This document shows positions 1-64,000 of a stretch of DNA of 64,000 nt, in pieces. The stretch covers positions 1,385,888 to 1,449,887 of the forward strand of contig OY288106.1 in assembly GCA_958431155.1 (NCBI GenBank), written 5' to 3'. The notes beneath the pieces are model-generated. The model saw only the letters and a list, made by a program, of their open reading frames with translations, had not been told where the DNA came from and did no database searches. Within the stretch, counting starts at the first letter, position 1. Each line of letters opens with the position of its first letter. Made by a program: the position numbers and the translations under genes. The DNA is from an uncultured candidatus Porisulfidus sp. GTDB taxonomy: Bacteria; Pseudomonadota; Gammaproteobacteria; Poriferisulfidales; Poriferisulfidaceae.

Positions 1-782
1 AGCCGGTCCTCCATGCCCTTGATCTCTTTGGGATAGCGATCACAGGTCACGACGATCTGGCGCTGTCGGCCTGTCAACGCATTGAAAGTATGGAAGAATT
101 CGTCCTGTGAGCGTTCCTTGCCGGCAAGGAACTGGATGTCATCGATCAGGAGCACGTCGACGGAGCGGTAATACGCTTTGAAGGAATCGATCCGGTTGTG
201 CTGGAGCGCACTGATCAGGCTTTGGACGAATTGCTCGCAGTGCAGGTACACCACGCTGGTATTCGGCTGATTCTGCAGGATCGCGTGCCCGATCGCCTGC
301 ATCAGGTGGGTCTTCCCGAGGCCGACGCCTCCGTAGATCAGGTAGGGATTGTAATCATCGTTTCCGGCCTGCAGGGAAACGAGCTCAGCCGTCGCGTACG
401 CTAATTCGTTGGAGTGCCCGCGCACGAACTTGTCGAACTTGAACTTCGGCAGCAAGCGATCGGAATAATTGAGATCGGTGCCGAAGTCGGGGGCGGGGGT
501 TTTCGCCTGAACGGGAAAGGCAGCTTGAGCCTGGGTTGCGGGCGGTTGAGTTCCGACGCGCAGGTCGATGCTCAGGTCTTCGCGGGCGAACGCCCGGACA
601 TAATTCTCTATCCGGTCCATGAAGCGGGTCCGGACCTGCTGGAGAAGCACCATGTTGGGTGCCAGAAGTAAAAGAGAGGTCGGGGATTCTTGGGCGTGCA
701 GAGGGCGAACGAAAGTGTTGATGTCCTGCTCAGTCAATTCGGCTTCCAGGTACCGAAGACAGCCTTGCCAGATTGCGGACAC
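1..782 (-). CDS. dnaA: Chromosomal replication initiator DnaA (N-terminal 260 residues, partial)
   Basis: Reverse-strand reading frame open from a GTG at 782 to the window edge, so only the first 260 residues are seen. Domain I is recognisable (EAELTEQDINTFVRPL), followed by a Pro/Ala/Gln-rich linker and the AAA+ core with Walker A GGVGLGKTHL and Walker B VDVLLIDDIQFLAGKE. DnaA binds DnaA boxes in oriC and melts the origin using ATP. GTG 782 is preferred because AGAGGGG lies five bases upstream; an in-frame ATG at 830 is an alternative. A minus-strand -10-like TATAGT lies at 851-856. The C-terminal DNA-binding domain is outside the window. Confidence 0.95.
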   Translation of the reverse strand, partial: MSAIWQGCLRYLEAELTEQDINTFVRPLHAQESPTSLLLLAPNMVLLQQVRTRFMDRIENYVRAFAREDLSIDLRVGTQPPATQAQAAFPVQAKTPAPDFGTDLNYSDRLLPKFKFDKFVRGHSNELAYATAELVSLQAGNDDYNPYLIYGGVGLGKTHLMQAIGHAILQNQPNTSVVYLHCEQFVQSLISALQHNRIDSFKAYYRSVDVLLIDDIQFLAGKERSQDEFFHTFNALTGRQRQIVVTCDRYPKEIKGMEDR

Positions 783-994
783 GAGGACCCCTCTGTTGTC
801 GTTATCATAATTACAGCCTCGACCTCGCATAAAGCCGTGGGGATAGAAAAACTATACCTAATCGGGAAAAGTGATGGCAGAAGTATTGGATATTTCAGCG
901 AGATTAAAATTCACCGGGAAAAAGAAGGGGACCTATCTAATTGATTTATATAAGGAAATAGGCAGAAAACAAAGAGAAACAAATAACTGCTTGA
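783..994. other. AT-rich region upstream of dnaA, possible origin flank
   Basis: This 212-base stretch is markedly AT-rich compared with the rest of the window and separates dnaA from the transpeptidase gene, whose stop faces it. It should hold the dnaA promoter (TATAGT on the minus strand at 856-851, no convincing -35). I found no good match to the DnaA box TTATNCACA on either strand; the best is a 7/9 match, TGGGGATAG near 838. rpmH and rnpA, usual upstream neighbours of dnaA in Gammaproteobacteria, are absent. Confidence 0.4.
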
Positions 995-1480
995 TTATGG
1001 CAAGATTTCTATTGGCGTACCCAGGTCCACCAAGTCCCAGACCTCTCGCATGTGCGGGTTGCTGATCGCGATGCAGCCGTCAGTCCAATTCCGTCCATCG
1101 AACATCAGGAGGCTGCGCTTCTCAAGAGAGGGCATGCCATGAATCATGATGTCGCCGCCTGGGGGTTTTCCGGCCGCCTTTGCTGCGGCCCGGTCGGCGT
1201 CGTTCGGATAAGAGATGCGCAAGGCCCGGTAGAAGCGGCTTTTCGGCTTGCGCTCGTGGAGCAGGTAGCGCCCCTCAGGAGTTCGCTCGTCTCCCTGGTG
1301 CCGCTTGTGGCCGACCGGGTTTCCGCCCAGATAGATGGGAAACCGGCGGATCACCCGCTCTCCGATCATGAGCTGCAGGACTCCTTCAGATTTTTTCACG
1401 ACGACGCGATCAATCGGGCTGGCGGCTTGAGCCGCAGCAATCCCGAAAGCCAGAAAAAATCCGATCAGGCTCGGTCTCAT
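995..1480 (-). CDS. L,D-transpeptidase (YkuD family), periplasmic
   Basis: 161-residue protein starting at ATG 1480 with its own signal peptide (MRPSLIGFFLAFGIAAAQA), then a YkuD domain. The catalytic signature is clear: HGMPS followed by TDGCIAISN, whose Cys is the acyl-enzyme nucleophile. The family forms 3-3 crosslinks in peptidoglycan or attaches proteins to it, in the periplasm. AGGAAG lies about seven bases before the ATG. In the sequence as given the frame continues upstream into the M23 peptidase gene. The internal signal peptide, RBS and a latent ATGA overlap argue that this is a separate, translationally coupled gene. See the C8 tract at 1499-1506. Confidence 0.85.
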   Translation of the reverse strand: MRPSLIGFFLAFGIAAAQAASPIDRVVVKKSEGVLQLMIGERVIRRFPIYLGGNPVGHKRHQGDERTPEGRYLLHERKPKSRFYRALRISYPNDADRAAAKAAGKPPGGDIMIHGMPSLEKRSLLMFDGRNWTDGCIAISNPHMREVWDLVDLGTPIEILP

Positions 1481-2329
1481 TGAGATTCTTCCTCGCTTGG
1501 GGGGGGCGGGCATGGGCCCGGCCAGCAGGGCCGGGTCGACTCGGGTATCAAGCCAGTTCACCCGCCAGTCCAGATGCGGGCCGGTGGAGCGCCCGCTCGA
1601 TCCGACCCGGCCGATCTGTTCACCCGCTGCTACAGCCTGCCCAACCGCGACATCAATGCTTTGCAGGTGAAGGAAAGTGGAAGACACGCCGAAGCCATGA
1701 TCCAAAATGATGGTCACGCCAGTGTAATACATGTCCGGATGTGCCAGCGTGACCTGCCCGGGGGCCGGCGCCCGCACGGGGGTGCCGGCGGGCGCGGCGA
1801 TGTCAATGCCGTAATGCGGGCTGCGGGGCTTGCCGTTCAGAACCCGGCGGCTTCCATAGACGCCGGTGATGATGCCGACGACAGGCCACCGGAAGGGTTG
1901 CAGAAAATCCAAGCGCGTGCTATGTACGGCACGGGCGGCTTTGACTTCAGCCTGATCGCGTTTGATGCGCGCGAGAGCGTTCGGGTCTGGCGTCACCATC
2001 TTCTTTGGCAGCCCCTTGATGTGTTGGGTCTGGTACTCGCGCGCCTCAATGGCGAGAGTCCGTTCAAAGACGGCTTTGGGGCCACTGACTCGCAGAACGG
2101 AACGCGAGGGGTGTTCCCGCCCAAAGCCGACGACGAAATGTCCATCTCCGGTTGTAGCAATAGCCTGGCCGTCCAGCGCCACGGTCTGGCCGGGCGCGAC
2201 CTGGCCGCGAACGAGCCCGCCTTGGATCAGCGGGCCGTCAAGAATGATATCCATGGCATTAGCGGTCGTGGCGCACGCAAGAAACAGCCCGGTGGCTGAA
2301 AGACAAGCGGTAAAAGATCGGGCCCCCAT
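1477..2329 (-). CDS. M23 (LytM-like) peptidoglycan peptidase, apparent fusion caused by a C8 tract
   Basis: Signal peptide (MGARSFTACLSATGLFLACATTANA), an N-terminal beta-rich region, a short charged helix and an M23 domain with HYGIDIAAPAGTPV and GPHLDWRVNW. The usual HxH second motif reads HLD, a variant I believe occurs in some gammaproteobacterial relatives. As given, the frame runs into the downstream transpeptidase to make 444 residues ending at 995. With one C fewer in the C8 tract it would read MPAPPSEEESQ-stop, the TGA at 1479-1477 overlapping the transpeptidase ATG as ATGA, giving 283 residues. A -10-like TATACT lies only about ten bases before the ATG, so the transcript may be nearly leaderless. 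Confidence 0.8.
1499..1506. repeat. G8/C8 homopolymer at an M23/L,D-transpeptidase junction
   Basis: Eight consecutive G (eight C on the coding strand) lie just before the end of the M23 gene. Their length decides whether the two cell-wall genes are separate (7 C) or fused (8 C, as seen). It may be a sequencing or assembly indel, or a slippage-prone contingency site. Confidence 0.8.
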
Positions 2330-2400
2330 CTCAGAGTAAAGTATAGAAGAGGATTGAATTTTACTTCGTTCGGCAGACTGCGCTTTTCCAATTCACATCC

Positions 2401-3189
2401 ATGGCCCCCGCCTTGCAGCCCAGCTTGGAAGTGACCGGTGACGACCTGAGCCGAGAAGGCGACAGCCTTGCACGGTTGCCGGGGACATGGGAAGTCTTCG
2501 TTGCGCATTTGGGCGGGCAGACGGTGGAGGAATTTGTGCAAGGCTGCTTCCGCGTGCGACAGTTGGGCCATCAGCCGGTGCCGCATCTGACGGCACGGCG
2601 CTACCGGGATCCGAAGCAACTGGAGGAGACAATCCGCCTCCTGCGTAACGAAGCGATGGTCCGGGAAGCATTGGTTCTGGCGGGTGATGTGGATCCGGCG
2701 GGATCGTTGAAAGACAGCCTCGATGTGATGGATTCCGGGGTGTTGGAGCGAAGCGAACTTAGGCGGGTGTGGTTCTCCGGCTATCCGGAAGGACATCCGA
2801 AAATCGATGGAGGCCGCCTGGAGGAGGCGTGGAGGAGGAAGAAGGGCTGGTCGCAATCTTGCCGGATTCCGATTGGCGTAGTCACGCAACTCGCGAAGGA
2901 TCCCGCAATTCCCGCGGAGTGGTGCAGAAGACAGGGATTCGCCGAGCGGGGGATTGCATCGCGAATCAGCCGGTTCCTGTACGCGCGGCCGGAAATCCTG
3001 GAGGATCTTGCGCGGCTGGCAGGGATGCCGGCACTTTTGCAACTGGTTCGGGAATCGGGCGGCGCCCCCTATGTCCGCGGCCCGACAGCGGTGAAAGGAG
3101 AAGAATCGGCAATGCAGGCTTGCTCGCCCCACTACATGGCCTTGGGCGCCCTGAGTCGAACCGTGGACGGGTTGTCTGGAATCCCTTAA
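2401..3189 (+). pseudogene. Methylenetetrahydrofolate reductase-like protein, probably decaying
   Basis: 262-residue frame that resembles the MTHFR family (PF02219). Visible family features are PSLEVT, a PVPHLTARR segment, EALVLAGDVDPAGSLKDSL, SGYPEGHP and VVTQLAKDP. Intact members act on the C1 unit of methylene-folate, producing methyl-folate. After the residues RGIA the expected PV-x-V barrel strand appears in another frame (PVPVRAAGNPG, about 2960-3000) before the original frame resumes with LARLAGMPALLQL. The C-terminus is shorter than usual. This suggests two compensating indels, or true divergence. There is no clear RBS before ATG 2401. The minus-strand 379-residue frame across it is an antisense shadow. 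Confidence 0.55.
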
Positions 3190-3462
3190 ACGGTAAATGC
3201 CCAGGGGGGGGGGCCGACAGGGCCGGCCTGGGCACGCCAACGAAGAGCAGAGGCATGCGGGCAGATCATCATTGAAACCGACTCCGAAATCATCCGCCGG
3301 CTCAAGGACGACGATCTCACCCCCCCCCGGACCATGGAAGATATCCTGAATGTGGAGGAAGAGCATGCGGACGACCTGGCGGTCTGCTGGAAGGCGCGTC
3401 AGGCTAGACCCGCCCAGGCCTCCGCACGTGGTAGTATTGAAAGGGTCAGCTGGATTTTCCGT
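3190..3462. other. Gene-poor stretch with G10 and C9 tracts and a possible broken ORF
   Basis: Between the MTHFR-like remnant and tRNA-Val. It contains a G10 run at 3204-3213 and a C9 run at 3320-3328. A frame open from about 3254 into the tRNA reads IIIETDSEIIRRLKDDDL then MEDILNVEEEHADDLAVCW, which looks coding in composition. It has no usable start upstream of the C9 tract, and I cannot assign a family. Confidence 0.4.
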
Positions 3463-3539
<77 letters not shown>

Positions 3540-3540
3540 C

Positions 3541-3705
3541 TCAATTCCTGACACGTTTCTGCGCGCCCTTGGCGCGCCGGGCTCGCTTCTCGCGTTCCCG
3601 CTCGCGCGCCTTGCACCTGGGGCAACGCGCCGTGAAAGAAGGCTCCGGGCACTCGACGCAGATATTCATTTCACGCCGCCGCGCCCGCTCGGCCTTCCTG
3701 GGCAT
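3541..3705 (-). CDS. Small zinc-ribbon-like protein (54 aa), hypothetical
   Basis: Short reverse-strand frame whose stop lies one base beyond the tRNA-Val CCA. It starts at ATG 3705 (AAGG just upstream) or ATG 3669. The product is very basic and carries MNICVEC...CPRCKARE, giving two CxxC pairs that could hold a zinc ion. The Arg/Glu-rich tail follows. I do not recognise the family and there is no operon partner, so it could be a chance frame in GC-rich DNA. Confidence 0.35.
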   Translation of the reverse strand: MPRKAERARRREMNICVECPEPSFTARCPRCKAREREREKRARRAKGAQKRVRN

Positions 3706-4157
3706 CAGCCTTCCCCGCCCGGAACGGAAGCGTTCCGGTTGGTCGCGGATGCCAACCGCAATTCGTCCAGCATGTCGTACCTCGCTAGCATCTGGGTGGC
3801 TGCCGGCGCCCGATGTCTTGGCCAGATCACGCGGACATCCACTGCGAATCACCCAAGTGTTTGACATTCATGAGCGCCCAAGTTCCCCCAAAAGGCTGGA
3901 TTCAGGGGGGGGAATTGGGCCGCTGACAGGGACAACGGCAATCTATGGGGAGAGGGAGCGGGGCGAAGCGAGGGCTCGGCTCTTGGAAGGCCCGCCGGGT
4001 TTCTCGTTCGGGGCGGGGGTCTATAATTTCACTTCGGGTTTCGCGGAAACCGTATTTCCAGAGGCTGCCGATGGAATCGCCGTTGTTCGGCTTAGCAGAA
4101 CCCGCGTCGTGGAGCGCTTCCGTGGGACCGCCACGAGCATGAACTGGGAGAGATCTA
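3706..4157. other. Intergenic region before nuo operon, with G8 tract
   Basis: About 450 bases without a convincing gene. It contains a G8 run at 3905-3912 and, in its right half, the nuo promoter and a leader of roughly 125 bases. Longer frames crossing it on either strand have no recognisable similarity. Confidence 0.4.
3999..4027 (+). promoter_or_regulatory. Candidate promoter of the nuo operon
   Basis: A perfect sigma-70 -10 hexamer TATAAT at 4022-4027. No good -35 is seen; TTCTCG at 4001-4006 is the best nearby and its 15-base spacer is short. Transcription would begin about 125 bases before nuoA. Confidence 0.5.
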
Positions 4158-4514
4158 ATGCTTGACGAGTACCTGGCCGTACTGCTGTTCCTTCTGGTGG
4201 GCGTGGGAATCGGCGTGGCCGTGCTGTTGCTGGGGCATCTAATGTCGAGGCGGGACCCGAACCCGGACAAGTCGCGTCCCTACGAATGCGGGTTCGAAGC
4301 CTTCGATGACGCGCGCATGAAGTTCGACGTGCGCTATTACCTTGTGGTGATTCTGTTTGTGCTGTTCGACCTGGAAGTAGCGTTCCTGTTTCCGTGGGCG
4401 GTGGCGCTGGAGGAAATCGGAGTGTACGGGCTGATTTCGATGGCGGTGTTTCTGTTGATTCTGGCCGTGGGCTTCGTGTTCGAATGGCGGCGAGGGGCGT
4501 TGGAATGGGATTGA
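4158..4514 (+). CDS. nuoA: NADH-quinone oxidoreductase subunit A
   Basis: 118 residues, three transmembrane helices, with the conserved loop motif YECGFE...FDVRYYLV between the first and second helix. It is a membrane-arm subunit of complex I near the quinone tunnel. GGGAGAG precedes ATG 4158. It is the first gene of a complete nuoA-N cluster, and its stop lies inside the next gene's start region. Length is normal for the family. Confidence 0.97.
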
Positions 4515-5005
4515 TGGAACAACTGCGCCCGCAGGAGGCGGAGCGGCTCCAGCGGGGCTTCATGGTGACCAGCGCCGACCTGCTGGTCAACTGGGCGCGC
4601 TCGGGCTCGTTGTGGCCGGTGACCTTCGGCCTCGCCTGTTGTGCGGTGGAGATGATGCACGCCGGCGCGTCGCGCTACGATCTGGACCGCTTCGGCATGC
4701 TGTTCCGGCCGAGCCCGCGGCAGTCGGACGTGATGATCGTGGCGGGCACCCTGGTCAACAAGATGGCGCCGGCGCTGCGCCGTGTGTACGACCAGATGCC
4801 GGATCCGAAATGGGTGATCTCGATGGGGTCTTGCGCCAACGGTGGGGGCTACTATCACTATTCCTATTCCGTGGTGCGCGGTTGCGACCGCATCGTGCCG
4901 GTCGACATCTATGTGCCGGGCTGCCCGCCGACCGCGGAAGCGCTGCTTTACGGAATCATGCAACTGCAGAACAAGATCCGCCGCACCCATACGCTGGCCC
5001 GCTGA
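4505..5005 (+). CDS. nuoB: NADH-quinone oxidoreductase subunit B
   Basis: 166 residues from ATG 4505 (MGLMEQL); ATG 4514, overlapping the nuoA stop as TGATG, is the alternative. I chose 4505 for the GAGGGG seven bases upstream. The peripheral-arm subunit carries cluster N2, the final Fe-S centre before quinone. The four ligand cysteines are visible in [18 protein letters not shown] and [10 protein letters not shown]. Confidence 0.97.
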
Positions 5006-5686
5006 ATGACCGCTTCTGATTCCTGGATTTCCGCGCAGGCGGACTGGCTGGGCAACCGGGCGGAAATCCGCGTTGACCGCGATTGCCCGCGCCTGATTAC
5101 CACGGCTGAGCACCTGATCGACGTCCTGCGTCACCTCCGCGACGATCCGGAGTGCCGGTTCGAACAACTGATCGATCTGGCGGGCCTGGACTACGCCGAA
5201 TACGGCCAGACCGAATGGAGCACCGACGAAGCGACCGCCACCGGGTTTTCGCGAGCCTCCGTGGCCGCCACCTCGGCACGCTACTCTTTTGCGGATCCCC
5301 ACCCGCCGGCCAGGCAGGACGGGCGGTTCGCGGCGGCCTATCACCTGCTGTCGCTGTCCCACAATCGCCGCGTCCGGGTCGTGGCGCGCTGCGCGAGCGG
5401 GGCCTGGCCGACGCTGCCGTCGGTGCGAACGCTCTGGCATTGCGCGGACTGGTATGAACGTGAGGCCTTCGATCTGTTCGGCATCGTGTTCGAGGGCCAC
5501 CCGGATCTACGCCGCATCCTCACCGACTACGGCTTCATCGGCCATCCGCTGCGCAAGGATTTCCCCCTCAGCGGCCACATGGAAGTGCGTTACGACCCGG
5601 ACCTCCGGCGAGTCATCTACCAGCCGGTGACCATCGAGCCACGGGTCGGCGTGCCGAAGGTTCGGCGCGGAGAGGGCCATGGCTGA
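5006..5686 (+). CDS. nuoC: NADH-quinone oxidoreductase subunit C (30 kDa)
   Basis: 226 residues, with the family signature [20 protein letters not shown] followed by [14 protein letters not shown]. It is a peripheral-arm scaffold subunit that packs on NuoD and NuoB. ATG 5006 directly follows the nuoB stop. Its 3' end overlaps nuoD by eight bases. It is not fused to NuoD, unlike in E. coli. Confidence 0.96.
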
Positions 5687-6932
5687 GATTCACAACTACA
5701 CCATGAACTTCGGGCCGCAGCACCCGGCATCCCACGGAGTCCTGCGGCTGGTGCTGGAGCTGGACGGCGAAGTCGTGGAGCGCATCGACCCGCATATCGG
5801 TCTGCTGCATCGGGGCACCGAGAAGTTGGCCGAGAGCAAGCCGTACAACCAGAGCATCGGTTACATGGACCGGCTGGACTACGTGTCCATGATGTGCAAC
5901 GAGCATGCCTACGTGCGGGCGATCGAGCAGTTGCTGGAGACCGAAATCCCGGAGCGCGCGCAGTACATCCGGGTCATGTTCGACGAGATCACACGAATCC
6001 TCAATCACCTGCTGTGGCTGGGCGCGCACGCGCTCGACATCGGTGCGATGACCGTGTTCCTGTACGCGTTCCGGGAGCGGGAAGACCTGATGGACTGCTA
6101 CGAGGCGACGACCGGCGCGCGCATGCACGCGACGTACTACCGTCCCGGCGGCGTATACCGCGACCTGCCGGAATCAATGCCGCGCTACCAGCCGTCGCGC
6201 TTCTGCTCGAAGCGCGAGGCCAACCGGCGGAACCGCGATCGCGAGGGAGGCCTGCTGGATTTCCTGGAAACGTTCACCGACCGCTTCCCTGGTTGCGTCG
6301 ACGAATACGAAACCTTGCTGACCGACAACCGCATCTGGAAGCAACGGACGGTGGACATTGGCGTCGTCAGCCCCGAGCGGGCGCTGCAGCTGGGATTCAC
6401 GGGGCCCATGCTTCGCGGCTCCGGCATCCCCTGGGACCTGCGCCGGCGGCAGCCGTACGCGGTGTACGACGCGATGCAGTTCGACGTGCCGGTCGGCACC
6501 AACGGCGACTGCTATGACCGCTACTTGGTTCGAATCGAGGAAATGCGCCAGTCGAACCGGATCATCCGCCAGTGCGTGGAGTGGCTGCGCAAGCATCCCG
6601 GGCCGGTCATCGTCGCCGACCACAAGATCGCGCCGCCGCCGCGCGAGGAAATGAAGCACGACATGGAAGCGATGATCCATCACTTCAAGCTGTTTACGGA
6701 AGGTTTCTGCCTGCCGGAAGGCGAGACCTATGCCGCGGTCGAGCATCCGAAGGGCGAGTTTGGTGTCTATCTGGTCTCGGACGGCGCGAACAAGCCGTAC
6801 CGGCTGAAGATCCGTGCGCCGGGCTTCCCCCACTTGGCGGCGCTTGACGAGTTGGCGCGCGGGCACATGCTGGCGGACGTGGTTGCCCTGATAGGGACTT
6901 TGGACCTGGTGTTCGGCGAGGTCGACCGGTGA
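5679..6932 (+). CDS. nuoD: NADH-quinone oxidoreductase subunit D (49 kDa)
   Basis: 417 residues. The N-terminus carries [14 protein letters not shown] and [14 protein letters not shown], and the C-terminus ends [10 protein letters not shown] as in the family. With NuoB it forms the quinone-binding cavity of complex I; it is homologous to the large subunit of NiFe hydrogenases without the metal ligands. Overlaps nuoC and, by four bases (GTGA), nuoE. Confidence 0.97.
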
Positions 6933-7411
6933 GCGACATCCTGAGCCCGGATCTGTGCGGCCGCATCGACGCCTGGCTGGAACGCTTTCCCGCCGAACAC
7001 CGGCGCTCGGCCGTCCTGGGCGCCTTGCGCGAGGTGCAGAAAGAGCACGGACACCTGACCCCGGAGCGTATGGACGCCGTGGCCGACTACCTGGGCCTGC
7101 CGGCCATCCAGGTGTACGAGGTCGGCTCGTTCTACACCGGATTTCAGCACCAGCCGGTCGGACGCCATACGGTGGCGGTCTGCACCAACATCTCCTGCTG
7201 GCTGCGCGGCGGCGAGAAAATCCTGGCCCACATCGAGAAAAGCCTGGGCATTCGCGCCGGCGAGTCGACCGGGGACGGACGAATCTTCCTGAAGTCCGAA
7301 GAGGAATGCCTGGCGGGATGCTGCGGCGCGCCGATGATGCAGGTCGACCATGTCTACCATGAAGACCTGACTCCGGAGAAAGTCGACGAGATCCTGGGGG
7401 CGCTGTCGTGA
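6929..7411 (+). CDS. nuoE: NADH-quinone oxidoreductase subunit E (24 kDa)
   Basis: 160 residues, thioredoxin-like fold, GTG start overlapping the nuoD stop. The [2Fe-2S] cluster N1a ligands are seen in CTNISCW and CLAGCCGAP. It forms the NADH dehydrogenase module with NuoF and NuoG in the cytoplasm. The 3' end overlaps nuoF by four bases. Confidence 0.96.
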
Positions 7412-8688
7412 TCCGCCACCACAACGAAATGTGCTTCGCCACGCTCAAGCACTCGGAACCCTGGACGCTGAGGGCGTATGAATCGGTCGGCGGCTACCGG
7501 GCATGGCGGAAGATTCTTGCCGAGCGCCCGCCCCGGCGCGACCTGATCGAACAGGTCAAGGGTTCGGGGCTGCGCGGGCGCGGCGGCGCGGGGTTTCCGA
7601 CCGGGGTGAAGTGGAGTTTCATGCCGGATTGCGAGGAGAGCTACCTCGTGTGCAATGCCGACGAGTCGGAACCGGGCACCTGCAAGGACCGCGACATCCT
7701 GCGCTTCAACCCGCACGCCCTGATTGAGGGCATGGCGATCGCCTGCTACGCGATCGGCGCCCGCGCCGGGTACGCCTACCTGCGCGAGGAGTTCATCGAC
7801 GAGCCGTATTTCCGCCTTCGGGTCGCATTGCGCGAGGCATACGAGAATGGAATGCTGGGCTGCGACATCCGGGGCAGTGGCGTTACGGTCAATCTTTACG
7901 ACGTGCTGGGGGCGGGGGCGTACATCTGCGGCGAGGAGACTGCGCTGCTGGAGTCCTTGGAAGGCAAGAAGGGATTTCCGCGCTTCAAGCCGCCGTTCCC
8001 GGCCAACTACGGCCTGTGGGGACGGCCGACTACGGTCAACAATGTGGAAACCCTGGCGCTGGTGCCGGGGATCCTGCGCCAGGAACCGGGCTGGTTCGAT
8101 GAGGTCGGGACGGAAAAGAGCCGGGGCACCCGATGCTTTTCGGTGTCCGGCCACGTCTCCCGCCCCGGCAACCACGAACTTCCGCTCGGCACCCCGTTCG
8201 CGGACCTGCTCGAGCTGTGCGGTGGGGTCTGGAAGGACCGCGAGCTCAAGGCGGTCATCCCGGGCGGCTCCTCGGTCCCGGTGCTTCCCGCCGAGGCCAT
8301 GATGGACCTCAACCTGGATTTCGAGAGCCTGGCGGCTGCCGGCTCGATGCTGGGTTCCGGCGCGGTGATCGTGATGGACGAGACGACCGACATGGTGAAG
8401 GTGCTGCAGCGCATTTCCCGCTTCTACTTTCAGGAATCCTGCGGGCAGTGCACCCCGTGTCGCGAGGGGACGGGCTGGCTGTACCGCGTGCTGACCCGCA
8501 TCGTCGAGGGGCAGGGCACGGAGGACGATCTAAAGATCCTGGAAGAGGTGCCCGGGCGCATCGAGGGCCATACCATCTGCGCGTTGGGCGATGCCGCGGC
8601 CTGGCCGGTGCAGGGCGTCCTGCGCCACTTCCGCGGCGAGTTCGAGCATTACATCCGCCATGGCAAGAGCATGGTGAGCCCGTCATGA
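7408..8688 (+). CDS. nuoF: NADH-quinone oxidoreductase subunit F (51 kDa, NADH and FMN site)
   Basis: 426 residues. FMN/NADH motifs GRGGAGFPTGVKW and CNADESEPGTCKDRD are followed by the N3 [4Fe-4S] ligands SCGQCTPCREG. This is the electron entry site of complex I. It starts at a GTG overlapping nuoE and ends overlapping the nuoG ATG. Confidence 0.97.
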   Translation: MIRHHNEMCFATLKHSEPWTLRAYESVGGYRAWRKILAERPPRRDLIEQVKGSGLRGRGGAGFPTGVKWSFMPDCEESYLVCNADESEPGTCKDRDILRFNPHALIEGMAIACYAIGARAGYAYLREEFIDEPYFRLRVALREAYENGMLGCDIRGSGVTVNLYDVLGAGAYICGEETALLESLEGKKGFPRFKPPFPANYGLWGRPTTVNNVETLALVPGILRQEPGWFDEVGTEKSRGTRCFSVSGHVSRPGNHELPLGTPFADLLELCGGVWKDRELKAVIPGGSSVPVLPAEAMMDLNLDFESLAAAGSMLGSGAVIVMDETTDMVKVLQRISRFYFQESCGQCTPCREGTGWLYRVLTRIVEGQGTEDDLKILEEVPGRIEGHTICALGDAAAWPVQGVLRHFRGEFEHYIRHGKSMVSPS

Positions 8689-10988
8689 GCGATCCGGTCA
8701 CGATCACCCTGAACGGGCGCGTGGTCGAGGCGGCCGCCGGCGAGATGCTGATCGCGGTGGCGGACCGCGAGGGTGTTCCGATCCCGCGCTTCTGCTATCA
8801 CCCGAAACTTTCGGTGGCGGCCAACTGCCGCATGTGCCTGGTCGAGGTGTCGGGTGCGCGTGGACCGGCCCCGGCCTGCGCCACCCCGGTGGTGGACGGC
8901 ATGGAAGTGCAGACCCGGTCCGAATTCGCCCGCGAGGCGCAGCGTGCCACCATGGAGTTCCTTCTGATCAACCATCCGCTGGACTGTCCGATCTGCGACC
9001 AGGGCGGCGAATGCGAGCTTCAGGACTTGGCCCTGGAATACGGCAGCGACATCTCCCGTTATTCGGAGGCACGGCGGGTGGTGCTGGATCCGGACCTGGG
9101 GTCGCTGGTCTCGACCGACATGACCCGCTGCATCCACTGCACCCGCTGCGTGCGGTTCACCGAGGAAATTGCCGGCGAGCAGGAACTCGGGGCGTTCGGG
9201 CGCGGCGAGTTCATGAAGATCGGCACCTACGTTCAGCGGGCAATGAATTCGGAGCTTTCAGGATGCGTGATCGACCTGTGCCCGGTCGGGGCGCTCAACG
9301 CCCGCCCTTCGCGGATGAATGCACGGGCCTGGGAACTGGACGACCACCCGGGCTTGGGCGAGCACGACGGAGTCGGGTCCCGCCTGTCGCGTCACACGTT
9401 GCGCGGACGGCAGATTCGCTGTGTGCCGCTCGTCGAGGAGACGATCAACGAAAGCTGGCTGTCGGACCGCGACCGGTTCAGCTATCAGGCGGCAAGCCAC
9501 CCGGACCGCCTGTGCTGGCCGCTGGCCCGCCACCGAGACAACTGGGTCCGGGTGAGCTGGGAGGAAGCGCTGGACCGGGCGGCGGAGGCCTTGACGAAAC
9601 CCGGCGAGAAGGCCGGCCTGATCCACCCGTCCAGCACGGTGGAGGAGTGCTTCCGGTTCCAGCAGTTGCTGCGCCGCTGTGGTGCCCGGACGGTCGAACA
9701 CCGGGCCCGCATGTCCGACTTCCGCGGGGGCGTGCAGTATCCGCAAACGCCGACGCTCGGGTGTGCCGTGGACCGGATTGCCGAAAGCGACGTGATTGTC
9801 CTGCTGGGCAGCTTCCTGAGACACGACCAGCCGATCCTCAACCACCGGCTGCGCCAGGCCGCGAACTCGGGCACCGAGGTCTGGATCATCAACCCCGCCT
9901 CGTTCAACTGGAATTTCCCGCCGACCCAGCAGGCCGTGCTGTCGCCCCGGAAATGGCTGACCCTGCTGCATGCCATGGAGCGTTCGCCCGCTGTGGCGGG
10001 AAGGGAAGGCGGCGGCACCCGCTTTTCCGACCAGCTCGCACAACGCCTGAGAGAGGCGGAGAACGCCCTGTTCTGGCTGGGCCCGCTCGCGCTCAACCAC
10101 CCGGACGCCAGCCTGCTCTATGCATCCGCACGCAACCTGTGTGAACGGACCGGAACCCGCCTGGGCACTCTCCCCGAGGGGGCCAACGCGCCCGGCGCCT
10201 GGCTGACCGGATGCGTTGCGCATCGCGGCCCCGGCGGCATGGCCGAGGATGGCGTGGATCTGTCGGCACGGCAACAGGAACCGCCGGACCTCTGGGTGTT
10301 CTACGGGGTGGATCCCGCCTGCGACGTTGCCGATCCGGCGCGACTGCGCCGGGTGCTGGCCGCGGCGCGCACCACGATCGGATTCCATTCGTTCATTCCG
10401 GACCCGCGGCACCTGCCGTACGACCTGCTGCTGCCGATCCCTACTGTCGGCGAGCGCAGCGGGCACCTGATCAACCTGGAAGGGCGCTGGCAGTCGATGA
10501 CCGCCGCCGTGCCGCCGCCGGGCGAGGTTAAGGACGGGGCGGAAGCACTGGTGGAGTTGCTTCGCGCGACGGGCCATGCCCCGGGTTTCGAGGGCGCGTC
10601 CCTGGTCGCGCACTGCCGCGGCTTGGAAGGGCGCGCGGTTGTGACGAGGAAGCCGCCTAGAGACGGCAAACGCTTGCCGGACAAGGGGCTCTTGCGGGTC
10701 GGCGCCCCGTCGATTTACCAGCAGGATCCGGTGAGCCGGCATGCCCATGCCCTGCAACAGGCCGAGCTGGCGAAGGATCTGGTGTTGCGGCTGCACCCGG
10801 AAACCCTGAGAAGGCACGGCCTGAAGAACGCGACGCACGCCCGCCTGTCGCAGGACGGGGAGATACTCAGGCTTCCCTTGGTGGCAGACCCGCAGATGCC
10901 GCGCGACTGCGTCTACCTGGCGACCGGGGATGCCCGGCTAGGGCTGCTTGGCAATGCGTTTGGCGTGGTGGATCTGCATCATGCTTGA
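8685..10988 (+). CDS. nuoG: NADH-quinone oxidoreductase subunit G (75 kDa)
   Basis: 767 residues from ATG 8685 (ATGA overlap with nuoF). The N-terminal ferredoxin domain has CRMCLVEV; next come the NuoG-specific [18 protein letters not shown], the [10 protein letters not shown] segment and DLCPVGAL for further clusters. The C-terminal part resembles a molybdopterin oxidoreductase domain without obvious cofactor residues, as in other NuoG. It conducts electrons from FMN towards N2. Confidence 0.96.
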
Positions 10989-12015
10989 GTGGGCGACCGA
11001 CCTGTCGGTGTGGCTTCGGGTCGGAGAGATCCTGCTCGGCGCGGTACTGATCCTGGTGCCGCTGCTGGCGACGGTGGCGTACTACACGTATGCCGAACGC
11101 AAGGTGGTCGGGTTCATGCAGATGCGGCTGGGACCGAGCCGGGTCGGGCCGCGCGGTCTGTTCCAGCCGATTGCCGATGTGCTGAAGCTTCTGACCAAGG
11201 AGGTCGTGTACCCCAGCCAGGCCAGCGGGGCGCTGTTCCGGCTGGCGCCGCTGGCGGCACTCGTACCGGCGCTCGGCGCCTGGGCGGTGATGCCGTTCGA
11301 CGACGGCCTGTGGCTGGCCGACATCGATGCAGGCCTGCTGTATGTCCTGGCACTGACTTCGCTCGGCGCGTACGGCATCATCATCGCCGGCTGGGCCTCC
11401 AACTCGAAATACGCCCTGCTGGGGGCGATGCGCCAGGCGGCGCAGGTCGTGTCCTACGAAATCGCGATGGGCTTCGCGCTGGTCGGCGTGCTGATGCTGA
11501 GCGGCAGCCTCAATCTCGCGGCCATCGTGCAGGCGCAGTCCGGCGGCATCCTGGACTGGTTCTTCCTGCCCCTGCTGCCCCTGCTCCTGGTGTACCTGGT
11601 GTCGGGCGTGGCCGAGACCAACCGCCTGCCCTTCGACGTGGTCGAGGGGGAGTCGGAGCTGGTGGCGGGCTTTCACGTGGAGTACTCCGGCGCGGCGTTC
11701 GCGGTGTTCTTCCTGGCGGAGTATTCCGCCATGATCCTGATTTCGGCCCTGACCGCGATCCTGTTCTTCGGCGGCTGGCTGTCGCCGTTCGAGGGCACGG
11801 AGCTGGCGCGCCACGTCCCGGTACTGGACTCCGGCATCCACTGGTGGCTGCTCAAGACCGCGTTCTTCATGTTCTGCTTCCTGTGGTTCCGGGCGACGTT
11901 CCCGCGCTACCGCTACGACCAGATCATGCGCTTGGGCTGGAAGGTGTTCATCCCGGTGACGCTGATCTGGATTTTCGTGCTGGGTGCCGCGCGCTACGCG
12001 GAGATCGCGGGGTGA
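10981..12015 (+). CDS. nuoH: NADH-quinone oxidoreductase subunit H
   Basis: 344 residues from ATG 10981, overlapping the nuoG end by eight bases. About eight transmembrane helices. The acidic quinone-site loop is present ([20 protein letters not shown]). It connects the Q-site to the proton-pumping arm. A TTG at 10948 would extend it but has no family support. Confidence 0.96.
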
Positions 12016-12019
12016 CGCC

Positions 12020-12514
12020 ATGCGCCTGAGTTCCCTGCTGTTCCTGTTGCGCAGCCTGAGCCTGTGGGATCTGCTGCGCGGCTTGCGACTGACCGCGCGG
12101 CGCCTGTTTTCGCGCAAGATCACCCTGCGTTATCCGGACGAAAAGACCCCGAAGTCCCCCCGTTTCCGCGGCCTGCACGCGTTGCGCCGCTACTCCAACG
12201 GCGAGGAACGCTGCATCGGCTGCAAGCTGTGCGAAGCGGTTTGCCCGGCGCTGGCCATCACCATCGAGTCCGAGGAACGCGACGACGGCAGCCGGCGAAC
12301 CACCCGCTACGACATCGACCTTTTCAAATGCGTGTACTGCGGCTTCTGCGAGGAAGCCTGCCCGACCGACGCGGTCGTCGAGACCGACATCCTGGAATTC
12401 CACTTCGAACGCCGCGGCGACCACATCATGACCAAGGAAGACCTGCTGGCGATCGGAGACCAGTACGAGGAACACATCGCCGAGCACCGCAAGGCCGACG
12501 CCGGGTTCCGTTGA
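12020..12514 (+). CDS. nuoI: NADH-quinone oxidoreductase subunit I
   Basis: 164 residues from ATG 12020. Two 4Fe-4S motifs, [12 protein letters not shown] and [12 protein letters not shown], bind clusters N6a and N6b between NuoG and NuoB. The basic, hydrophobic N-terminus anchors the subunit at the membrane. The TGA overlaps the nuoJ ATG (TGATG). Confidence 0.96.
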
Positions 12515-13110
12515 TGGCCTTCCAGACGCTGCTGTTCTACCTGTTCGGCGCCGTGCTCTTGACGGCCGCCGTGGCCACCGTGACCTTGCGCAACATGGTG
12601 CATGCGGCGCTGTCCCTGATCCTGTCGTTTTTCACCGCCGCCATGCTCTGGATGCTCCTGGAGGCGGAGTTCCTGTCGATCCTGCTGGTGCTGGTCTACA
12701 TCGGGGCGGTCCTGGTGCTGTTCCTGTTCGTGGTGATGATGGTCGAGCGCCACACGCCGACGATTCACCACCGCCGCAACTACCGTCTGGTCGCACTGGC
12801 GGTGGCGGCGGTGATGGCCGCCGAACTCGGCGCAGCCTTGGTCGCGCCGGACTTCGTTCCCGCTTCCGCGCCCTCGCCGGCGCCGCTCGGGCACAGCAAC
12901 ACGCAGGCGCTGGGCTCCGTGCTGTACACCGACTATGCTTTGGCGTTCGAGGCCGCCGCAGTGGCGCTGCTGGTCGCCATCGTCGGCGCGATTGCGCTGA
13001 CGCTGCGCGCGCGGCCGGATCACCACCGGCAAAACCCGGCGCACCAAAGCCGGGTGCGCAAACAGGACCGCTTGCGCCTGACCGACGGCCGATCCGAGCC
13101 GCCATGCTGA
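12514..13110 (+). CDS. nuoJ: NADH-quinone oxidoreductase subunit J
   Basis: 198 residues, five predicted membrane helices, with the conserved segment FLSILLVLVYIGAVLVLFLF. It is a small membrane-arm subunit. The C-terminal 30 residues are a hydrophilic, basic tail. Overlaps nuoI by one base and nuoK by seven. Confidence 0.94.
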   Translation: MAFQTLLFYLFGAVLLTAAVATVTLRNMVHAALSLILSFFTAAMLWMLLEAEFLSILLVLVYIGAVLVLFLFVVMMVERHTPTIHHRRNYRLVALAVAAVMAAELGAALVAPDFVPASAPSPAPLGHSNTQALGSVLYTDYALAFEAAAVALLVAIVGAIALTLRARPDHHRQNPAHQSRVRKQDRLRLTDGRSEPPC

Positions 13111-13408
13111 GTTTGACCCACTTCATGCTCCTGTCCGGCGCGCTGTTCGCCATCGGCGTCGCCGGCGTGTTCGTCAACCGCCGCCACGCACTGGTGCTGC
13201 TGATGTCGCTGGAGCTGATTTTGCTTGCGGTCAACACCAACTTCATCGCGGCGTCTCATTACCTTCAGGACCTGGCGGGGCAGGCGTTCGCGCTGTTCGT
13301 CCTGACGATCGCCGCCGCCGAGATCGCGATCGGCCTGGCCATCGTGGTGGTGGTGTTCCGCAGCCGCGAGACCATCGATGCCGAAGACCTGAGCGAGGTG
13401 CGCGGGTG

Positions 13409-13409
<1 letters not shown>
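13104..13409 (+). CDS. nuoK: NADH-quinone oxidoreductase subunit K
   Basis: 101 residues, three membrane helices, with the conserved acidic residues in SLELILLAVN and AAAEIAIGLA that take part in proton movement. Homologous to MrpC. The length is exactly that expected. Confidence 0.96.
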
Positions 13410-15340
<1,931 letters not shown>

Positions 15341-15344
15341 CACG

Positions 15345-16835
15345 GTGTCCCTGCTCGGGTTGATGATCTGGACGCCGGTTGCAGCGGGGTTCGCGGCCCT
15401 GTTTCTGCGGGACCCGGCCGTGGTGCGCCGCTGGTCGCTGGCGGTCAGCCTGTTCGTATTCGCGTTGTCGCTTGTGGCCGTGGCGGGCTTCGACCCGGCA
15501 GGAGGCTACCAGTGGCAACATCAGGTCTCGTGGATTCCGGCCTTCAACATCCACTATCATCTGGGTGTCGACGGCCTGTCGTTGCCGTTGGTGGCGCTCA
15601 CTGCCTTCATCGGCGTGCTCGCCATCCTGACCGGCTGGAACGCCGCCACGCGCCACGCCGCGCAGTTCTTCGCCGCATTCCTGATTCTCGAGGGCTTGCT
15701 GATCGGGGTGTTCTGCGCGATGGACGCCGCACTGTTCTACATCTTTTTCGAGGCCATGCTGATCCCGATGTTCCTGATCATCGGAATCTGGGGTTCCGAC
15801 AACCGGGTCTATGCGGCCGTCAAGTTCTTCCTGTACACCTTCCTGGGGTCGGTGCTGATGCTGGTGGCGTTCGTCTACCTGGCCCTGCAGTCCGAGAGCT
15901 TCCGGATTACGGACTGGCATGTGTTGCCTCTGTCGTCGCTGGAGCAGACCTGGCTGTTCCTCGCGCTGCTGCTCGGGTTTGCGGTGAAGGTGCCGATGTG
16001 GCCGGTGCACACCTGGCTGCCCGACGCCCACGTCGAAGCTCCGGCCGCGGGCTCGGTGGTACTGGCCGCGGTGCTGTTGAAGATCGGCGGCTACGGCCTG
16101 ATGCGTTTCTGCCTTCCGGTCGCGCCGGACGCCTCGCTCGCGTTCGATGGGCTGGTAATCGGGCTGTCCCTGATCGCGGTGGTCTACATCGGGTTTACTG
16201 CGCTGGCGCAGAGCGACATGAAGAAACTGATCGCGTATTCGTCCATCGCGCACATGGGCTTCGTCACCCTTGGCCTGTTCATCCTGTACCGGCTGGCAAC
16301 GGAGACGGCCATGCTCAGCGTCAGCGGCGCGATCGTGCAGATGATTTCGCACGGGCTCGTGTCAGCCGCGTTGTTCGTCTGCGTGGGCGTGCTGTACGAC
16401 CGCCGGCATAGCCGCAACATCCAGGACTACGGCGGCGTGCTCGAGACGATGCCGGTATTCGGCGCGCTGTTCGTGTTCTTCGCGCTGGCGAATGCCGGCT
16501 TGCCGGGCACCTCCGGTTTCGTGGGCGAGGTGATGGTGATTCTGGCCACGTTCCAGGCCGGGTGGTGGCTGGCCGTGCTGGCGGCGATGGTGGTGGTGCT
16601 GGGGGCCGCCTATTCGCTGTGGATGGTGCGGCGGGTGGTGTTTGGCCCGGCCGAACACGCGGAAGTGAAAGCATTCCAGGACTTGTCGGGGCGCGAGATG
16701 CTGATCCTGATGGCGCTGGCCGTCCCGGTGCTGGGCGTGGGGCTGTGGCCGGTTCCGTTGCTGGACCTGATCGAGCCGTCCGTGGTGCAGTTGATCGACC
16801 AGGCGCAGGCTTTCAAGGCGGGAGGCGCCCCGTGA
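15345..16835 (+). CDS. nuoM: NADH-quinone oxidoreductase subunit M (antiporter-like)
   Basis: 496 residues, GTG start at 15345 behind GAGGGGG. Conserved motifs are FFEAMLIPMFLIIGIWG, VPMWPVHTWLPDAHVEAP and KKLIAYSSIAHMGF. Second antiporter-like proton channel. The TGA overlaps the nuoN GTG. Confidence 0.96.
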   Translation: MSLLGLMIWTPVAAGFAALFLRDPAVVRRWSLAVSLFVFALSLVAVAGFDPAGGYQWQHQVSWIPAFNIHYHLGVDGLSLPLVALTAFIGVLAILTGWNAATRHAAQFFAAFLILEGLLIGVFCAMDAALFYIFFEAMLIPMFLIIGIWGSDNRVYAAVKFFLYTFLGSVLMLVAFVYLALQSESFRITDWHVLPLSSLEQTWLFLALLLGFAVKVPMWPVHTWLPDAHVEAPAAGSVVLAAVLLKIGGYGLMRFCLPVAPDASLAFDGLVIGLSLIAVVYIGFTALAQSDMKKLIAYSSIAHMGFVTLGLFILYRLATETAMLSVSGAIVQMISHGLVSAALFVCVGVLYDRRHSRNIQDYGGVLETMPVFGALFVFFALANAGLPGTSGFVGEVMVILATFQAGWWLAVLAAMVVVLGAAYSLWMVRRVVFGPAEHAEVKAFQDLSGREMLILMALAVPVLGVGLWPVPLLDLIEPSVVQLIDQAQAFKAGGAP

Positions 16836-18259
16836 GCGTGGCACAGGAAATGATCCTGATGCTGCCGGAGATCGTGCTGGTCGTCGGGGCCTGCTTTATC
16901 CTGCTGTGCCCGCGATCGCTGGCCTGGCCGCTCACGATGCTGACGCTGGCGGCGGCGGTGGGCGCGATGCTCGCGACTGCGCCGGACGCCCCGGTCCTGC
17001 TGATGAGCGGCATGTTCGAACGCTCCGCCGAAGTGGACGTCCTGCGCATCCTGATCTGCGTGCTGACCGTGCTGGTCCTTCGGTATGCCCGGGGGTACCC
17101 GGTTTCCCCCGACCGCCTTCAGTCCAACGAGTTCTATACGCTTGCGACGTTCGGGTGTGTCGGAATGTTCCTGATCAGCGGAGCGGAACATCTGGTCGCG
17201 CTGTACATGGGGCTGGAAATCCTTGCCCTGTCGCTGTACCCGATGATCGCCATGGTGCGCGACGACGGCCGTGCCGGCGAGGCGGCGCTCAAGTACTTCG
17301 TGCTCGGGGCGCTGGCTTCAGGGTTCCTGCTGTACGGAATGTCGTTGACGTATACGGTCACCGGCACCCTGCACATCGGCGAGCTGGCAACGCAGTTGGC
17401 GCAACTGGAGACGGGGCGCGTGCTGCTGCTCGGCATGGTGTTCATGCTGGCAGGCCTGGCGTTCAAGCTGGGCGCCACGCCGTTCCACATGTGGTTGCCG
17501 GATGTCTACGACGGCTCATCCCTGCCTGCGGCGACGTACCTGTCGGCCGCCCCCAAGATTGCCGGATTGCTGCTCCTGCTGCGCCTGTTCGGCGACGGTC
17601 TGATGAGCTTGGCCGCCGACTGGACGACCCTGATGATGGCGCTGGCGGTTCTGTCGCTTCTGCTCGGCAACCTGGTCGCGATCGCCCAGACCCGAATCCG
17701 CAGGATGCTGGCCTATTCGGCCATCGCCCACACCGGCTTCGTGTTCCTGGCGCTGTGCGCGGGGACCCCGAAGGGGATGGGTTCGGCGGTTTTCTACACT
17801 CTCGTCTATGCGTTGATGGCGGCGGGAAGCTTCGGCATGCTGCTGCTGCTCAACGCCCGGACCGCGGCCGAGGACATTGATGACTTCAAGGGCCTGAACC
17901 ACAGCCATCCCTGGCTGGCGGTGATGGTGCTGATCCTGATGTTTTCCATGGCGGGCGTGCCGCTGACTGCCGGGTTCTACGCCAAGCTATACGTGCTGCA
18001 GGCGGTGGTCGATGCGGGGCTATGGCCGCTGGCGGTGGTGGCGGTGCTGCTGACGGTGGTGGGGGCCTACTACTATCTCCGTATCGTTTGGTACATGTAC
18101 TTCGAGGAGGTGGATCGTCCTGCCGAGCCCGGACAGGATCCGGCTCATGTCTTCCTGGTCAGCGCGAATGCGCTGGTGCTGGTGTTTATTTTCGCGGTGC
18201 CGCAGCCCTGGCTGGAGATGAGCCAGAGGGTGGCGGGAGTTTTTGTCGGTGGGCAGTAG
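16832..18259 (+). CDS. nuoN: NADH-quinone oxidoreductase subunit N (antiporter-like)
   Basis: 475 residues starting at GTG 16832 in a GTGA overlap with nuoM. Motifs YMGLEILALSLYPMIA, KLGATPFHMWLPDVYDG and RRMLAYSAIAHTGF identify NuoN. It completes the 14-subunit set. Downstream, 28 bases separate it from the convergent lipoprotein gene; GGCGG (18265-18269) and CCGCC (18279-18283) could pair there but no T-run follows. Confidence 0.96.
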   Translation: MSVAQEMILMLPEIVLVVGACFILLCPRSLAWPLTMLTLAAAVGAMLATAPDAPVLLMSGMFERSAEVDVLRILICVLTVLVLRYARGYPVSPDRLQSNEFYTLATFGCVGMFLISGAEHLVALYMGLEILALSLYPMIAMVRDDGRAGEAALKYFVLGALASGFLLYGMSLTYTVTGTLHIGELATQLAQLETGRVLLLGMVFMLAGLAFKLGATPFHMWLPDVYDGSSLPAATYLSAAPKIAGLLLLLRLFGDGLMSLAADWTTLMMALAVLSLLLGNLVAIAQTRIRRMLAYSAIAHTGFVFLALCAGTPKGMGSAVFYTLVYALMAAGSFGMLLLLNARTAAEDIDDFKGLNHSHPWLAVMVLILMFSMAGVPLTAGFYAKLYVLQAVVDAGLWPLAVVAVLLTVVGAYYYLRIVWYMYFEEVDRPAEPGQDPAHVFLVSANALVLVFIFAVPQPWLEMSQRVAGVFVGGQ

Positions 18260-18287
18260 GGTCGGGCGGTGAGGCTCCCCGCCGGTC

Positions 18288-19025
18288 TCAGTCGAGCGCG
18301 TCCTCTAGGGTCCGGAGTTTCTGATATGCACGGAGCAACCCGCCGTCGTCCGCGTATCCTTCGCTTTTTGCCTGCTTGACCGCTTCGTCGAATCGCGCCT
18401 GGGCGTCCGCCTGCTTTTTGGCCGAGTCTTCGTATTCCAGCCTCAGTTCCTCAATTTTCTGATCGATTTCCCCGACCTTCTTCTGCATATCCTCCCGGTC
18501 TTCCGGGACACTTTCCTTCGCTTTAAGTTTTTCCCGCAGCGTCTTTGTCTCATGCTCCAGCCGGCCGATGTGCTCCCTCAGTTTTTTTCGTTCCCGCTTG
18601 ATGCCCCAGACCTCCATCTCTCTGGTGCGCACCAGCCTTCCCGTACCAAGCCCTGACTCGAATGCTTCCGCCAGCGGGCCGGTGCAGACCCCGTGGTAGC
18701 GAGCATCGGTGCGACCAACCCGGTAGCCGTTGAATCGGGTGCAGTAGACCAGCAATCCGCTTCGGTGGCCTTCCGCATAGGCATGGCGGTCGGGAGTTAC
18801 CCCGTGTTCCGCGCAAGCTTCCTGATGTTCTGCAAGGGCTGAAACGAGTTTGCCTTCGGAGCCATCTTTCTGCCCGACGATCCACCAGTCTGTCGCTCGG
18901 CACTCGTCCTCGGACATGGAGGCGCAACCTGGGAGCAACAAAACCGCACTTGCAAGCAATATGATCGTCGCCAAGCCTTTCTTGTGCGGGGTCTGCTGGG
19001 TGGGCGGACAAGCAATGGAAAACAT
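18288..19025 (-). CDS. DUF2799-type lipoprotein with C-terminal coiled coil
   Basis: 245 residues from ATG 19025. A hydrophobic signal sequence ends in the lipobox LLPGC, so it is probably an outer-membrane-linked lipoprotein. The DUF2799-like half has repeated Cys/Trp/Gly landmarks (DECRATDWWIVGQKDG, CAEHGVTPDRHAYAEGHRSG, NGYRVGRTDARYHGVC). The second half (about residues 130-230) is highly charged and helical, a likely coiled coil. Function unknown. It stands alone, convergent with nuoN. Confidence 0.75.
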   Translation of the reverse strand: MFSIACPPTQQTPHKKGLATIILLASAVLLLPGCASMSEDECRATDWWIVGQKDGSEGKLVSALAEHQEACAEHGVTPDRHAYAEGHRSGLLVYCTRFNGYRVGRTDARYHGVCTGPLAEAFESGLGTGRLVRTREMEVWGIKRERKKLREHIGRLEHETKTLREKLKAKESVPEDREDMQKKVGEIDQKIEELRLEYEDSAKKQADAQARFDEAVKQAKSEGYADDGGLLRAYQKLRTLEDALD

Positions 19026-19446
19026 CAAGATATATCCCTACATTGGTGATGCGGGCGGAGTTTACCGCAAGTGCGGGCAGGATTGCCATAATGTCTTGTC
19101 GCCAGCCGGTTTCTGAAGGGCAGAGAGGTTCGGGGCTGGTTCCGCCTTGGCGAAAACCTTACCCTTGTCTGCGATAGGGTGATTTACTCAATAAAATGAG
19201 TAATTTGTCAGACACCATTCCGACTTGCCGCACATCTCCACACGCGGAGTATTGAAAAAGTCATCCAATCCACCTAAAACAAGAACTTGTGGGCAAAAGC
19301 GCAATCCTTGAGATTTGTATTGAAGCAAGGCCTCTTCCAGGTGCCGCATGATGACCTACACGATTGGGTTGATTGGGAAAAAGCATGCTCTCAAAACAGA
19401 TGCTGGCCAAAAGGGGGCACTTATGTCAATGAATGAAAGTCCTGCA
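19026..19446. other. Intergenic region with nested inverted repeats
   Basis: About 420 bases between two minus-strand genes. It holds the inverted repeats at 19161-19214. A 49-residue plus-strand frame at 19287-19436 (TTG start; contains HDDLHDWVDWEKACSQ) is rich in Trp/His/Asp and looks more protein-like than random, but has no RBS or known relative. CCTGC and GCAGG (19442-19455) flank the end of the pump gene and could fold, without a T-run. Confidence 0.4.
19161..19214. repeat. Nested inverted repeats, possible operator or structured RNA
   Basis: Three pairings overlap: ACCCT/AGGGT (19161-19165 with 19176-19180), TTACTCA/TGAGTAA (19184-19190 with 19197-19203, six-base loop) and an outer TGTCTG/CAGACA (19166-19171 with 19209-19214). 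The 7-bp TTACTCA dyad is perfect. No T-run follows, so a simple terminator is unlikely. Confidence 0.45.
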
Positions 19447-22400
19447 CTAGGCAGGGTGATCGACAGGCCCCTTTGCCTTGCCCAACTGCAGGAGGCAGGG
19501 CAATAGGATCAGCGTGAAAGCGGTGCTGATGGCCATTCCGCCAACCATCACGCTGGCGAAGCCCCGATAGATTTCTGAGCCGGCCCCCGGCAGCAGCAGC
19601 AGGGGCAGTATCCCGAAAACGCTGGTCAGGGTGCTCATGAGGATGGGCCGCAAACGTACGCGTACGGACTCCCGCACCGCCTCGCGCCTAGACATGCCCG
19701 TACGTTCGGCGGCACGCGCCTGATGCACCAGCAGGATCGCGTTGTTCACGACCAGGCCCAGAAGGACGATGAAGCCGAGCATGGTCAGCAGGTCAGCAGG
19801 CAGGCCCATGAATCGCAGCATGAGCACGCCGCCCACCGTTGCAAGCGGCAGCACCAGGATCACCCAGATGCTGTCGATGAATGACCGGAACAGGCCGCTT
19901 ACGAGCAGGTAGAGAATGATAATTGCCAAGATAAAACTATTGGCGAAATTCCTGATCGCCGTCTTCAGGTTGTCGGCGGAACCGCTGAGCCGGATCTCTC
20001 CGTCTTCCGGCAGCTCCTGCTCCAGCAGTGGTACGATTTCTTGGTTGATCTTCTCGACGACCTCCTCCAACGGCATGTCCTGAGGGGGACGGAACTCCAG
20101 CGTGACGGTGCGCCGCCGGTCCAGACGGCGGATCAGGTTCGGCCCGGCCGTCCGGCGGATGTCGACCAGCTCGCTGACGGGCAGCACGCCGCCGTCCGAC
20201 GTATACAGGGGGATCGAGGCCAGTTCCTCAGGCGTCTGCCAGGGCTCCACCCGGGCCACCACGTCAAGTTTTTTGTCGCCGTCGAAATATTCAGCGACGA
20301 ACAGGCCCTGGCCCAGGAACCGGGCGAGTTGCGCCATCATGCTCCGGGTCCAGCCGACTTCGGCTAGGCGCTCTTCCTTGGGCGTCATCTGCAGTTCGGG
20401 CTCCGCCAGTTCCAGGCCGGGGCGGGGCCGCGCCCGGGCACCGCCGAAGACCTCGGGGATCTTCATGAATCCGAGCCTTGCTGCCTGCAGCAGACGCTCC
20501 ATGTCGTTACCCTGAATGTTGATGTCGACTTCCGCGCGTCCACCGACTCCGCTGAACAGGGAAGCTTTCTGCACGATGGCGAAGGTGTCCGGGAATCCCG
20601 CGATGGCCTCGTGCACGACGCCCATCAGGCGGTCGACTTCCCGCTTTTCGGGGTTCTCGGCGCGCGCCCCCAGGAAGATCGCGCCTGCCCGGGCGACGAA
20701 GAAATAGCGCTTGATCTTCGGGGATTTCTCGCCTTCCAGATAAGGCTGCAGCCGCGCGACGACCACATCGCCCATTTCCTTCTCGATATGGTCGATGTTG
20801 ACGCCCGGGGGCGGAATCACGATCCCGAACACCAAATTGCGGTTGCCCTCGGGCAGGTAGTCGGTCTTGGGAAACGCCAGGTAGGTGACGGCGACCGCGG
20901 CTCCGATCAGGCCGGCGATCCACAGCCCGCGCCGGGCGGCCGTTCCGGTCAGGTTCATGATCAGCGAGGTTGCGCGGTCCCACCAGGCCTCGTGCCGGCT
21001 CCCCAGCGAGGTCTCGCCCACAAGTTTGTGGGCGGCGACGGGGATGACGACGCTGGCGACCAGGAGGGACGTTGCGACGGCCGCCGAAATCACGACGGCG
21101 AGATCCGCGAACAACTGGCCGCTTTGATCCTTCATGAAGAAGATCGGCAGGAAGATCGCGATGGTCGTGGTCGTGGATGCGAACAGGGCCGGCCATACCT
21201 GCCGGACGCCGCCCAGCGCTGCTTCCATGGAAGACATCCCGCGCTCGCGCATGCGCACGATGTTCTCGAGCACGATGATGGCGGCGTCCATCACCATCCC
21301 CACGGCGAAAGCCATGCCCGCCAAGGACACAATGTTGATGGTGCGACCCGTCGTGTTCATTACGACAAGCGCCATGAACAGGCACAGGGGGATGGTCAGG
21401 GCGACCACCAGCGTGGGACGTAGCTTCCTCAGGAACCACCACAGGATCGCCACCGCCAGGAAGACGCCGAGGCTCAGGCTATTGCGCAGCAGTTGGATGG
21501 CGCTGTCGATGTAGACGGTTTCGTCATAGACCTGTTCGATGTGGAGGCCGGCGCGCTTGAGCGGGCCCTGTTCGATTTCCTCGACCACGGCGCGGATATC
21601 CGCCATGGTCTCAAGCACGTTGACGCCCGTCTGCCGGTAGGCGTTGGCCGCGATGGTGTACCCTTCGTGCGTGACGACGAAATTGCTGCGGTCGGCCGTC
21701 AGCAATTCGACGCGCGCGATGTCTCCCAGCCTGACCGGTTTGCCTTCGCGCCATGTCAAAATCAGATCCTTGATCTGCCGGAGGCCCAACGCACCGGTGT
21801 AGCGCAGCGTATAGCGGCGCTTCCCGACGTCTGCCGTGCCGCCGGACACATCCTCGTTGCCGGAAACGAGTCCCACCACCTGGATCAGGTCGATGCCCCG
21901 CCCCGCCGCCTTGTAGGGATCGACCGTAATGCGGATCTCGTATTCATTGCCGCCCACCACTTCGGAGAGGGCGACGCCGGGGACGCGCTCCAGGCGCGCC
22001 TGCACGACATCTTCAATGAAATCCTGATAAGTCTCGATCGGTCTCGGGTTGCCGTCGACCGGCCTGATGACGAACCAGGCGACCGGACGCCCGCGTCCTC
22101 CCGCGGTGCTGAGCGTGGGTTCGTCCGCGTCTTCGGGGTAGCTCGGCACGCGATTCAGGCGGTTGATGACTTCGACGAGCGCGCGATCCAGGTCGTAATC
22201 CACTTCGAAGGTGATCGTAATTTTTCCCTGACCCGTGCTGGCTTCGGATAGCAGCTCCTTCGTTCCGGGCAGGCCGCGGAGTTGCTTTTCCTGAGGCTCG
22301 ATGATTTCGGCCTCGACTTCTTCCGGGGCGGCTGCACGCCAGTGAGTGGTGATGACGATCTCGGGTTGCTCCACCTCGGGGACGAGTTGAACGGGCAGAT

Positions 22401-22491
22401 GGACCAAGGTGGTCGCCCCGAACAGGATGACCAGCAGGCACCCGGCCAAGGCAGCCACGGGGTTGCCGAGGGCGAGCCGAATCAGGTTCAC
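19447..22491 (-). CDS. RND efflux transporter, inner-membrane permease
   Basis: 1014 residues, AcrB/MexB-type architecture: twelve membrane helices in two halves, each followed by a large periplasmic loop. Family motifs include FGATTLVHLPVQLVPEVEQP, GMAFAVGMVMDAAIIVLENI (helix 4 acidic residues) and LGLVVNNAILLVHQARAAER. It exports drugs or other small molecules by proton antiport, with the adaptor encoded next to it. GTG start at 22491 overlaps the adaptor stop as GTGA. No outer-membrane channel gene lies in the window. The substrate is unknown. Confidence 0.9.
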   Translation of the reverse strand: MNLIRLALGNPVAALAGCLLVILFGATTLVHLPVQLVPEVEQPEIVITTHWRAAAPEEVEAEIIEPQEKQLRGLPGTKELLSEASTGQGKITITFEVDYDLDRALVEVINRLNRVPSYPEDADEPTLSTAGGRGRPVAWFVIRPVDGNPRPIETYQDFIEDVVQARLERVPGVALSEVVGGNEYEIRITVDPYKAAGRGIDLIQVVGLVSGNEDVSGGTADVGKRRYTLRYTGALGLRQIKDLILTWREGKPVRLGDIARVELLTADRSNFVVTHEGYTIAANAYRQTGVNVLETMADIRAVVEEIEQGPLKRAGLHIEQVYDETVYIDSAIQLLRNSLSLGVFLAVAILWWFLRKLRPTLVVALTIPLCLFMALVVMNTTGRTINIVSLAGMAFAVGMVMDAAIIVLENIVRMRERGMSSMEAALGGVRQVWPALFASTTTTIAIFLPIFFMKDQSGQLFADLAVVISAAVATSLLVASVVIPVAAHKLVGETSLGSRHEAWWDRATSLIMNLTGTAARRGLWIAGLIGAAVAVTYLAFPKTDYLPEGNRNLVFGIVIPPPGVNIDHIEKEMGDVVVARLQPYLEGEKSPKIKRYFFVARAGAIFLGARAENPEKREVDRLMGVVHEAIAGFPDTFAIVQKASLFSGVGGRAEVDINIQGNDMERLLQAARLGFMKIPEVFGGARARPRPGLELAEPELQMTPKEERLAEVGWTRSMMAQLARFLGQGLFVAEYFDGDKKLDVVARVEPWQTPEELASIPLYTSDGGVLPVSELVDIRRTAGPNLIRRLDRRRTVTLEFRPPQDMPLEEVVEKINQEIVPLLEQELPEDGEIRLSGSADNLKTAIRNFANSFILAIIILYLLVSGLFRSFIDSIWVILVLPLATVGGVLMLRFMGLPADLLTMLGFIVLLGLVVNNAILLVHQARAAERTGMSRREAVRESVRVRLRPILMSTLTSVFGILPLLLLPGAGSEIYRGFASVMVGGMAISTAFTLILLPCLLQLGKAKGPVDHPA

Positions 22492-23549
22492 GGGCCGCCT
22501 GACAGCGGTTTCGTCATGACTGCCATGCCGGGGCGCAGGTTTTCGCCGCCGCGGATCACCACCCGGTCGTGTTCCCGGATCTCGCCGATTACCTCGATGT
22601 GGTCGGCTTCGGCAATCCCGGTTTGCACCTCGATCCTTTCAGCGACGGAATCCTCATTGATCCGGTACACGTAAACGCCTTCCCTGCGCAGGACCAGGGC
22701 GTCGCGGGGCACCAGCACGGTCTCGCGCGGGAGCGCGGTTGGTACGGCGACGCGCAGCAGGTTGCCGGCGCTCAGGGAAGGGTCCGACACGGAGATCCGC
22801 AGTTCGTACAATCGGGACACGTCCCCGCCGATCGGCACGAACGTGCGCACCGTGCCGGTTCCGGTGGTCTTGCCGTCGGTATAGATTAGGGGCGTGCCGA
22901 CCGTCACGAGCTTCAGGGCTCCAGCCGGGACGTGGGTCTCGATTTCCAAATTGTCGCTGCTGACCAGGCGCACGATGGCATCTCCGTGGTCTGCCCACTC
23001 GCCGGCCTGCAGCCAGCGTTCCGACACGACACCGTCGAAAGGCGCGAGGATACTGGCGCGCTTAAGACGTTCCTTGGCCTGCGACAGGCGAGCTTCGGCG
23101 GACAGGATGTTGTTGTGCGCGACGGACCGGTCCGTTCTTTCCTGGTCGACCTGGCTTCGCGCAATGTTGTTTTCCTCCAGCAGCTTCTCCAGGCGTTCCA
23201 CCTGCCGGGTGTGGAAATCAAACTTGGCCTGCTCTCTTTGGATAATGGACTGCTCCTCGATCACCTGCTGCCGGAAGAAGACGCCGTCCAGCTTTGCCAC
23301 GCTTTCCCCTTTGCGGATGCGGTCGCCCACTTCCGCAACCCACGTCAGCCGCCCGGCGATTTCTCCGGCTAGTTTCGCGTCGTCCCGGCTGATGACTGTG
23401 GCGCTGTACAGTGCCGTGGGAGACACGAATCGCTTCACCGCGTGCTCGATCACGACGAGTGTGGGGGGAGGCCCCTTCCGGTCTTGCGCCTGTGCCGCGG
23501 AGGCCGGGACGGCCAGGGCCAGGGCGATGGCGGCAAGCGCGCGTTTCAT
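22488..23549 (-). CDS. RND efflux periplasmic adaptor (membrane fusion protein)
   Basis: 353 residues with a signal peptide ([18 protein letters not shown]). Domain order is the lipoyl/barrel-sandwich half ([24 protein letters not shown]), a long helical hairpin (about residues 90-165), the second lipoyl half ([19 protein letters not shown]), and beta-barrel and membrane-proximal domains. It bridges the inner-membrane pump to an outer-membrane channel. It overlaps the pump by four bases and the upstream acs by four, so all three are probably co-transcribed. Confidence 0.9.
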
Positions 23550-25519
23550 GTGGAAGCTCGGTTCATTCGGTTCTCGATCAGGTCATCGACCACGGCCGGG
23601 TCGGCCAGCGTCGAGGTGTCTCCCAATTCCGCGTAGTCGTCGGCCGCGATCTTGCGCAGGATCCGGCGCATGATCTTCCCGGAGCGGGTTTTCGGCAGTC
23701 CCGGCGCCCACTGGATGAAGTCCGGCCGTGCGATCGGCCCGATCTGTTGGCGCACCCATGCGCTCAGAGCATCCCGCAACTCCTCGTCCGGGACCAGTCC
23801 GGCCATCAGCGTGACATAGGCATAGATACCCTGCCCCTTGATCTCATGGGGGAAGCCTACTACGGCCGCTTCCGCCACCTGCGGGTGCGCGACCAGGGCC
23901 GACTCCACTTCGGCGGTGCCCATGCGGTGTCCCGAGACGTTGATCACGTCGTCGACCCGACCGGTGATCCAGTAGTCGCCGTCCTCGTCCCGGCGGGCGC
24001 CGTCGCCGGTGAAGTAACGCCCGGGATAGGTGGTGAAGTACGTGTCGACGAACCGCTGGTGGTCGCCGTAGACCGTGCGCATCTGCCCCGGCCAGCTGTC
24101 CGCAATGCACAGGTTGCCTTCACCGGCCCCCTCTATTTCCTCTCCTTGGGCGTCCACAAGGATCGGGCGAATCCCGAAAAAGGGGCGGGTCGCGGAGCCC
24201 GGCTTCAGATCCATGGCGCCAGGCAGCGGGGCGATCATGATTCCGCCCGTCTCGGTCTGCCACCAGGTGTCTACCACCGGACAGCGGCCGTCGCCGACGA
24301 CTTGATGGTAGAACAACCAGGCTTCCGGGTTGATCGGCTCGCCGACCGTGCCGAGCACGCGCAGCGTCTTCCGGGACGTCTTGCGAACCGGCTCCATGCC
24401 CTCGCGCATCAGTGCGCGGATGGCCGTGGGCGCGGTGTAGAACAGGGAGACCTGGTGCTTGTCGCAGACCTGCCAGAAACGCGATGCGTCCGGATAATTC
24501 GGTACGCCCTCGAACATCAACGTAGTGGCGCCGTTGGCCAGCGGGCCGTACACGATGTAGCTGTGGCCGGTCACCCAGCCGACATCGGCCGTGCACCAAT
24601 AGATCTCGCCGTCGTGGTAGTCGAACACGTACTGGTGGGTCATCGAGGCGTAAACCAGGTAGCCGCCGGTGGTGTGCAGCACGCCTTTCGGTTTGCCGGT
24701 GGAACCCGAGGTGTAGAGGATGAACAGCGGGTCTTCCGCGGCCATTTCTTCCGCAGGGCAGTCGGCTCCGGCTTGTGCGGCCAAGCCGTGCGCCCAAAGG
24801 TCGCGGCCTTCGCTCCATGCGATATCCGCGCCGGTATGGCGGACAACCACGACATGTTTGACCGACGGACAGGCCTCGACGGCTTGGTCGGTGTTCGCCT
24901 TGAGCGGGATTCGCTTGCCGCCACGCACCCCCTCGTCGGCGGTGATGACCATGCTGCTGTCGGCATCGCGGATGCGCCCCGCCAGCGCCTCAGGAGAGAA
25001 GCCGCCGAACACCACGGAGTGGATGGCGCCGATTCGCGCACACGCCAGCATGGCCACGGCCGCTTCCGGGATCATCGGCATATAAATGGTGATCCGGTCG
25101 CCCTTTCGGGCTCCGGCCGCCTTGAGCCCGTTCGCAAATCGGCAGACCTGTTGATGCAGTTCCCGGTAGGTGATGGCTTTATCCTGGTCCGGCTCGTCGC
25201 CCTCCCACAGGATGGCGACTTGGTCCCCACGTGATTCGAGGTGGCGGTCCACGCAGTTGTAGCAGGCGTTCAGGCTGCCGTCGTAGAACCAGCGGATGTG
25301 CAGGTCGGACGCATCGTAGGAGACATCCCGGATGTGCGTGTAGGGCCGGATCCAGTCGATTCTGCGCCCATGTTCCAGCCAGAACCCTTCCGGGTCCTCG
25401 ATCGAGCGGCGGTAGTTCTCAAAATAGCCGGTCCGGTCGATCAGTGCCGTTTTCGCTGTCGCGTCAGGCACAGGGAAAACCCGGGCTTGGGAAGAAGGGC
25501 CGGCGGCGGATGCGGACAT
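23546..25519 (-). CDS. acs: Acetyl-CoA synthetase (AMP-forming)
   Basis: 657 residues, ANL superfamily. Motifs: phosphate loop [15 protein letters not shown], acetate-pocket and adenylate motif [10 protein letters not shown] (Trp typical of acetyl rather than longer acyl specificity), [20 protein letters not shown] hinge, and the catalytic/acetylatable Lys in [12 protein letters not shown]. It makes acetyl-CoA from acetate, ATP and CoA. Its 3' end overlaps the RND adaptor gene, an unusual operon partner. It is divergent from the Fur-family gene. Confidence 0.93.
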
Positions 25520-25627
25520 GGGGAGCGACAGGCTTTGGGTCGGCTGACAGGAGTCAATAATTTCCGTATTTTAGGGCACTTGCAGGTTTAGGCGGGTCTG
25601 GAGCTGAATCAGGAGTACAATGACGGC

Positions 25628-26050
25628 ATGAAAATGGAATCAGTCCAAATCTCCGATGCTGACGAAGCTGCAGCATTGTTGCGCGCATACGGCATCACAC
25701 CAACCCGCCAGCGCATTGCCATCAGCACCGTCCTGTTCGCCTGCCGGCAGCACATGGCGGCGCCGGAGCTGTTCCGCCGGGTGCAGGCGAGCGACACCTC
25801 GATTTCCCGCAGCACGGTCTACAACACGCTGGAATTGTTCGTCGGGAAGGGCCTGCTCCAGGAGTTGAACCTGGGCGACCGCTTGCGCATCTACGACACC
25901 AACCTTGCACCGCATCATCACCTGTACCATGTCGATTCCGGGAAGATCGAGGATCTGGATATCTCCCAGGTCGAGGTGAAGGTGCCGGACCAGGTTTTGG
26001 GGAATTCCAGCCTGGTGGGCGTGGATGTGACCCTGCGGGTTGCCGGCTGA
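25628..26050 (+). CDS. Fur-family transcriptional regulator, Irr-like
   Basis: 140 residues. The N-terminal winged helix has GITPTRQRIAISTVLF and ISRSTVYNTLELFVGKGLL (recognition helix), followed by the dimerisation domain with APHHHLYHVDSGKIEDL, the His-rich metal or haem site. The C-terminal CxxC pairs that hold structural zinc in Fur are absent, as in Irr-type members. Likely an iron- or peroxide-responsive repressor. It is divergent from acs across about 110 bases that may hold its operator. Bacterioferritin is in the same window but 29 kb away. Confidence 0.85.
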   Translation: MKMESVQISDADEAAALLRAYGITPTRQRIAISTVLFACRQHMAAPELFRRVQASDTSISRSTVYNTLELFVGKGLLQELNLGDRLRIYDTNLAPHHHLYHVDSGKIEDLDISQVEVKVPDQVLGNSSLVGVDVTLRVAG

Positions 26051-26119
26051 TCCCCCTTCGCTGATTGAAGCCCGCCACCCACAAGGCCCCGGCTGCGGGC
26101 CGCTGAGAACAGACAGACC

Positions 26120-26638
26120 ATGTCTCGGAAGTACGTGCCCGGCATTTGGGTCGAGGTGCATGACAAGATGCAATCGGATTACCGTTACCTGCTGGAAGCG
26201 CGGGTGGGGCGGGACTTTGCACCGGGCTTCACTCCGTATTTCACTCCCAAGGAGATGCTGGCACACGGCGTGTTCGAGGGGAAGTACCTGAACGACTGCC
26301 GCGAGGAATTCCCGGCCAGCTGGTACCGCGGCGCAAGACTGAGCGAAGAGCCGGATCCCGGCGTCAACTATTTCGGCGTCAAGTCCCGGCAGCCGCTTAG
26401 GGTCTGGCGGAGGAAAGGCTGGATCATCGGCGACGACCCGCGTGGCTGGTTCCAGTGGTATTGCCGCTATTACCTGGGTCGGCGAGACTCGATCGTGGAT
26501 GCAATCCAAATCCGGAGGTGGAAGGGAATCGTACGCCACGCGGCGCAGATTCGGAAGAACTGCCATCCGGGCGACCTCGCCTGCCGTCCGCGCCAGCGGC
26601 AGGCGCTGTTGCAATGGGCCTGGCCACCATTCGAATGA
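26120..26638 (+). CDS. Conserved-looking hypothetical protein (172 aa)
   Basis: Soluble, Trp/Tyr/Arg-rich protein with no signal peptide. Distinct segments are FTPKEMLAHGVFEGKYLNDC, FPASWYRGARLS, GVNYFGVKSRQPLRVWRRKGWI, DPRGWFQWYCRYYLGRR and RQRQALLQWAWPPF. The aromatic and basic pattern suggests nucleic-acid binding, but I cannot name a domain. It follows the Fur-family gene by about 70 bases and precedes tRNA-Thr. Composition and codon use match the neighbours, so I regard it as real. Confidence 0.7.
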   Translation: MSRKYVPGIWVEVHDKMQSDYRYLLEARVGRDFAPGFTPYFTPKEMLAHGVFEGKYLNDCREEFPASWYRGARLSEEPDPGVNYFGVKSRQPLRVWRRKGWIIGDDPRGWFQWYCRYYLGRRDSIVDAIQIRRWKGIVRHAAQIRKNCHPGDLACRPRQRQALLQWAWPPFE

Positions 26639-26671
26639 TGAGCGACCCAGCTAAAATGGACGACGTGCGGT

Positions 26672-26747
26672 GCCGGTGTAGCTCAGTCGGTAGAGCAACT
26701 GTTTCGTAATCAGTAGGTCGGAGGTTCGATTCCTCTCGCCGGCACCA
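26672..26747 (+). tRNA. tRNA-Thr (anticodon CGT)
   Basis: Acceptor stem GCCGGTG / CGCCGGC (one G-U pair), D-arm GCTC-GAGC, anticodon loop TTCGTAA giving CGT (threonine), T-arm GGAGGTTCGATTCCTC, encoded CCA at 26745-26747. The innermost anticodon-stem pair is a T-T mismatch. Confidence 0.93.
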
Positions 26748-26776
26748 CCCATCCCACCCGTCTGTCGGGAGGATTC

Positions 26777-26806
26777 GGCTATTGGTGGATAATAGCCGCT
26801 CCCACA
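26777..26806 (-). repeat. REP-like palindrome
   Basis: Perfect 7-bp stem GGCTATT/AATAGCC with a seven-base loop; on the minus strand it is led by TGTGGGAGC, so it reads GTGGGAGCGGCTATT then the arm. This resembles the GTGGGAGCGGC head of REP elements common in gammaproteobacterial genomes. It lies between tRNA-Thr and the cyclophilin gene. Single copy in this window. Confidence 0.5.
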
Positions 26807-26823
26807 AACCAACGAAAGTACAA

Positions 26824-27420
26824 ATGCTCTTGCCAAGAAAAGGAATGCCGCAGATCGGCGCGGCGCTGGCCGTGTTGCTGCTTTCAGGAGATCTGCTGAT
26901 GGCTGCGAACGACAACGCCCCCAAGGTCCGGATGGAAACCTCTTCCGGTACTCTCGTGCTTCAACTGGACGCCGAGAACGCACCGGTGACGACCGAGAAT
27001 TTCCTGAAATACGTCGACGATGGCTTCTACGACGGGACGATCTTCCACCGCGTCATCAAGGGATTCATGATCCAGGGCGGCGGTTTCGACCGGGACTTCC
27101 AGCAGAAGGCGACATTGCCTCCGATCGAGAACGAGGCCGACAACGGCCTGAAAAACGAGCGGGGCACCATTGCCATGGCCCGCACCGGCGATCCGCATTC
27201 GGCCACCGCGCAGTTTTTCATCAACTCGGTGGACAATGATTTTCTGGACCATCGGGCGAAGAATCCCCAGGGCTGGGGCTATACCGTGTTCGGACGGGTT
27301 GTCGAAGGGCTCGAAGTGATCGATGCCATCAGCGGGGCGGCAACCGGCAGGCATGGTCCGCACAGCGACGTCCCCCAGAGCCAGATCCTGATCCTGAAGG
27401 CCGAACGGGTCGAAGACTGA
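26824..27420 (+). CDS. Peptidyl-prolyl cis-trans isomerase, cyclophilin type, exported
   Basis: 198 residues from ATG 26824, chosen because it begins a signal-like sequence ([22 protein letters not shown]). The cyclophilin domain has [19 protein letters not shown] and [16 protein letters not shown], the catalytic Arg and Phe positions. It catalyses proline isomerisation, probably in the periplasm. Similar to PpiA/PpiB. ThiO-like gene follows after six bases. Confidence 0.9.
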
Positions 27421-27426
27421 TCTAGC

Positions 27427-28443
27427 ATGAACACCTGCGTGGTGGGAGGGGGCATTATCGGTGCGCTCACCGCGCACGCGCTGGCGCGCAAGGGGTTCGA
27501 GGTGCGGGTGCTGGATGCCGAAAGGCCCGGTGCCGCCACGCCGGCTTCGGCCGGAATCCTGTTTTCCATTTTCGACCAGACGGGTGAAGGTGCCTGGGCG
27601 AGCCTGGCGCGTTACGGCCATGCGGCCTACCCGGAGTTGTGCTCCGGCATCGAATCGGAGACGGGGTTCGAGCGGCGCGGGTTGCTCATCGTCGGCATGG
27701 AGTCCGGGCGAGCCGCGGAATGGGCTAGCGCCCAGGGACTGGGCTGCGAAACCCTGAGCCCAAGCGAGTGCCGCCGGCGTTTTCCGCAACTGGCGGTCCC
27801 AGAACGCGACGTAGCCTTGCTGCCGGAGGTGGCACAGATCGATCCATGCCGGTTCATAGGGACGTTCCGCTCCAGGCTTCGGGATGAAGGGGTGCGCTGG
27901 GAGGTCGCCCAGGCTTCCAGGGTTCTGCAGGACGGGAATCAGGTCCAGGGCGTGAGCAGCGGCGATCAAGAATGGCAAGCTGAACGAGTGGTGATCGCGG
28001 CCGGCGCATGGAGCGCGGAACTGCAGGAGGACGCCGGGTTAGAGCCGCCGGTTCGTCCGCGCCGGGGGCAGATCGTCGCCTGGCGGTCGGTGGAAGCGGG
28101 GAACCTCCCGATTGTCCTGGAGGGTCACCGGTACCTGGTGGCGCGGGAGAACGGCGAAGTGCTGGCGGGTGCGACCGACGAGGATGTGGGGTTTGATGCA
28201 GGCGTCACCGGGCAGGCGAGAGAGGAACTGACGGGCTTTGCCCGCCGCTGGTGCCCGGATCTGCTGGCGGTGGAGCCGGATGTGCAAAGGGCGGGCTTGC
28301 GTCCGGCAGGGGATGCTTCCGGGCCGAGGATCGGCGCACACGACAGGATTCGGGGGCTGTTTTTCAATACCGGCCACTATCGTTATGGGATCGTTTGTGC
28401 ACCGGGCGCCGCGTCACAGCTAGTTCAGAGTTGCCTGTTGTAG
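27427..28443 (+). CDS. thiO: FAD-dependent amine oxidase, glycine oxidase ThiO-like
   Basis: 338 residues, DAO family. The N-terminal dinucleotide fold is VVGGGIIGALTAHALARKGF; the C-terminal signature is GLFFNTGHYRYGIVCAPGAA, typical of ThiO/DAO enzymes. ThiO oxidises glycine to dehydroglycine for the thiamine thiazole. No other thiamine gene is present, so a different amino-acid or amine substrate is possible. It closely follows the cyclophilin gene. Confidence 0.8.
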   Translation: MNTCVVGGGIIGALTAHALARKGFEVRVLDAERPGAATPASAGILFSIFDQTGEGAWASLARYGHAAYPELCSGIESETGFERRGLLIVGMESGRAAEWASAQGLGCETLSPSECRRRFPQLAVPERDVALLPEVAQIDPCRFIGTFRSRLRDEGVRWEVAQASRVLQDGNQVQGVSSGDQEWQAERVVIAAGAWSAELQEDAGLEPPVRPRRGQIVAWRSVEAGNLPIVLEGHRYLVARENGEVLAGATDEDVGFDAGVTGQAREELTGFARRWCPDLLAVEPDVQRAGLRPAGDASGPRIGAHDRIRGLFFNTGHYRYGIVCAPGAASQLVQSCLL

Positions 28444-28449
28444 GGTGGC

Positions 28450-28480
28450 GAGACATCTGTAAACACAAATCCCCTATAAT
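28450..28480 (+). promoter_or_regulatory. Candidate promoter of the 5-FCL / Ftr / FolD unit
   Basis: Perfect -10 TATAAT at 28475-28480 in an AT-rich pocket after thiO; the closest -35 is GAGACA at 28450-28455 with a long 19-base spacer. It would give a leader of about 55 bases before the cyclo-ligase ATG. Confidence 0.5.
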
Positions 28481-28541
28481 TTGCATTTCATCTTATCGGT
28501 TACCCGATTTTCCCCTGCCACAGGCATACAGGAGAGACCCG

Positions 28542-29174
28542 ATGACTTTGTCACAAGAAGAACTCGACGCAATCATGGAGCGAAAAGGCAAAATGCGCCG
28601 CGAGGCGTACGACCGCCGAAACGCTCAGGAAAACAAGGACGAAATCAGCGCCCAAGCAGTTGCACGCCTGATGGCCCTGGAGGAGTACCAGAACGCGAAT
28701 ACCATCATGTGGTACATCGACTGCCGTTCCGAGACCCGCACCAAGCCCCAGTTGCTCGAAGAAGTGGCCAAGGGCGAGAAAAAGATCGTCGTGCCGTACT
28801 GCACGGTGGACGAGAAGGGCGACAACAAGCTCGGCCTCTGGCACATGGAGAGCCTGGAGGAGATGGTGGTCGGCAAGTGGAACATCCTCGAGCCGCCCAA
28901 GGAGATGTGGGGCAACCCGGACAAGGAGCCGCCGGCGGAAGAACTGGATATGGTGATGGTCCCCGGCGTCGGGTTCGACCGCGGTGGGGGACGCATGGGC
29001 AATGGCCAGGGTTACTACGACCGCCTGCTTGAGCGGGTCCGCCCGGATTGCGCGCTGGTGGCGTTGTGCTACGAGTCGCAGTTGTTCGACGAGATCCTGG
29101 TCGCCCCGCACGACGTGTACATGGACTACGTGGTGACCGAAGACGCGGTGTACAAGGGCCGCGGGCGGGACTGA
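28542..29174 (+). CDS. 5-formyltetrahydrofolate cyclo-ligase family protein
   Basis: 210 residues from ATG 28542 (GGAGAG upstream). The family core is present: RREAYDRR at the N-terminus, MWYIDCRSETRTKPQL, KKIVVPYC, and the glycine-rich ATP motif MGNGQGYYDRLL. Known members use ATP to turn 5-formyl-H4F into 5,10-methenyl-H4F. The sequence is clearly diverged from E. coli YgfA. It is three bases before the Ftr gene and probably co-transcribed with it and FolD. A related N5-formyl pterin substrate is possible. Confidence 0.85.
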   Translation: MTLSQEELDAIMERKGKMRREAYDRRNAQENKDEISAQAVARLMALEEYQNANTIMWYIDCRSETRTKPQLLEEVAKGEKKIVVPYCTVDEKGDNKLGLWHMESLEEMVVGKWNILEPPKEMWGNPDKEPPAEELDMVMVPGVGFDRGGGRMGNGQGYYDRLLERVRPDCALVALCYESQLFDEILVAPHDVYMDYVVTEDAVYKGRGRD

Positions 29175-29177
29175 GCC

Positions 29178-30104
29178 ATGCCGGCACGGATCGACGACAC
29201 CTACGCGGAAGCATTCCGCAGCCTTTACACCGAGTTCCTGGTCACGGCCCGGGACCAGACTTGGGTCAAGCACGCGGTGGATGCCGCGGTCGGGAATGCC
29301 GCCAGCACCATCCTGTGCGACTGCGAAGCCGGTCTGGACCGCTTCGTCGGGCCGGGCGGGGACGAGTCCTTCGAGACCCCGGACGGTCGCCCTGGCGCCA
29401 TCGTGCAACTGCACGTACCCCGTTTCTGGAAGGACCGGGTGGAAAAGCTGGAACGGGCTGCGCTGGTCCGGATCAGCCAGAACGTGCTGACCTGCCCAAC
29501 CGCTTCCTGCTTCAACCTGTTGGACACCGAAGAGTACTATCAGATGGGCCGGAAAGTGGCCTATTTCGGCAACGGCAAGCAGTGCCGCATCGAGCGTTTC
29601 GGAAGGAAGATGTGGTGGGTGCCGATCCTGGGCGGCGAATTCGTGCTGGATCGCCGGCTAGGCTACGCTGATGGCTTGATGGGCGGCAACCTGTGGTTCT
29701 TCGGCAGCGACACCGATTCCGCGCTTGAAGCCGCCATGAAGAGTGTCGAGGAGATCGCCAAGACCCCGGGCGTGGTGATGTGCTTCCCGGGAGGAATCGC
29801 GGGATCCGGTTCCAAGCCCGGCAGCAACTACGAGTTCTCGATCGCCAGCACCTACGAGAAGTACTGTCCCATGCTGCAGGACGACCCGGAAGTCGAGAAA
29901 GGCCTCCCTGAGGGCGTCAATTCTGTCATGGAAATCATCATCAACGGGCGCAACCTGGAGACCATCATCCAAGCCACGCGCGCGGCCATCGAGGCCTCCC
30001 GCGACACCGAGGGCCTGATCATGATTTCGGCCGGCAACTACGGCGGCCGCCTTGGCAAGAACCTGATCTATCTCGATCCGGACAAGCAACCCCCCATTGA
30101 GTGA
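29178..30104 (+). CDS. ftr: Formylmethanofuran:tetrahydromethanopterin formyltransferase (Ftr/FhcD family)
   Basis: 308 residues. Family landmarks are DDTYAEAF, ETPDGRPGAI, TCPTASCFN, a GGEF-containing strand, CFPGGIAGSGSKPGS, YEKYCPMLQDD, VMEIIINGRNLE and ISAGNYGGRLG. Ftr moves a formyl group between methanofuran-type carrier and N5 of H4MPT in methanogens and methylotrophs. It is diverged from Methylobacterium FhcD as I recall that sequence, and is not beside fhcA, fhcB or fhcC here. Instead it sits between a 5-FCL gene and folD, overlapping the latter. It could be a paralogue with a changed acceptor. Confidence 0.88.
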   Translation: MPARIDDTYAEAFRSLYTEFLVTARDQTWVKHAVDAAVGNAASTILCDCEAGLDRFVGPGGDESFETPDGRPGAIVQLHVPRFWKDRVEKLERAALVRISQNVLTCPTASCFNLLDTEEYYQMGRKVAYFGNGKQCRIERFGRKMWWVPILGGEFVLDRRLGYADGLMGGNLWFFGSDTDSALEAAMKSVEEIAKTPGVVMCFPGGIAGSGSKPGSNYEFSIASTYEKYCPMLQDDPEVEKGLPEGVNSVMEIIINGRNLETIIQATRAAIEASRDTEGLIMISAGNYGGRLGKNLIYLDPDKQPPIE

Positions 30105-30960
30105 GCCCGGCCAGTTGATCGATGGCAATGCGGTGGCGCGCGGAATCCGCGCGCAACTGGCCGAACATCTGGATTCCGCAGCCCCGGTGACCCTGGCGAC
30201 CGTGCTGGTCGGCGAGGATCCGGCAAGCCAGCTGTACATCTCCCGTAAGATCAAGGAAGCCGGCGAAGCCGGGATTATTTCCCGGCACCAGACGTTGCCG
30301 GCGGACATCGCGCAGGACGATCTCGTCGAGGCAATCCGCATTCTGGCGCACGACTCCTCCGTGCACGGGATTCTGGTGCAGATACCGCTGCCGTCGGCAT
30401 TGGATGCCGCCGAAGTACTGGCGGCCATTCCCCCGGAGAAGGACGTGGATGGCCTGACGGAAACCAACTTGGGCCGCCTCGCGGCCGGGCTTCCCGGACT
30501 TCGCCCCTGCACGCCGTTCGGCGTGATGGAGTTGCTTCGGCACTACCGTATCCCGATCTCCGGAGCGAGCGCGCTGGTGATCGGACGTTCCCGGCTGGTG
30601 GGCATTCCGATGGCCCTGATGCTGGCCGAGAAGGGGGTGGATGCGACCGTGAGTGTGGCCCACTCGCGCACCCGGGACCTGCAGAAACTTGCCCGCGAGT
30701 CGGACATCCTGGTCGCGGCGACCGGCAGCCCCGGGATGGTTACGGCGGATTACGTCAAGCCGGGCGCGGCGGTATTCGACGTCGGGGTCAGTCGCGTGGA
30801 CGGAAAGATCCAGGGCGACGTGCGATTCGAGGAAGTGCGGGAGGTCGCGGGGTTCGTAACCCCGATGCCCGGTGGCACCGGACCGATGACGGTGGCCTGC
30901 CTGCTGCTCAACACGGTGCGGGCGGCGGCGATGCGGGGAGTGGTTGCGCCTTTGCCGTAG
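30097..30960 (+). CDS. folD: Methylene-H4F dehydrogenase / methenyl-H4F cyclohydrolase
   Basis: 287 residues from TTG 30097, which lies inside the ftr end (eight-base overlap, no RBS; translational coupling likely). Catalytic YISRK motif, ILVQIPLP, KDVDGLTETNLGRL, VIGRSRLVGIPMALML (NADP site) and FVTPMPGGTGPMTVACLLLNT are all seen. It interconverts methylene-, methenyl- and 10-formyl-H4F. With mtdA 12 kb away, the genome encodes two ways to handle methylene-H4F. Confidence 0.94.
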   Translation: MSEPGQLIDGNAVARGIRAQLAEHLDSAAPVTLATVLVGEDPASQLYISRKIKEAGEAGIISRHQTLPADIAQDDLVEAIRILAHDSSVHGILVQIPLPSALDAAEVLAAIPPEKDVDGLTETNLGRLAAGLPGLRPCTPFGVMELLRHYRIPISGASALVIGRSRLVGIPMALMLAEKGVDATVSVAHSRTRDLQKLARESDILVAATGSPGMVTADYVKPGAAVFDVGVSRVDGKIQGDVRFEEVREVAGFVTPMPGGTGPMTVACLLLNTVRAAAMRGVVAPLP

Positions 30961-30970
30961 CGTATGCGGC

Positions 30971-31411
30971 TTAACCCGCATCCCAAGGGTTGACGATCTC
31001 TACCCCCAGGTTTTCGAAATCCTTCACGTTCCGGGTGACCAGCGCAAAGTTGTTTGCTACCGCCGTCCCTGCGATCAAGGCATCGCTTAGTGCGAGTGAA
31101 TGGCCTGAGCGCTTCGCTTTGGCCCGGAGAAAAGCCGCCACCTCCATCTCTTCTTTCCCGATTGGCAGAATGCGGCCCTTGAACAGGTCCATGAGGAAAC
31201 CGATCTGGATTTTCAGGGTGTTTTGGCGGTGCCCTTGCGGGAGAAGGTGAACCCCATACTCCAACTCGCCGCGTACGACGACGGATGTCCAGAATTTTTT
31301 CCGATCGGTCAGGAAGGCGATAGCCGAAGCGGCCGGATCGTGTTTTGTGAATTCGGAAAACACGTTGGTGTCGAGAAGACAATCAGACACGTCACTCCGT
31401 AGCGTAGTCAA
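30971..31411 (-). CDS. PIN-domain toxin (VapC/FitB-like ribonuclease)
   Basis: 146 residues. The PIN fold is shown by LLDTNVFSEF (first acidic residue), a mid-protein GELEYGVHLL helix, LSDALIAGTA and LVTRNVKDFENLGVEIVNPW. Such toxins cleave RNA when freed from antitoxin. It overlaps the upstream antitoxin by 20 bases; a GTG just after the antitoxin stop (VSDCLLDTN) may be the true start. Confidence 0.88.
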   Translation of the reverse strand: MTTLRSDVSDCLLDTNVFSEFTKHDPAASAIAFLTDRKKFWTSVVVRGELEYGVHLLPQGHRQNTLKIQIGFLMDLFKGRILPIGKEEMEVAAFLRAKAKRSGHSLALSDALIAGTAVANNFALVTRNVKDFENLGVEIVNPWDAG

Positions 31412-31697
31412 TGAATGGAATGGGGCGCTCCCTTTCCTCTTTTCTTGAAGGAATCTCCAGGCCGTCCTCAGGCAGATCTTCCGGATTGGGCCTGAATTTC
31501 ATAATCATCTCGCCAAGCGACATGCCTGGAGTCTCTGCGGCTTCCCAGGCTTCCCGCGACATGATGACGAAGGTCTTTTTCACCCCGACCTGCTGCGGCC
31601 CCTCCTCTTCGGCCAGCCTCAGGATCTCGGACAGGCGGGCCTTGGCCTCGGCAATCGGCCAGATTTTCTCGGATAGTTCGGCAGTAGGATCCCGCAT
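31392..31697 (-). CDS. Phd/YefM-type antitoxin
   Basis: 101 residues from ATG 31697, chosen for GGAGGG five bases upstream; ATG 31709 is an alternative. The N-terminus (IWPIAEAKARLSEILRLAEEEGPQQV, shortened here to its key part AEAKARLSEILRLAEEEGPQ) is the Phd dimerisation and DNA-binding region. The C-terminal tail is acidic and Pro-rich, suitable for wrapping the toxin. It forms an operon with the PIN gene. Confidence 0.85.
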   Translation of the reverse strand: MRDPTAELSEKIWPIAEAKARLSEILRLAEEEGPQQVGVKKTFVIMSREAWEAAETPGMSLGEMIMKFRPNPEDLPEDGLEIPSRKEERERPIPFIDYATE

Positions 31698-31713
31698 GAT
31701 TCCCTCCATAGCA

Positions 31714-31737
31714 ACTAGTTCAATCTAGTCTATCATA
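31714..31737 (-). promoter_or_regulatory. Operator and -10 of the antitoxin-toxin operon
   Basis: An inverted repeat ACTAG/CTAGT (31714-31718 and 31725-31729, six-base spacer) lies just upstream of the antitoxin, next to a minus-strand -10 TATGAT (31737-31732). A dyad between -10 and start fits autorepression by a Phd-type antitoxin. Confidence 0.5.
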
Positions 31738-31807
31738 TTTTCCCTGATATTTGGCCTCGCGCGGCCATATTGCGCGATTCCGAATGCTATACTGAAAAAG
31801 TAAGCTT

Positions 31808-31882
31808 GCTCCCTTCGTCTAGCGGTCAGGACATCGCCCTCTCAAGGCGGGAACAGGGGTTCGATTCCCCTAGGGAGCGCCA
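31808..31882 (+). tRNA. tRNA-Glu (anticodon CTC)
   Basis: Perfect acceptor stem GCTCCCT / AGGGAGC, anticodon stem CGCC/GGCG with loop CTCTCAA giving CTC (glutamate), T-arm AGGGGTTCGATTCCCCT, encoded CCA at 31880-31882. Confidence 0.94.
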
Positions 31883-32073
31883 TTTCACGTCTCTTCGCAC
31901 CAAACCTCTCCGGCTTCTCTGCACAGTTGTAGGGTGCGGGCTTTTTGTGCGGCTGAGATCCTCGATTCTTGCAGCCTAAAAGGCCGCATGAACCACAAAA
32001 CAAGCCCTGTGGCCGAAATTCGCTAGAATGATCTTCCTAAAGTCAATTGTGTTTCTGCCGACAGACTTGCAGC

Positions 32074-34431
32074 ATGGAAAAAAGCTTTAGCAACGCTTCG
32101 ATGGATTCCGAATGGCGGGCATCCGGTTCGGCATTTTGCCTTTCTAAATTTTTACGAGTCTCCGCCATGGCGCTGGCCACGGCCATTCTCGCCTCGGCCT
32201 GCGGAGGTGGGGGTGGAGGGGGAGGCGGTGTCGGAAGTGGCGATGACGCTTCCCCCCCTGAGGATGCAAACCAGGCCCGGGTGGAAACAATCGCCAGCGG
32301 GTATCGCAGCAACATCGAATTCTCCAAACAAGGAGGGTTGCGCATAACCCAGGCCGACCGGGCATACGCGCATCTGGAACTCGCGCTCGGGCCCGGTTTC
32401 AGCGCGGGGGATGGCGTGACCATCGGCATCGTCGACACTGGCATCGACCTCGAGCACCCGGCCTTTGTCATCGATCCCGATAATCCGGACAGGGACAGAA
32501 CAATCACCCGGGAACTCCTGCCGGACGCCTTAATTGAAGATGGAAGCGAATTTTCCCATGGCACGGTGGTCGCAGGTGTTGCCGCCGGAGGCCGGAATAT
32601 TGGCCAGCCGGAAAGCGCCCACGGTGTTGCCTGGAATGCCAACCTTGCGGTTTTTGCCATTCCACTGGGGACCAAAGGACCAGATGACGAATATAGTCCC
32701 ACGGACCTGACCAACTCTTCACAACAGAAGGACGAGTTGAATCAATGGTTCAGCACGCCGCTTGCGGCGGGCGTCGATATCCTGAACTTGAGTTTCAGCC
32801 TTCCCGGAACGATCAAAGACTACACCGAAACAACCCTCCGCTCCTCCCTTGGGAACGTTATCCAAACGATGATTCAAGCGGGAGTTTCGGACAAGACTAT
32901 TCTGGTTTGGGCGGCCGGCAATTACCATGGTGATCCGTGCACGGCAGGGGTGGGGTGTGTAGGTTCCAAAGTCAACGCCACCTCCCCTTCGTTCCTCGCT
33001 GGACTTCCGGAGAAGATCACAGAATTGCAAGGCCACGTCATCGCGGTCGTGTCGGTAGGCCAGAGTGGCGAAATCTCGTCTTTCTCGAACCGTTGCGGAG
33101 ATGCAGCCGAATGGTGCCTTGCCGCTCCTGGGGAAAATATTCTGGCACCCCACTTTGGCCCCAGAGGCGGAAGGGTGGTACGAGACTATGACAGATTTAA
33201 TGGCACATCTGTCGCCGCGCCGATGGTGTCGGGCGGGCTCGCGCTGATGAAGCAGCTCTTTCGTGGCCAGCTGCCGAATACGAAGCTGGTCGAGCGGCTT
33301 TTCGAGACGGCCAACAAAAGTGGCAGATATGCCAACCGAAGCATTTACGGTGAGGGCCTGATGGATCTCGGTGCTGCGACTGCGCCCAGGGGTCAGGCCA
33401 CCCTGACGCTGGGCAGTAGAGTCGGAGACCCTGGCGGCAGCCTGAAAACGTCCAGCATTGCGCTCGGCAATGCGTTTGGCGACGGGCTGACGCAGTCGCT
33501 TGCAGGAACGGAAATCGCCGCCTTCGATTCTCTGGGAGCTCCGTTCTGGTTTGATCTTGCCTCTTTTGCGGTTGCTACCGACGAGTTGTCCATGGCGAAA
33601 CGACTCAAAGGTTTTATGGCGCCGACACCGGCAAGGCCGAAAATCGGGGGATACCGGACTGCTTTTGCGTCGCCCTTTGCGAAAGCGGGCCCTGACCCCT
33701 GGCGGCTTGGCCTGCTGGAGACCCCCGCGGGTGCCCTGGGAGGACACCTCGGGCTTGCCAAATACGCGAACACCTTCACCTATGCAGGATGGAAGGATTT
33801 GGCGGCCACGGCATTTTCGACGGAAGGGCTGTCCTGGCAGGCCCCGACATCGGGAGCCGTGCTGTCCTGGCAGCCGTCCGAAGCCTGGGCCGGCTTGCGT
33901 GCCGGCTGGCTGATGGAGCGGGAAAGCCTGCTTGGGAGTTCGGCGAAAGGCGCCTTCGGCAGCCTGTCTTCCGATTCTGCGTTCATCGGGTTCAATGCGG
34001 ATACATCGGTAGACGGTTGGCACCTTGGCGCGAACGCCGAGGCGGGGTTCGCGACCGTAAAGCCGCGTAGCGGACTGATTACGGATGTCTCCTCCGTTGC
34101 CACGGGCGCGTTCGCGGTTCATGCGGCGCGACCATTCTCCGGTGACAGGTTGCTGCAGTTTTCCGTGTCGCAGCCGCTGCGTGTCGAGCATGGTCGCGCC
34201 ACGCTGTCCGTGCCTGTGGGCCGCACCAAGGGCGGCGACGTCCTACGCCGGTCGGTCGCGGCGGAGATTGCGCCGACAGGCCGACAGATTGATGTCGCGG
34301 CGCATTGGCGCCAGCCGTTGACTCCGGCGGGCGAGTTGCGCTTGGGGGCGGTTTGGACTCACGATCCGGGACATAACGCAGAAGCAAGTTCGGATTTGTC
34401 CTTGATGGCGGGTTGGCGCTCTGCTTTCTGA
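32074..34431 (+). CDS. Subtilisin-like (S8) autotransporter lipoprotein
   Basis: 785 residues from ATG 32074 (ATG 32101 also possible). The signal region LRVSAMALATAILASAC ends at a likely lipidated Cys followed by nine Gly, as in Neisseria NalP. The S8 triad is complete: GIVDTGIDLEHP (Asp), SEFSHGTVVAGVAAG (His), FNGTSVAAPMVSGG (Ser). A linker follows, and the last 200-250 residues alternate polar and hydrophobic strands and end in Phe (WRSAF), like a beta-barrel translocator. Probably a surface protease that may process other exported proteins. A -10-like TAGAAT lies at 32024-32029. Confidence 0.85.
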   Translation: MEKSFSNASMDSEWRASGSAFCLSKFLRVSAMALATAILASACGGGGGGGGGVGSGDDASPPEDANQARVETIASGYRSNIEFSKQGGLRITQADRAYAHLELALGPGFSAGDGVTIGIVDTGIDLEHPAFVIDPDNPDRDRTITRELLPDALIEDGSEFSHGTVVAGVAAGGRNIGQPESAHGVAWNANLAVFAIPLGTKGPDDEYSPTDLTNSSQQKDELNQWFSTPLAAGVDILNLSFSLPGTIKDYTETTLRSSLGNVIQTMIQAGVSDKTILVWAAGNYHGDPCTAGVGCVGSKVNATSPSFLAGLPEKITELQGHVIAVVSVGQSGEISSFSNRCGDAAEWCLAAPGENILAPHFGPRGGRVVRDYDRFNGTSVAAPMVSGGLALMKQLFRGQLPNTKLVERLFETANKSGRYANRSIYGEGLMDLGAATAPRGQATLTLGSRVGDPGGSLKTSSIALGNAFGDGLTQSLAGTEIAAFDSLGAPFWFDLASFAVATDELSMAKRLKGFMAPTPARPKIGGYRTAFASPFAKAGPDPWRLGLLETPAGALGGHLGLAKYANTFTYAGWKDLAATAFSTEGLSWQAPTSGAVLSWQPSEAWAGLRAGWLMERESLLGSSAKGAFGSLSSDSAFIGFNADTSVDGWHLGANAEAGFATVKPRSGLITDVSSVATGAFAVHAARPFSGDRLLQFSVSQPLRVEHGRATLSVPVGRTKGGDVLRRSVAAEIAPTGRQIDVAAHWRQPLTPAGELRLGAVWTHDPGHNAEASSDLSLMAGWRSAF

Positions 34432-34558
34432 TCTCTTGAGCATACGAAAGTAACCCGGCGGGCCTCAGGATAAGAATCTCGCTCCGGCAGGGTTCGGATT
34501 TGGCGAAATCCCGGCTCTGTGGCATATTACGTGTTAGCGGGTTGGCGACGGGTGCTTT

Positions 34559-34597
34559 AAAGCCGCCTGCCCCTATGGCCGCTCCGGCGGTTTTTTT
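34559..34597 (+). terminator. Intrinsic terminator, possibly an attenuator before the serine-cycle operon
   Basis: CCGCC (34563-34567) pairs with GGCGG (34586-34590), extended by an A-tract before and T7 at 34591-34597: a good rho-independent terminator. It lies 62 bases before sga. A weak promoter, TTGGCG (34500-34505) with a 17-base spacer and CATATT (34523-34528), sits upstream. So it may end a short leader RNA rather than only the autotransporter transcript, 130 bases away. Confidence 0.65.
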
Positions 34598-34659
34598 ATG
34601 ACGGCGCAGGGCTGTGGTGTCCGGCGTGCGTCTTTCCCATCAACGAAAAGGACTTTTCT

Positions 34660-35937
34660 ATGCCCGCTGAAAAACTTGTTTTCCCTGGCCGCAACTATCT
34701 CTACGCACCAGGGCCCACGCATATTCCGGTCGCTGTTCAGAACGCCATGATCGTGCCGATGGAGGACCATCGGGCGCCCGACTTCCCCAAGCTGGTCAAG
34801 CCTCTGCTGCGCGACCTCAACAAGATCTTCAAGACCCGCACCGGCAAGAGCTTCATCTTTCCCGCTACCGGCACGGCCGGCTGGGAAGTGGCGCTGACCA
34901 ATACCCTGTCGCCGGGTGACCGCGTCCTGACCGCCCGTTTCGGGCAATTTTCCCACTTGTGGGCGGATCTGGCCCAGCGTATGGGTTTGGACGTGGAACT
35001 GGTGCAAGTGCCTTGGGGCGAAGGCGTGCCGCTCAAGCAGTTCGAGCAGATCCTGAAGAAGGACAAGGAACACAAGATCAAGGCGGTACTGGCCTGCCAT
35101 AACGAGACCGCGACCGGCGTCACCAGTAACATCGCGGGCCTGCGCAGGGCCATGGACCGGGCCAAGCACCCGGCGATGCTGATGGTCGACGGCGTCAGTT
35201 CCATCGCCAGCATCGACTTCCGCATGGACGACTGGAAGGTCGACGTGGCCGTGTCCGGTTCGCAGAAAGGTTTCATGCTGCCGGCCGGCATGGCGCTGGT
35301 CTGTTTCTCGCGCCGGGCGCTGGCGGCGGCAAAGAACGCCGGCTGCAAGCGCTGCTTCCTGGACATAGCCGACCATATCGCGACCAACAAGGATGGCTTC
35401 TTCCCGTACACCCCCTCGGCACCGATGCTGCGTGGCCTGCGCGCCTCGATCGACCTGCTGCTCGGGGAAGGCCTGGAGAATGTGTTCCAGCGCCACCACC
35501 GGCTCGCCGAAGGCGTGCGCCGGGCGATTTTAGGATGGGGTTTGGACCTGTTCGCGGCCGAACCGAAGTGGTACTCCGACACGGTGTCCGCCATCAAGGT
35601 TCCGAAAAACGTGAATGCTGCCGAAGTGATTCATATTGCCTACCACCGCTACAACATCTCGCTGGGCGCCGGCCTGTCCGAGGTTGCCGGCAAGGTGTTC
35701 CGCATTGGCCACTTGGGCGACAACAACGAAGTCCGCATGATGGCGGCCCTCGGTGGCGTGGAGATGGCGATGCGCGATGCTGGCATGAAGGTCCGCCCGG
35801 GCTCGGGCGTGGCGAAGGCGGTCGAGTACTACTGCGGCACCGCGAAGGGCAAGAAGAAGATCCCCGCGTTCGGCGCCGCCAAGGGCCCTCGCGAGACCGC
35901 CGTAAAAAAGGCGGCCCCGAAGCGCAAGAAGAAGTGA
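34660..35937 (+). CDS. sga: Serine-glyoxylate aminotransferase
   Basis: 425 residues, class V aminotransferase. The family N-terminus FPGRNYLYAPGPTHIPVAVQ, the TGTAGWEVALTN segment and the PLP lysine in VSGSQKGFMLPAG are clear. It converts serine and glyoxylate to hydroxypyruvate and glycine, the entry step of the serine cycle. A basic 25-residue tail (GAAKGPRETAVKKAAPKRKK) is an extension I cannot explain. AAAAGGA precedes the ATG. First gene of the serine-cycle operon. Confidence 0.94.
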   Translation: MPAEKLVFPGRNYLYAPGPTHIPVAVQNAMIVPMEDHRAPDFPKLVKPLLRDLNKIFKTRTGKSFIFPATGTAGWEVALTNTLSPGDRVLTARFGQFSHLWADLAQRMGLDVELVQVPWGEGVPLKQFEQILKKDKEHKIKAVLACHNETATGVTSNIAGLRRAMDRAKHPAMLMVDGVSSIASIDFRMDDWKVDVAVSGSQKGFMLPAGMALVCFSRRALAAAKNAGCKRCFLDIADHIATNKDGFFPYTPSAPMLRGLRASIDLLLGEGLENVFQRHHRLAEGVRRAILGWGLDLFAAEPKWYSDTVSAIKVPKNVNAAEVIHIAYHRYNISLGAGLSEVAGKVFRIGHLGDNNEVRMMAALGGVEMAMRDAGMKVRPGSGVAKAVEYYCGTAKGKKKIPAFGAAKGPRETAVKKAAPKRKKK

Positions 35938-35947
35938 GGAATCCTGA

Positions 35948-36889
35948 ATGAGCCACACTCAAGCGACCCCCGCGCCGACCCGTCTGCAGCGTAGCGAACT
36001 GGCAGTCCCGGGCTCCAACCCGGCACTGTTTGAAAAAGCACTGAACTCCGCGGTCGACTACGTCTTCCTGGACCTGGAAGACGCGGTTGCGCCGGGCGAC
36101 AAGGAGCAGGCCCGGGTCAATGTCATCCAGGCCTTGCGCGACTTGGACTGGCGAGGCGCAGGAAAGACCATCTCGGTGCGCATCAACGGGCTGGACACTC
36201 ACTACATGTACCGCGACGTGGTGGACTTGATGGAACAGGCGGGCGACCGCCTGGACACGATCCTGATTCCGAAAGTGGGCGTGCCGTCGGACGTCTATAT
36301 GGTCGAGGCGATGGTGAACCAGATTGAGCAGGGAAAAGGTTTTGAGACCCGGGTCGGCTTGGAAGCCCTGATCGAGACGGCTCTCGGCATGGCCAATGTC
36401 GAAGCGATCGCCGCCTACGGCGGGCGCATGGAGGCCCTGCATTTCGGGGTGGCGGACTACGCCGCATCCAATCGTGCGCGCACGGTCAACATCGGCGGAC
36501 TCAATCCCGACTACCCGGGAGACCAGTGGCACTTTGCCCTGTCTCGCATGACGGTGGCCTGCCGGGCGTACGGCTTGCGGGCGATCGACGGACCGTTCGG
36601 CGACTTCAAGGACCCGGACGGCTATCGGGCGGCAGCACGCCGCGCCGCTGCACTCGGGATCGAGGGCAAGTGGGCGATCCATCCGTCCCAGATCGAACTG
36701 GCCAATGAAATCTTCTCCCCGCCGGAAGCGGAAGTGGACCGGGCCCGGCGAATCCTTCAGGAACTGGAGATCGCGGCGGCGGAAGGCCGGGGCGCAGCTG
36801 CCGTCGACGGCAAGATGATCGATGCGGCTTCGGCAAGGATGGCCGAGAACGTGGTGCGTTTGGCGGAAGCAATCGCCGCACGCAGCTAA
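35948..36889 (+). CDS. mcl: Malyl-CoA lyase
   Basis: 313 residues, HpcH/HpaI-CitE superfamily. Motifs are RSELAVPGSNPALFEKAL, VFLDLEDAVAPGDKEQAR (metal-binding acidic residues), LETALG-like segment ALIETALGMANVEAIA and GKWAIHPSQIELAN. It splits malyl-CoA into acetyl-CoA and glyoxylate. GAGGA lies before ATG 35948, eleven bases after sga. Confidence 0.93.
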   Translation: MSHTQATPAPTRLQRSELAVPGSNPALFEKALNSAVDYVFLDLEDAVAPGDKEQARVNVIQALRDLDWRGAGKTISVRINGLDTHYMYRDVVDLMEQAGDRLDTILIPKVGVPSDVYMVEAMVNQIEQGKGFETRVGLEALIETALGMANVEAIAAYGGRMEALHFGVADYAASNRARTVNIGGLNPDYPGDQWHFALSRMTVACRAYGLRAIDGPFGDFKDPDGYRAAARRAAALGIEGKWAIHPSQIELANEIFSPPEAEVDRARRILQELEIAAAEGRGAAAVDGKMIDAASARMAENVVRLAEAIAARS

Positions 36890-36905
36890 AACGAGGACAA
36901 GCAAC

Positions 36906-38078
36906 ATGCACATACACGAATACCAGGCCAAGGAAGTTCTGGCCAACTATGGAATCCAGACACAGCCGGGTACGCTGGTGTACAGCCCCGACCAGGCTGT
37001 GGCTGCCTACAACTCTCAAGGGTCCGCGGTATGCGCGGTCAAGGCGCAGATCCATTCCGGCGCCCGCGGCAAGGCCGGGGGCATCCGGTTGTGCCGGAGC
37101 AACGACGAGGTGCGCCGCGCTGCGGACGAGATGTTGGGCGAGAAGCTGGTGACCCACCAGACCGGCTCGAGCGGCAAACTGGTTCAGAAGCTGTACGTCG
37201 AGGCTGGGGTCGATATCGACCGCGAAATCTACCTGGCGTTCGTGCTGGATCGGGCCAAGCAGCGGCATGTTGCCGTGGCTTCCGCCGAGGGGGGCATGGA
37301 AATCGAGCAGCTGGCCCAGGAGAAACCGGAAAGCATCCTGCGCATCAGCATCGACCCGGCATCCGGCATGCGTCACTTCCAGGCGCAGGAACTGGCCTTC
37401 GGGCTGGGATTGGGGGCCGACCTGGTCAAACAGGCGGTGTCCACGTTCCGCGGCCTGTACAAGGCGATGATCCAACTGGACGCCAGCATGGTCGAGATCA
37501 ATCCGCTGGTGGTGACCCGGGACCGGCGCTTGATCGCCCTGGACGCCAAGATGGAATTCGACGACAACGCACTGTTCCGTCATCGCGAGGTGGCCGAACT
37601 GCGCGACATGTCGCAGGAGGATCCGCGCGAGACCGCGGCCTCCGACCACGACCTCAGCTACGTCGGCCTGGACGGCGACATCGGCTGCATGATCAATGGC
37701 GCCGGGCTGGCCATGGCCACCATGGACATGATCAAGCTGTCCGGCGGCGAGCCGGCCAACTTCCTCGACATCGGCGGCGGCGCGTCGCCGGAGCGGGTGG
37801 CCAAGGCGTTCGAACTGGTGCTGCAGGACGGCAGCGTCAAAGCCATGCTGGTCAACATCTTCGCGGGAATCAATCGCTGCGACTGGATCGCCGAAGGCCT
37901 GATCAAGGCGCTCGGCGTGGTCGATCTCGGCGTGCCCCTGGTGGTGCGCCTATCCGGCACCAATGTGGAGGAAGGCACCCAGATGCTGGTCGACAGCGGG
38001 TTGCCCATCATCATGGCCGATACGCTGGCCGATGCCGCCCAAAAAGTGGTGGCGGCCGCACAAGGACAGGGAGACTGA
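36906..38078 (+). CDS. mtkA: Malate-CoA ligase (malate thiokinase) beta subunit
   Basis: 390 residues from ATG 36906 (CGAGGACAAG upstream). It is a SucC-type ATP-grasp protein: MHIHEYQAKEVL, AQIHSGARGKAGGI, MVEINPLVV, and LDIGGGASPERVAKAFELV. Between mcl and the alpha subunit, malate rather than succinate is the expected substrate. The pair makes malyl-CoA from malate, CoA and ATP. Confidence 0.93.
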   Translation: MHIHEYQAKEVLANYGIQTQPGTLVYSPDQAVAAYNSQGSAVCAVKAQIHSGARGKAGGIRLCRSNDEVRRAADEMLGEKLVTHQTGSSGKLVQKLYVEAGVDIDREIYLAFVLDRAKQRHVAVASAEGGMEIEQLAQEKPESILRISIDPASGMRHFQAQELAFGLGLGADLVKQAVSTFRGLYKAMIQLDASMVEINPLVVTRDRRLIALDAKMEFDDNALFRHREVAELRDMSQEDPRETAASDHDLSYVGLDGDIGCMINGAGLAMATMDMIKLSGGEPANFLDIGGGASPERVAKAFELVLQDGSVKAMLVNIFAGINRCDWIAEGLIKALGVVDLGVPLVVRLSGTNVEEGTQMLVDSGLPIIMADTLADAAQKVVAAAQGQGD

Positions 38079-38081
38079 CAC

Positions 38082-38969
38082 ATGTCGATTCTGATCAACA
38101 AAGACACCAAGATCCTGATCCAGGGCTTCACCGGTCGGATCGGAACCTTTCACGCCAAGGAGATGCTGGAATACGGCAGCAACGTGGTCGGGGGCGTCAC
38201 GCCGGGGAAAGGCGGACAGGCGCACCTGAACCTGCCGGTGTTCAACACCATCAAGGAAGCGGTAGATGCAACTGGCGCAACGGCCAGCATCGTGTTCGTG
38301 CCCGCAGCCGCAGCCGCCGACTCGATCATGGAAGCCGCCGACGGGGGCATCAAGTATTGCGTGGCAATTACCGACGGCATCCCGGCCCAGGACATGATCC
38401 GCGTCAAGCGCTTCATGCTGCGCTACCCGAAAGAACGCAAGATGATCCTGACCGGGCCCAACTGCGCGGGCTCCATCACGCCGGGTGAAGCGATGCTCGG
38501 AATCATGCCGGGCCATATCTACGAGCCGGGTCGGGTTGGCGTGGTCGGACGTTCCGGCACGCTGGGCTACGAAGCCGCCTCGCAGATGAAGGCCGAAGGC
38601 ATCGGCATCTCGACCAGCATCGGAATCGGTGGCGACCCGATCAACGGGAGCTCGCACCGCGACATCATGGAACTGTTCGAGCAGGACCCCGATACGGACG
38701 CGGTCATGATCATCGGCGAGATCGGGGGTCCACAGGAAGCGGAAGCGGCGGAGTTCGCGCGCGACCACATGAGCAAGCCGGTCGCGGCCTACGTGGCAGG
38801 CCTGACCGCGCCGAAAGGACGCCGCATGGGCCATGCCGGGGCCATCATTTCCGGGAAAGGCGAGAGCGCTTCGGAGAAAGTCGAGATTTTCAAGGAAGCC
38901 GGGGTAGCGATCGTGCCGAATCCCTCTGAATTCGGCTCCACCATGAAGGACGTTGTGTCGAGGCTCTAA
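38082..38969 (+). CDS. mtkB: Malate-CoA ligase (malate thiokinase) alpha subunit
   Basis: 295 residues, SucD type. Rossmann-like CoA-binding N-terminus (ILIQGFTGRIGTFHAKEML), VGVVGRSGTLGYEA, and the phosphohistidine in RRMGHAGAIISG. Pairs with MtkA three bases upstream. The order mtkA-mtkB within the serine-cycle operon separates it from TCA-cycle sucCD. Confidence 0.93.
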   Translation: MSILINKDTKILIQGFTGRIGTFHAKEMLEYGSNVVGGVTPGKGGQAHLNLPVFNTIKEAVDATGATASIVFVPAAAAADSIMEAADGGIKYCVAITDGIPAQDMIRVKRFMLRYPKERKMILTGPNCAGSITPGEAMLGIMPGHIYEPGRVGVVGRSGTLGYEAASQMKAEGIGISTSIGIGGDPINGSSHRDIMELFEQDPDTDAVMIIGEIGGPQEAEAAEFARDHMSKPVAAYVAGLTAPKGRRMGHAGAIISGKGESASEKVEIFKEAGVAIVPNPSEFGSTMKDVVSRL

Positions 38970-38978
38970 GGAGGCCGC

Positions 38979-39950
38979 ATGTCAAAGCCCAAAGTCATTG
39001 CCACGCGCCGCTGGCCGGAGCCAGTCGAGGCGCACCTGTTCGAACACTACGACTTCACGCTGAACGAGGACGACCACCCGATGAGCGTGGGCGAGCTGCA
39101 TCAGGCTCTGCGCGAGTATGATGCGGTCTGCCCGACCGTGACCGATCCGATTACCGCCGAAGTGCTCGGCATCGACGGCATCCGCGCAAAGATCCTGGGC
39201 AATTTTGGCGTTGGCTTCAACCATATCGACCTGGACGCGGCCAAGCAGGCCAGTCTCGTCGTGACCAACACCCCGGAAGTCCTGACCGACTGCACCGCGG
39301 ACATCGCCATGAACCTGATGCTGACCGCCGCTCGCCGCACCGGCGAAGGCGAACGGCACCTGCGCGCCGGAGAGTGGACTGGCTGGCGCCCGACCCACAT
39401 GCTGGCGACCAAGGTCACCGGCAAGACCCTGGGCTGCATCGGTTTCGGCCGTATCGCCCAGGCCATGGCCCAGCGCTGCCACTTTGGTTTCGGCATGAAG
39501 GTGATCTTCCACGACCCGTACCCGCCGAAGCCGGAAGTCGTGGAGAAGTTCCAGGCGGTCGCCTGCAATTCGGTCGAGGAAGTGCTGGAGCAGGCCGACT
39601 TTGTGTCCCTGCATTGCCCGGGTGGCGAATCGACCTACCACCTGCTCAACGAGGAGCGCCTGGCCCGGATGAAGCCTTCCGCCTTCCTGATCAATTCCGC
39701 ACGGGGCGACATCATTGACAACCAGGCCCTGATCGCGGCACTGAAAAACGGCACCATCGCAGGTGCCGGGCTCGACGTCTTCGAAGGCGAGCCCAAACTG
39801 GATCCCGGATTCCTGGGCATTGAGAACGCGGTTCTGCTGCCGCACCTCGGCAGCGCCTCGACCGAGACCCGGATCGCCATGGGCATGCGGGTGGTCGAGA
39901 ACCTGGAGCTGTTTTTCTCCGACCAGGAGCCGCGCGACCGCGTCGCCTGA
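38979..39950 (+). CDS. hprA: Hydroxypyruvate reductase (D-2-hydroxyacid dehydrogenase)
   Basis: 323 residues. Substrate-binding NFGVGFNHIDL, nucleotide fold LGCIGFGRIAQAMA, catalytic Arg in NSARGDIID, Glu in DVFEGEPKLD and His in LLPHLGSAS. It reduces hydroxypyruvate to glycerate in the serine cycle and may also act on glyoxylate. A strong AAGGAGG sits before the ATG. Confidence 0.92.
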   Translation: MSKPKVIATRRWPEPVEAHLFEHYDFTLNEDDHPMSVGELHQALREYDAVCPTVTDPITAEVLGIDGIRAKILGNFGVGFNHIDLDAAKQASLVVTNTPEVLTDCTADIAMNLMLTAARRTGEGERHLRAGEWTGWRPTHMLATKVTGKTLGCIGFGRIAQAMAQRCHFGFGMKVIFHDPYPPKPEVVEKFQAVACNSVEEVLEQADFVSLHCPGGESTYHLLNEERLARMKPSAFLINSARGDIIDNQALIAALKNGTIAGAGLDVFEGEPKLDPGFLGIENAVLLPHLGSASTETRIAMGMRVVENLELFFSDQEPRDRVA

Positions 39951-39979
39951 GCGCCTGCTCCGGGACCGGCCCCGCCTGC

Positions 39980-42682
39980 ATGCCGTCCGACGTCGCTCCT
40001 TCTGCCGATCGCCCGGAAGACCGTATACGCGCCGAGACCCTGCGTTATACCGAGAGCATGGTCCAGCGGCTGGGAGGGCTGCTGCTGGAAGTCATCCGTC
40101 GCCGAACCCCGGAAATCACTGAACTCCTTGAGAACCGGGGACAAATAACCCCGGAGACCCGGCTGCGGGTTCTTCAAGCCTACGGGATCGGTTTCCAACT
40201 GTTCAACATCGCCGAGCAAAACGCGGCGATCCGGCATCGCCGGGCGATCGAGGGCGAACTCGGGCCACAACAGGTGCCCGGGTCTTTTTCGGCTGCACTC
40301 GCGCATGCCCGCTCCGTCGGGCTTGATGCCGAGGCCGTTCGCGACCGTCTGCGGGACGCCCAGGTGGTGCCGGTGTTGACGGCACATCCGACCGAGGCCA
40401 AGCGGGTGACGGTGCTGGAAATCCATCGTCGCATCTACGTGTTGCTCAAGGAACTGGAAGAGACCCGCTACACCGAGCGGGAGCGCCAGCGCATGATCAA
40501 CGTCATCCGCGACGAGATCGACCTGTTGTGGATGACCGGAGAGATCCGCCTGACCAAGCCGACCGTGACCGAGGAGGTCGCGTGGATCCTGCACTTTTTC
40601 GATGAATCGCTTTATCGCGGCGCACGCGACCTGTTCTGGCAGTTGTCGCAGGCGCTGGAGGAACACTACCCCGACGCGCAGTTCGAGACGCCGCCGCTGC
40701 TCCACTTCGGCTGCTGGGTCGGCGGTGACCGCGACGGCAATCCCCACGTGACTCCCGAAGTGACCCGGAAGGCCCTTGACGGTTACCGGGAGGCCGCGTT
40801 GTCGCACCTGTACCGGCAAATAACCGAGGCCCGGAGCCGGCTGTCCATTGCCGCGCACGCGGTGGCCGTGCCGGCGGAATTCCTGTCGCGCCTTGATGTC
40901 ATGCTGGGCGGGCATGCGGACGCGGACGCATTGCGCGCGCGCAATCCCCAGGAAGTATTCCGGCAATACTTGAACCTTCTGATGCGCCGCCTTGCGGCGA
41001 CCCAGAGTGAAGCCCCGGAAGGCTATGCGAATGCGACCGAGTTGGTGGAAGACCTGAAGGCCCTGGAAAAAACCCTGCGCGAGACCGATTGCGGCTCCAT
41101 CGCCGACTTGCTGGTGCGCCCGCTGCGCCTGGAAGCGCAGGTGTTCGGCTTTCATACCGTGAGCCTGGACATTCGGGAGAACAGCACCGTCATCAACGAT
41201 ACCCTGGCAATTCTGTATCGCCAACTGGAAGGGGATGAGCCGCCGGAATCGGGGAGCGAGGCATGGCTGGAATGGCTGAAGCGGCGGCTTGCCGAGCCCC
41301 TGGAGGACATCCCCGAATTGGAGCTTGAGGATGAAATGGCGCAACGCACCCTGGAGTTGTTCCGGTTGCTCGGCGAGGTCGCGGACCGACGCGGGATGGA
41401 GCCGTTCGGAGCCTTTATCCTGAGCATGACGCACACGCAGGCGGACTTGCTGGGGGTGTACCTCCTGGCCAAGTACGGCGGGCTGTTTTCCGACCTCAAG
41501 AACTGCGAGACCTGCCGCCTGCCGGTGGTGCCGCTGCTGGAGACGATCGAGGATCTACGCCGTGGACCCGGGTTGCTGCGCGAGTTGCTGGACGTCCCGC
41601 TGGTACGCCGCAGCGTCCGGGCCGGCCCCGGGGTGCTGGAGGTGATGGTGGGTTACTCGGATTCCAACAAGGACGGCGGGTTCCTGTGCTCCAACCACGA
41701 GGTGTCGCTGGCCCAGTCCCGAATGCACCGGGTGGGCGAGGAGCGCGGCGTGTCGGTGGTATTCTTCCATGGTCGCGGCGGGTCGTCGTCGCGTGGCGGG
41801 ATGCCGGCCGGCCGCGCGATTGCCGCCCAGCCGCCGGGCACCATCGGGGGACGGATGCGGCTGACCGAGCAGGGCGAAGTGGTGTCGGGAAAATACGCGA
41901 ACCGCGGTTACGCGGAGACGCAACTGGAGATCTTGGCGGCCAGCGTGCTGGAACACTCCCTGCCCGGCAACGAGAACCGGCACCCCGGGTTCGAGGAGGC
42001 CATGGAGGCCCTGTCGCAACTGTCGTACACCGCCTACCGGAAATTGGCCGACCACCCCGGCCTGGTCATGTTCTATCAGGATGCCTCGCCGGTCGAAGAA
42101 TTGGCCTTGCTCAAGATCGGCTCCCGGCCGATGCGCCGCTTCGGCGCAAACACCTTGGATGACTTGCGCGCCATTCCCTGGGTGTTCGCCTGGACGCAGA
42201 ACCGCATGATGGTCCCGGGCTGGTATGGCGTGGGCGATGCCATCACGGAGTTTATCCGGGTGCGGGGCGAGGCGGGCGAAAGGTTGCTGCGCAAGATGTT
42301 CGAGGAGCACCGCCTGTTCCGGCTGGTGATCGACGAGGTGGAGAAGACTCTGTACCAGGTCCAACTCGACATTGCGCGGGACTACGCCGCGCTGGTCCCG
42401 GATCCCGAGGTGGGAGCCGAGATCTTTTCGATGATTGAGCAGGAATACGAGCGGACCCGCGAGGTCGTGCTTCGGGTGTCCGGCAGCGAGGCTCTGTGCG
42501 ACCGCTTCGTGATGTTCAGCGACCGCCTGTCGCGGCGGCTGCCGATCATCGACCGGGTCAGTCGCGAGCAGGTCGAACTGATCAAACTGTGCCGGGGCAA
42601 GGAGCGTCCGGAGACGCTGGATCTGGTTCCGCTGCTGTTGTCGATCAACTGCGTGGCGGCCGGGCTGGGCTGGACCGGTTGA
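39980..42682 (+). CDS. ppc: Phosphoenolpyruvate carboxylase
   Basis: 900 residues. Catalytic His in TAHPTEAKR, GGDRDGNP, VMVGYSDSNKDGG, FFHGRGGSSSRGG and the C-terminal LLLSINCVAAGLGWTG. It carboxylates PEP to oxaloacetate, the CO2-fixing step of the serine cycle. No clear RBS; the start is placed by the MPSD...PEDRIRAETLRY N-terminus. It follows hprA by 29 bases, inside the same operon. Confidence 0.94.
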   Translation: MPSDVAPSADRPEDRIRAETLRYTESMVQRLGGLLLEVIRRRTPEITELLENRGQITPETRLRVLQAYGIGFQLFNIAEQNAAIRHRRAIEGELGPQQVPGSFSAALAHARSVGLDAEAVRDRLRDAQVVPVLTAHPTEAKRVTVLEIHRRIYVLLKELEETRYTERERQRMINVIRDEIDLLWMTGEIRLTKPTVTEEVAWILHFFDESLYRGARDLFWQLSQALEEHYPDAQFETPPLLHFGCWVGGDRDGNPHVTPEVTRKALDGYREAALSHLYRQITEARSRLSIAAHAVAVPAEFLSRLDVMLGGHADADALRARNPQEVFRQYLNLLMRRLAATQSEAPEGYANATELVEDLKALEKTLRETDCGSIADLLVRPLRLEAQVFGFHTVSLDIRENSTVINDTLAILYRQLEGDEPPESGSEAWLEWLKRRLAEPLEDIPELELEDEMAQRTLELFRLLGEVADRRGMEPFGAFILSMTHTQADLLGVYLLAKYGGLFSDLKNCETCRLPVVPLLETIEDLRRGPGLLRELLDVPLVRRSVRAGPGVLEVMVGYSDSNKDGGFLCSNHEVSLAQSRMHRVGEERGVSVVFFHGRGGSSSRGGMPAGRAIAAQPPGTIGGRMRLTEQGEVVSGKYANRGYAETQLEILAASVLEHSLPGNENRHPGFEEAMEALSQLSYTAYRKLADHPGLVMFYQDASPVEELALLKIGSRPMRRFGANTLDDLRAIPWVFAWTQNRMMVPGWYGVGDAITEFIRVRGEAGERLLRKMFEEHRLFRLVIDEVEKTLYQVQLDIARDYAALVPDPEVGAEIFSMIEQEYERTREVVLRVSGSEALCDRFVMFSDRLSRRLPIIDRVSREQVELIKLCRGKERPETLDLVPLLLSINCVAAGLGWTG

Positions 42683-42737
42683 TGCCCGTGGCGACACCCT
42701 GTACATCATTTAAAATTTGCCGAGCCCGGAAGGATTC

Positions 42738-43598
42738 ATGAAGAAACTGCTCTTTCATCTAGACACGGACGCCCAGCCCTCCGCTTTCGACCAGGTGGTC
42801 GCTTACGACGGGGGAGCGGATGCCGTCCTGGCCTACGGCGGAGTGACTGCCGACAATTGCTTCCCGCTGGTGGAAGGCGCGATCTTTACCCGTGCGCCGA
42901 AGAACAAGCGCTATACCGCAATCCTGATCGGCGGCAGCGACCTGGCCCAGACCGAAGCCCTCATGGAAACCGTGAAGTCTCAGTTTTTCGAAGGCTTCCG
43001 GGTGTCGCTGATGATGGACGCTAACGGTTGCAATACGACGGCGGCGGCGGCGGTCGCGATGCTGGGCGCCGCGCATCCGCTCGAAGGTGCAAGTGCAACG
43101 GTGCTGGCGGGCACCGGGCCGGTCGGGCAGCGTGCCGCGGTCATGCTGGCGCAGTCGGGAGCCAGGGTGCGCCTGACTTCGCGCAAACTGGAGCGTGCGC
43201 AACAGACGTGCGAGGGGATTTCGGAACGCTATGGCGTGGCGGTGGAGCCTATGGCGGCATCGGATGCGGCCGGGACGACCGACGCGATCGAAGGTGCGGC
43301 TATCGTCTTGGCCACGGGTCAGGCCGGCGTGCAGTTGCTGCCGACCGAAATCTGGCAGGCGTCTTCCAGCTTGCGCGCGGCCGGGGATGTGGGAACCTGC
43401 CCGCCCTTAGGTGTGGAAGGGATCGACATGGCCGATGGCGGCCGAGAAGTTGATGGAATCTCCCTGTTCGGCGGGTTGGCCTTCGGAGCCCTGAAGCTCC
43501 GCACTCACCGCGAGGCGATCTCGCGGATGTTCGAGAGCAACGATCAGGTGTGGGATGCGGAAGAGGCGCTGGCCCTGGCCCGCGAACTTTACGACTGA
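42738..43598 (+). CDS. mtdA: NADP-dependent methylene-H4F/H4MPT dehydrogenase, MtdA type
   Basis: 286 residues from ATG 42738 behind GGAAGGA. The N-terminus KKLLFHLDTDAQPSAFD...AYDGGAD matches MtdA rather than MtdB; the Rossmann part has TVLAGTGPVGQRAAVMLA. Methylotroph MtdA oxidises or reduces methylene-pterin with NADP. TTAAAAT just upstream might be a secondary -10. Last gene of the serine-cycle cluster; its 3' end overlaps the convergent gene by ten bases. Confidence 0.92.
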   Translation: MKKLLFHLDTDAQPSAFDQVVAYDGGADAVLAYGGVTADNCFPLVEGAIFTRAPKNKRYTAILIGGSDLAQTEALMETVKSQFFEGFRVSLMMDANGCNTTAAAAVAMLGAAHPLEGASATVLAGTGPVGQRAAVMLAQSGARVRLTSRKLERAQQTCEGISERYGVAVEPMAASDAAGTTDAIEGAAIVLATGQAGVQLLPTEIWQASSSLRAAGDVGTCPPLGVEGIDMADGGREVDGISLFGGLAFGALKLRTHREAISRMFESNDQVWDAEEALALARELYD

Positions 43599-44263
43599 CG
43601 CCGGCGTTTCAGCTCGAAGTCGATCCGGTCGATTTGTTCTTTCAGCGTTTCGGTCTTGTAGCCTAGTTCTAACTCCTGGCGCGCTTCCTCGACTGCGCGA
43701 TAGGTTTCCTGCAGGCGCTGGGCGTGCTGGCCGAGCATCGTTCCGGGGTCTTTCTGGTCATGCAGCATCCGGTCGCGGACCGCCTGCTGCTTCTGCATGA
43801 TGGTCATCATCGCGGCGTAACTGACGCCTATGCGGAAGTCGTAAGGCTTGTACTTCTGCAGGGAAGTCACCTCCGGACGCAATTCCTCGACGATCTTGAC
43901 TAGGGCCCCTCGGAAATTCATCAGGTCTTCCTTGAGCGTTCCTTGGACTTCGTATTGCTTGATCATTTTCGGGATGATGTCGATGATCTGGATACGTTCG
44001 GCATCGTAGACCAGAAGCACTCGGAGCAATTCACTTTCAAGCTCTTCAGTAGGCATAGTGGAGATGGCGTCCAGTTGCTCGGCATAAATCTCCCGCTGGG
44101 CCTCAAGGTCGCTGGTCGTGGTTCCTTGCAGTTTTTCCTCGGAAAGCAGGCTTGAACGCGGGATGTCGACCATGGGGTGCGGGGGCTCGCCTTCCGCGTA
44201 GGCGCAAAGCGAAGTGGCAGCCAACAGGACGCCAGGAAAGACGGAGTGGAGACGAGATGGCAT
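43589..44263 (-). CDS. Exported helical protein of unknown function
   Basis: 224 residues from ATG 44263, which starts a signal peptide (PSRLHSVFPGVLLAATSLCAYA). The mature part is almost all predicted alpha-helix, highly charged and Gln/Glu-rich, with coiled-coil-like stretches (LEAQREIYAEQLDAI; QRLQETYRAVEEARQELEL). A longer frame from 44365 lacks signal-peptide logic. I do not recognise the family. Likely periplasmic. Confidence 0.65.
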   Translation of the reverse strand: MPSRLHSVFPGVLLAATSLCAYAEGEPPHPMVDIPRSSLLSEEKLQGTTTSDLEAQREIYAEQLDAISTMPTEELESELLRVLLVYDAERIQIIDIIPKMIKQYEVQGTLKEDLMNFRGALVKIVEELRPEVTSLQKYKPYDFRIGVSYAAMMTIMQKQQAVRDRMLHDQKDPGTMLGQHAQRLQETYRAVEEARQELELGYKTETLKEQIDRIDFELKRRRQS

Positions 44264-44328
44264 GGAAGTACAGGTGTCGAAAAAAGCAGTATAACTGGTG
44301 AGTGTGCCGGTTTCTGTGCGGCAGGCCG

Positions 44329-44658
44329 TCACGTCACGCTTTTTTCGAGTGCTTGGCAGATCCACTTGTTCAGGCTTAGTCCGCTCTCTGTCGCTGAGCG
44401 TGCGATGCTCTGGTGGAGTTCCGGCCCGAGCCGGACATTGAGTTTCCCGGAGAAAGGTCTTTGAGGCTCGATGCCGTCTTCTTGGCAGGAAAGAAGGTAC
44501 TCGTCGACGGACCGCTGGAATTCGGCTTGAAGGCCATCCACATCGGTTGCCTCGAAAGTGGCAATCGGATAAGGACCGCTGTTAACTACCCTTCCGTGAA
44601 GGCGTCCTACGGAATCATCGAATTCAACCGTAGCCGTGTACCCTTTGTATGTCATCAT
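44329..44658 (-). CDS. hicB: HicB-type antitoxin
   Basis: 109 residues from ATG 44658 (a second ATG follows at once). The partial RNase H fold begins MTYKGYTATVEFDDSVGRLHGRV and has DVDGLQAEFQRSVDEYL; the C-terminus FSGKLNVRLGPELHQSIA...GLSLNKWICQAL is a ribbon-helix-helix DNA-binding domain. It neutralises HicA and represses the operon. ATGA overlap with hicA. Confidence 0.88.
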   Translation of the reverse strand: MMTYKGYTATVEFDDSVGRLHGRVVNSGPYPIATFEATDVDGLQAEFQRSVDEYLLSCQEDGIEPQRPFSGKLNVRLGPELHQSIARSATESGLSLNKWICQALEKSVT

Positions 44659-44909
44659 GGCTGGACCCCCATGGCTTTGAGAAATGCGGCGATGTCGCGC
44701 ACTGTTGCTTTTCCGGTTTCCGTCTCCGGGTGAGGCCGATGTACAACCATCCGCTTTTCTCCTCTTTTCAAAAGCACTCGAGACCCGGAACGCTGAAAGA
44801 CATCCACATCGACTGCTTTCAACAAGGCAACGATGTCCGCCCACCGAATGCCTGTAGGCGTAGGCTTTTTGAAGACACTCTCCAGAGTCCTCCGGTGCTT
44901 CGTGCGCAT
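44655..44909 (-). CDS. hicA: HicA-type mRNA interferase toxin
   Basis: 84 residues from ATG 44909. The small double-stranded-RNA-binding fold shows IRWADIVALLKAVDVDV, SGSRVLLKRGEKRMVVHRPHP and KATVRDIAAFLKAMGV. HicA toxins cut mRNA when unbound. A TTG at 44948 would extend it through the operator, so I prefer the ATG. Toxin precedes antitoxin, the usual hicAB order. Confidence 0.85.
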   Translation of the reverse strand: MRTKHRRTLESVFKKPTPTGIRWADIVALLKAVDVDVFQRSGSRVLLKRGEKRMVVHRPHPETETGKATVRDIAAFLKAMGVQP

Positions 44910-44920
44910 CTTGCCAAATA

Positions 44921-44940
44921 TAGTACTAAAAATAGTACTA
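44921..44940 (-). promoter_or_regulatory. Double palindromic operator of hicAB
   Basis: Two copies of the perfect palindrome TAGTACTA at 44921-44928 and 44933-44940, centres 12 bases apart, twelve bases upstream of the hicA ATG. The spacing of about one helical turn suits two bound ribbon-helix-helix dimers of HicB. Confidence 0.65.
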
Positions 44941-45020
44941 AAATGCAAGTTGAGACGAGCTTGCTAGCTGCCCACATTCAAGCTTTCAAACACACTCTGA
45001 CCTCGCCAGAAATTTGCTAA

Positions 45021-45040
45021 TTTCCCCACTTCCGGGGAAA
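45021..45040 (+). promoter_or_regulatory. Perfect hairpin in the leader of the tkt operon
   Basis: TTTCCCC/GGGGAAA, seven pairs with a six-base loop, ending 15 bases before the tkt ATG. No T-run on the plus strand. It could block the ribosome site, bind a regulator, or end transcription from the opposite strand. Confidence 0.4.
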
Positions 45041-45055
45041 ATACGCACCCTGTCA

Positions 45056-47092
45056 ATGACGCCACCCGAAAACCTTTCCTCTTCCGGGCCAATGCCAGCG
45101 CAGCGAACGCTCGCCAACGCCATACGTGCGTTGAGCATGGATGCCGTGGAGCAGGCCGCTTCCGGTCATCCTGGCATGCCGATGGGGATGGCGGATATTG
45201 CGGAAGTCCTGTGGCGCCATCATCTCAGGCATAACCCTGCCAATCCCTGCTGGCCGGACCGGGACCGTTTCGTGGTCTCCAACGGGCACGGCTCCATGCT
45301 GCTGTACAGCCTGCTGCACCTGACCGGATACCCGTTATCGATGGAAGAGCTTCGGGCCTTCCGCCAATTGCATTCGCGCACGCCCGGCCACCCGGAGCTT
45401 GATCGGGACATCGGGATCGAAACCACGACCGGCCCGCTGGGCCAAGGACTAGCCAATGCGGTCGGGATGGCGCTAGCGGAACGGTTGCTGGGCGATCGCT
45501 ACAACCGCGACGGGAACGAAGTGGTCGACCACCGAACCTACGTGTTCACAGGGGACGGATGCCTGATGGAAGGGGTCTCGCACGAGGCATGCAGCCTGGC
45601 CGGTACGCTCCGTCTGGGCAAACTGATCGTGTTCTACGACGACAACGGCATCTCGATCGACGGCGAGACCAAAGGCTGGTTCACCGATGATACGGCAGGG
45701 CGCTTTTCCGCCTATGGCTGGCACGTGATCCCGGAAGTCGACGGGCATGATCCGGAGGCAGTGGACCGGGCCATTCGCGAGGCCCAGACCGACCCCCGTC
45801 CCTCTATCTTGTGTTGCCGGACCGTGATCGGTTATGGCGCGCCGCAGAAACAGGGCACCGCAGACACCCACGGCGCCCCGCTCGGTGCCGAGGAAGTGGC
45901 GCGTGCACGTGAGACCTTGGACTGGCCCCACCCTCCGTTCGAAGTCCCGGTCGAGATTCGCGAAGCCTGGGATGCCCGGCAACGGGGAGCAGAACTGGAG
46001 TCCCAGTGGCAGATGCGCATGGATGAATATGCCGCCCGTTATCCGGAAGGCGCGGCCGAGTTGACCCGGCGCCTAGAAGATCGCTTGCCGGAAGCATTCG
46101 CGGAAGCGATCGACACCCACATCAGAAACCAGCTTGAGGAACCTGCGAAGGCGGCGACCCGCAAGCATTCCGGAAACACTCTGGATGTGATCGCCGACAG
46201 CCTGCCGGAGCTGATCGGAGGCTCGGCCGACCTGACCGGTTCCAACAACACGCAGCCCAAGGGCAGCCGCGCAATCAGTGCGGACGAATCCGGCACGTAC
46301 GTCTATTACGGAGTCCGGGAGTTCGGCATGGGGGCGGTAATGAACGGATTGGCCTTGCATGGCGGATTCATCCCGTATGGTGGAACCTTCCTGACGTTCT
46401 CCGACTACGCCCGCAACTCTATCCGCATGGCGGCGCTGATGCACCAACGGGTGATCTTCGTACTGACGCACGATTCCATCGGCCTGGGCGAGGACGGTCC
46501 GACCCACCAGGCGGTGGAGCATCTGGCGAGTCTCAGACTGATTCCGGGGCTTGAAGTCTGGCGACCGGCCGACGCGATAGAGACCGCAATTGCCTGGAAG
46601 TGCGCGTTGCAGCCCGAGCAGGGACCGACTGCATTGGCGCTGTCGCGCCAATCCGTGGCACAGCTGGAACACACTCCGGAAACCGTCGCGCTGTCCGCGC
46701 GCGGGGGGTATGTTCTGGTGGATTCGGACGGGCTGCCGGAATTGATTTTGCTTGCCACCGGCTCGGAGGTGGGCCTGGCGGTCGCCTGTGCGGCGGCGCT
46801 GGACGGAGTGCGGGTGCGGGTCGTGTCGATGCCCTGCATGGAACAGTTTGCCCGGCAGGATCCGGGATACCAGGAACAGGTGCTGCCGAGCGGGATTTCC
46901 GCCCGGATTGCGGTAGAGGCGGGAGTGAGCGCGCCCTGGTATCGCTGGGTCGGACCGCAGGGGCAAGTATTGGGTGTCGATGAATTCGGACATTCGGCAC
47001 CAGGCGCCCGAGTAATGGAACACTTCGGAATTACCGTGGACAACTTAACAACAATGGCCCGGGAAATGTTGGGTCAGGGAGTAACAGCATGA
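45056..47092 (+). CDS. tkt: Transketolase
   Basis: 678 residues from ATG 45056; ATG 45092 ([12 protein letters not shown]) is possible. Thiamine diphosphate motif [18 protein letters not shown]...[11 protein letters not shown]-terminal [11 protein letters not shown], and the second-half motif [16 protein letters not shown]. It exchanges two-carbon units between sugar phosphates in the pentose-phosphate or Calvin/RuMP regeneration network. No evident RBS. First gene of tkt-gap-pgk-pyk-fba. Confidence 0.94.
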
Positions 47093-48105
47093 GCATTCGC
47101 GTAGGGATTAACGGCTACGGACGCATCGGGCGCAATGTCCTGCGTGCCCTTTACGAGTCCGGGCGGCAGAACGAAATCAGCATTGTCGCCATCAACGACA
47201 TCGGCGACCTGGAGGTCAGCGCGCATCTGACCCGCTACGATTCGGCGCAAGGGCCGTTCGATCGAAGCGTCGAGATCGAGGGCGACATCATGAAAGTGGG
47301 AAACGACCGCATCCGGTTCACCGCCTGCCGCAATCCGGCGGACATTCCCTGGAAAGAGTCGGAAGTGGACGTGGTGATCGAGTCGACGGGACTTTTCGCT
47401 TCGCGTGAGAAGTCGCGGGGCCACCTGGAGGCGGGGGCTCCCCGGGTGCTGATCTCGGCCCCGGCCGGGAAAGACGTGGATGCGACCGTGGTGTACGGCG
47501 TCAACCACGACCAGTTGAGCGCGGATCACACCGTGGTCTCCAATGCCTCTTGCACGACCAACTGCTTGGCGCCGCTGGCCAAGGTCCTGATGGAGGCGGT
47601 CGGCATCGAGTCCGGCATCATGACCACCATCCATTCGTATACCAACGACCAGGTGTTGACAGACGTGGCGCACAGCGACCTGCGCCGGGCCCGTTCGGCA
47701 ACGCAGTCGATGATTCCAACCGCGACCGGTGCAGCGCGGGCGGTCGGACTGGTTCTGCCGGAACTCGATGGTCGCCTGGACGGGTTCGCTATCCGCGTGC
47801 CGACCATCAATGTCTCGGTGGTGGACCTGAGCTTCGTGGCCAGTCGAGAGACGAATGCCGAAGAAGTCAATGCGGCCGTGCGCGCGGCTGCCGAAGGACC
47901 GCTGGAAGGCGTGCTGGCGTACAGCGAGGATCCGCTGGTGTCGATAGATTTCAATCATAATCCGGCATCGTCCTCGTTAGATGCCTCGCTGACCAAGGTG
48001 CTTCCGGGCAATCTGGTCAAGGTCCTGTCGTGGTACGACAACGAGTGGGGCTTCTCCAACCGTATGCTGGACGTCATTGCCACCTGGATGCGCGCCTCCG
48101 CATGA
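47089..48105 (+). CDS. gap: Glyceraldehyde-3-phosphate dehydrogenase, type I (GapB/Epd-like)
   Basis: 338 residues, ATGA overlap with tkt. [18 protein letters not shown] nucleotide fold, catalytic Cys in [12 protein letters not shown] and His in IHSYTNDQ, C-terminal [12 protein letters not shown]. The segment [18 protein letters not shown] looks more like GapB or erythrose-4-phosphate dehydrogenase than glycolytic GapA. So cofactor preference is uncertain. Context (pgk next) favours GAPDH activity. Confidence 0.92.
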
Positions 48106-49274
48106 GCATGCCTCCCGGCTTGCCGGGCAAACTCAGGCCGGGCAGCCGGGTGTTGCTGCGCACCGACCTGAACGTGCCGATAGAATCCGGGCGCATTACG
48201 GCGGACGAACGAATCCGCGCCAGTCTGCCGACTATCTGCCGCCTGCAGCAGGCCCGTTGCCGCGTTCTGGTGATGTCGCATCTGGGGCGGCCCCGGGAAG
48301 GGCAATACGATGCCGCCGCTTCCCTGAAGCCGGTGGCGGCGGCATTGGCGGAGCGGCTGGGTGAGCCGGTGGGTTTCCGGCGCGATTGGATCGACGGGGT
48401 GAAATCTAGGCCCGGCAGTGTCACGCTGCTCGAAAACGTGCGCTTTCTTGAGGGAGAGACCGGCAACAGCGATGCCCTGGGCCGACGCATGGCCGCCTTG
48501 TGCGACCTTTACGTGATGGATGCCTTCGGCAGCGCGCACAGGGCACATGCCTCGACCCATGCGGTGGCCCGGCACGCGCCCCGCGCCTGCGCCGGGCCGC
48601 TGCTGCGGCGTGAACTACGCATGTTGCAGCGCGCCCTGGAGAATCCGGTGCGTCCGCTGGTGGCGATTGTCGGCGGTGCCAAGGTGTCGACCAAGATCGA
48701 AGTGCTGGAGCGCTTGGCCGAAGTCGCCGATGAGTTGATCGTCGGCGGCGGGATTGCCAATACGTTCATGGCGGCGGCGGGCCTGAACATTGGAGACTCC
48801 CTGCATGAACCCAAGCAACTGGCCCTCGCGCGGCGGTTGATGGCGCCTTCCTCCAAGCGACGCGCAACCGTTCCACTGCCCCAGGATGTGGTCTGCGAAA
48901 TCCCGGGTTCGCACGAGCCGGTCATCCGCGAAGCGGACGAAGTGCGCCAGGGAGAGCGGATCATGGACGTGGGGCCGAAGACCCGGAAACATTACGGCCG
49001 GCTTGTGAAAAACGCCCGGACGGTGATCTGGAATGGCCCCTTGGGTGTGTTCGAGGATCCACGGTTCGCGGCCGGGACCGAGGCCTTGGGTCGTGCCATT
49101 GCCGCCTCGCGAGCCTTTTCTATTGCGGGCGGGGGTGATACGCTGGCCGCCGTGGGAAGCTTTCGGGTAAAGAGCAAGATGTCTTATCTGTCGACCGGCG
49201 GCGGCGCATTTCTGGAATACGCGGCAGGGCGTACCCTGCCAGCCGTTGAAATTCTCAACACGGTGACGTCATGA
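48102..49274 (+). CDS. pgk: Phosphoglycerate kinase
   Basis: 390 residues from ATG 48102 (ATGA overlap with gap). Motifs: [50 protein letters not shown] and the C-terminal [12 protein letters not shown]. It transfers phosphate between 1,3-bisphosphoglycerate and ADP. Overlaps pyk by four bases. Confidence 0.95.
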
Positions 49275-50752
49275 CTGCGCCTTCCTCCGACTTGCGCCAT
49301 CGGCGAACCAAGATCATTGCCACTTTGGGCCCGGCGACGGATTCGCCGGAGGTGCTGCGTGGCCTGATCGATGCCGGCGTGGACGTGGTTCGCCTGAACT
49401 TCTCGCATGGCACCCAGGATGAGCACCGCGAGCGTGCAGAGCGAATCCGAGAAATGACTGAACCGGATTACCATCTGGCGATCCTGGGTGATCTTCAGGG
49501 GCCGAAAATCCGTATTACCGGCTTTCGCGACGGTTCGATCACCCTCAAGTCCGGCGACCCGTTCATCCTGGATCCGCATCTTGAGCCGGGTGCCGGCACG
49601 AGCGAAGCCGTCGGACTGACGTACCCGGAACTGTCTGAAGATGTACGTGTCGGCGATAACCTGCTGCTGGACGACGGCCGCCTTGTGCTGCAGGTCAAGG
49701 CGCTGGAATCCGGTCGTATCATCACCGAGACTGTTTCCGGAGGGGTTTTGCAGGATGCCAAAGGCGTCAACCGCGCCGGCGGTGGCTTGTCAGCTCCTTC
49801 GATCGGCACCAAGGATCACCAGGACATCCAGTTGGCCGCGGAGATCGGCGTGGACTATCTTGCCGTGTCCTACCCGCGCAGCGGGGGCGATATTTACTAT
49901 GCGCGCGAACTCCTGCGCGAGGCTGGCGGCAACGCGCATCTGATCGCGAAGATCGAACGGGCCGAGGCGGTCGAGAACATCGACGAGATCCTGGACGCCT
50001 CGGATGCGATCATGGTGGCGCGTGGCGATCTGGGCGTGGAGATCGGCGACCCGCAACTGCCGGCGGTACAGAAAAGCTTGATCCGCAGGGCTTGGCGGCA
50101 TAATCGGGGGGTGATTACGGCGACGCAGATGATGGAATCCATGATCACCAGCACCATTCCGACGCGTGCGGAAGTGTTCGATGTCGCTAATGCCGTGCTG
50201 GACGGGACCGATGCCGTGATGCTGTCGGCGGAGACGGCAATCGGCAGTAATCCGATCGAGGCGGTGCTGGCGATGAGCCGGATCTGTATGGGTTCCGAGG
50301 GCAACGCCGCCGGCGACATCCTAAATCTCACCAACGAGGAAGAAGGCCTGTTTGACTCGGACGAGGCAATCGCGCTGTCGGCAATCTTTACCGCCAACCA
50401 CCTGGAGGTCAAGGCGATCGCCGCATTGACCGAATCCGGTTCCACGCCCCGTCAGATGTCGCGTTTCCGCTCCAGCATCCCGATCTATGCGGTCTCCCGC
50501 AACCTTGAGACGCGTCGGCGGGTCAACCTGTACCGGGGAGTGTACCCGGTCACCCTGCGCAGCATCAGCACCGACCACGCCGAGCTCAACCGGGACCTGG
50601 TCGACGTGCTGAAAAAAAGCGGCGTAGTGGAGGATGGCGACCGGGTGATCATCACCAAGGGAGACTTGGCGGGCGTGCAGGGAGGTACGAATGCCCTGAA
50701 GATCGTGGAAGCCGGGGCGATGGCCGAATCGCAGGGCGTTGCCGTCGAATAG
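49271..50752 (+). CDS. pyk: Pyruvate kinase
   Basis: 493 residues. KIIATLGPATDSPEVL, NFSHGTQDEH, the active-site lysine region HLIAKIERAEAVENIDEI, MVARGDLGVEIG and DAVMLSAETAIGSNP. It makes pyruvate and ATP from PEP. In a serine-cycle organism it competes with Ppc for PEP. Follows pgk with ATGA overlap. Confidence 0.95.
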   Translation: MTAPSSDLRHRRTKIIATLGPATDSPEVLRGLIDAGVDVVRLNFSHGTQDEHRERAERIREMTEPDYHLAILGDLQGPKIRITGFRDGSITLKSGDPFILDPHLEPGAGTSEAVGLTYPELSEDVRVGDNLLLDDGRLVLQVKALESGRIITETVSGGVLQDAKGVNRAGGGLSAPSIGTKDHQDIQLAAEIGVDYLAVSYPRSGGDIYYARELLREAGGNAHLIAKIERAEAVENIDEILDASDAIMVARGDLGVEIGDPQLPAVQKSLIRRAWRHNRGVITATQMMESMITSTIPTRAEVFDVANAVLDGTDAVMLSAETAIGSNPIEAVLAMSRICMGSEGNAAGDILNLTNEEEGLFDSDEAIALSAIFTANHLEVKAIAALTESGSTPRQMSRFRSSIPIYAVSRNLETRRRVNLYRGVYPVTLRSISTDHAELNRDLVDVLKKSGVVEDGDRVIITKGDLAGVQGGTNALKIVEAGAMAESQGVAVE

Positions 50753-50803
50753 AGGATAAAATGGGCAACTCAACAAACCTTTCGCTTTTAACCTGACTTT
50801 TTT

Positions 50804-51823
50804 ATGAACCGTGAAACACTGAGCGCAACCGCGCACGCTATGGTGGCCCCCGGCAAGGGGATTTTGGCGATGGACGAAAGCCACCCGACATGCAAGAAGC
50901 GTTTTGACGCTTTAGGCATTGAATTTACAGAGGAAAATCGACGTGACTACCGCGATATGCTGGTTACGGCCGCAGGCCTGGGGGACCACGTCGGAGGGGC
51001 GATCCTGTTCGACGAGACCCTGCGTCAGAAACTGCTGGATGGCACGCCGTTCCCGCAACACCTGAACTCGATCGGCATCGTGCCGGGCATCAAGGTCGAC
51101 AAAGGCGCCAAGGACCTGGCAGGTCACCCGGGGGAGAAGGTGACCGAGGGCTTGGACGGTCTGCGCGAGCGCTTGACCGAGTATGCTGAACTGGGTGCCC
51201 GTTTCGCCAAGTGGCGGGCGGTGATCACCATCGGGGATGGCCTGCCGAGCGAAGCCTGCCTGGAAGCCAACGCCCATGCCCTTGCCCGCTATGCAGCCCT
51301 GTGCCAGGAGGCCGACCTGGTGCCGATCGTGGAACCCGAGGTGCTGATGAACGGCGAGCATGACATCGCTCGCAGTTACGAGGTAACCGTCCGCGCGTTG
51401 GAAGTGACGTTCGACCAGTTGGCGCGTCAGGGCGTATGGCTCGAAGGCATCGTACTCAAGCCCAGTATGGTGATTTCAGGCGACCGGTGCGCGGAGCAGG
51501 CGGATGTCGAGACCGTGGCCGCACGCACGGTGGAATGTCTGAAAAAGACGGTTCCGGTGGCGGTGCCCGGAATCGCGTTTCTGTCCGGCGGGCAGAGCGA
51601 CGAGGAGGCCAGTGCGCATCTGAACGCGATCAACCAGCACCCGGACCTTCCTTGGGCGGTGACTTTCTCCTATGGCCGTGCCCTGCAGCAGCAGGCGATG
51701 AAATCTTGGGGAGGCGCCGAAGCCAATCGTGGGACTGGGCAGGATGCGATCGCTAAGCGGGCTCGCCTGAACGGCGCGGCTGCACGCGGGGCTTACGACA
51801 GCGGGATGGAACAGGCCGCCTGA
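50804..51823 (+). CDS. fba: Fructose-bisphosphate aldolase, class I
   Basis: 339 residues. Class I motifs GKGILAMDESHPTCKKRF and the Schiff-base lysine in GIVLKPSMV; C-terminal GRALQQQAMKSWGG. It uses no metal, unlike class II enzymes. It joins or splits triose phosphates, possibly also sedoheptulose bisphosphate. The ATG follows a T6 run with no evident RBS; 51 bases separate it from pyk. Last gene of the carbon operon. Confidence 0.94.
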   Translation: MNRETLSATAHAMVAPGKGILAMDESHPTCKKRFDALGIEFTEENRRDYRDMLVTAAGLGDHVGGAILFDETLRQKLLDGTPFPQHLNSIGIVPGIKVDKGAKDLAGHPGEKVTEGLDGLRERLTEYAELGARFAKWRAVITIGDGLPSEACLEANAHALARYAALCQEADLVPIVEPEVLMNGEHDIARSYEVTVRALEVTFDQLARQGVWLEGIVLKPSMVISGDRCAEQADVETVAARTVECLKKTVPVAVPGIAFLSGGQSDEEASAHLNAINQHPDLPWAVTFSYGRALQQQAMKSWGGAEANRGTGQDAIAKRARLNGAAARGAYDSGMEQAA

Positions 51824-51832
51824 TTCGACCCC

Positions 51833-52885
51833 ATGGCGACAGTCCGGCTCCGGAACGCCGACCGCTCGTTCGAAATTCAGGGGAACGAAACTCTGCTTGA
51901 GGCCGCCATCCGCGAGGGTGTCGGCCTTCCGTACGGATGCAGCGCCGGGAATTGCGGGCTGTGCCGTGCCCGGCTGATAGAGGGGGAGCTCAAGCCCGTT
52001 CGTCACCACGACTTCGTGTTCACACAAGCCGAGCGGGCGCACGGCGATTTCCTGATGTGCTCTAACGGCGCGCAGAGCGATCTCACGCTCGAGGTTGTGC
52101 TCGAAAAAGACCCGACGTCCATTCCCTGGCAGACCTTGCGGGCGAAAGTGAAGGTTGCCGAAAAGCTCGGTGAGCGCCTGTTGTGGCTGAAGTTGCGCGT
52201 ACCCCGCTCGCAACGGCTCCGCTTCATGGCCGGCCAGTATGCGACCCTGACGCTGGAGAACGGCACGATGAGCGACAGTGCGATTGCCAGTTGCCCCTGC
52301 GACGAACGGCATGTCGACTTCCACATCCGCCGCCTGCCGGACGACGATTTCTCCGACAGCGCATTCAAGTCCCTGCGCCCGGGGCAGACCGTGACGGTCG
52401 AAGCGCCGGGGGGACGGTTCGCATTCGACGATAATTCCGCTCGCCCGGCCCTGTTCGTGGCGTTCGACACCGGGTTCGCGGCCATCAAGAGCATGCTCGA
52501 ACACCTCACCGCGCGCGAATCCGAGCAACCCCTGTATCTGTACCGGATCTGCTGTGGCAAGGAGGACCTGTACATGCACAACCTGTGCCGTTCCTGGGCG
52601 GATGCACTGGACGAATTCAGCTACACGCCCCTGGTGATCGAAGAGTCGTTCAACGAATGGGCACAGGACGAGTTGTCCGGCATGGACAAGGTCGAGACGA
52701 TGTTGAAACGCGTGCTGGAAGACCACCCGGACCTGTCCGGGATGGATTTGTACATCTGCGCGCCGGAACCGGTGGTGGAGCGCTTTGATGCCTTGGCCAT
52801 GGAGCACCAACTGGTGCGAGACCAGTTTCACGCCGAAATCATCCGCGGCAACTCGTACACCCGCTGCCTGGGGGTGACGGCATGA
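51833..52885 (+). CDS. [2Fe-2S] ferredoxin-NAD(P)H reductase-like flavoprotein
   Basis: 350 residues with three parts: plant-type ferredoxin domain (CSAGNCGLCRARL and a distal MCSN Cys), a FAD-binding barrel (FMAGQYATLTLENG) and a C-terminal FNR-like nucleotide domain. The FAD motif normally RxYS is replaced by SDSAIASCP, and the NAD part has VAFDTGFAAIKSMLEH instead of GGTGxAP. It resembles reductase components of mono- and dioxygenases, but these changes may alter cofactor use. The next two genes overlap or follow closely, suggesting a redox unit with the GcvH-like protein. Confidence 0.8.
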   Translation: MATVRLRNADRSFEIQGNETLLEAAIREGVGLPYGCSAGNCGLCRARLIEGELKPVRHHDFVFTQAERAHGDFLMCSNGAQSDLTLEVVLEKDPTSIPWQTLRAKVKVAEKLGERLLWLKLRVPRSQRLRFMAGQYATLTLENGTMSDSAIASCPCDERHVDFHIRRLPDDDFSDSAFKSLRPGQTVTVEAPGGRFAFDDNSARPALFVAFDTGFAAIKSMLEHLTARESEQPLYLYRICCGKEDLYMHNLCRSWADALDEFSYTPLVIEESFNEWAQDELSGMDKVETMLKRVLEDHPDLSGMDLYICAPEPVVERFDALAMEHQLVRDQFHAEIIRGNSYTRCLGVTA

Positions 52886-53277
52886 ACACGCGCTGTCCGT
52901 TCGAGCGCTTGATCGTTGCCGAGACACATGCCTGCTCGCGGGCCATGGCGGTGACACGCCGGGAGGGTGCCGGCATTGATTGCAATGATGCCTGCGCCTG
53001 CGATCGTTGCCGGTCCCTGCAGGAGTTCTTCGAGCAGGTCGGTGCCGAAGCGTTCGGGGAGGTGGAGGATCGCACCCAGGTGCCACATAGTACGTTGCTG
53101 AAGATCCAGATTGGTGGCTTGGCAGGAACGGCGCAATGTCTGAATCTGTCCGTGGGCGAGAAGATCGAAGACCTGGACCAGGTGGCGGGACAGGCAGACG
53201 GAAACCTAGAAATCCTGGATCATGAAGTCCTGGCCGAGGCCATGCGCAGTGCACGCGCCCGGCGGCGGCGGCACTAG
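52882..53277 (+). CDS. Cys-rich small protein of unknown function
   Basis: 131 residues, overlapping the reductase by four bases (ATGA). Seven or so cysteines lie in the first 45 residues, including CNDACACDRC, a likely metal or Fe-S site. A central LLKIQIGGLAGTAQCLNL segment follows, and the C-terminus is basic (ARARRRRH). I do not recognise a family. Its position between a flavoprotein reductase and a lipoyl carrier suggests an electron-transfer or assembly role. Confidence 0.65.
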   Translation: MNTRCPFERLIVAETHACSRAMAVTRREGAGIDCNDACACDRCRSLQEFFEQVGAEAFGEVEDRTQVPHSTLLKIQIGGLAGTAQCLNLSVGEKIEDLDQVAGQADGNLEILDHEVLAEAMRSARARRRRH

Positions 53278-53288
53278 ACGGAGAGGCT

Positions 53289-53663
53289 ATGAGCAAGCGC
53301 TGTTACAGCCAGAATCACCTTTGGCTGGAACCCGATGGATCCGGCACGGCCGCCGTGGGCGTGACCCGTTACGCGCAGGAGGAACTGGGCGACATTCTGT
53401 TCGTGGAATTGCCCGAGCCTGGCGCCGAACTGGTGCAGGACCAGAGCTTCGGGGTCATCGAGTCGGTTAAGACGGCATCCGAACTGATTGCGCCGGCTTC
53501 AGGCCGGGTCGTGGAAGTCAACGAGGGTTTGCGCGAAGAGCCGTGGCAGGTCAATGATTCGCCGGAGGGCGACGGCTGGATCCTGAAGATGAGTTGTGCC
53601 GAACCCGATCCTTGCGCGTCCTTGATGGATGCGGAAGCCTACGAAGAATTGACTGGCGGGTAG
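53289..53663 (+). CDS. gcvH: GcvH-like lipoyl carrier protein
   Basis: 124 residues, hammerhead lipoyl domain. The lipoylation lysine is in GVIESVKTASELIAPASG; also GVTRYAQEELGDILFVELP, as in GcvH. Glycine cleavage H carries the aminomethyl arm between P, T and L proteins. None of those genes is here; partners are a ferredoxin-type reductase and a Cys-rich protein. So it may serve another lipoyl-dependent process. GGAGAGGCT precedes the ATG. Confidence 0.85.
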   Translation: MSKRCYSQNHLWLEPDGSGTAAVGVTRYAQEELGDILFVELPEPGAELVQDQSFGVIESVKTASELIAPASGRVVEVNEGLREEPWQVNDSPEGDGWILKMSCAEPDPCASLMDAEAYEELTGG

Positions 53664-53673
53664 CCGGTCCCGA

Positions 53674-54024
53674 TCAGACGTAGTGGCGGCGGTAGGACCG
53701 GCGGGTTCCGGCACGCTGGGTGATGACGCCGATAATGCTGGAAGGGTCGCTGATCTCAAGCGAGGGGTAGCCGGAGTTGATCGGTCGCAGCCAGTGCCGC
53801 TCATCTTCAACCCAGTACTGGCGGAAAATCGGCTCGTCGTTCACTTTAGCGACCACATAGGCGCCGGATTGCACATGCCCGGCCGGGTCAACGATAACGA
53901 TGCAGCCATCCGCAAATTCCGGTTCCATGCTGTCGCCGAGCACGCGCAAGGCATAGGGCTCGTGCGCCGCGCAGCCGGTGTCATCCAGGATTGGGTTCTG
54001 GATTTGTGGGTTGGAAGAACTCAT
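53674..54024 (-). CDS. S24-family serine peptidase-like protein without DNA-binding domain
   Basis: 116 residues covering only the LexA/UmuD-type peptidase fold: catalytic Ser in VLGDSMEPEF and Lys in VVAKVNDEP, with GYPSLEI near the end. No helix-turn-helix or UmuD-type cleavage tail is evident at the short N-terminus. No umuC lies nearby. Possible roles are regulated self-cleavage or processing of another protein. Confidence 0.75.
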   Translation of the reverse strand: MSSSNPQIQNPILDDTGCAAHEPYALRVLGDSMEPEFADGCIVIVDPAGHVQSGAYVVAKVNDEPIFRQYWVEDERHWLRPINSGYPSLEISDPSSIIGVITQRAGTRRSYRRHYV

Positions 54025-54183
54025 GCTAAATCAATTAGAACATATTTTGGCGGTAGAGGGGAACCCTCCGGGTCTGGAGCCGATCCGGCTTGGATATTTC
54101 GGTTTGTATCTGCAGTGACTTTAAAGACCAGACGATGATCAACCAGGATGCCCGGTACAATGCGCGGACTTTCCGGATTTCCC

Positions 54184-55524
54184 ATGTCTGATTCCTATCT
54201 GATCGTCAACGCCACCGCAGTCAACGAAGGCCGCGTATTCGAGACCGATCTTCTGGTGCGGGACTCGCGAATCGAGAAGATAGGCTCAGACCTGTCCGGC
54301 GAGTCTGCTGATCAGGTCTTGGATGCCGCAGGGCTGCACCTGCTGCCTGGAATGATCGACGGCCAGGTGCATTTCCGTGATCCGGGCCAGCCGGAGAAAG
54401 GAACCTTCCAGTCCGAATCCCGCGCTTCCGTGGCGGGTGGCACGACCACCGTCATGGACATGCCCAACAACCAGCCGCCGGTCGTGACTCTTGAGCGGTT
54501 GAACGAGAAACTGGCACGGGCGGATGGGGCGATGCACGCCAATTACGCGTTTTATTTCGGTGCGACTAATCACAATGTCGACGAAGTTCGCAAGCTAGAC
54601 CCCCGAAAAGCGTGTGGGCTCAAGATCTTCATGGGCGCATCGACCGGTAACATGCTGGTGGACGATCCCGAGGCGCTGAAGCAACATTTCGCCGACTGCC
54701 CCATCCTGATCGCGACGCACTGCGAAGACACCCCGATGATCGAGGCGGCGTTGGCCGAACATGTCCGACAGTACGGCGAACAGATTCCGATGCACTGCCA
54801 TGCACAGATTCGCAGCCGGGAGGCGTGCCTTGCTTCCTCATCCATGGCGGTGGGGCTAGCGCGGGAATTCGGTTCGCGGCTGCATGTACTTCATCTGACC
54901 ACGGCGGACGAACTGCCACAGTTTGATGCCGGGCCGATCGAGGGCAAGCGAATCACCGCCGAAGCGTGTGTTCACCATCTGGTTTTCACTGATGCCGACT
55001 ATTCACAGTACGGCGGCCGCATCAAGTGCAACCCCTCGATTAAGAAGCAATCGGATCGGGACGCGTTGCGCCAGGCGGTACATGAAGACCGGATCGATGT
55101 CATCGCCACCGATCACGCTCCGCATCTGCTATCGGAGAAGGAAGGACCGTACCGGGAAGTGGCGGCAGGATTGCCGATAACCCAGCATGCGTTACCGATG
55201 CTTCTGGAACTGGCGCATCAGGGGGTCTTCAGCTTGCCGCAGGTAGTGCAGAAAATGGCGCATGCCCCGGCGCAGTGCTACGCGGTCCGAGACCGGGGAT
55301 TCCTGCGCGAGGGTTATTTTGCGGATCTGGTTCTGGCGGACCTGTCGGCTGCGAAGCAGGTGGAGCCGGAAGAAGTGCTTCACCGATGCGGCTGGTCAGC
55401 CTTCGAGGGGCAGATGTTGCACGCCCGGATCGACACGACGATGGTGTCGGGCCGGATTGCGTACCGGGACGGGCAGGAAATACCGCCTGCAGCCGGGATG
55501 CGGGTCGATTTCGACCGCGAGTGA
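54184..55524 (+). CDS. pyrC: Dihydroorotase
   Basis: 446 residues from ATG 54184. Amidohydrolase with GMIDGQVHFRDPGQPEKG, GGTTTVMDMPNNQP, the metal-bridging Lys region GLKIFMGASTG, IATHCED, and DVIATDHAPH. The first metal His of the usual HxH is Gln (DGQVH), a variant known in one dihydroorotase class. It makes dihydroorotate for pyrimidines. Confidence 0.92.
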   Translation: MSDSYLIVNATAVNEGRVFETDLLVRDSRIEKIGSDLSGESADQVLDAAGLHLLPGMIDGQVHFRDPGQPEKGTFQSESRASVAGGTTTVMDMPNNQPPVVTLERLNEKLARADGAMHANYAFYFGATNHNVDEVRKLDPRKACGLKIFMGASTGNMLVDDPEALKQHFADCPILIATHCEDTPMIEAALAEHVRQYGEQIPMHCHAQIRSREACLASSSMAVGLAREFGSRLHVLHLTTADELPQFDAGPIEGKRITAEACVHHLVFTDADYSQYGGRIKCNPSIKKQSDRDALRQAVHEDRIDVIATDHAPHLLSEKEGPYREVAAGLPITQHALPMLLELAHQGVFSLPQVVQKMAHAPAQCYAVRDRGFLREGYFADLVLADLSAAKQVEPEEVLHRCGWSAFEGQMLHARIDTTMVSGRIAYRDGQEIPPAAGMRVDFDRE

Positions 55525-55540
55525 TTTTGCAACTGGGCCG

Positions 55541-56023
55541 TTATTCGTCCGCGTCGGAACCCGCCTGAAGCAGCCCGTACTGCTCGACTCCAATCTGGTC
55601 GATTAATTGCAGTTGCGTCTCGATAAAGGCGATGTGCATCTCCTCGTCCGAAATCAACTCTTCGAACAGGCGCATCGAGGCATAATCGCTCACTTCCTGG
55701 CAGACGTCGCGGCCTTCCCGGTACAGGGCGTGCGCTTCGTTCTCGGCAGCGAGATCACATTCCAAGACCTCGCGGATGTTCTCGCCGATGCGCAGCGGAT
55801 CCAGGGTCTGCAGATTGGGATGCCCTTCCAGGAAGATGATTCGCTCCACGAACCGGTCCGCATGGCGCATTTCTCCGATGGACTCTTCCCGAGATCGCTG
55901 GGCGAGCTTCCCGTAGCCCCAGTCTTCCAGCAAGCGGTAATGCAGCCAGTATTGATTGACGGAACGCAGTTCGCTGGCAAGGCTGCGGTTCAGGTATTCG
56001 ATGACTTTCTCGTTTCCCTTCAT
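55541..56023 (-). CDS. bfr: Bacterioferritin
   Basis: 160 residues from ATG 56023 with AGGAGG upstream. The ferroxidase ligands are in place: Glu18 (SELRS), Glu51 and His54 (GEMRHAD), Glu94, Glu127 and His130 (DEEMH). Met52 in EMRHAD matches the haem ligand of Bfr. It stores iron in 24-mer shells. Its ferredoxin partner bfd is just upstream. Confidence 0.95.
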
Positions 56024-56049
56024 GGCAGCGCCTCCTGTTGTTTCGGGAA

Positions 56050-56235
56050 TCAGGCGCCGGTATGCGCCTGCTTGATGATCGGGTTGACAAGCGGCCGACA
56101 GTTGCCGCACCGCGCCCGTTTTCCCATCTGGCGATAAACAGAGCGAAAATTCACGGGTTTTCCTGCTTTGACAGCGGCTTTCACCGCAGCGCGCAGTTCT
56201 CGGTCACTGACTTGAGCGCAGGAACAGACGATCAT
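56050..56235 (-). CDS. bfd: Bacterioferritin-associated ferredoxin
   Basis: 61 residues, BFD-like [2Fe-2S] domain with [14 protein letters not shown] and the second pair RCGNCRP. It reduces bacterioferritin to release iron. It lies 26 bases before bfr on the same strand. Length and spacing are typical. Confidence 0.93.
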
Positions 56236-56323
56236 GCGCGTGAGCCTCAGGCCTGCAGGCTCGGTAAGGCACTGCGGGTAAAGCGTCTCGGATGGTGAAT
56301 GATGAGTGACTCGATTGCACGGG

Positions 56324-56650
56324 TCACGTCATTTTCATGTTTTCGATTGCACCCTGCTCGAAGTCGACCTCCACGACCAGATCGGACTTCAACTGGGATT
56401 GGCAGGCCAGAACGTAGCCCTTCTTGAGCATGTCGCCATCCAGCACGTAAGCGAAATCGTTCAATGCCTTGACCTTGCCTTCCTTGAGGATGCACCGGCA
56501 GGTTCCGCAACTTCCCACCTTGCAGTCGCAGGGCCACTTGATGCCCGCGTTCAAGGCTGCCTGCAGCAGATTTATCTTGCCGGGGACCTCGAAAGTCTCG
56601 CCGGTGTTGGCGATAGTGCACTTGAAGTCCTTTTTCTTGCCAAATAACAT
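56324..56650 (-). CDS. [2Fe-2S] ferredoxin
   Basis: 108 residues from ATG 56650; an upstream TTG at 56662 is less likely. Plant-type ferredoxin with WPCDCKVGSCGTCRCIL and the distal Cys in GYVLACQSQ. A soluble electron carrier, partner unknown. Same strand as bfd/bfr, 88 bases upstream of bfd, so iron-linked co-regulation is possible. Confidence 0.88.
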   Translation of the reverse strand: MLFGKKKDFKCTIANTGETFEVPGKINLLQAALNAGIKWPCDCKVGSCGTCRCILKEGKVKALNDFAYVLDGDMLKKGYVLACQSQLKSDLVVEVDFEQGAIENMKMT

Positions 56651-56663
56651 CCGAAATCCCAAT

Positions 56664-56680
56664 TAGGTTGAGCAACCCAA
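56664..56680. promoter_or_regulatory. Inverted repeat upstream of the ferredoxin gene
   Basis: TTAGGTTG-AG-CAACCCAA, near-perfect dyad with GGTTG/CAACC arms, fourteen bases before the ferredoxin ATG. A possible regulator site or 5' hairpin. Confidence 0.4.
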
Positions 56681-56714
56681 TATTCTACATCAGGGAGAGC
56701 CTGAAAAACGGGAT

Positions 56715-57491
56715 TCAGGTTTGGTATGTGCTTGCGGGTGTCTGGGCGGCCTTGAGAAAACGGCGCACATAGCGAGGCGCGATGTTGGCGCGGTTGAGCA
56801 GCACCAGCATGTCGGCCACGTTGAATTTTCTATCCCAGCAGGGCGTGCCGCAGATTTCCGCGCCGAGATTCAGATAGGCTTTCAGCAAGGGCGGCAGGAC
56901 CTCCCGGACCGAATCGGAAAGCTCAATAGTTGCATCCATGGCGGGCTGGTCCGGCTTGGGCAGGGGGACACGCGGATGGACGTCCAGGTCCAGATTCACC
57001 AGGCCGCGTTCCAGCGCATTCTGGTAGATAGCATGAGCCTGGTGGCCCCCGTCCGACATGCCCACGCTGGCACACCCGAACAGATGGTCATAGTTCTGCG
57101 ACAGCATGAATTCCGCGAGGCCAAGCCACAGGCAGGTGATGGCACCGCCGCTGCGATGCTCGGGATGCACGCAGGTGCGGCCGACTTCCAGTTTTTTCCC
57201 GGGGAGGCTGCGCAGGTGCCCCAGCTTGAATTCCGATTGGCTGTAGAAACCCCCGGCCTGTGGAACATCTTCGTCCGAGAGAACCCGGGTGCAGGCCACG
57301 ATGTCTCCGGTAATCGTGTCGGATACGGTCAGGTGACGGCAGAACGGGTCATAGGGATCCGAGTCAATCTGCTCTGCGGCGCTTTCCAGAGATGCTCCCA
57401 TTTCCAATGCGAAAACCCGGTAGCGCAGACGCTGGCATTCGACAATAGCGGATGCCTGGGTGGCGATTTCGAACTTGTATCGGCTAGCCAT
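56715..57491 (-). CDS. olsB: Acyl-ACP N-acyltransferase, OlsB-like (GNAT/hemolysin family)
   Basis: 258 residues. Conserved family segments are CQRLRYRVFALEMGA, DPFCRHLTVSD, EVGRTCVHPEHRSGGAITCLW, YDHLFGCASVGM and a C-terminal LLKAYLNLGAEICGTPCWDRKFNVADMLVLL. OlsB adds a 3-hydroxyacyl chain to ornithine, the first step to ornithine lipids. No olsA is near. A broader family assignment (putative hemolysin) is equally defensible. Confidence 0.8.
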   Translation of the reverse strand: MASRYKFEIATQASAIVECQRLRYRVFALEMGASLESAAEQIDSDPYDPFCRHLTVSDTITGDIVACTRVLSDEDVPQAGGFYSQSEFKLGHLRSLPGKKLEVGRTCVHPEHRSGGAITCLWLGLAEFMLSQNYDHLFGCASVGMSDGGHQAHAIYQNALERGLVNLDLDVHPRVPLPKPDQPAMDATIELSDSVREVLPPLLKAYLNLGAEICGTPCWDRKFNVADMLVLLNRANIAPRYVRRFLKAAQTPASTYQT

Positions 57492-57664
57492 AAATTGACG
57501 ACCCGGCTGTTTTGGAAAGTATATGGTATTTTCAAGGCGTTACAGCGCCATGAAAGTCGAAATGCCCATAATCTGCATGACAGGGCGGGCAGCGGGGACT
57601 TTCTTTGGGCCCGAAGCGGTAAAATGTCAAATCCACCAGCTCCTGTTGGGGCAAGCGCCTGCTT

Positions 57665-58969
57665 ATGGCCAAAAAACTGTTCAACCGCCTGTCCGATGCC
57701 GTCAAAAAGCGTGCAAACGGTAACCCACGGGTCGTGGAGGCCGACGAACATGGCATTGATCCTTCCGAGGTTTCCAAGTCCGCCCGGCATGTGGTGGAGG
57801 TTTTGGTAGAGGGGGGGTACGAGGCCTATATCGTCGGCGGCGGGGTGCGCGACTTGATGCTGGGCCTGCATCCGAAGGATTTCGACATCGCCACAGACGC
57901 CCGCCCCGAGCAGGTGAAAAACCTGTTTGACCGTTGCCGCATTGTCGGCAGACGGTTCCGGCTTGCGCATGTATGGGTTGGCCGTGACCGGATTGAGGTC
58001 GCGACGTTTCGGGGGGGCCACCGCTCGCGTTCCGGACGTGCCCATGTCTCGGTGACCTTGGGGGGACGGATCCTGCGCGACAATGCGTACGGGACAATTG
58101 ACCGCGATGCGGCGCGGCGGGATTTTACGGTCAATTCCCTGTTCTACGATCCGATCCAGAACATCGTCCTGGACTTCGTTAGTGGAGTCGAGGACCTGAA
58201 GCACCGCCGCCTGCGCATGATCGGCAAGCCTGCGGTGCGTTTCCGCGAGGATCCGGTCCGGTTGCTGCGCGCAGTGCGTTTCGCAGCCAAGCTGGACTTC
58301 CAGCTCGATCCGGTGCTAGAGCCGTTGATTCCCGAACTGGCGGAATTGCTGGACGCCATTTCTCCGGCCCGACTGTTCGACGAAGGCATCAAGCTCCTGC
58401 ACAGCGGCGCCGCCGAGCGCACATTTGGCTTGTTGCGCGAAAAAGAGTTGCTAGGCCAACTATTCCCGCGCACCGAGGCGGCCTTGGAGCGGGATCATCC
58501 GGAGGATCTGGAATTTATTAGCTTGGCGCTGGCAAACACGGACGAACGGGTGCGCTCGGACATGCCGGTGTCTCCGGCTTTCGCCTATGCGGTGATGATG
58601 TGGCCTTATGTCCGTCAACTGCTGGATGAATTGGAGCCGGGGGAATTCAGCCCTCGCGACGCACTGGCAGTGTGCGCCGACCGCGCCCTGGAGCACCAGG
58701 CGCGGACCATCAGCATTCCGTTTCGCCATGCCCAGATGATTCGCGAGATCTGGATCCGCCAGCCGCAACTGGAGGCGGGTCCGCGAAGTCATCCGGAACG
58801 GGTGATGTCGCGCGGCACGTTCCGTGCAACCTATGATTTTCTCGGGTTGCGGGCAATGAGAGATGAACGGCTGCAAGGAGCCTATCAAGCCTGGACACAA
58901 GCCCAGGAGAAATACACGGCGGGGCCTAGTGATGCACCGCGCCGCCGCCGCCGCCGGCGGCGGAGGTAA
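57665..58969 (+). CDS. pcnB: Poly(A) polymerase I
   Basis: 434 residues, class II nucleotidyltransferase. YIVGGGVRDLMLGLHPKDFDIATDA holds the catalytic acidic pair; also RRDFTVNSLFYDP and RFREDPVRLLRAVRFAAKL. A poly-Arg C-terminus is typical of PcnB as against CCA-adding enzyme. It adds 3' A-tails that promote RNA decay. First of pcnB-folK-panB-panC. Confidence 0.92.
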   Translation: MAKKLFNRLSDAVKKRANGNPRVVEADEHGIDPSEVSKSARHVVEVLVEGGYEAYIVGGGVRDLMLGLHPKDFDIATDARPEQVKNLFDRCRIVGRRFRLAHVWVGRDRIEVATFRGGHRSRSGRAHVSVTLGGRILRDNAYGTIDRDAARRDFTVNSLFYDPIQNIVLDFVSGVEDLKHRRLRMIGKPAVRFREDPVRLLRAVRFAAKLDFQLDPVLEPLIPELAELLDAISPARLFDEGIKLLHSGAAERTFGLLREKELLGQLFPRTEAALERDHPEDLEFISLALANTDERVRSDMPVSPAFAYAVMMWPYVRQLLDELEPGEFSPRDALAVCADRALEHQARTISIPFRHAQMIREIWIRQPQLEAGPRSHPERVMSRGTFRATYDFLGLRAMRDERLQGAYQAWTQAQEKYTAGPSDAPRRRRRRRRR

Positions 58970-58971
58970 TC

Positions 58972-60168
58972 GTGCCTCAGGGCGGCATCTACATTGGTCT
59001 TGGCAGCAATCTGGACGAGCCGGTCGAACAGGTCCGTTCCGCGGTGCGTGAGTTAGGACAGCTCTCCGGGGTTCGCCTGTGTGCTTCTTCGGGCCTGTAC
59101 CGGAGTCCGCCGATGGGAGGGCTGGATCAACCGGACTATGTCAATGCGGTGGTGCAGGTCGAAACCGATCTGGGGCCGGAACAGCTGTTCCATGAACTTC
59201 AGGAGATCGAGCGCCAGCACGGGCGGATGAGAGAGCACGAGCACTGGGCGTCGCGGACATTGGATCTGGATCTGCTCCTGTGGGGACAAGAGTGCCTCGA
59301 CAACGAGACCCTGACGTTGCCGCATCCGGGCCTGCATGAGCGGGCGTTTGTGCTGGCCCCGCTACGCGAGTTGAATGCAGACCTGGAGGTGCCCGGCCGG
59401 GGTGCCGTGTCGAAGCTGCTGCAGGAGTGCAGGTACTCCCGGGTAGACCGGATGGGAGCCTGCCAAAGCCTGCCCGACTCGGCGCGCCTGATTGCCGTGG
59501 AAGGGCCGATGGGCGTTGGCAAAACCACGTTGTGCAATCGCCTTGCGGCAGACTTCAATGGTCGGCTGATTCTGGAAAATTACCAGGAAAACCCCTTCCT
59601 TCGGGATTTTTTTGAGACTCCGGGAAAAACCGCCTTGGCGGCACAGTTGCACTTTCTGACCAGCCGGGTCTGTCAACTGCGACAGTTGAACCAGACGGAC
59701 CTGTTTCAGCAACGCACTTTTACGGATTATGTCTTCGAGAAAAGCGACTGGTTCTCCCGTTTGTCGCTGCAGGGAGACGAATACGACCTATGGCTCAGCG
59801 TCTACACCCACATGTCTGCCGGGTTGCCGCGCCCGGACCTGGTGATATACCTGCAGGCACCGGTGTCGGTTCTGATGGAGCGGATCGCGATGCGCGGGCG
59901 GGCGTTCGAGCGCGCGGTACGCCCGGAATTCCTGGAGACGTTGTCGGCGCTGATGGCCGAGCACTTCCGCAACTACTCCGGAACCGTGCTGACGGTCGAC
60001 ACGTCCTGCACCAATCTGGCGGAAAGCTTCCAAGACTACCAAAGCCTGTTGACTGCACTGGATGGACTGACCCGACCGGGCAAATATTTCTTGGATCCGA
60101 GGCAGCCGAAGGGAATGTTGGAGGACGCGGCTCCATCCGGTTTGATGGTGCCACTGACGGGGACATGA
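58972..60168 (+). CDS. folK: Fused HPPK (FolK) and deoxynucleoside kinase
   Basis: 398 residues, GTG start with GGAGG nearby. Residues 1-155 are HPPK: YIGLGSNLDEPVEQVRSAV, RSPPMGGLDQPDYVNAVV, SRTLDLDLLLWG and LPHPGLHERAFVLAPL. Residues about 165-398 are a deoxyadenosine/deoxyguanosine kinase-like domain with P-loop VEGPMGVGKTTL, ENYQENPFLRDFF and a DLVIYLQAP-type strand. The first makes dihydropterin diphosphate for folate, the second salvages deoxynucleosides. No stop or homopolymer is seen at the join. Overlaps panB by ATGA. Confidence 0.9.
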   Translation: MPQGGIYIGLGSNLDEPVEQVRSAVRELGQLSGVRLCASSGLYRSPPMGGLDQPDYVNAVVQVETDLGPEQLFHELQEIERQHGRMREHEHWASRTLDLDLLLWGQECLDNETLTLPHPGLHERAFVLAPLRELNADLEVPGRGAVSKLLQECRYSRVDRMGACQSLPDSARLIAVEGPMGVGKTTLCNRLAADFNGRLILENYQENPFLRDFFETPGKTALAAQLHFLTSRVCQLRQLNQTDLFQQRTFTDYVFEKSDWFSRLSLQGDEYDLWLSVYTHMSAGLPRPDLVIYLQAPVSVLMERIAMRGRAFERAVRPEFLETLSALMAEHFRNYSGTVLTVDTSCTNLAESFQDYQSLLTALDGLTRPGKYFLDPRQPKGMLEDAAPSGLMVPLTGT

Positions 60169-60953
60169 GCGAACCGGACCAACTTGTGGCACTCGACACT
60201 CTGCGCCGGATGGCTCGGGAGGGGAAACGTCGGTTTGCCGGCCTGACGGCTTACGACGCAACGTTCGCGCGCGTACTGGATGCATGCGGAGTCGAGTTCA
60301 TCCTGGTCGGCGATTCTCTTGGCATGGTCGTCCAGGGGCATGGCACCACCCGGCCGGTGACGATGGACGACATGGTCTACCACACGCAATGCGTTGCCCG
60401 TAGCGTTCGGCGCGCCCTGTTGATCAGCGACCTGCCGTACATGAGTTGCTGCGATGTGCCCATGGCGCAGGCCAACGCTGCGCGGCTGGTGCAGGAGGGT
60501 GGCGCACAGGTGGTCAAACTTGAGGCTTCCCAAGAGCAGGTCGAAATCGTTCGCGGCCTGTCTGAGCAAGGGCTGCCGGTCTGTGCGCATCTGGGCCTGC
60601 GTCCGCAGAGTCTGACCCAGATGGATCGCGTCCGACGGCATGGACGCACTCCCGATGAAGCGGCGGAACTGCGGGAGACGGCGCTTGCGCTGGAGCAGGC
60701 GGGGGCGGATTTGTTGCTTCTGGAATGCGTGGTGGATGATCTGGCTACGGAAATCACCGAGCGTGCAGGAATTCCGGTGATCGGTATTGGCTCCGGGGCG
60801 GCTTGCGACGGGCAGATCCTGGTGTTGCACGACCTGCTGGGGCTGACCGATCCGATGCCGAAACACGCACGTAGTTTCATGGATTCGGGCAACGGCATCG
60901 CGGATGCGGTGCGGGCTTACGTCGAAGCGGTTCATTCCGGGTCCTTCCCATGA
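60165..60953 (+). CDS. panB: 3-methyl-2-oxobutanoate hydroxymethyltransferase
   Basis: 262 residues from ATG 60165. LTAYDATFARVLDACGVEFILVGDSLGMVVQGH, metal and substrate site residues in ISDLPYMSC, VKLEASQE and GIPVIGIGSGAACDGQILVLHD. It transfers a hydroxymethyl group from methylene-H4F, the first pantothenate step, so it also draws on the C1-folate pool. Overlaps its neighbours on both sides by four bases. Confidence 0.94.
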   Translation: MSEPDQLVALDTLRRMAREGKRRFAGLTAYDATFARVLDACGVEFILVGDSLGMVVQGHGTTRPVTMDDMVYHTQCVARSVRRALLISDLPYMSCCDVPMAQANAARLVQEGGAQVVKLEASQEQVEIVRGLSEQGLPVCAHLGLRPQSLTQMDRVRRHGRTPDEAAELRETALALEQAGADLLLLECVVDDLATEITERAGIPVIGIGSGAACDGQILVLHDLLGLTDPMPKHARSFMDSGNGIADAVRAYVEAVHSGSFP

Positions 60954-61810
60954 TCCTGTGCCGCACGGCGGCGCAGCTTGAAGCCGCGCTTGCCCGGCAA
61001 CCCAAAGAGCGGACCTTGGTGCCGACCATGGGCGGCCTGCACGCCGGACACCTGAGCCTGATCGACTACGCGCGGCAAAGTCCCGGTGTCGTGCTGGCCA
61101 CCGTTTTCGTCAATCGTCACCAGTTCGATGATCCGGAGGATTTCTCCAACTACCCGCGCGATGAGGAAGAGGATTTCGAACAGTTGCGTCAGGCGGGGGT
61201 GGATCTGACGTACGCCCCGGATGAACAGGCGGTGTGGGGTGGCGAGGCCCCCCGTCTGGATGCGTTCGAGGTGCCGGGCTTGACGGATGTGCTGGAAGGA
61301 CAGCATCGCCCGGGGCACCTGACCTCGGTAGCGGCGGTGGTCAGCCGGTTGTTTGACCAGATGGAACCGACTGCCGCGGTGTTCGGTGAGAAGGATTACC
61401 AGCAGTTGGTGTTGGTGCGGCATCTGGCGGAGAAATGCCAGCCGCCGGTGCAAATCATTGCCGCTCCGGTGGTCCGCGAGCCGGACGGACTCGCCATGAG
61501 CTCAAGGAATCGAAGGCTGTCTACCCAGTCGCGCGAGCAGGCGGTCGCGTTGCACCGGGTTCTGGAAGCGGCTGCAGAATCCGTCAAGGATGGACTTGAT
61601 GTGAAACAGGCACAGCGGCAGGCCTTTGGGGCCTTGATCGAGTTGGGATTCGAACCGGACTATGTCGAGGTGCGTGAAGCGGATTCCCTGCGTCCAGCCG
61701 CTGCGTCCGACCGGGGGCTCGTGATTCTGGCCGCAGCGAGGCTGGCAGGTGTCCGGTTGCTAGACATGGTTCCTGCCGACCGACCATCTCCCAGGAGGCT
61801 TAATTTGTAG
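60950..61810 (+). CDS. panC: Pantothenate synthetase
   Basis: 286 residues. PTMGGLHAGHLSLI (HxGH nucleotidyl motif), TVFVNRHQFDDPEDF, VFGEKDYQQLVLVR and SSRNRRLS identify PanC. The usual MGALH reads MGGLH and FVNPTQF reads FVNRHQF, modest changes in the substrate pocket. It joins pantoate and beta-alanine. Last gene of the operon. Confidence 0.92.
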   Translation: MILCRTAAQLEAALARQPKERTLVPTMGGLHAGHLSLIDYARQSPGVVLATVFVNRHQFDDPEDFSNYPRDEEEDFEQLRQAGVDLTYAPDEQAVWGGEAPRLDAFEVPGLTDVLEGQHRPGHLTSVAAVVSRLFDQMEPTAAVFGEKDYQQLVLVRHLAEKCQPPVQIIAAPVVREPDGLAMSSRNRRLSTQSREQAVALHRVLEAAAESVKDGLDVKQAQRQAFGALIELGFEPDYVEVREADSLRPAAASDRGLVILAAARLAGVRLLDMVPADRPSPRRLNL

Positions 61811-61846
61811 TTGTCAATGAAATTACGGAGGCACTTCAGGAGGGGG

Positions 61847-61868
61847 AACTATAATTCAAATTATGGTT
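61847..61868 (+). promoter_or_regulatory. Inverted repeat overlapping a TATAAT, upstream of the PKS gene
   Basis: AACTATAATT (61847-61856) and AATTATGGTT (61859-61868) form a dyad matching at nine of ten positions. A perfect -10 TATAAT lies inside at 61850-61855; no clear -35. A repressor bound to the dyad would cover the promoter of the polyketide synthase gene, 110 bases downstream. Confidence 0.45.
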
Positions 61869-61978
61869 CGGAGAGCCTAATGCGAGGACATAAAACACTT
61901 GGATTTTTGGGGCTCGATTTGATCGATGGGCATTGTCTTGGTTTAGTCAGTAAGTTCAGATTCTTCTAGCTTAGACAA

Positions 61979-64000
61979 ATGGCCCACGAATCCAAAACCT
62001 TTGAAACCGGGCAGCCTATCGCGATCGTCGGGATGGCGTGCCGGTTCCCTGGCGCGGACAATCTTTCTGCCTTCTGGCGTCAACTGGAAGCCGGGGAGTG
62101 CGCCGTAATAGAAGGCGTTCCGGGTTCCGGCATCGGGCGCATCGGCGAGCTTTTCCCGGACTCTTCGGTTCAGGCCAAGGCCTGTCGCTTTGGCGCCTAC
62201 CTCGACGGACTGGACCAGTTCGATGCCGCGTTTTTCCGCATCTCGCCGGTCGAGGCGCAATTACTGGATCCGCAGCAACGTTTGATGCTGGAGACCAGTT
62301 GGCGAGCCCTTGAGGACGCAGGAGTGGACCCGGACCGGCTCAAGGGCAGCCGTACCGGAGTCTATGCAGGGATCAGCAACAACGAATACCGGAACCTGAT
62401 CCTGGACATCAGCGATACTTCCGAGCCTGCGGTCAGCCTTTACTCGGTGACCGGCACTTCCTTCAACACCGCTATCGGGCGAGTCGCCTACGTGCTGGGT
62501 CTGGAGGGGCCGGCGATGGCAGTGGATACCGCTTGCTCATCTTCGCTGGTCGCGACACACCAGGCCGTGACGGGGCTGCAGCGAGGCGAGGCGGATCTCG
62601 CCCTCGCGGGGGGCGTGCACACGATCCTTTCCGGGAAGCTGCTGGAATTTCGCGCGAATGCCGGGATGCTGTCCCCGGACGGGCGTTGCAAGACGTTTGA
62701 CGCGGCTGCAAATGGATACGTGCGTGGGGAGGGTTGCGGGATCATTGTTTTGAAGCGACTCAGCGAAGCGGAGGCGGACGGGGACCGGATCTGGGGAGTC
62801 ATTCGGGGTTCCGCATTGAACCAGGACGGAGCAAGCCCCGGGCTGACGGTACCCAGCGGGGCGGCACAGCAGGGAGTGATCGAGGCAGCACTGCATCGTG
62901 CAGGGGTTTCGGCCTCCCAAGTGGATTATGTCGAGGCTCACGGGACGGGGACGGAAGTCGGCGACCCGATCGAGGCCAAGGCAATGGGGACGGCCTATGG
63001 CAAGGAGCGTGAAGCGGACCACCCGCTGTTGGTTGGCTCGGTGAAGACAAACGTCGGCCACCTGGAAGCGGCGGCAGGAGTCGCGGGCCTGATCAAGGTC
63101 CTGCTGGCCATGAATCACAAAATCATTCCGAAGCACCTGCATTTCCAGAACCCCAGCCCGCAAATAGACTGGGAGCGGTTGCCGTTACGGGTGACGTCGG
63201 AGCCGACGGACTGGCCGACTCATTCGGATCGCCCCCCGTTGGCGGGAGTGAGCGGGTTCGGATGGTCGGGAACGAATGCACATGTCGTGCTGGAGGGCTA
63301 TGAGGCCCCGGACGAGGCCGCTTCCAGCATGGAAGAGCGGTATTGGGTTGCGGGGAGCCCGAAGCCGGTCACGGAACCGCCGGCCGAAGAGCCTGCCGCC
63401 GGACGCGGGACGCGCCTGCTGCCGTTGTCGGGCAAGTCGGGCCCGGCGCTGCGGGAGTTGGCCGGTCGCTACCGGGACTGGCTCGACGAGTGCGGAGATC
63501 TTTCCCCGGCGGATGCGGGGGATCCGCTGCTTTCCGACATGGCATGGACGGCCGGGGTGGGCCGGAGCCACTTCCCGCACCGCGCGGGCGTGGTGTTCAA
63601 CGATGCGGAATCGCTTCGGGCTGGCCTGACGGAACTGGCGGAGGCATCGGACGAGCCGGAGCCGCGGGAGACGGGGAAGGTGGCGTTCGTATACACCGGG
63701 CAGGCGAGCCAGTGGGTCGGGATGGGCGAGGAGTTGTACGAGAGCGAGCCGGTGGTGCGGGTGGTGCTGGACCGGTGCGACGCACTGCTTCGGGAGGAAC
63801 GGGGCGAATCGTTGCTGGACGTGATGTTCGGGCAGTCGGGGGAGCTGGACGATCCGGCGTGGGTGCAGCCGGCGATCTATGCATTGGAGTGTGCGTTGAC
63901 GGCGCTGTGGACGAGCGTGGGGGTGCGCCCGGACGTGGTGCTGGGGCACAGCCTGGGGGAGATTGCGGCGGCGCAGGCGGCGGGGGTGTTCAGCCTGGAG
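61979..64000 (+). CDS. Type I modular polyketide synthase, N-terminal KS-AT (partial)
   Basis: 674 residues to the right edge, still open. Ketosynthase (about residues 14-440): IAIVGMACRFPGADN, catalytic Cys186 in DTACSSSL, His321 in EAHGTGT and His361 in NVGHLE, all intact; FGWSGTNAHVVLE closes it. A linker leads to an acyltransferase (from about 560) with VYTGQASQWVGMGEELYE and nucleophile Ser658 in GHSLGE. So elongation and extender loading are competent. No loading domain or docking helix precedes the KS. ATG 61979 has no clear RBS. Product unknown. Confidence 0.92.
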   Translation, partial: MAHESKTFETGQPIAIVGMACRFPGADNLSAFWRQLEAGECAVIEGVPGSGIGRIGELFPDSSVQAKACRFGAYLDGLDQFDAAFFRISPVEAQLLDPQQRLMLETSWRALEDAGVDPDRLKGSRTGVYAGISNNEYRNLILDISDTSEPAVSLYSVTGTSFNTAIGRVAYVLGLEGPAMAVDTACSSSLVATHQAVTGLQRGEADLALAGGVHTILSGKLLEFRANAGMLSPDGRCKTFDAAANGYVRGEGCGIIVLKRLSEAEADGDRIWGVIRGSALNQDGASPGLTVPSGAAQQGVIEAALHRAGVSASQVDYVEAHGTGTEVGDPIEAKAMGTAYGKEREADHPLLVGSVKTNVGHLEAAAGVAGLIKVLLAMNHKIIPKHLHFQNPSPQIDWERLPLRVTSEPTDWPTHSDRPPLAGVSGFGWSGTNAHVVLEGYEAPDEAASSMEERYWVAGSPKPVTEPPAEEPAAGRGTRLLPLSGKSGPALRELAGRYRDWLDECGDLSPADAGDPLLSDMAWTAGVGRSHFPHRAGVVFNDAESLRAGLTELAEASDEPEPRETGKVAFVYTGQASQWVGMGEELYESEPVVRVVLDRCDALLREERGESLLDVMFGQSGELDDPAWVQPAIYALECALTALWTSVGVRPDVVLGHSLGEIAAAQAAGVFSLE

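Follow-up and report, generated by a model that had tools for sequence, protein, structure and literature searches.

The question raised by this locus is whether one-carbon units can be handed from methanofuran directly to folate, without passing through free formate. It is at formate that energy metabolism and biomass formation part ways in model methylotrophs, where the known assimilatory entry from formate to folate is FtfL. For M. extorquens, formate is described as a branch point in PMC8879981 and again in the reference list of PMC12542740. The window analysed here, a stretch of 64,000 nucleotides (positions 1385888-1449887 of the single contig of a 1.59 Mb genome that is 98.33% complete), carries three consecutive genes on its forward strand: a 5-formyltetrahydrofolate cyclo-ligase (5-FCL; 28542-29174, ATG start, 210 amino acids), a diverged paralog of formyl-methanofuran formyltransferase that we call Ftr2 (29178-30104, ATG start, 308 amino acids) and a FolD, i.e. 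methylene-H4F dehydrogenase/methenyl-H4F cyclohydrolase (30097-30960, TTG start, 287 amino acids). The preliminary description, which had seen in this trio a possible bridge from formyl-methanofuran to methylene-folate, gave a 3-base gap between the first two genes and an 8-base overlap between the last two; ORF coordinates and family matches both agree with it. It had also noted a TATAAT ahead of the trio. The hexamer is there (28475-28480), but a sigma-70 scan gives no promoter score at this place, so that it is weak evidence for a promoter. The nearest named relative, as judged by Ftr (97% identity), is the sponge-derived Candidatus Porisulfidus sp. TsSOB.

What kind of enzyme, then, is Ftr2? 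Of the two Ftr genes in the genome, one is a canonical FhcD at about 1.206 Mb and the other is the copy in the window. The latter is over the gathering score for both FTR Pfam domains (PF01913, 135.3 bits; PF02741, 160.9 bits) and falls just short of the cut-off of 292.6 bits for TIGR03119 (one_C_fhcD) with 283.1 bits, the other copy reaching 402.8. Its AlphaFold2 model (pLDDT 87.1) has the Ftr fold, with Z scores of 33.8 to 1m5s, 32.3 to 1ftr and 31.5 to 6s6y_D; four Ftr/FhcD structures score between 31.5 and 33.8 and the next best match is at 8.3. The structural comparison thus offered nothing better than Ftr for this protein, or than 5-FCL for its partner, without thereby excluding other families. 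The Ftr had been called diverged, which is borne out by its identity of about 35-42% to Ftr/FhcD proteins of solved structure. In a maximum likelihood tree of 71 rows, all Ftr2 sequences stand on a branch of their own (support 100/100, length 1.06), and across the split FhcD groups with archaeal Ftr (100/100), so that Ftr2 belongs neither to the FhcD nor to the archaeal clade; the Ftr2 stem exceeds in length the split between archaeal Ftr and FhcD. Within the alignment, 61 columns are invariant in both Ftr2 and Ftr/FhcD. The catalytic glutamate, E245 of the M. kandleri enzyme, corresponds to E252 here; it does not vary within Ftr2 and is also conserved among the FhcD and archaeal sequences. 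There are also fixed changes specific to Ftr2, e.g. S15, Q77, H79 and N102, and a fixed insertion near 81-85 that contains basic residues. That a clade evolves slowly after a long stem and conserves its active site is what one would infer for an enzyme with a shifted but strongly selected substrate, and we propose that Ftr2 is a formyl-MFR:H4F (N5) formyltransferase, both acceptor and donor being inferred in the absence of activity data. The retention of the catalytic core would also suit a plainer reading, by which Ftr2 is nothing more than another formyltransferase for H4MPT, 5-FCL serves housekeeping and C1 units reach folate by another path (spontaneous reaction of formaldehyde with H4F, or glycine cleavage); but a redundant paralog is not expected on a stem longer than the one separating archaeal Ftr from FhcD.

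The partner is a bona fide member of its family by score (TIGR02727, 130 bits for a cut-off of 84.9; PF01812 is also matched) and by model, which resembles MTHFS (Z 21.8 to B. anthracis 2jcb_A and 20.1 to human 3hy6), with only 23-30% identity to solved 5-FCLs, as its description as diverged had implied. Residues K15, R19, E64, R151 and the GxGxGYYD motif (G153/G155/G157, Y158, Y159, D160) are invariant among 20 homologs; they correspond to catalytic and substrate-binding residues of human and Mycoplasma MTHFS, E64 being the folate-site glutamate and the others including those of the ATP site. Whether or not they adjoin Ftr2, the 5-FCLs of Ftr2 genomes group in a single clade, distinct from those of two other gammaproteobacteria and from the solved structures. 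All 12 non-adjacent 5-FCLs tested from planctomycete Ftr2 genomes fall in this clade, whose support (92/96) should be regarded as moderate given the long branches, planctomycetes without Ftr2 having been left out of the tree. The distance from known 5-FCLs could mean a changed substrate, and the preliminary description had raised the option that 5-FCL accepts formyl-H4MPT. On this reading Ftr2 would make 5-formyl-H4MPT and 5-FCL would convert it with ATP to methenyl-H4MPT, as an irreversible counterpart of Mch that would drive a reductive H4MPT flow. We find this very unlikely: Mch is already present and FhcD already makes formyl-H4MPT, the folate-site glutamate and the ATP-site residues are kept, and such a bridge supplies no folate and so leaves the loss of FtfL and Fch, discussed below, unexplained. 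The linked 5-FCL is the only one of the genome and must therefore also do housekeeping, a point that counts in favour of the plainer reading of an ordinary second formyltransferase.

Ftr2 loci were examined in 80 cases from named genomes, in addition to those of sampled genomes. Wherever a gammaproteobacterial locus leaves room for it, 5-FCL lies directly upstream of Ftr2 (35/35 loci, a few of which share one genome). Among planctomycete loci the same arrangement is found in 32 and adjacency is missing in 31, many of them from Gemmataceae. In the three planctomycete loci with the pair that were inspected closely, it stands alone, its neighbours facing the opposite way or being apparently unrelated, as judged by eye from ORF starts. 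FolD is the third gene in most gammaproteobacterial loci; it is out of the unit in six of them, which rules it out as an essential member. Of the trio whose conservation elsewhere was in question, the 5-FCL/Ftr2 pair is thus upheld in two phyla, but FolD is not always in the unit. Pairing in both phyla, together with the lone planctomycete pairs, defines the core of the unit as 5-FCL plus Ftr2, FolD and the serine cycle being its gammaproteobacterial context. Since gammaproteobacterial Ftr2 is nested within the planctomycete diversity in the 71-row tree, the phylogeny suggests a transfer of the pair.

The gammaproteobacterial context is informative in itself. About 3.7 kb downstream of the trio, and missed in the preliminary description, lies a nearly complete run of serine-cycle genes, all on the forward strand, in which SGAT, malyl-CoA lyase, MtkA, MtkB, HPR and PEPC are all found within 34660-42682, several of them scoring below equivalog cut-offs. 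It starts with a serine-glyoxylate aminotransferase-like (BhcA-like) class V aminotransferase (34660-35937; NF045640, 583 bits for a cut-off of 650), which follows the unit in gammaproteobacterial loci, and continues with a malyl-CoA lyase-type HpcH/HpaI C-C lyase, also a conserved neighbour (35948-36889; PF03328, 140 bits), the malate-CoA ligase beta subunit MtkA (36906-38078; NF010647 equivalog, 643.5 bits, above the cut-off of 604) and the alpha subunit MtkB, of the succinate-CoA ligase alpha family (38082-38969; NF004230, 424.8 bits). Then come a D-2-hydroxyacid dehydrogenase, probably a hydroxypyruvate/glyoxylate reductase, in a conserved operon position (38979-39950; best NCBIfam match NF009714, 289 bits for a cut-off of 455), a phosphoenolpyruvate carboxylase (39980-42682; NF000584, 722.9 bits for a cut-off of 815) and an MtdA-like methylene-H4F/H4MPT dehydrogenase (42738-43598; PF09176, 273 bits to the M. 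extorquens MtdA structures 6tge/1lu9/6tlk). FolD itself has both its domains, catalytic (PF00763, 113.5 bits) and NAD(P) (PF02882, 201.2 bits), both over cut-off. Trio and run are separated by a lineage-specific insert that encodes a pair of the PIN/Phd type and a protein with a subtilase domain. In the Porisulfidus contig the spacing between FolD and the aminotransferase is only about 0.4 kb; hence the insert in our window is a local feature, and the trio forms part of the serine-cycle cluster. In four families of Gammaproteobacteria the 5-FCL/Ftr2 pair heads the serine-cycle operon, where it would stand in for the mtdA-fch/ftfL functions of M. extorquens. Such a position is not in itself at odds with the plainer reading of Ftr2 as an ordinary second H4MPT formyltransferase, because SHMT forms 5-formyl-H4F on the side and 5-FCL and FolD would thus be plausible helpers of a serine cycle; but the pair also occurs in planctomycetes without a surrounding serine-cycle operon.

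If the pair does feed folate, FtfL and Fch should be dispensable. Neither FtfL (PF01268) nor Fch (PF04961) finds a match in this genome or in its genus. The other C1 genes are there: mch and fae are both present, and fhcA, fhcB and fhcC, correctly reported as absent here and missing from the whole window, are found about 180 kb off (about 1,204,500-1,209,700 of the contig), in a fwdD-fhcB-fhcA-fhcD-fhcC operon that has its own canonical fhcD and adjacent ferredoxin and Pyr_redox_2 reductase genes. A second canonical fhcABCD cluster accompanied by ftfL/fch would have refuted the bridge; the cluster exists, ftfL and fch do not. We extended the comparison to 370 gammaproteobacterial genomes, evenly drawn from the class and nearly all at least 90% complete. 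An FTR domain is matched in 50 of them, and Ftr2, which can be told from other FTR matches by score (135-150 versus 183-218 bits), is found in 10 of these 50. When serine-cycle organisms are defined by the presence of Ftr/FhcD and of MtkA over cut-off (34 genomes), FtfL is near-universal without Ftr2 (24/25) and rare with it (2/9; Fisher p = 5×10−5); Fch follows the same pattern (21/25 versus 0/9; p = 1.4×10−5). Collapsing the data to families leaves p = 0.009 for FtfL and 0.004 for Fch, phylogeny being modelled in none of these tests. FtfL, Ftr2 or both are found in 33 of the 34 genomes, G173 alone having neither, and the two genomes with both (G145 and G256) are from one genus. In Planctomycetota the trend goes in the same direction and is weak (FtfL in 1/12 genomes with Ftr2 versus 13/35 without, p = 0.08); MtkA over cut-off was found in none of six planctomycetes tested, which seem to have no serine cycle to feed.

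Given this anticorrelation, the 5-FCL/Ftr2 unit behaves like a stand-in for FtfL and Fch together, and those genome-level predictions of the preliminary description that could be tested all came out favourably. One may object that the absences merely reflect genome reduction or incomplete assemblies and that the association is an artefact of shared ancestry, because small MAGs of symbionts or from marine sources are numerous among the Ftr2 genomes and the families bearing Ftr2 are few. This is hardly credible: a family of equally small genomes without Ftr2 (f130, about 1.0-1.1 Mb) keeps FtfL, so that small genome size does not explain its loss, FtfL is missing from 90%-complete genomes of several families and from three single-contig genomes (ours among them), and the family-level test still favours association. 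The loss of FtfL and Fch is also not expected to coincide with a merely redundant paralog, and overall we hold it unlikely that Ftr2 is no more than a second H4MPT enzyme beside a housekeeping 5-FCL.

Another possibility was that Ftr2 goes with a metal-dependent, Fwd-type dehydrogenase, that is, occurs only where no formate is made. The FhcB of our genome is indeed FwdB-like (370 bits to 5t5i_B versus 47 to the FhcB of M. extorquens) and has the motifs CTFCGCVCDD and SVCHGPS, and together with the FwdD gene this makes the complex similar to the Mo/W formyl-methanofuran dehydrogenases Fwd/Fmd; it differs from these in being found in Gammaproteobacteria, beside ferredoxin/Pyr_redox_2 genes, and it is not confined to Ftr2 genomes. 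The idea had to be rejected on mismatched genomes: in six (G145 and G256 among them) Ftr2 occurs with an FhcB that shares only 22-32% identity with the Fwd type, no fwdD being found alongside, and four, including G173, have the Fwd type without Ftr2. Independently of this question, fwdD was stated in 2016 to be absent from Planctomycetes and Proteobacteria (PMC5020050), and the fwdD-fhcBADC operons of several Gammaproteobacteria update that statement.

How, then, might the pair work? An Ftr-type transfer leaves the formyl group on N5 of the pterin. 5-FCL converts N5-formyl-H4F with ATP to methenyl-H4F, from which FolD or MtdA then makes methylene-H4F for serine synthesis. That the product of the one is the kind of substrate used by the other supports the pair as a bridge. 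In the route that we propose, formaldehyde would be bound to H4MPT by Fae and oxidised by Mtd and Mch, and the canonical FhcD would move the C1 unit to methanofuran, giving formyl-methanofuran (or formyl-methylofuran). Part of it would be oxidised for energy by the FhcABC/Fwd complex; Ftr2 would pass the remaining formyl groups to N5 of H4F, and the resulting 5-formyl-H4F would be closed irreversibly by 5-FCL to methenyl-H4F at the expense of one ATP, for reduction by FolD, or by the MtdA-like dehydrogenase encoded downstream, to the methylene-H4F used by serine hydroxymethyltransferase. In ATP the route would cost as much as the usual detour, in which hydrolysis releases formate for FtfL, and free formate, FtfL and Fch would not be needed. 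We consider it likely that the pair, with FolD or the MtdA-like enzyme, provides such a formate-free C1 entry to the folate pool and the serine cycle, bearing in mind that the acceptor (H4F), the donor (formyl-MFR) and the direction of flow are inferences without activity data. Ftr reactions are reversible, and Ftr2 might instead return formyl groups from 5-formyl-H4F to methanofuran for oxidation, 5-FCL and Ftr2 being alternative exits for this compound; planctomycetes, which apparently lack a serine cycle, might conceivably get rid of folate C1 units in this way. We give this very little weight, because an ATP-driven, irreversible 5-FCL would compete with disposal and the gammaproteobacterial unit heads an assimilatory operon and replaces assimilatory genes. 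Since the formyl-MFR dehydrogenase coupled to Ftr2 in this genome is of the metal-dependent kind and comes with ferredoxin, the proposed path could in principle also run from CO2 via formyl-MFR and methylene-H4F to serine, which is much less likely. A difficulty for any such scheme is that the Fhc complex of M. extorquens carries methylofuran as a prosthetic group (Hemmann et al. 2019, as cited in PMC11656701), so that a separate Ftr2 might struggle to reach it and docking to the complex, or a free pool, may be needed.

By genomic inference, which we regard as strong, the pair probably passes C1 units from methanofuran to folate in planctomycetes and in marine or sponge-associated bacteria, in replacement of the formate step of methylotrophs, and the route is a probable new variant of C1 assimilation. 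We lean, with somewhat less assurance than for the entry route itself, to the view that Ftr2 is the first formyl-methanofuran:tetrahydrofolate N5-formyltransferase and forms with 5-FCL a natural formate-free link between the methanofuran and folate C1 pools. In the open-access literature we found no description of methanofuran-to-folate transfer, of a second Ftr (Ftr2) clade or of serine-cycle organisms without FtfL; this is weak evidence for novelty, one search being dominated by unrelated uses of ‘ftr2’. If the proposal is true, a new metabolic reaction would join the archaeal-type and bacterial-type C1 systems, the existence of a serine cycle without FtfL or Fch in whole marine and sponge-associated gammaproteobacterial clades would be explained, the unassigned Ftr clade of Planctomycetota would have a role, and synthetic methylotrophy would gain a formate-free module. 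5-Formyl-H4F usually counts as an inhibitor or as a form for storage; here it would be the means by which folate, usually fed by 10-formyl-H4F, gains a main-line route.

The unit can finally be set against the systems that it most resembles. With archaeal Ftr and bacterial FhcD, Ftr2 shares its Pfam domains, fold, catalytic glutamate and invariant columns; it differs from them as a separate clade with a long stem, by the 81-85 insertion, clade-specific fixed residues and an fhcD equivalog score below cut-off, and, from FhcD, also in that its gene is not clustered with fhcABC and adjoins 5-FCL in all gammaproteobacterial loci with room. The linked 5-FCL is similar to other 5-FCLs (MTHFS, YgfA) in TIGR02727 score, fold (Z about 20) and catalytic residues, but it has a clade of its own and is the fixed operon partner of a formyltransferase; whereas MTHFS/YgfA have a salvage role, it would be a main-line assimilation enzyme. 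As for the FtfL-Fch-MtdA module of Methylobacterium, with its formate branch point, the unit would likewise bring methylene-H4F to the serine cycle for one ATP, and an MtdA-like gene is present; but the genome has neither FtfL nor Fch, and while the module passes through free formate and 10-formyl-H4F, here the C1 unit would travel as 5-formyl-H4F.

Between FolD and the serine-cycle run of the window lie a minus-strand PIN-domain/Phd-type gene pair and a subtilase-domain protein of 794 aa (30971-34431). The gap separating FolD from the serine-cycle genes differs among loci, from ~0.4 kb in Candidatus Porisulfidus (L032) through 1.2 kb in L034 to 3.7 kb in L031, and this junction is therefore a variable insertion site. 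At the end of the window, a very long open reading frame (61979-64000) runs on into the adjoining locus (L129 1-8332); its ketosynthase-like N-terminus suggests, without a family search, that a modular polyketide synthase begins here. The genome that carries it is 1.6 Mb in size and comes from a lineage of sponge symbionts.

In two genomes of one gammaproteobacterial genus (G145 and G256; loci L211 and L212), the serine-cycle operon is headed by 5-FCL/Ftr2, without FolD. Both also carry FtfL and lack Fch; possibly this gene set is an intermediate state, or external formate is used separately. The tree placed the Ftr2 of three contigs labelled Planctomycetaceae or Pirellulaceae (L051, L053, L054) among gammaproteobacterial sequences, a placement explained either by a recent transfer or by misbinning of the contigs.

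Elsewhere in the window's own genome, fwdD-fhcB-fhcA-fhcD-fhcC is followed by a ferredoxin and a Pyr_redox_2 reductase (L119 5747-12661, i.e. G000:C1 about 1,202,700-1,209,700). Because its FhcB is FwdB-like (370 bits against 5t5i_B versus 47 bits against M. extorquens FhcB) and contains the CTFCGCVCDD and SVCHGPS motifs, the complex may, on sequence grounds, be a real Mo/W formyl-methanofuran dehydrogenase in a gammaproteobacterium. Similar operons occur at L122, L124-L127, L203 and L207. Proteobacteria, in contrast, have been reported to lack fwdD (PMC5020050).

Follow-up and report, generated by a model that had tools for sequence, protein, structure and literature searches.

The window, by which we mean the whole 64,000-nucleotide stretch of DNA that we analysed, carries three genes, for a [2Fe-2S]/FAD reductase (P0001, hereafter FNR), a four-cysteine protein (P0002) and a GcvH-like lipoyl carrier (P0003). 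Reading the frames, all three of which are open on the + strand, confirmed the layout given in the first-pass annotation: the FNR and four-cysteine genes overlap by 4 bases, and 11 bases separate the latter from the GcvH-like gene. The features that we assigned to the three proteins are collected in Table 1.

Table 1. Genes and sequence features of the three-gene locus, in window coordinates.
Feature	Position	Strand	Basis
P0001 (350 aa), ASCPC-family [2Fe-2S]/FAD reductase	51833..52885	+	Pfam Fer2, FAD_binding_6, NAD_binding_1; aligned relatives
Four [2Fe-2S] cysteines of P0001, C36, C41, C44 and C76	51938..52060	+	C-x4-C-x2-C...C in 24/24 rows
ASCPC motif of P0001, residues 152-156, where the FAD motif RxYS stands	52286..52300	+	24/24 rows; 0/24 with RxY[ST]
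AFDTGFAAIKSML of P0001, residues 210-222, in place of the glycine-rich NAD motif	52460..52498	+	Alignment
C-terminal RGN-x4-C tail of P0001, residues 338-345	52844..52867	+	P0001 and 11/12 further distinct paired FNRs
P0002 (131 aa), type II member of a gammaproteobacterial four-cysteine family that has no name	52882..53277	+	
Family-invariant cysteines of P0002, C5, C18, C34 and C43	52894..53010	+	Each column Cys in 131/133 members; other two truncated
PHSxxxKxQxGGLxG signature of P0002, residues 68-82	53083..53127	+	Alignments
GcvH-like lipoyl carrier (P0003, 124 aa)	53289..53663	+	TIGR00527; sole PF01597 match in the genome
Cys5 of P0003	53301..53303	+	Cys in 5/5 genus proteins, 0/12 control GcvH (one control without an aligned residue)
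His10-Leu11-Trp12 of P0003, Leu for the HEW glutamate (Glu-14, E. coli numbering)	53316..53324	+	Leu in 5/5 genus proteins, Glu in 12/12 controls
Lys61 of P0003, predicted lipoyl attachment site (ESVK)	53469..53471	+	Conserved in all 15 aligned rows
Stretch with Cys103 and Cys109 of P0003	53595..53615	+	Cys in 5/5 genus proteins, 0/12 controls

The trio closes a same-strand run of sugar-phosphate, Calvin-type genes (tkt, gap, pgk, pyk and fba, names assigned by eye), and a simple scan, a weak type of evidence, detected no terminator-like site on the + strand from fba to the end of the GcvH-like gene. Co-expression of the trio is likely, given this result and the 11-base gap. The genome comprises 1,593,361 bases in a single contig and is 98.3% complete; we take the organism and its congeners to be sponge symbionts, on the basis of the record title of Candidatus Porisulfidus sp. 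TsSOB. Elsewhere in the window, we noted an OlsB-like (ornithine-lipid acyltransferase) protein scoring under its cut-off (positions 56715-57491), two small overlapping genes that resemble by eye a VapBC-type toxin-antitoxin pair (30971-31709) and the beginning of a large frame that appears by eye to encode a polyketide-synthase ketosynthase (61979-64000), which is of interest in a sponge symbiont.

Five genomes of the genus (the window's own and G015, G017, G018 and G019) retain the trio together with its flanks, and only the four-cysteine paralogue was found in the sixth, G016, which is 76% complete. Since the whole block from tkt to pcnB is syntenic across the five, we dropped conservation inside the genus as functional evidence; the adjacency of the GcvH-like gene to the other two may be due to chance, as it is confined to the genus and embedded in a block that is syntenic throughout. 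PADLOC matched nothing for any of the three proteins, and no title among the open-licence papers listed for our literature queries indicated a GcvH-FNR-Cys set or the P0002 family, which does not prove that none exists.

P0001 shares the domain order Fer2, FAD, NAD with the BenC/MmoC-type [2Fe-2S] flavin reductases and with proteins annotated as CDP-6-deoxy-delta-3,4-glucoseen reductases, and each of the three domains scores over its Pfam cut-off. The best NCBIfam match is to BenC, at 144 bits and thus far short of the equivalog cut-off of 430, and P0001 shares 31-33% identity with its ten best named relatives from plasmids. The FNR differs from the BenC/MmoC type by the replacement of RxYS with ASCPC, by an NAD motif devoid of GGTG and by the RGN-x4-C tail. 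The altered FAD and NAD motifs pointed out in the first-pass annotation are real and represent a family trait, as judged from the invariance of ASCPC among 24 aligned FNR rows, which correspond to 20 distinct loci (four congener contigs are present twice) and were all found near genes of the four-cysteine family. ASCPC is absent from three of three named plasmid relatives, and two of those have R-x-Y-S. The tail is found in 12 of the 13 distinct FNRs encoded directly upstream of a four-cysteine gene, the exception being L064, and in none of the eight FNRs encoded elsewhere near such genes. Structure prediction for P0001 showed nothing unusual, at medium confidence (pLDDT 80.0). A small [2Fe-2S] ferredoxin, whose gene (56324-56662) lies near that of bacterioferritin, might exchange electrons with the FNR.

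Relatives of P0002 occur in 93 of 369 genomes of the class. The family alignment contains 133 distinct sequences out of 142 matches, after removal of duplicates and of frames longer than 230 aa. In a Pfam and NCBIfam scan of 45 members (P0002 and 44 relatives), no model was hit by two or more of them and the few matches at E < 0.1 were scattered and single, which bears out the earlier description of a Cys-rich protein of no known family. The family splits into two main types, and the window's genome encodes a type I copy besides P0002, which is of type II; the type labels on our tree are pattern-based and some type II rows are marked as type I. The AlphaFold model of P0002 is of good confidence, with a pLDDT of 87.2 and a pTM of 0.81. 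Foldseek yielded 0 matches in the PDB at E <= 0.001 and the best VIA-align superposition has a Z of 3.6 over 70 residues (rmsd 5.1), so that the predicted model finds no convincing PDB match, which is not proof of a new fold. Two members of the family searched against plasmids gave no match. Directly upstream of 25 four-cysteine genes lies a gene for a protein of about 79 aa beginning with MPY (L108:5709-5948 and similar); the one that was scanned has no Pfam match.

Outside the genus, an FNR gene stands directly upstream of a four-cysteine gene at eight loci (L063, L064, L065, L068, L069, L074, L097 and L129), all of which also have a sulfurtransferase gene downstream, at most 130 bp away at seven of them and 3.7 kb off at L068. 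The L063 sulfurtransferase, the one checked with NCBIfam, matches the 3-mercaptopyruvate sulfurtransferase model below its cut-off. No GcvH was detected at any of the eight within the stretches fetched. The neighbourhood conservation that the first-pass annotation had proposed to check thus holds for the FNR and the four-cysteine protein, and does not extend to the GcvH-like gene, which adjoins them in the five genomes of this genus only. We read these two proteins as a conserved redox pair of older standing, unnamed and widespread in Gammaproteobacteria. The pairing is not universal, since 13 of 32 rows are paired in the smallest tree clade that holds all FNR-paired members, and the four-cysteine protein does not need an FNR next door, as many members of its family are encoded without one. 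FNR genes within 6 kb of type I genes at several loci were dropped as paired contexts, being non-adjacent and devoid of the tail.

At three loci of one genus (L177:2-6381, L170 and L171), a type I four-cysteine gene directly follows dsr genes (J, O, P, N and R-like), a position at which dsrS would be expected. Families were checked at L177 only, where DsrO scores 298.5 bits against a cut-off of 200 and DsrJ and DsrP fall under theirs; we dropped a reading of the genes before the four-cysteine gene at the three loci as suf genes because NCBIfam identifies dsr at L177.

P0003 retains the hallmarks of an H-protein: it scores 140.2 bits against TIGR00527, over the cut-off of 115.85 and hence at GcvH equivalog level, aligns over its full length and keeps the lipoyl lysine. 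It departs from GcvH by the substitution of Glu-14 with leucine and by the presence of three added cysteines. Our control set comprised 12 GcvH sequences from named plasmid records, hand-chosen from 40 among 162 matching records, seven of which are encoded beside an annotated gcvT or gcvP; five solved H-proteins (3mxu, 3a7a/3a8i, 2ka7/1zko, 2edg and 1dxm) agree with these controls by eye. According to PMC7733448, the aminomethyl arm of the E. coli H-protein is held in place by Glu-12 together with Glu-14. The five P0003 proteins of the genus are 86-92% identical, a closeness at which invariance of the three cysteines is weak evidence by itself. The dN/dS of the P0003 gene relative to the four congeners is 0.07-0.11, similar to that of neighbouring genes, indicating that the gene is maintained.

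Our searches detected no glycine cleavage system to accompany P0003. P0003 is the single PF01597 match of the window's genome and hence its only gcvH, and a profile search detected GcvP over the cut-off in none of the six genus genomes, five of which are 95-98% complete; the same search was positive in G144, G281 and G327. A weak GcvP match in the window's genome corresponds to an O-acetylhomoserine sulfhydrylase, and a GCV_T search of this genome, part of which reads as N so that absences from it alone are not proof, recovered YgfZ only. We confirmed that no gcvT, gcvP or lpd gene lies near the trio, and we did not find the separate gcvTHP operon whose existence the first-pass annotation had left to be checked. 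A sole gcvH with gcvP and gcvT elsewhere, the case that it had set against its own reading, is not what we observed: gcvP is missing from the search results for all six genus genomes and gcvT from those for the window's genome.

LipB, LipA, Lpd and BirA are each encoded in the window's genome with scores over the cut-off, lpd being located away from the trio. As to the question of a lipoate ligase, a PF03099 search of the same partly N-masked genome returned BirA and LipB only, with no amidotransferase or ligase of the LipL/LplA type, and the HdrB/DsrK-type CCG domain (PF02754) was found in one protein of that genome, a GlcF-like one that scores below the GlcF equivalog cut-off, and in none near the trio. 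A PF00364 search of the window's genome, which matched only AccB and, weakly, a protein of the membrane-fusion type, had raised the idea that P0003 is the sole lipoyl protein. We dropped it because the congeners encode an E2-type lipoyl frame (pyruvate dehydrogenase E2) beside lpd in five of five cases and the matching region reads as N here.

A serine-cycle-like glyoxylate cluster lies elsewhere in the window (34660-42682) and encodes a BhcA-near aminotransferase, a CitE/malyl-CoA-lyase-like protein, a malate-CoA ligase beta subunit (641.6 bits against a cut-off of 604), a succinate/malate-CoA ligase alpha subunit, a glyoxylate-reductase-like protein and PEP carboxylase. For an organism that is apparently autotrophic and lacks glycine cleavage, this may provide a route for glyoxylate handling.

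Because glycine cleavage is undetected, the lipoyl lysine is kept, the gene is under purifying selection, Glu-14 is lost and three cysteines are gained, we read P0003 as probably a former H-protein repurposed as a stand-alone lipoyl carrier. P0003 is presumably lipoylated. The first-pass proposal of a stand-alone GcvH-like carrier is thereby strengthened as regards the undetectable glycine cleavage system, the presence of lipoylation genes and the departure from the canonical H-protein mould; against it, the TIGR00527 score of the protein still lies at GcvH equivalog level.

LbpA, from the sHdr pathway of sulfur oxidation, resembles P0003 in being a single-domain, GcvH-like carrier of lipoyl groups that is not part of glycine cleavage, and Cao et al. 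2018 (PMC6067878) describe extra cysteines near both ends, two of which mark LbpA. P0003 also has extra cysteines towards both termini (C5, C103 and C109), and an LbpA-like protein encoded on an Acidithiobacillus ferrooxidans plasmid (L209) is likewise devoid of the HEW glutamate, although the position of the N-terminal cysteine differs between the two. P0003 is 34-46% identical to canonical GcvH versus 29% to the LbpA-like protein. It further differs from LbpA by its neighbours, the FNR and the four-cysteine protein, and by its genome, in which, part being read as N, we found no association with an shdr cluster, no HdrB/DsrK-type CCG protein except the GlcF-like one and no dedicated lipoate-protein ligase (PF03099 accounting for BirA and LipB). 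The likeness, as far as alignment can tell, appears to be one of trend and not of position, and we do not file P0003 as an LbpA. The L209 gene itself (787-1233, plasmid pACF1), annotated as glycine cleavage H, is accompanied by genes for a thioredoxin and a hemerythrin and by a heterodisulfide-reductase-related gene.

We considered whether the FNR and the four-cysteine protein act by themselves, in the redox chemistry of Fe-S clusters or of sulfur transfer for instance, with P0003 holding a separate repurposed job and sharing only the transcript. The maintenance of the pair without GcvH at eight loci fits this account, as do the members of the four-cysteine family encoded beside dsr and glutaredoxin genes without an adjoining FNR. 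It sits less well with the tight spacing of the genes, which makes co-expression likely, and with the fact that P0003 and the pair both point to thiol chemistry; we regard it as a minority possibility. We deem it unlikely that P0003 is a relic, not yet deleted, of a photorespiratory glycine cleavage system that has disappeared, coincidentally placed behind the pair. The small genome (1.59 Mb), the restriction of the adjacency to the genus and a GcvP search that likewise stayed below the cut-off in G014 and G004, two further high-quality genomes from this order, would agree with a relic, but the protein is present in all five genomes in which the locus was found, with an intact lipoyl site and with the leucine at Glu-14 and the three cysteines fixed, and is subject to purifying selection equal to that on its neighbours.

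Least probable, in our estimation, is a lipoyl relay as in Bacillus subtilis, in which P0003 would take octanoyl or lipoyl groups and hand them to the E2 of pyruvate dehydrogenase: GcvH is required in B. subtilis apart from glycine cleavage, such a role is known (PMC6067878 and PMC10332631) and has been proposed for mammals (PMC7868403), and the genus has an E2, but the relay requires a LipL-type amidotransferase, where the PF03099 search identified only BirA and LipB (a hidden ligase is possible, part of the genome reading as N), LipB takes the place of LipM here and is, according to PMC10332631, the general transferase in Proteobacteria, and the Glu-14 and cysteine changes would be left unexplained.

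Overall, we favour, with a probability of roughly 40%, a repurposed carrier served by the older FNR-Cys redox pair, LbpA-like but without sHdr. That the three proteins cooperate is a tentative proposition, at somewhat less than even odds, and that sulfur chemistry is their business is more doubtful still. According to this repurposed-carrier model, the H-protein would have outlived its pathway as a free-standing lipoyl carrier that took on another function. Electrons from NAD(P)H or another donor would pass to the flavin and on to the [2Fe-2S] cluster within the FNR. They would then reach the four-cysteine protein, perhaps via the Cys tail of the FNR, and be exchanged between that protein and the lipoyl arm or the cysteines of P0003. 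The most likely role of the pair in this genus would be to maintain a suitable redox state of the lipoyl group or of the added cysteines, and P0003 could then accept or deliver sulfane sulfur or thiol electrons, the carrier occupying the place held elsewhere by the sulfurtransferase gene beside the pair. The cooperation of the three, the direction of flow and sulfur as the substrate are what we infer. Work cited in PMC6067878 places the lipoamide/dihydrolipoamide couple near -0.29 V and reports that dihydrolipoate takes sulfane sulfur from rhodanese. As counterpoints, the ordinary Lpd that is also encoded could serve P0003 alone, and the E2 of pyruvate dehydrogenase is another lipoyl protein of the genus.

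Protein-bound lipoate has only a few known uses. On a more speculative plane, and with the odds clearly against it, the locus might represent a third kind of lipoate-dependent system, beside the 2-oxoacid dehydrogenases/glycine cleavage and sHdr-LbpA, in which a symbiont living by chemoautotrophy would move thiol electrons or sulfane sulfur by means of a GcvH-derived carrier with its own electron-transfer pair of ASCPC flavoprotein and four-cysteine protein. The four-cysteine family and the ASCPC flavoprotein occur repeatedly beside sulfur genes. In a genus for which our searches gave no sign of glycine cleavage, P0003 is maintained by selection with a modified aminomethyl cavity and additional cysteines, and it would be a natural experiment on the origin of LbpA-like carriers.
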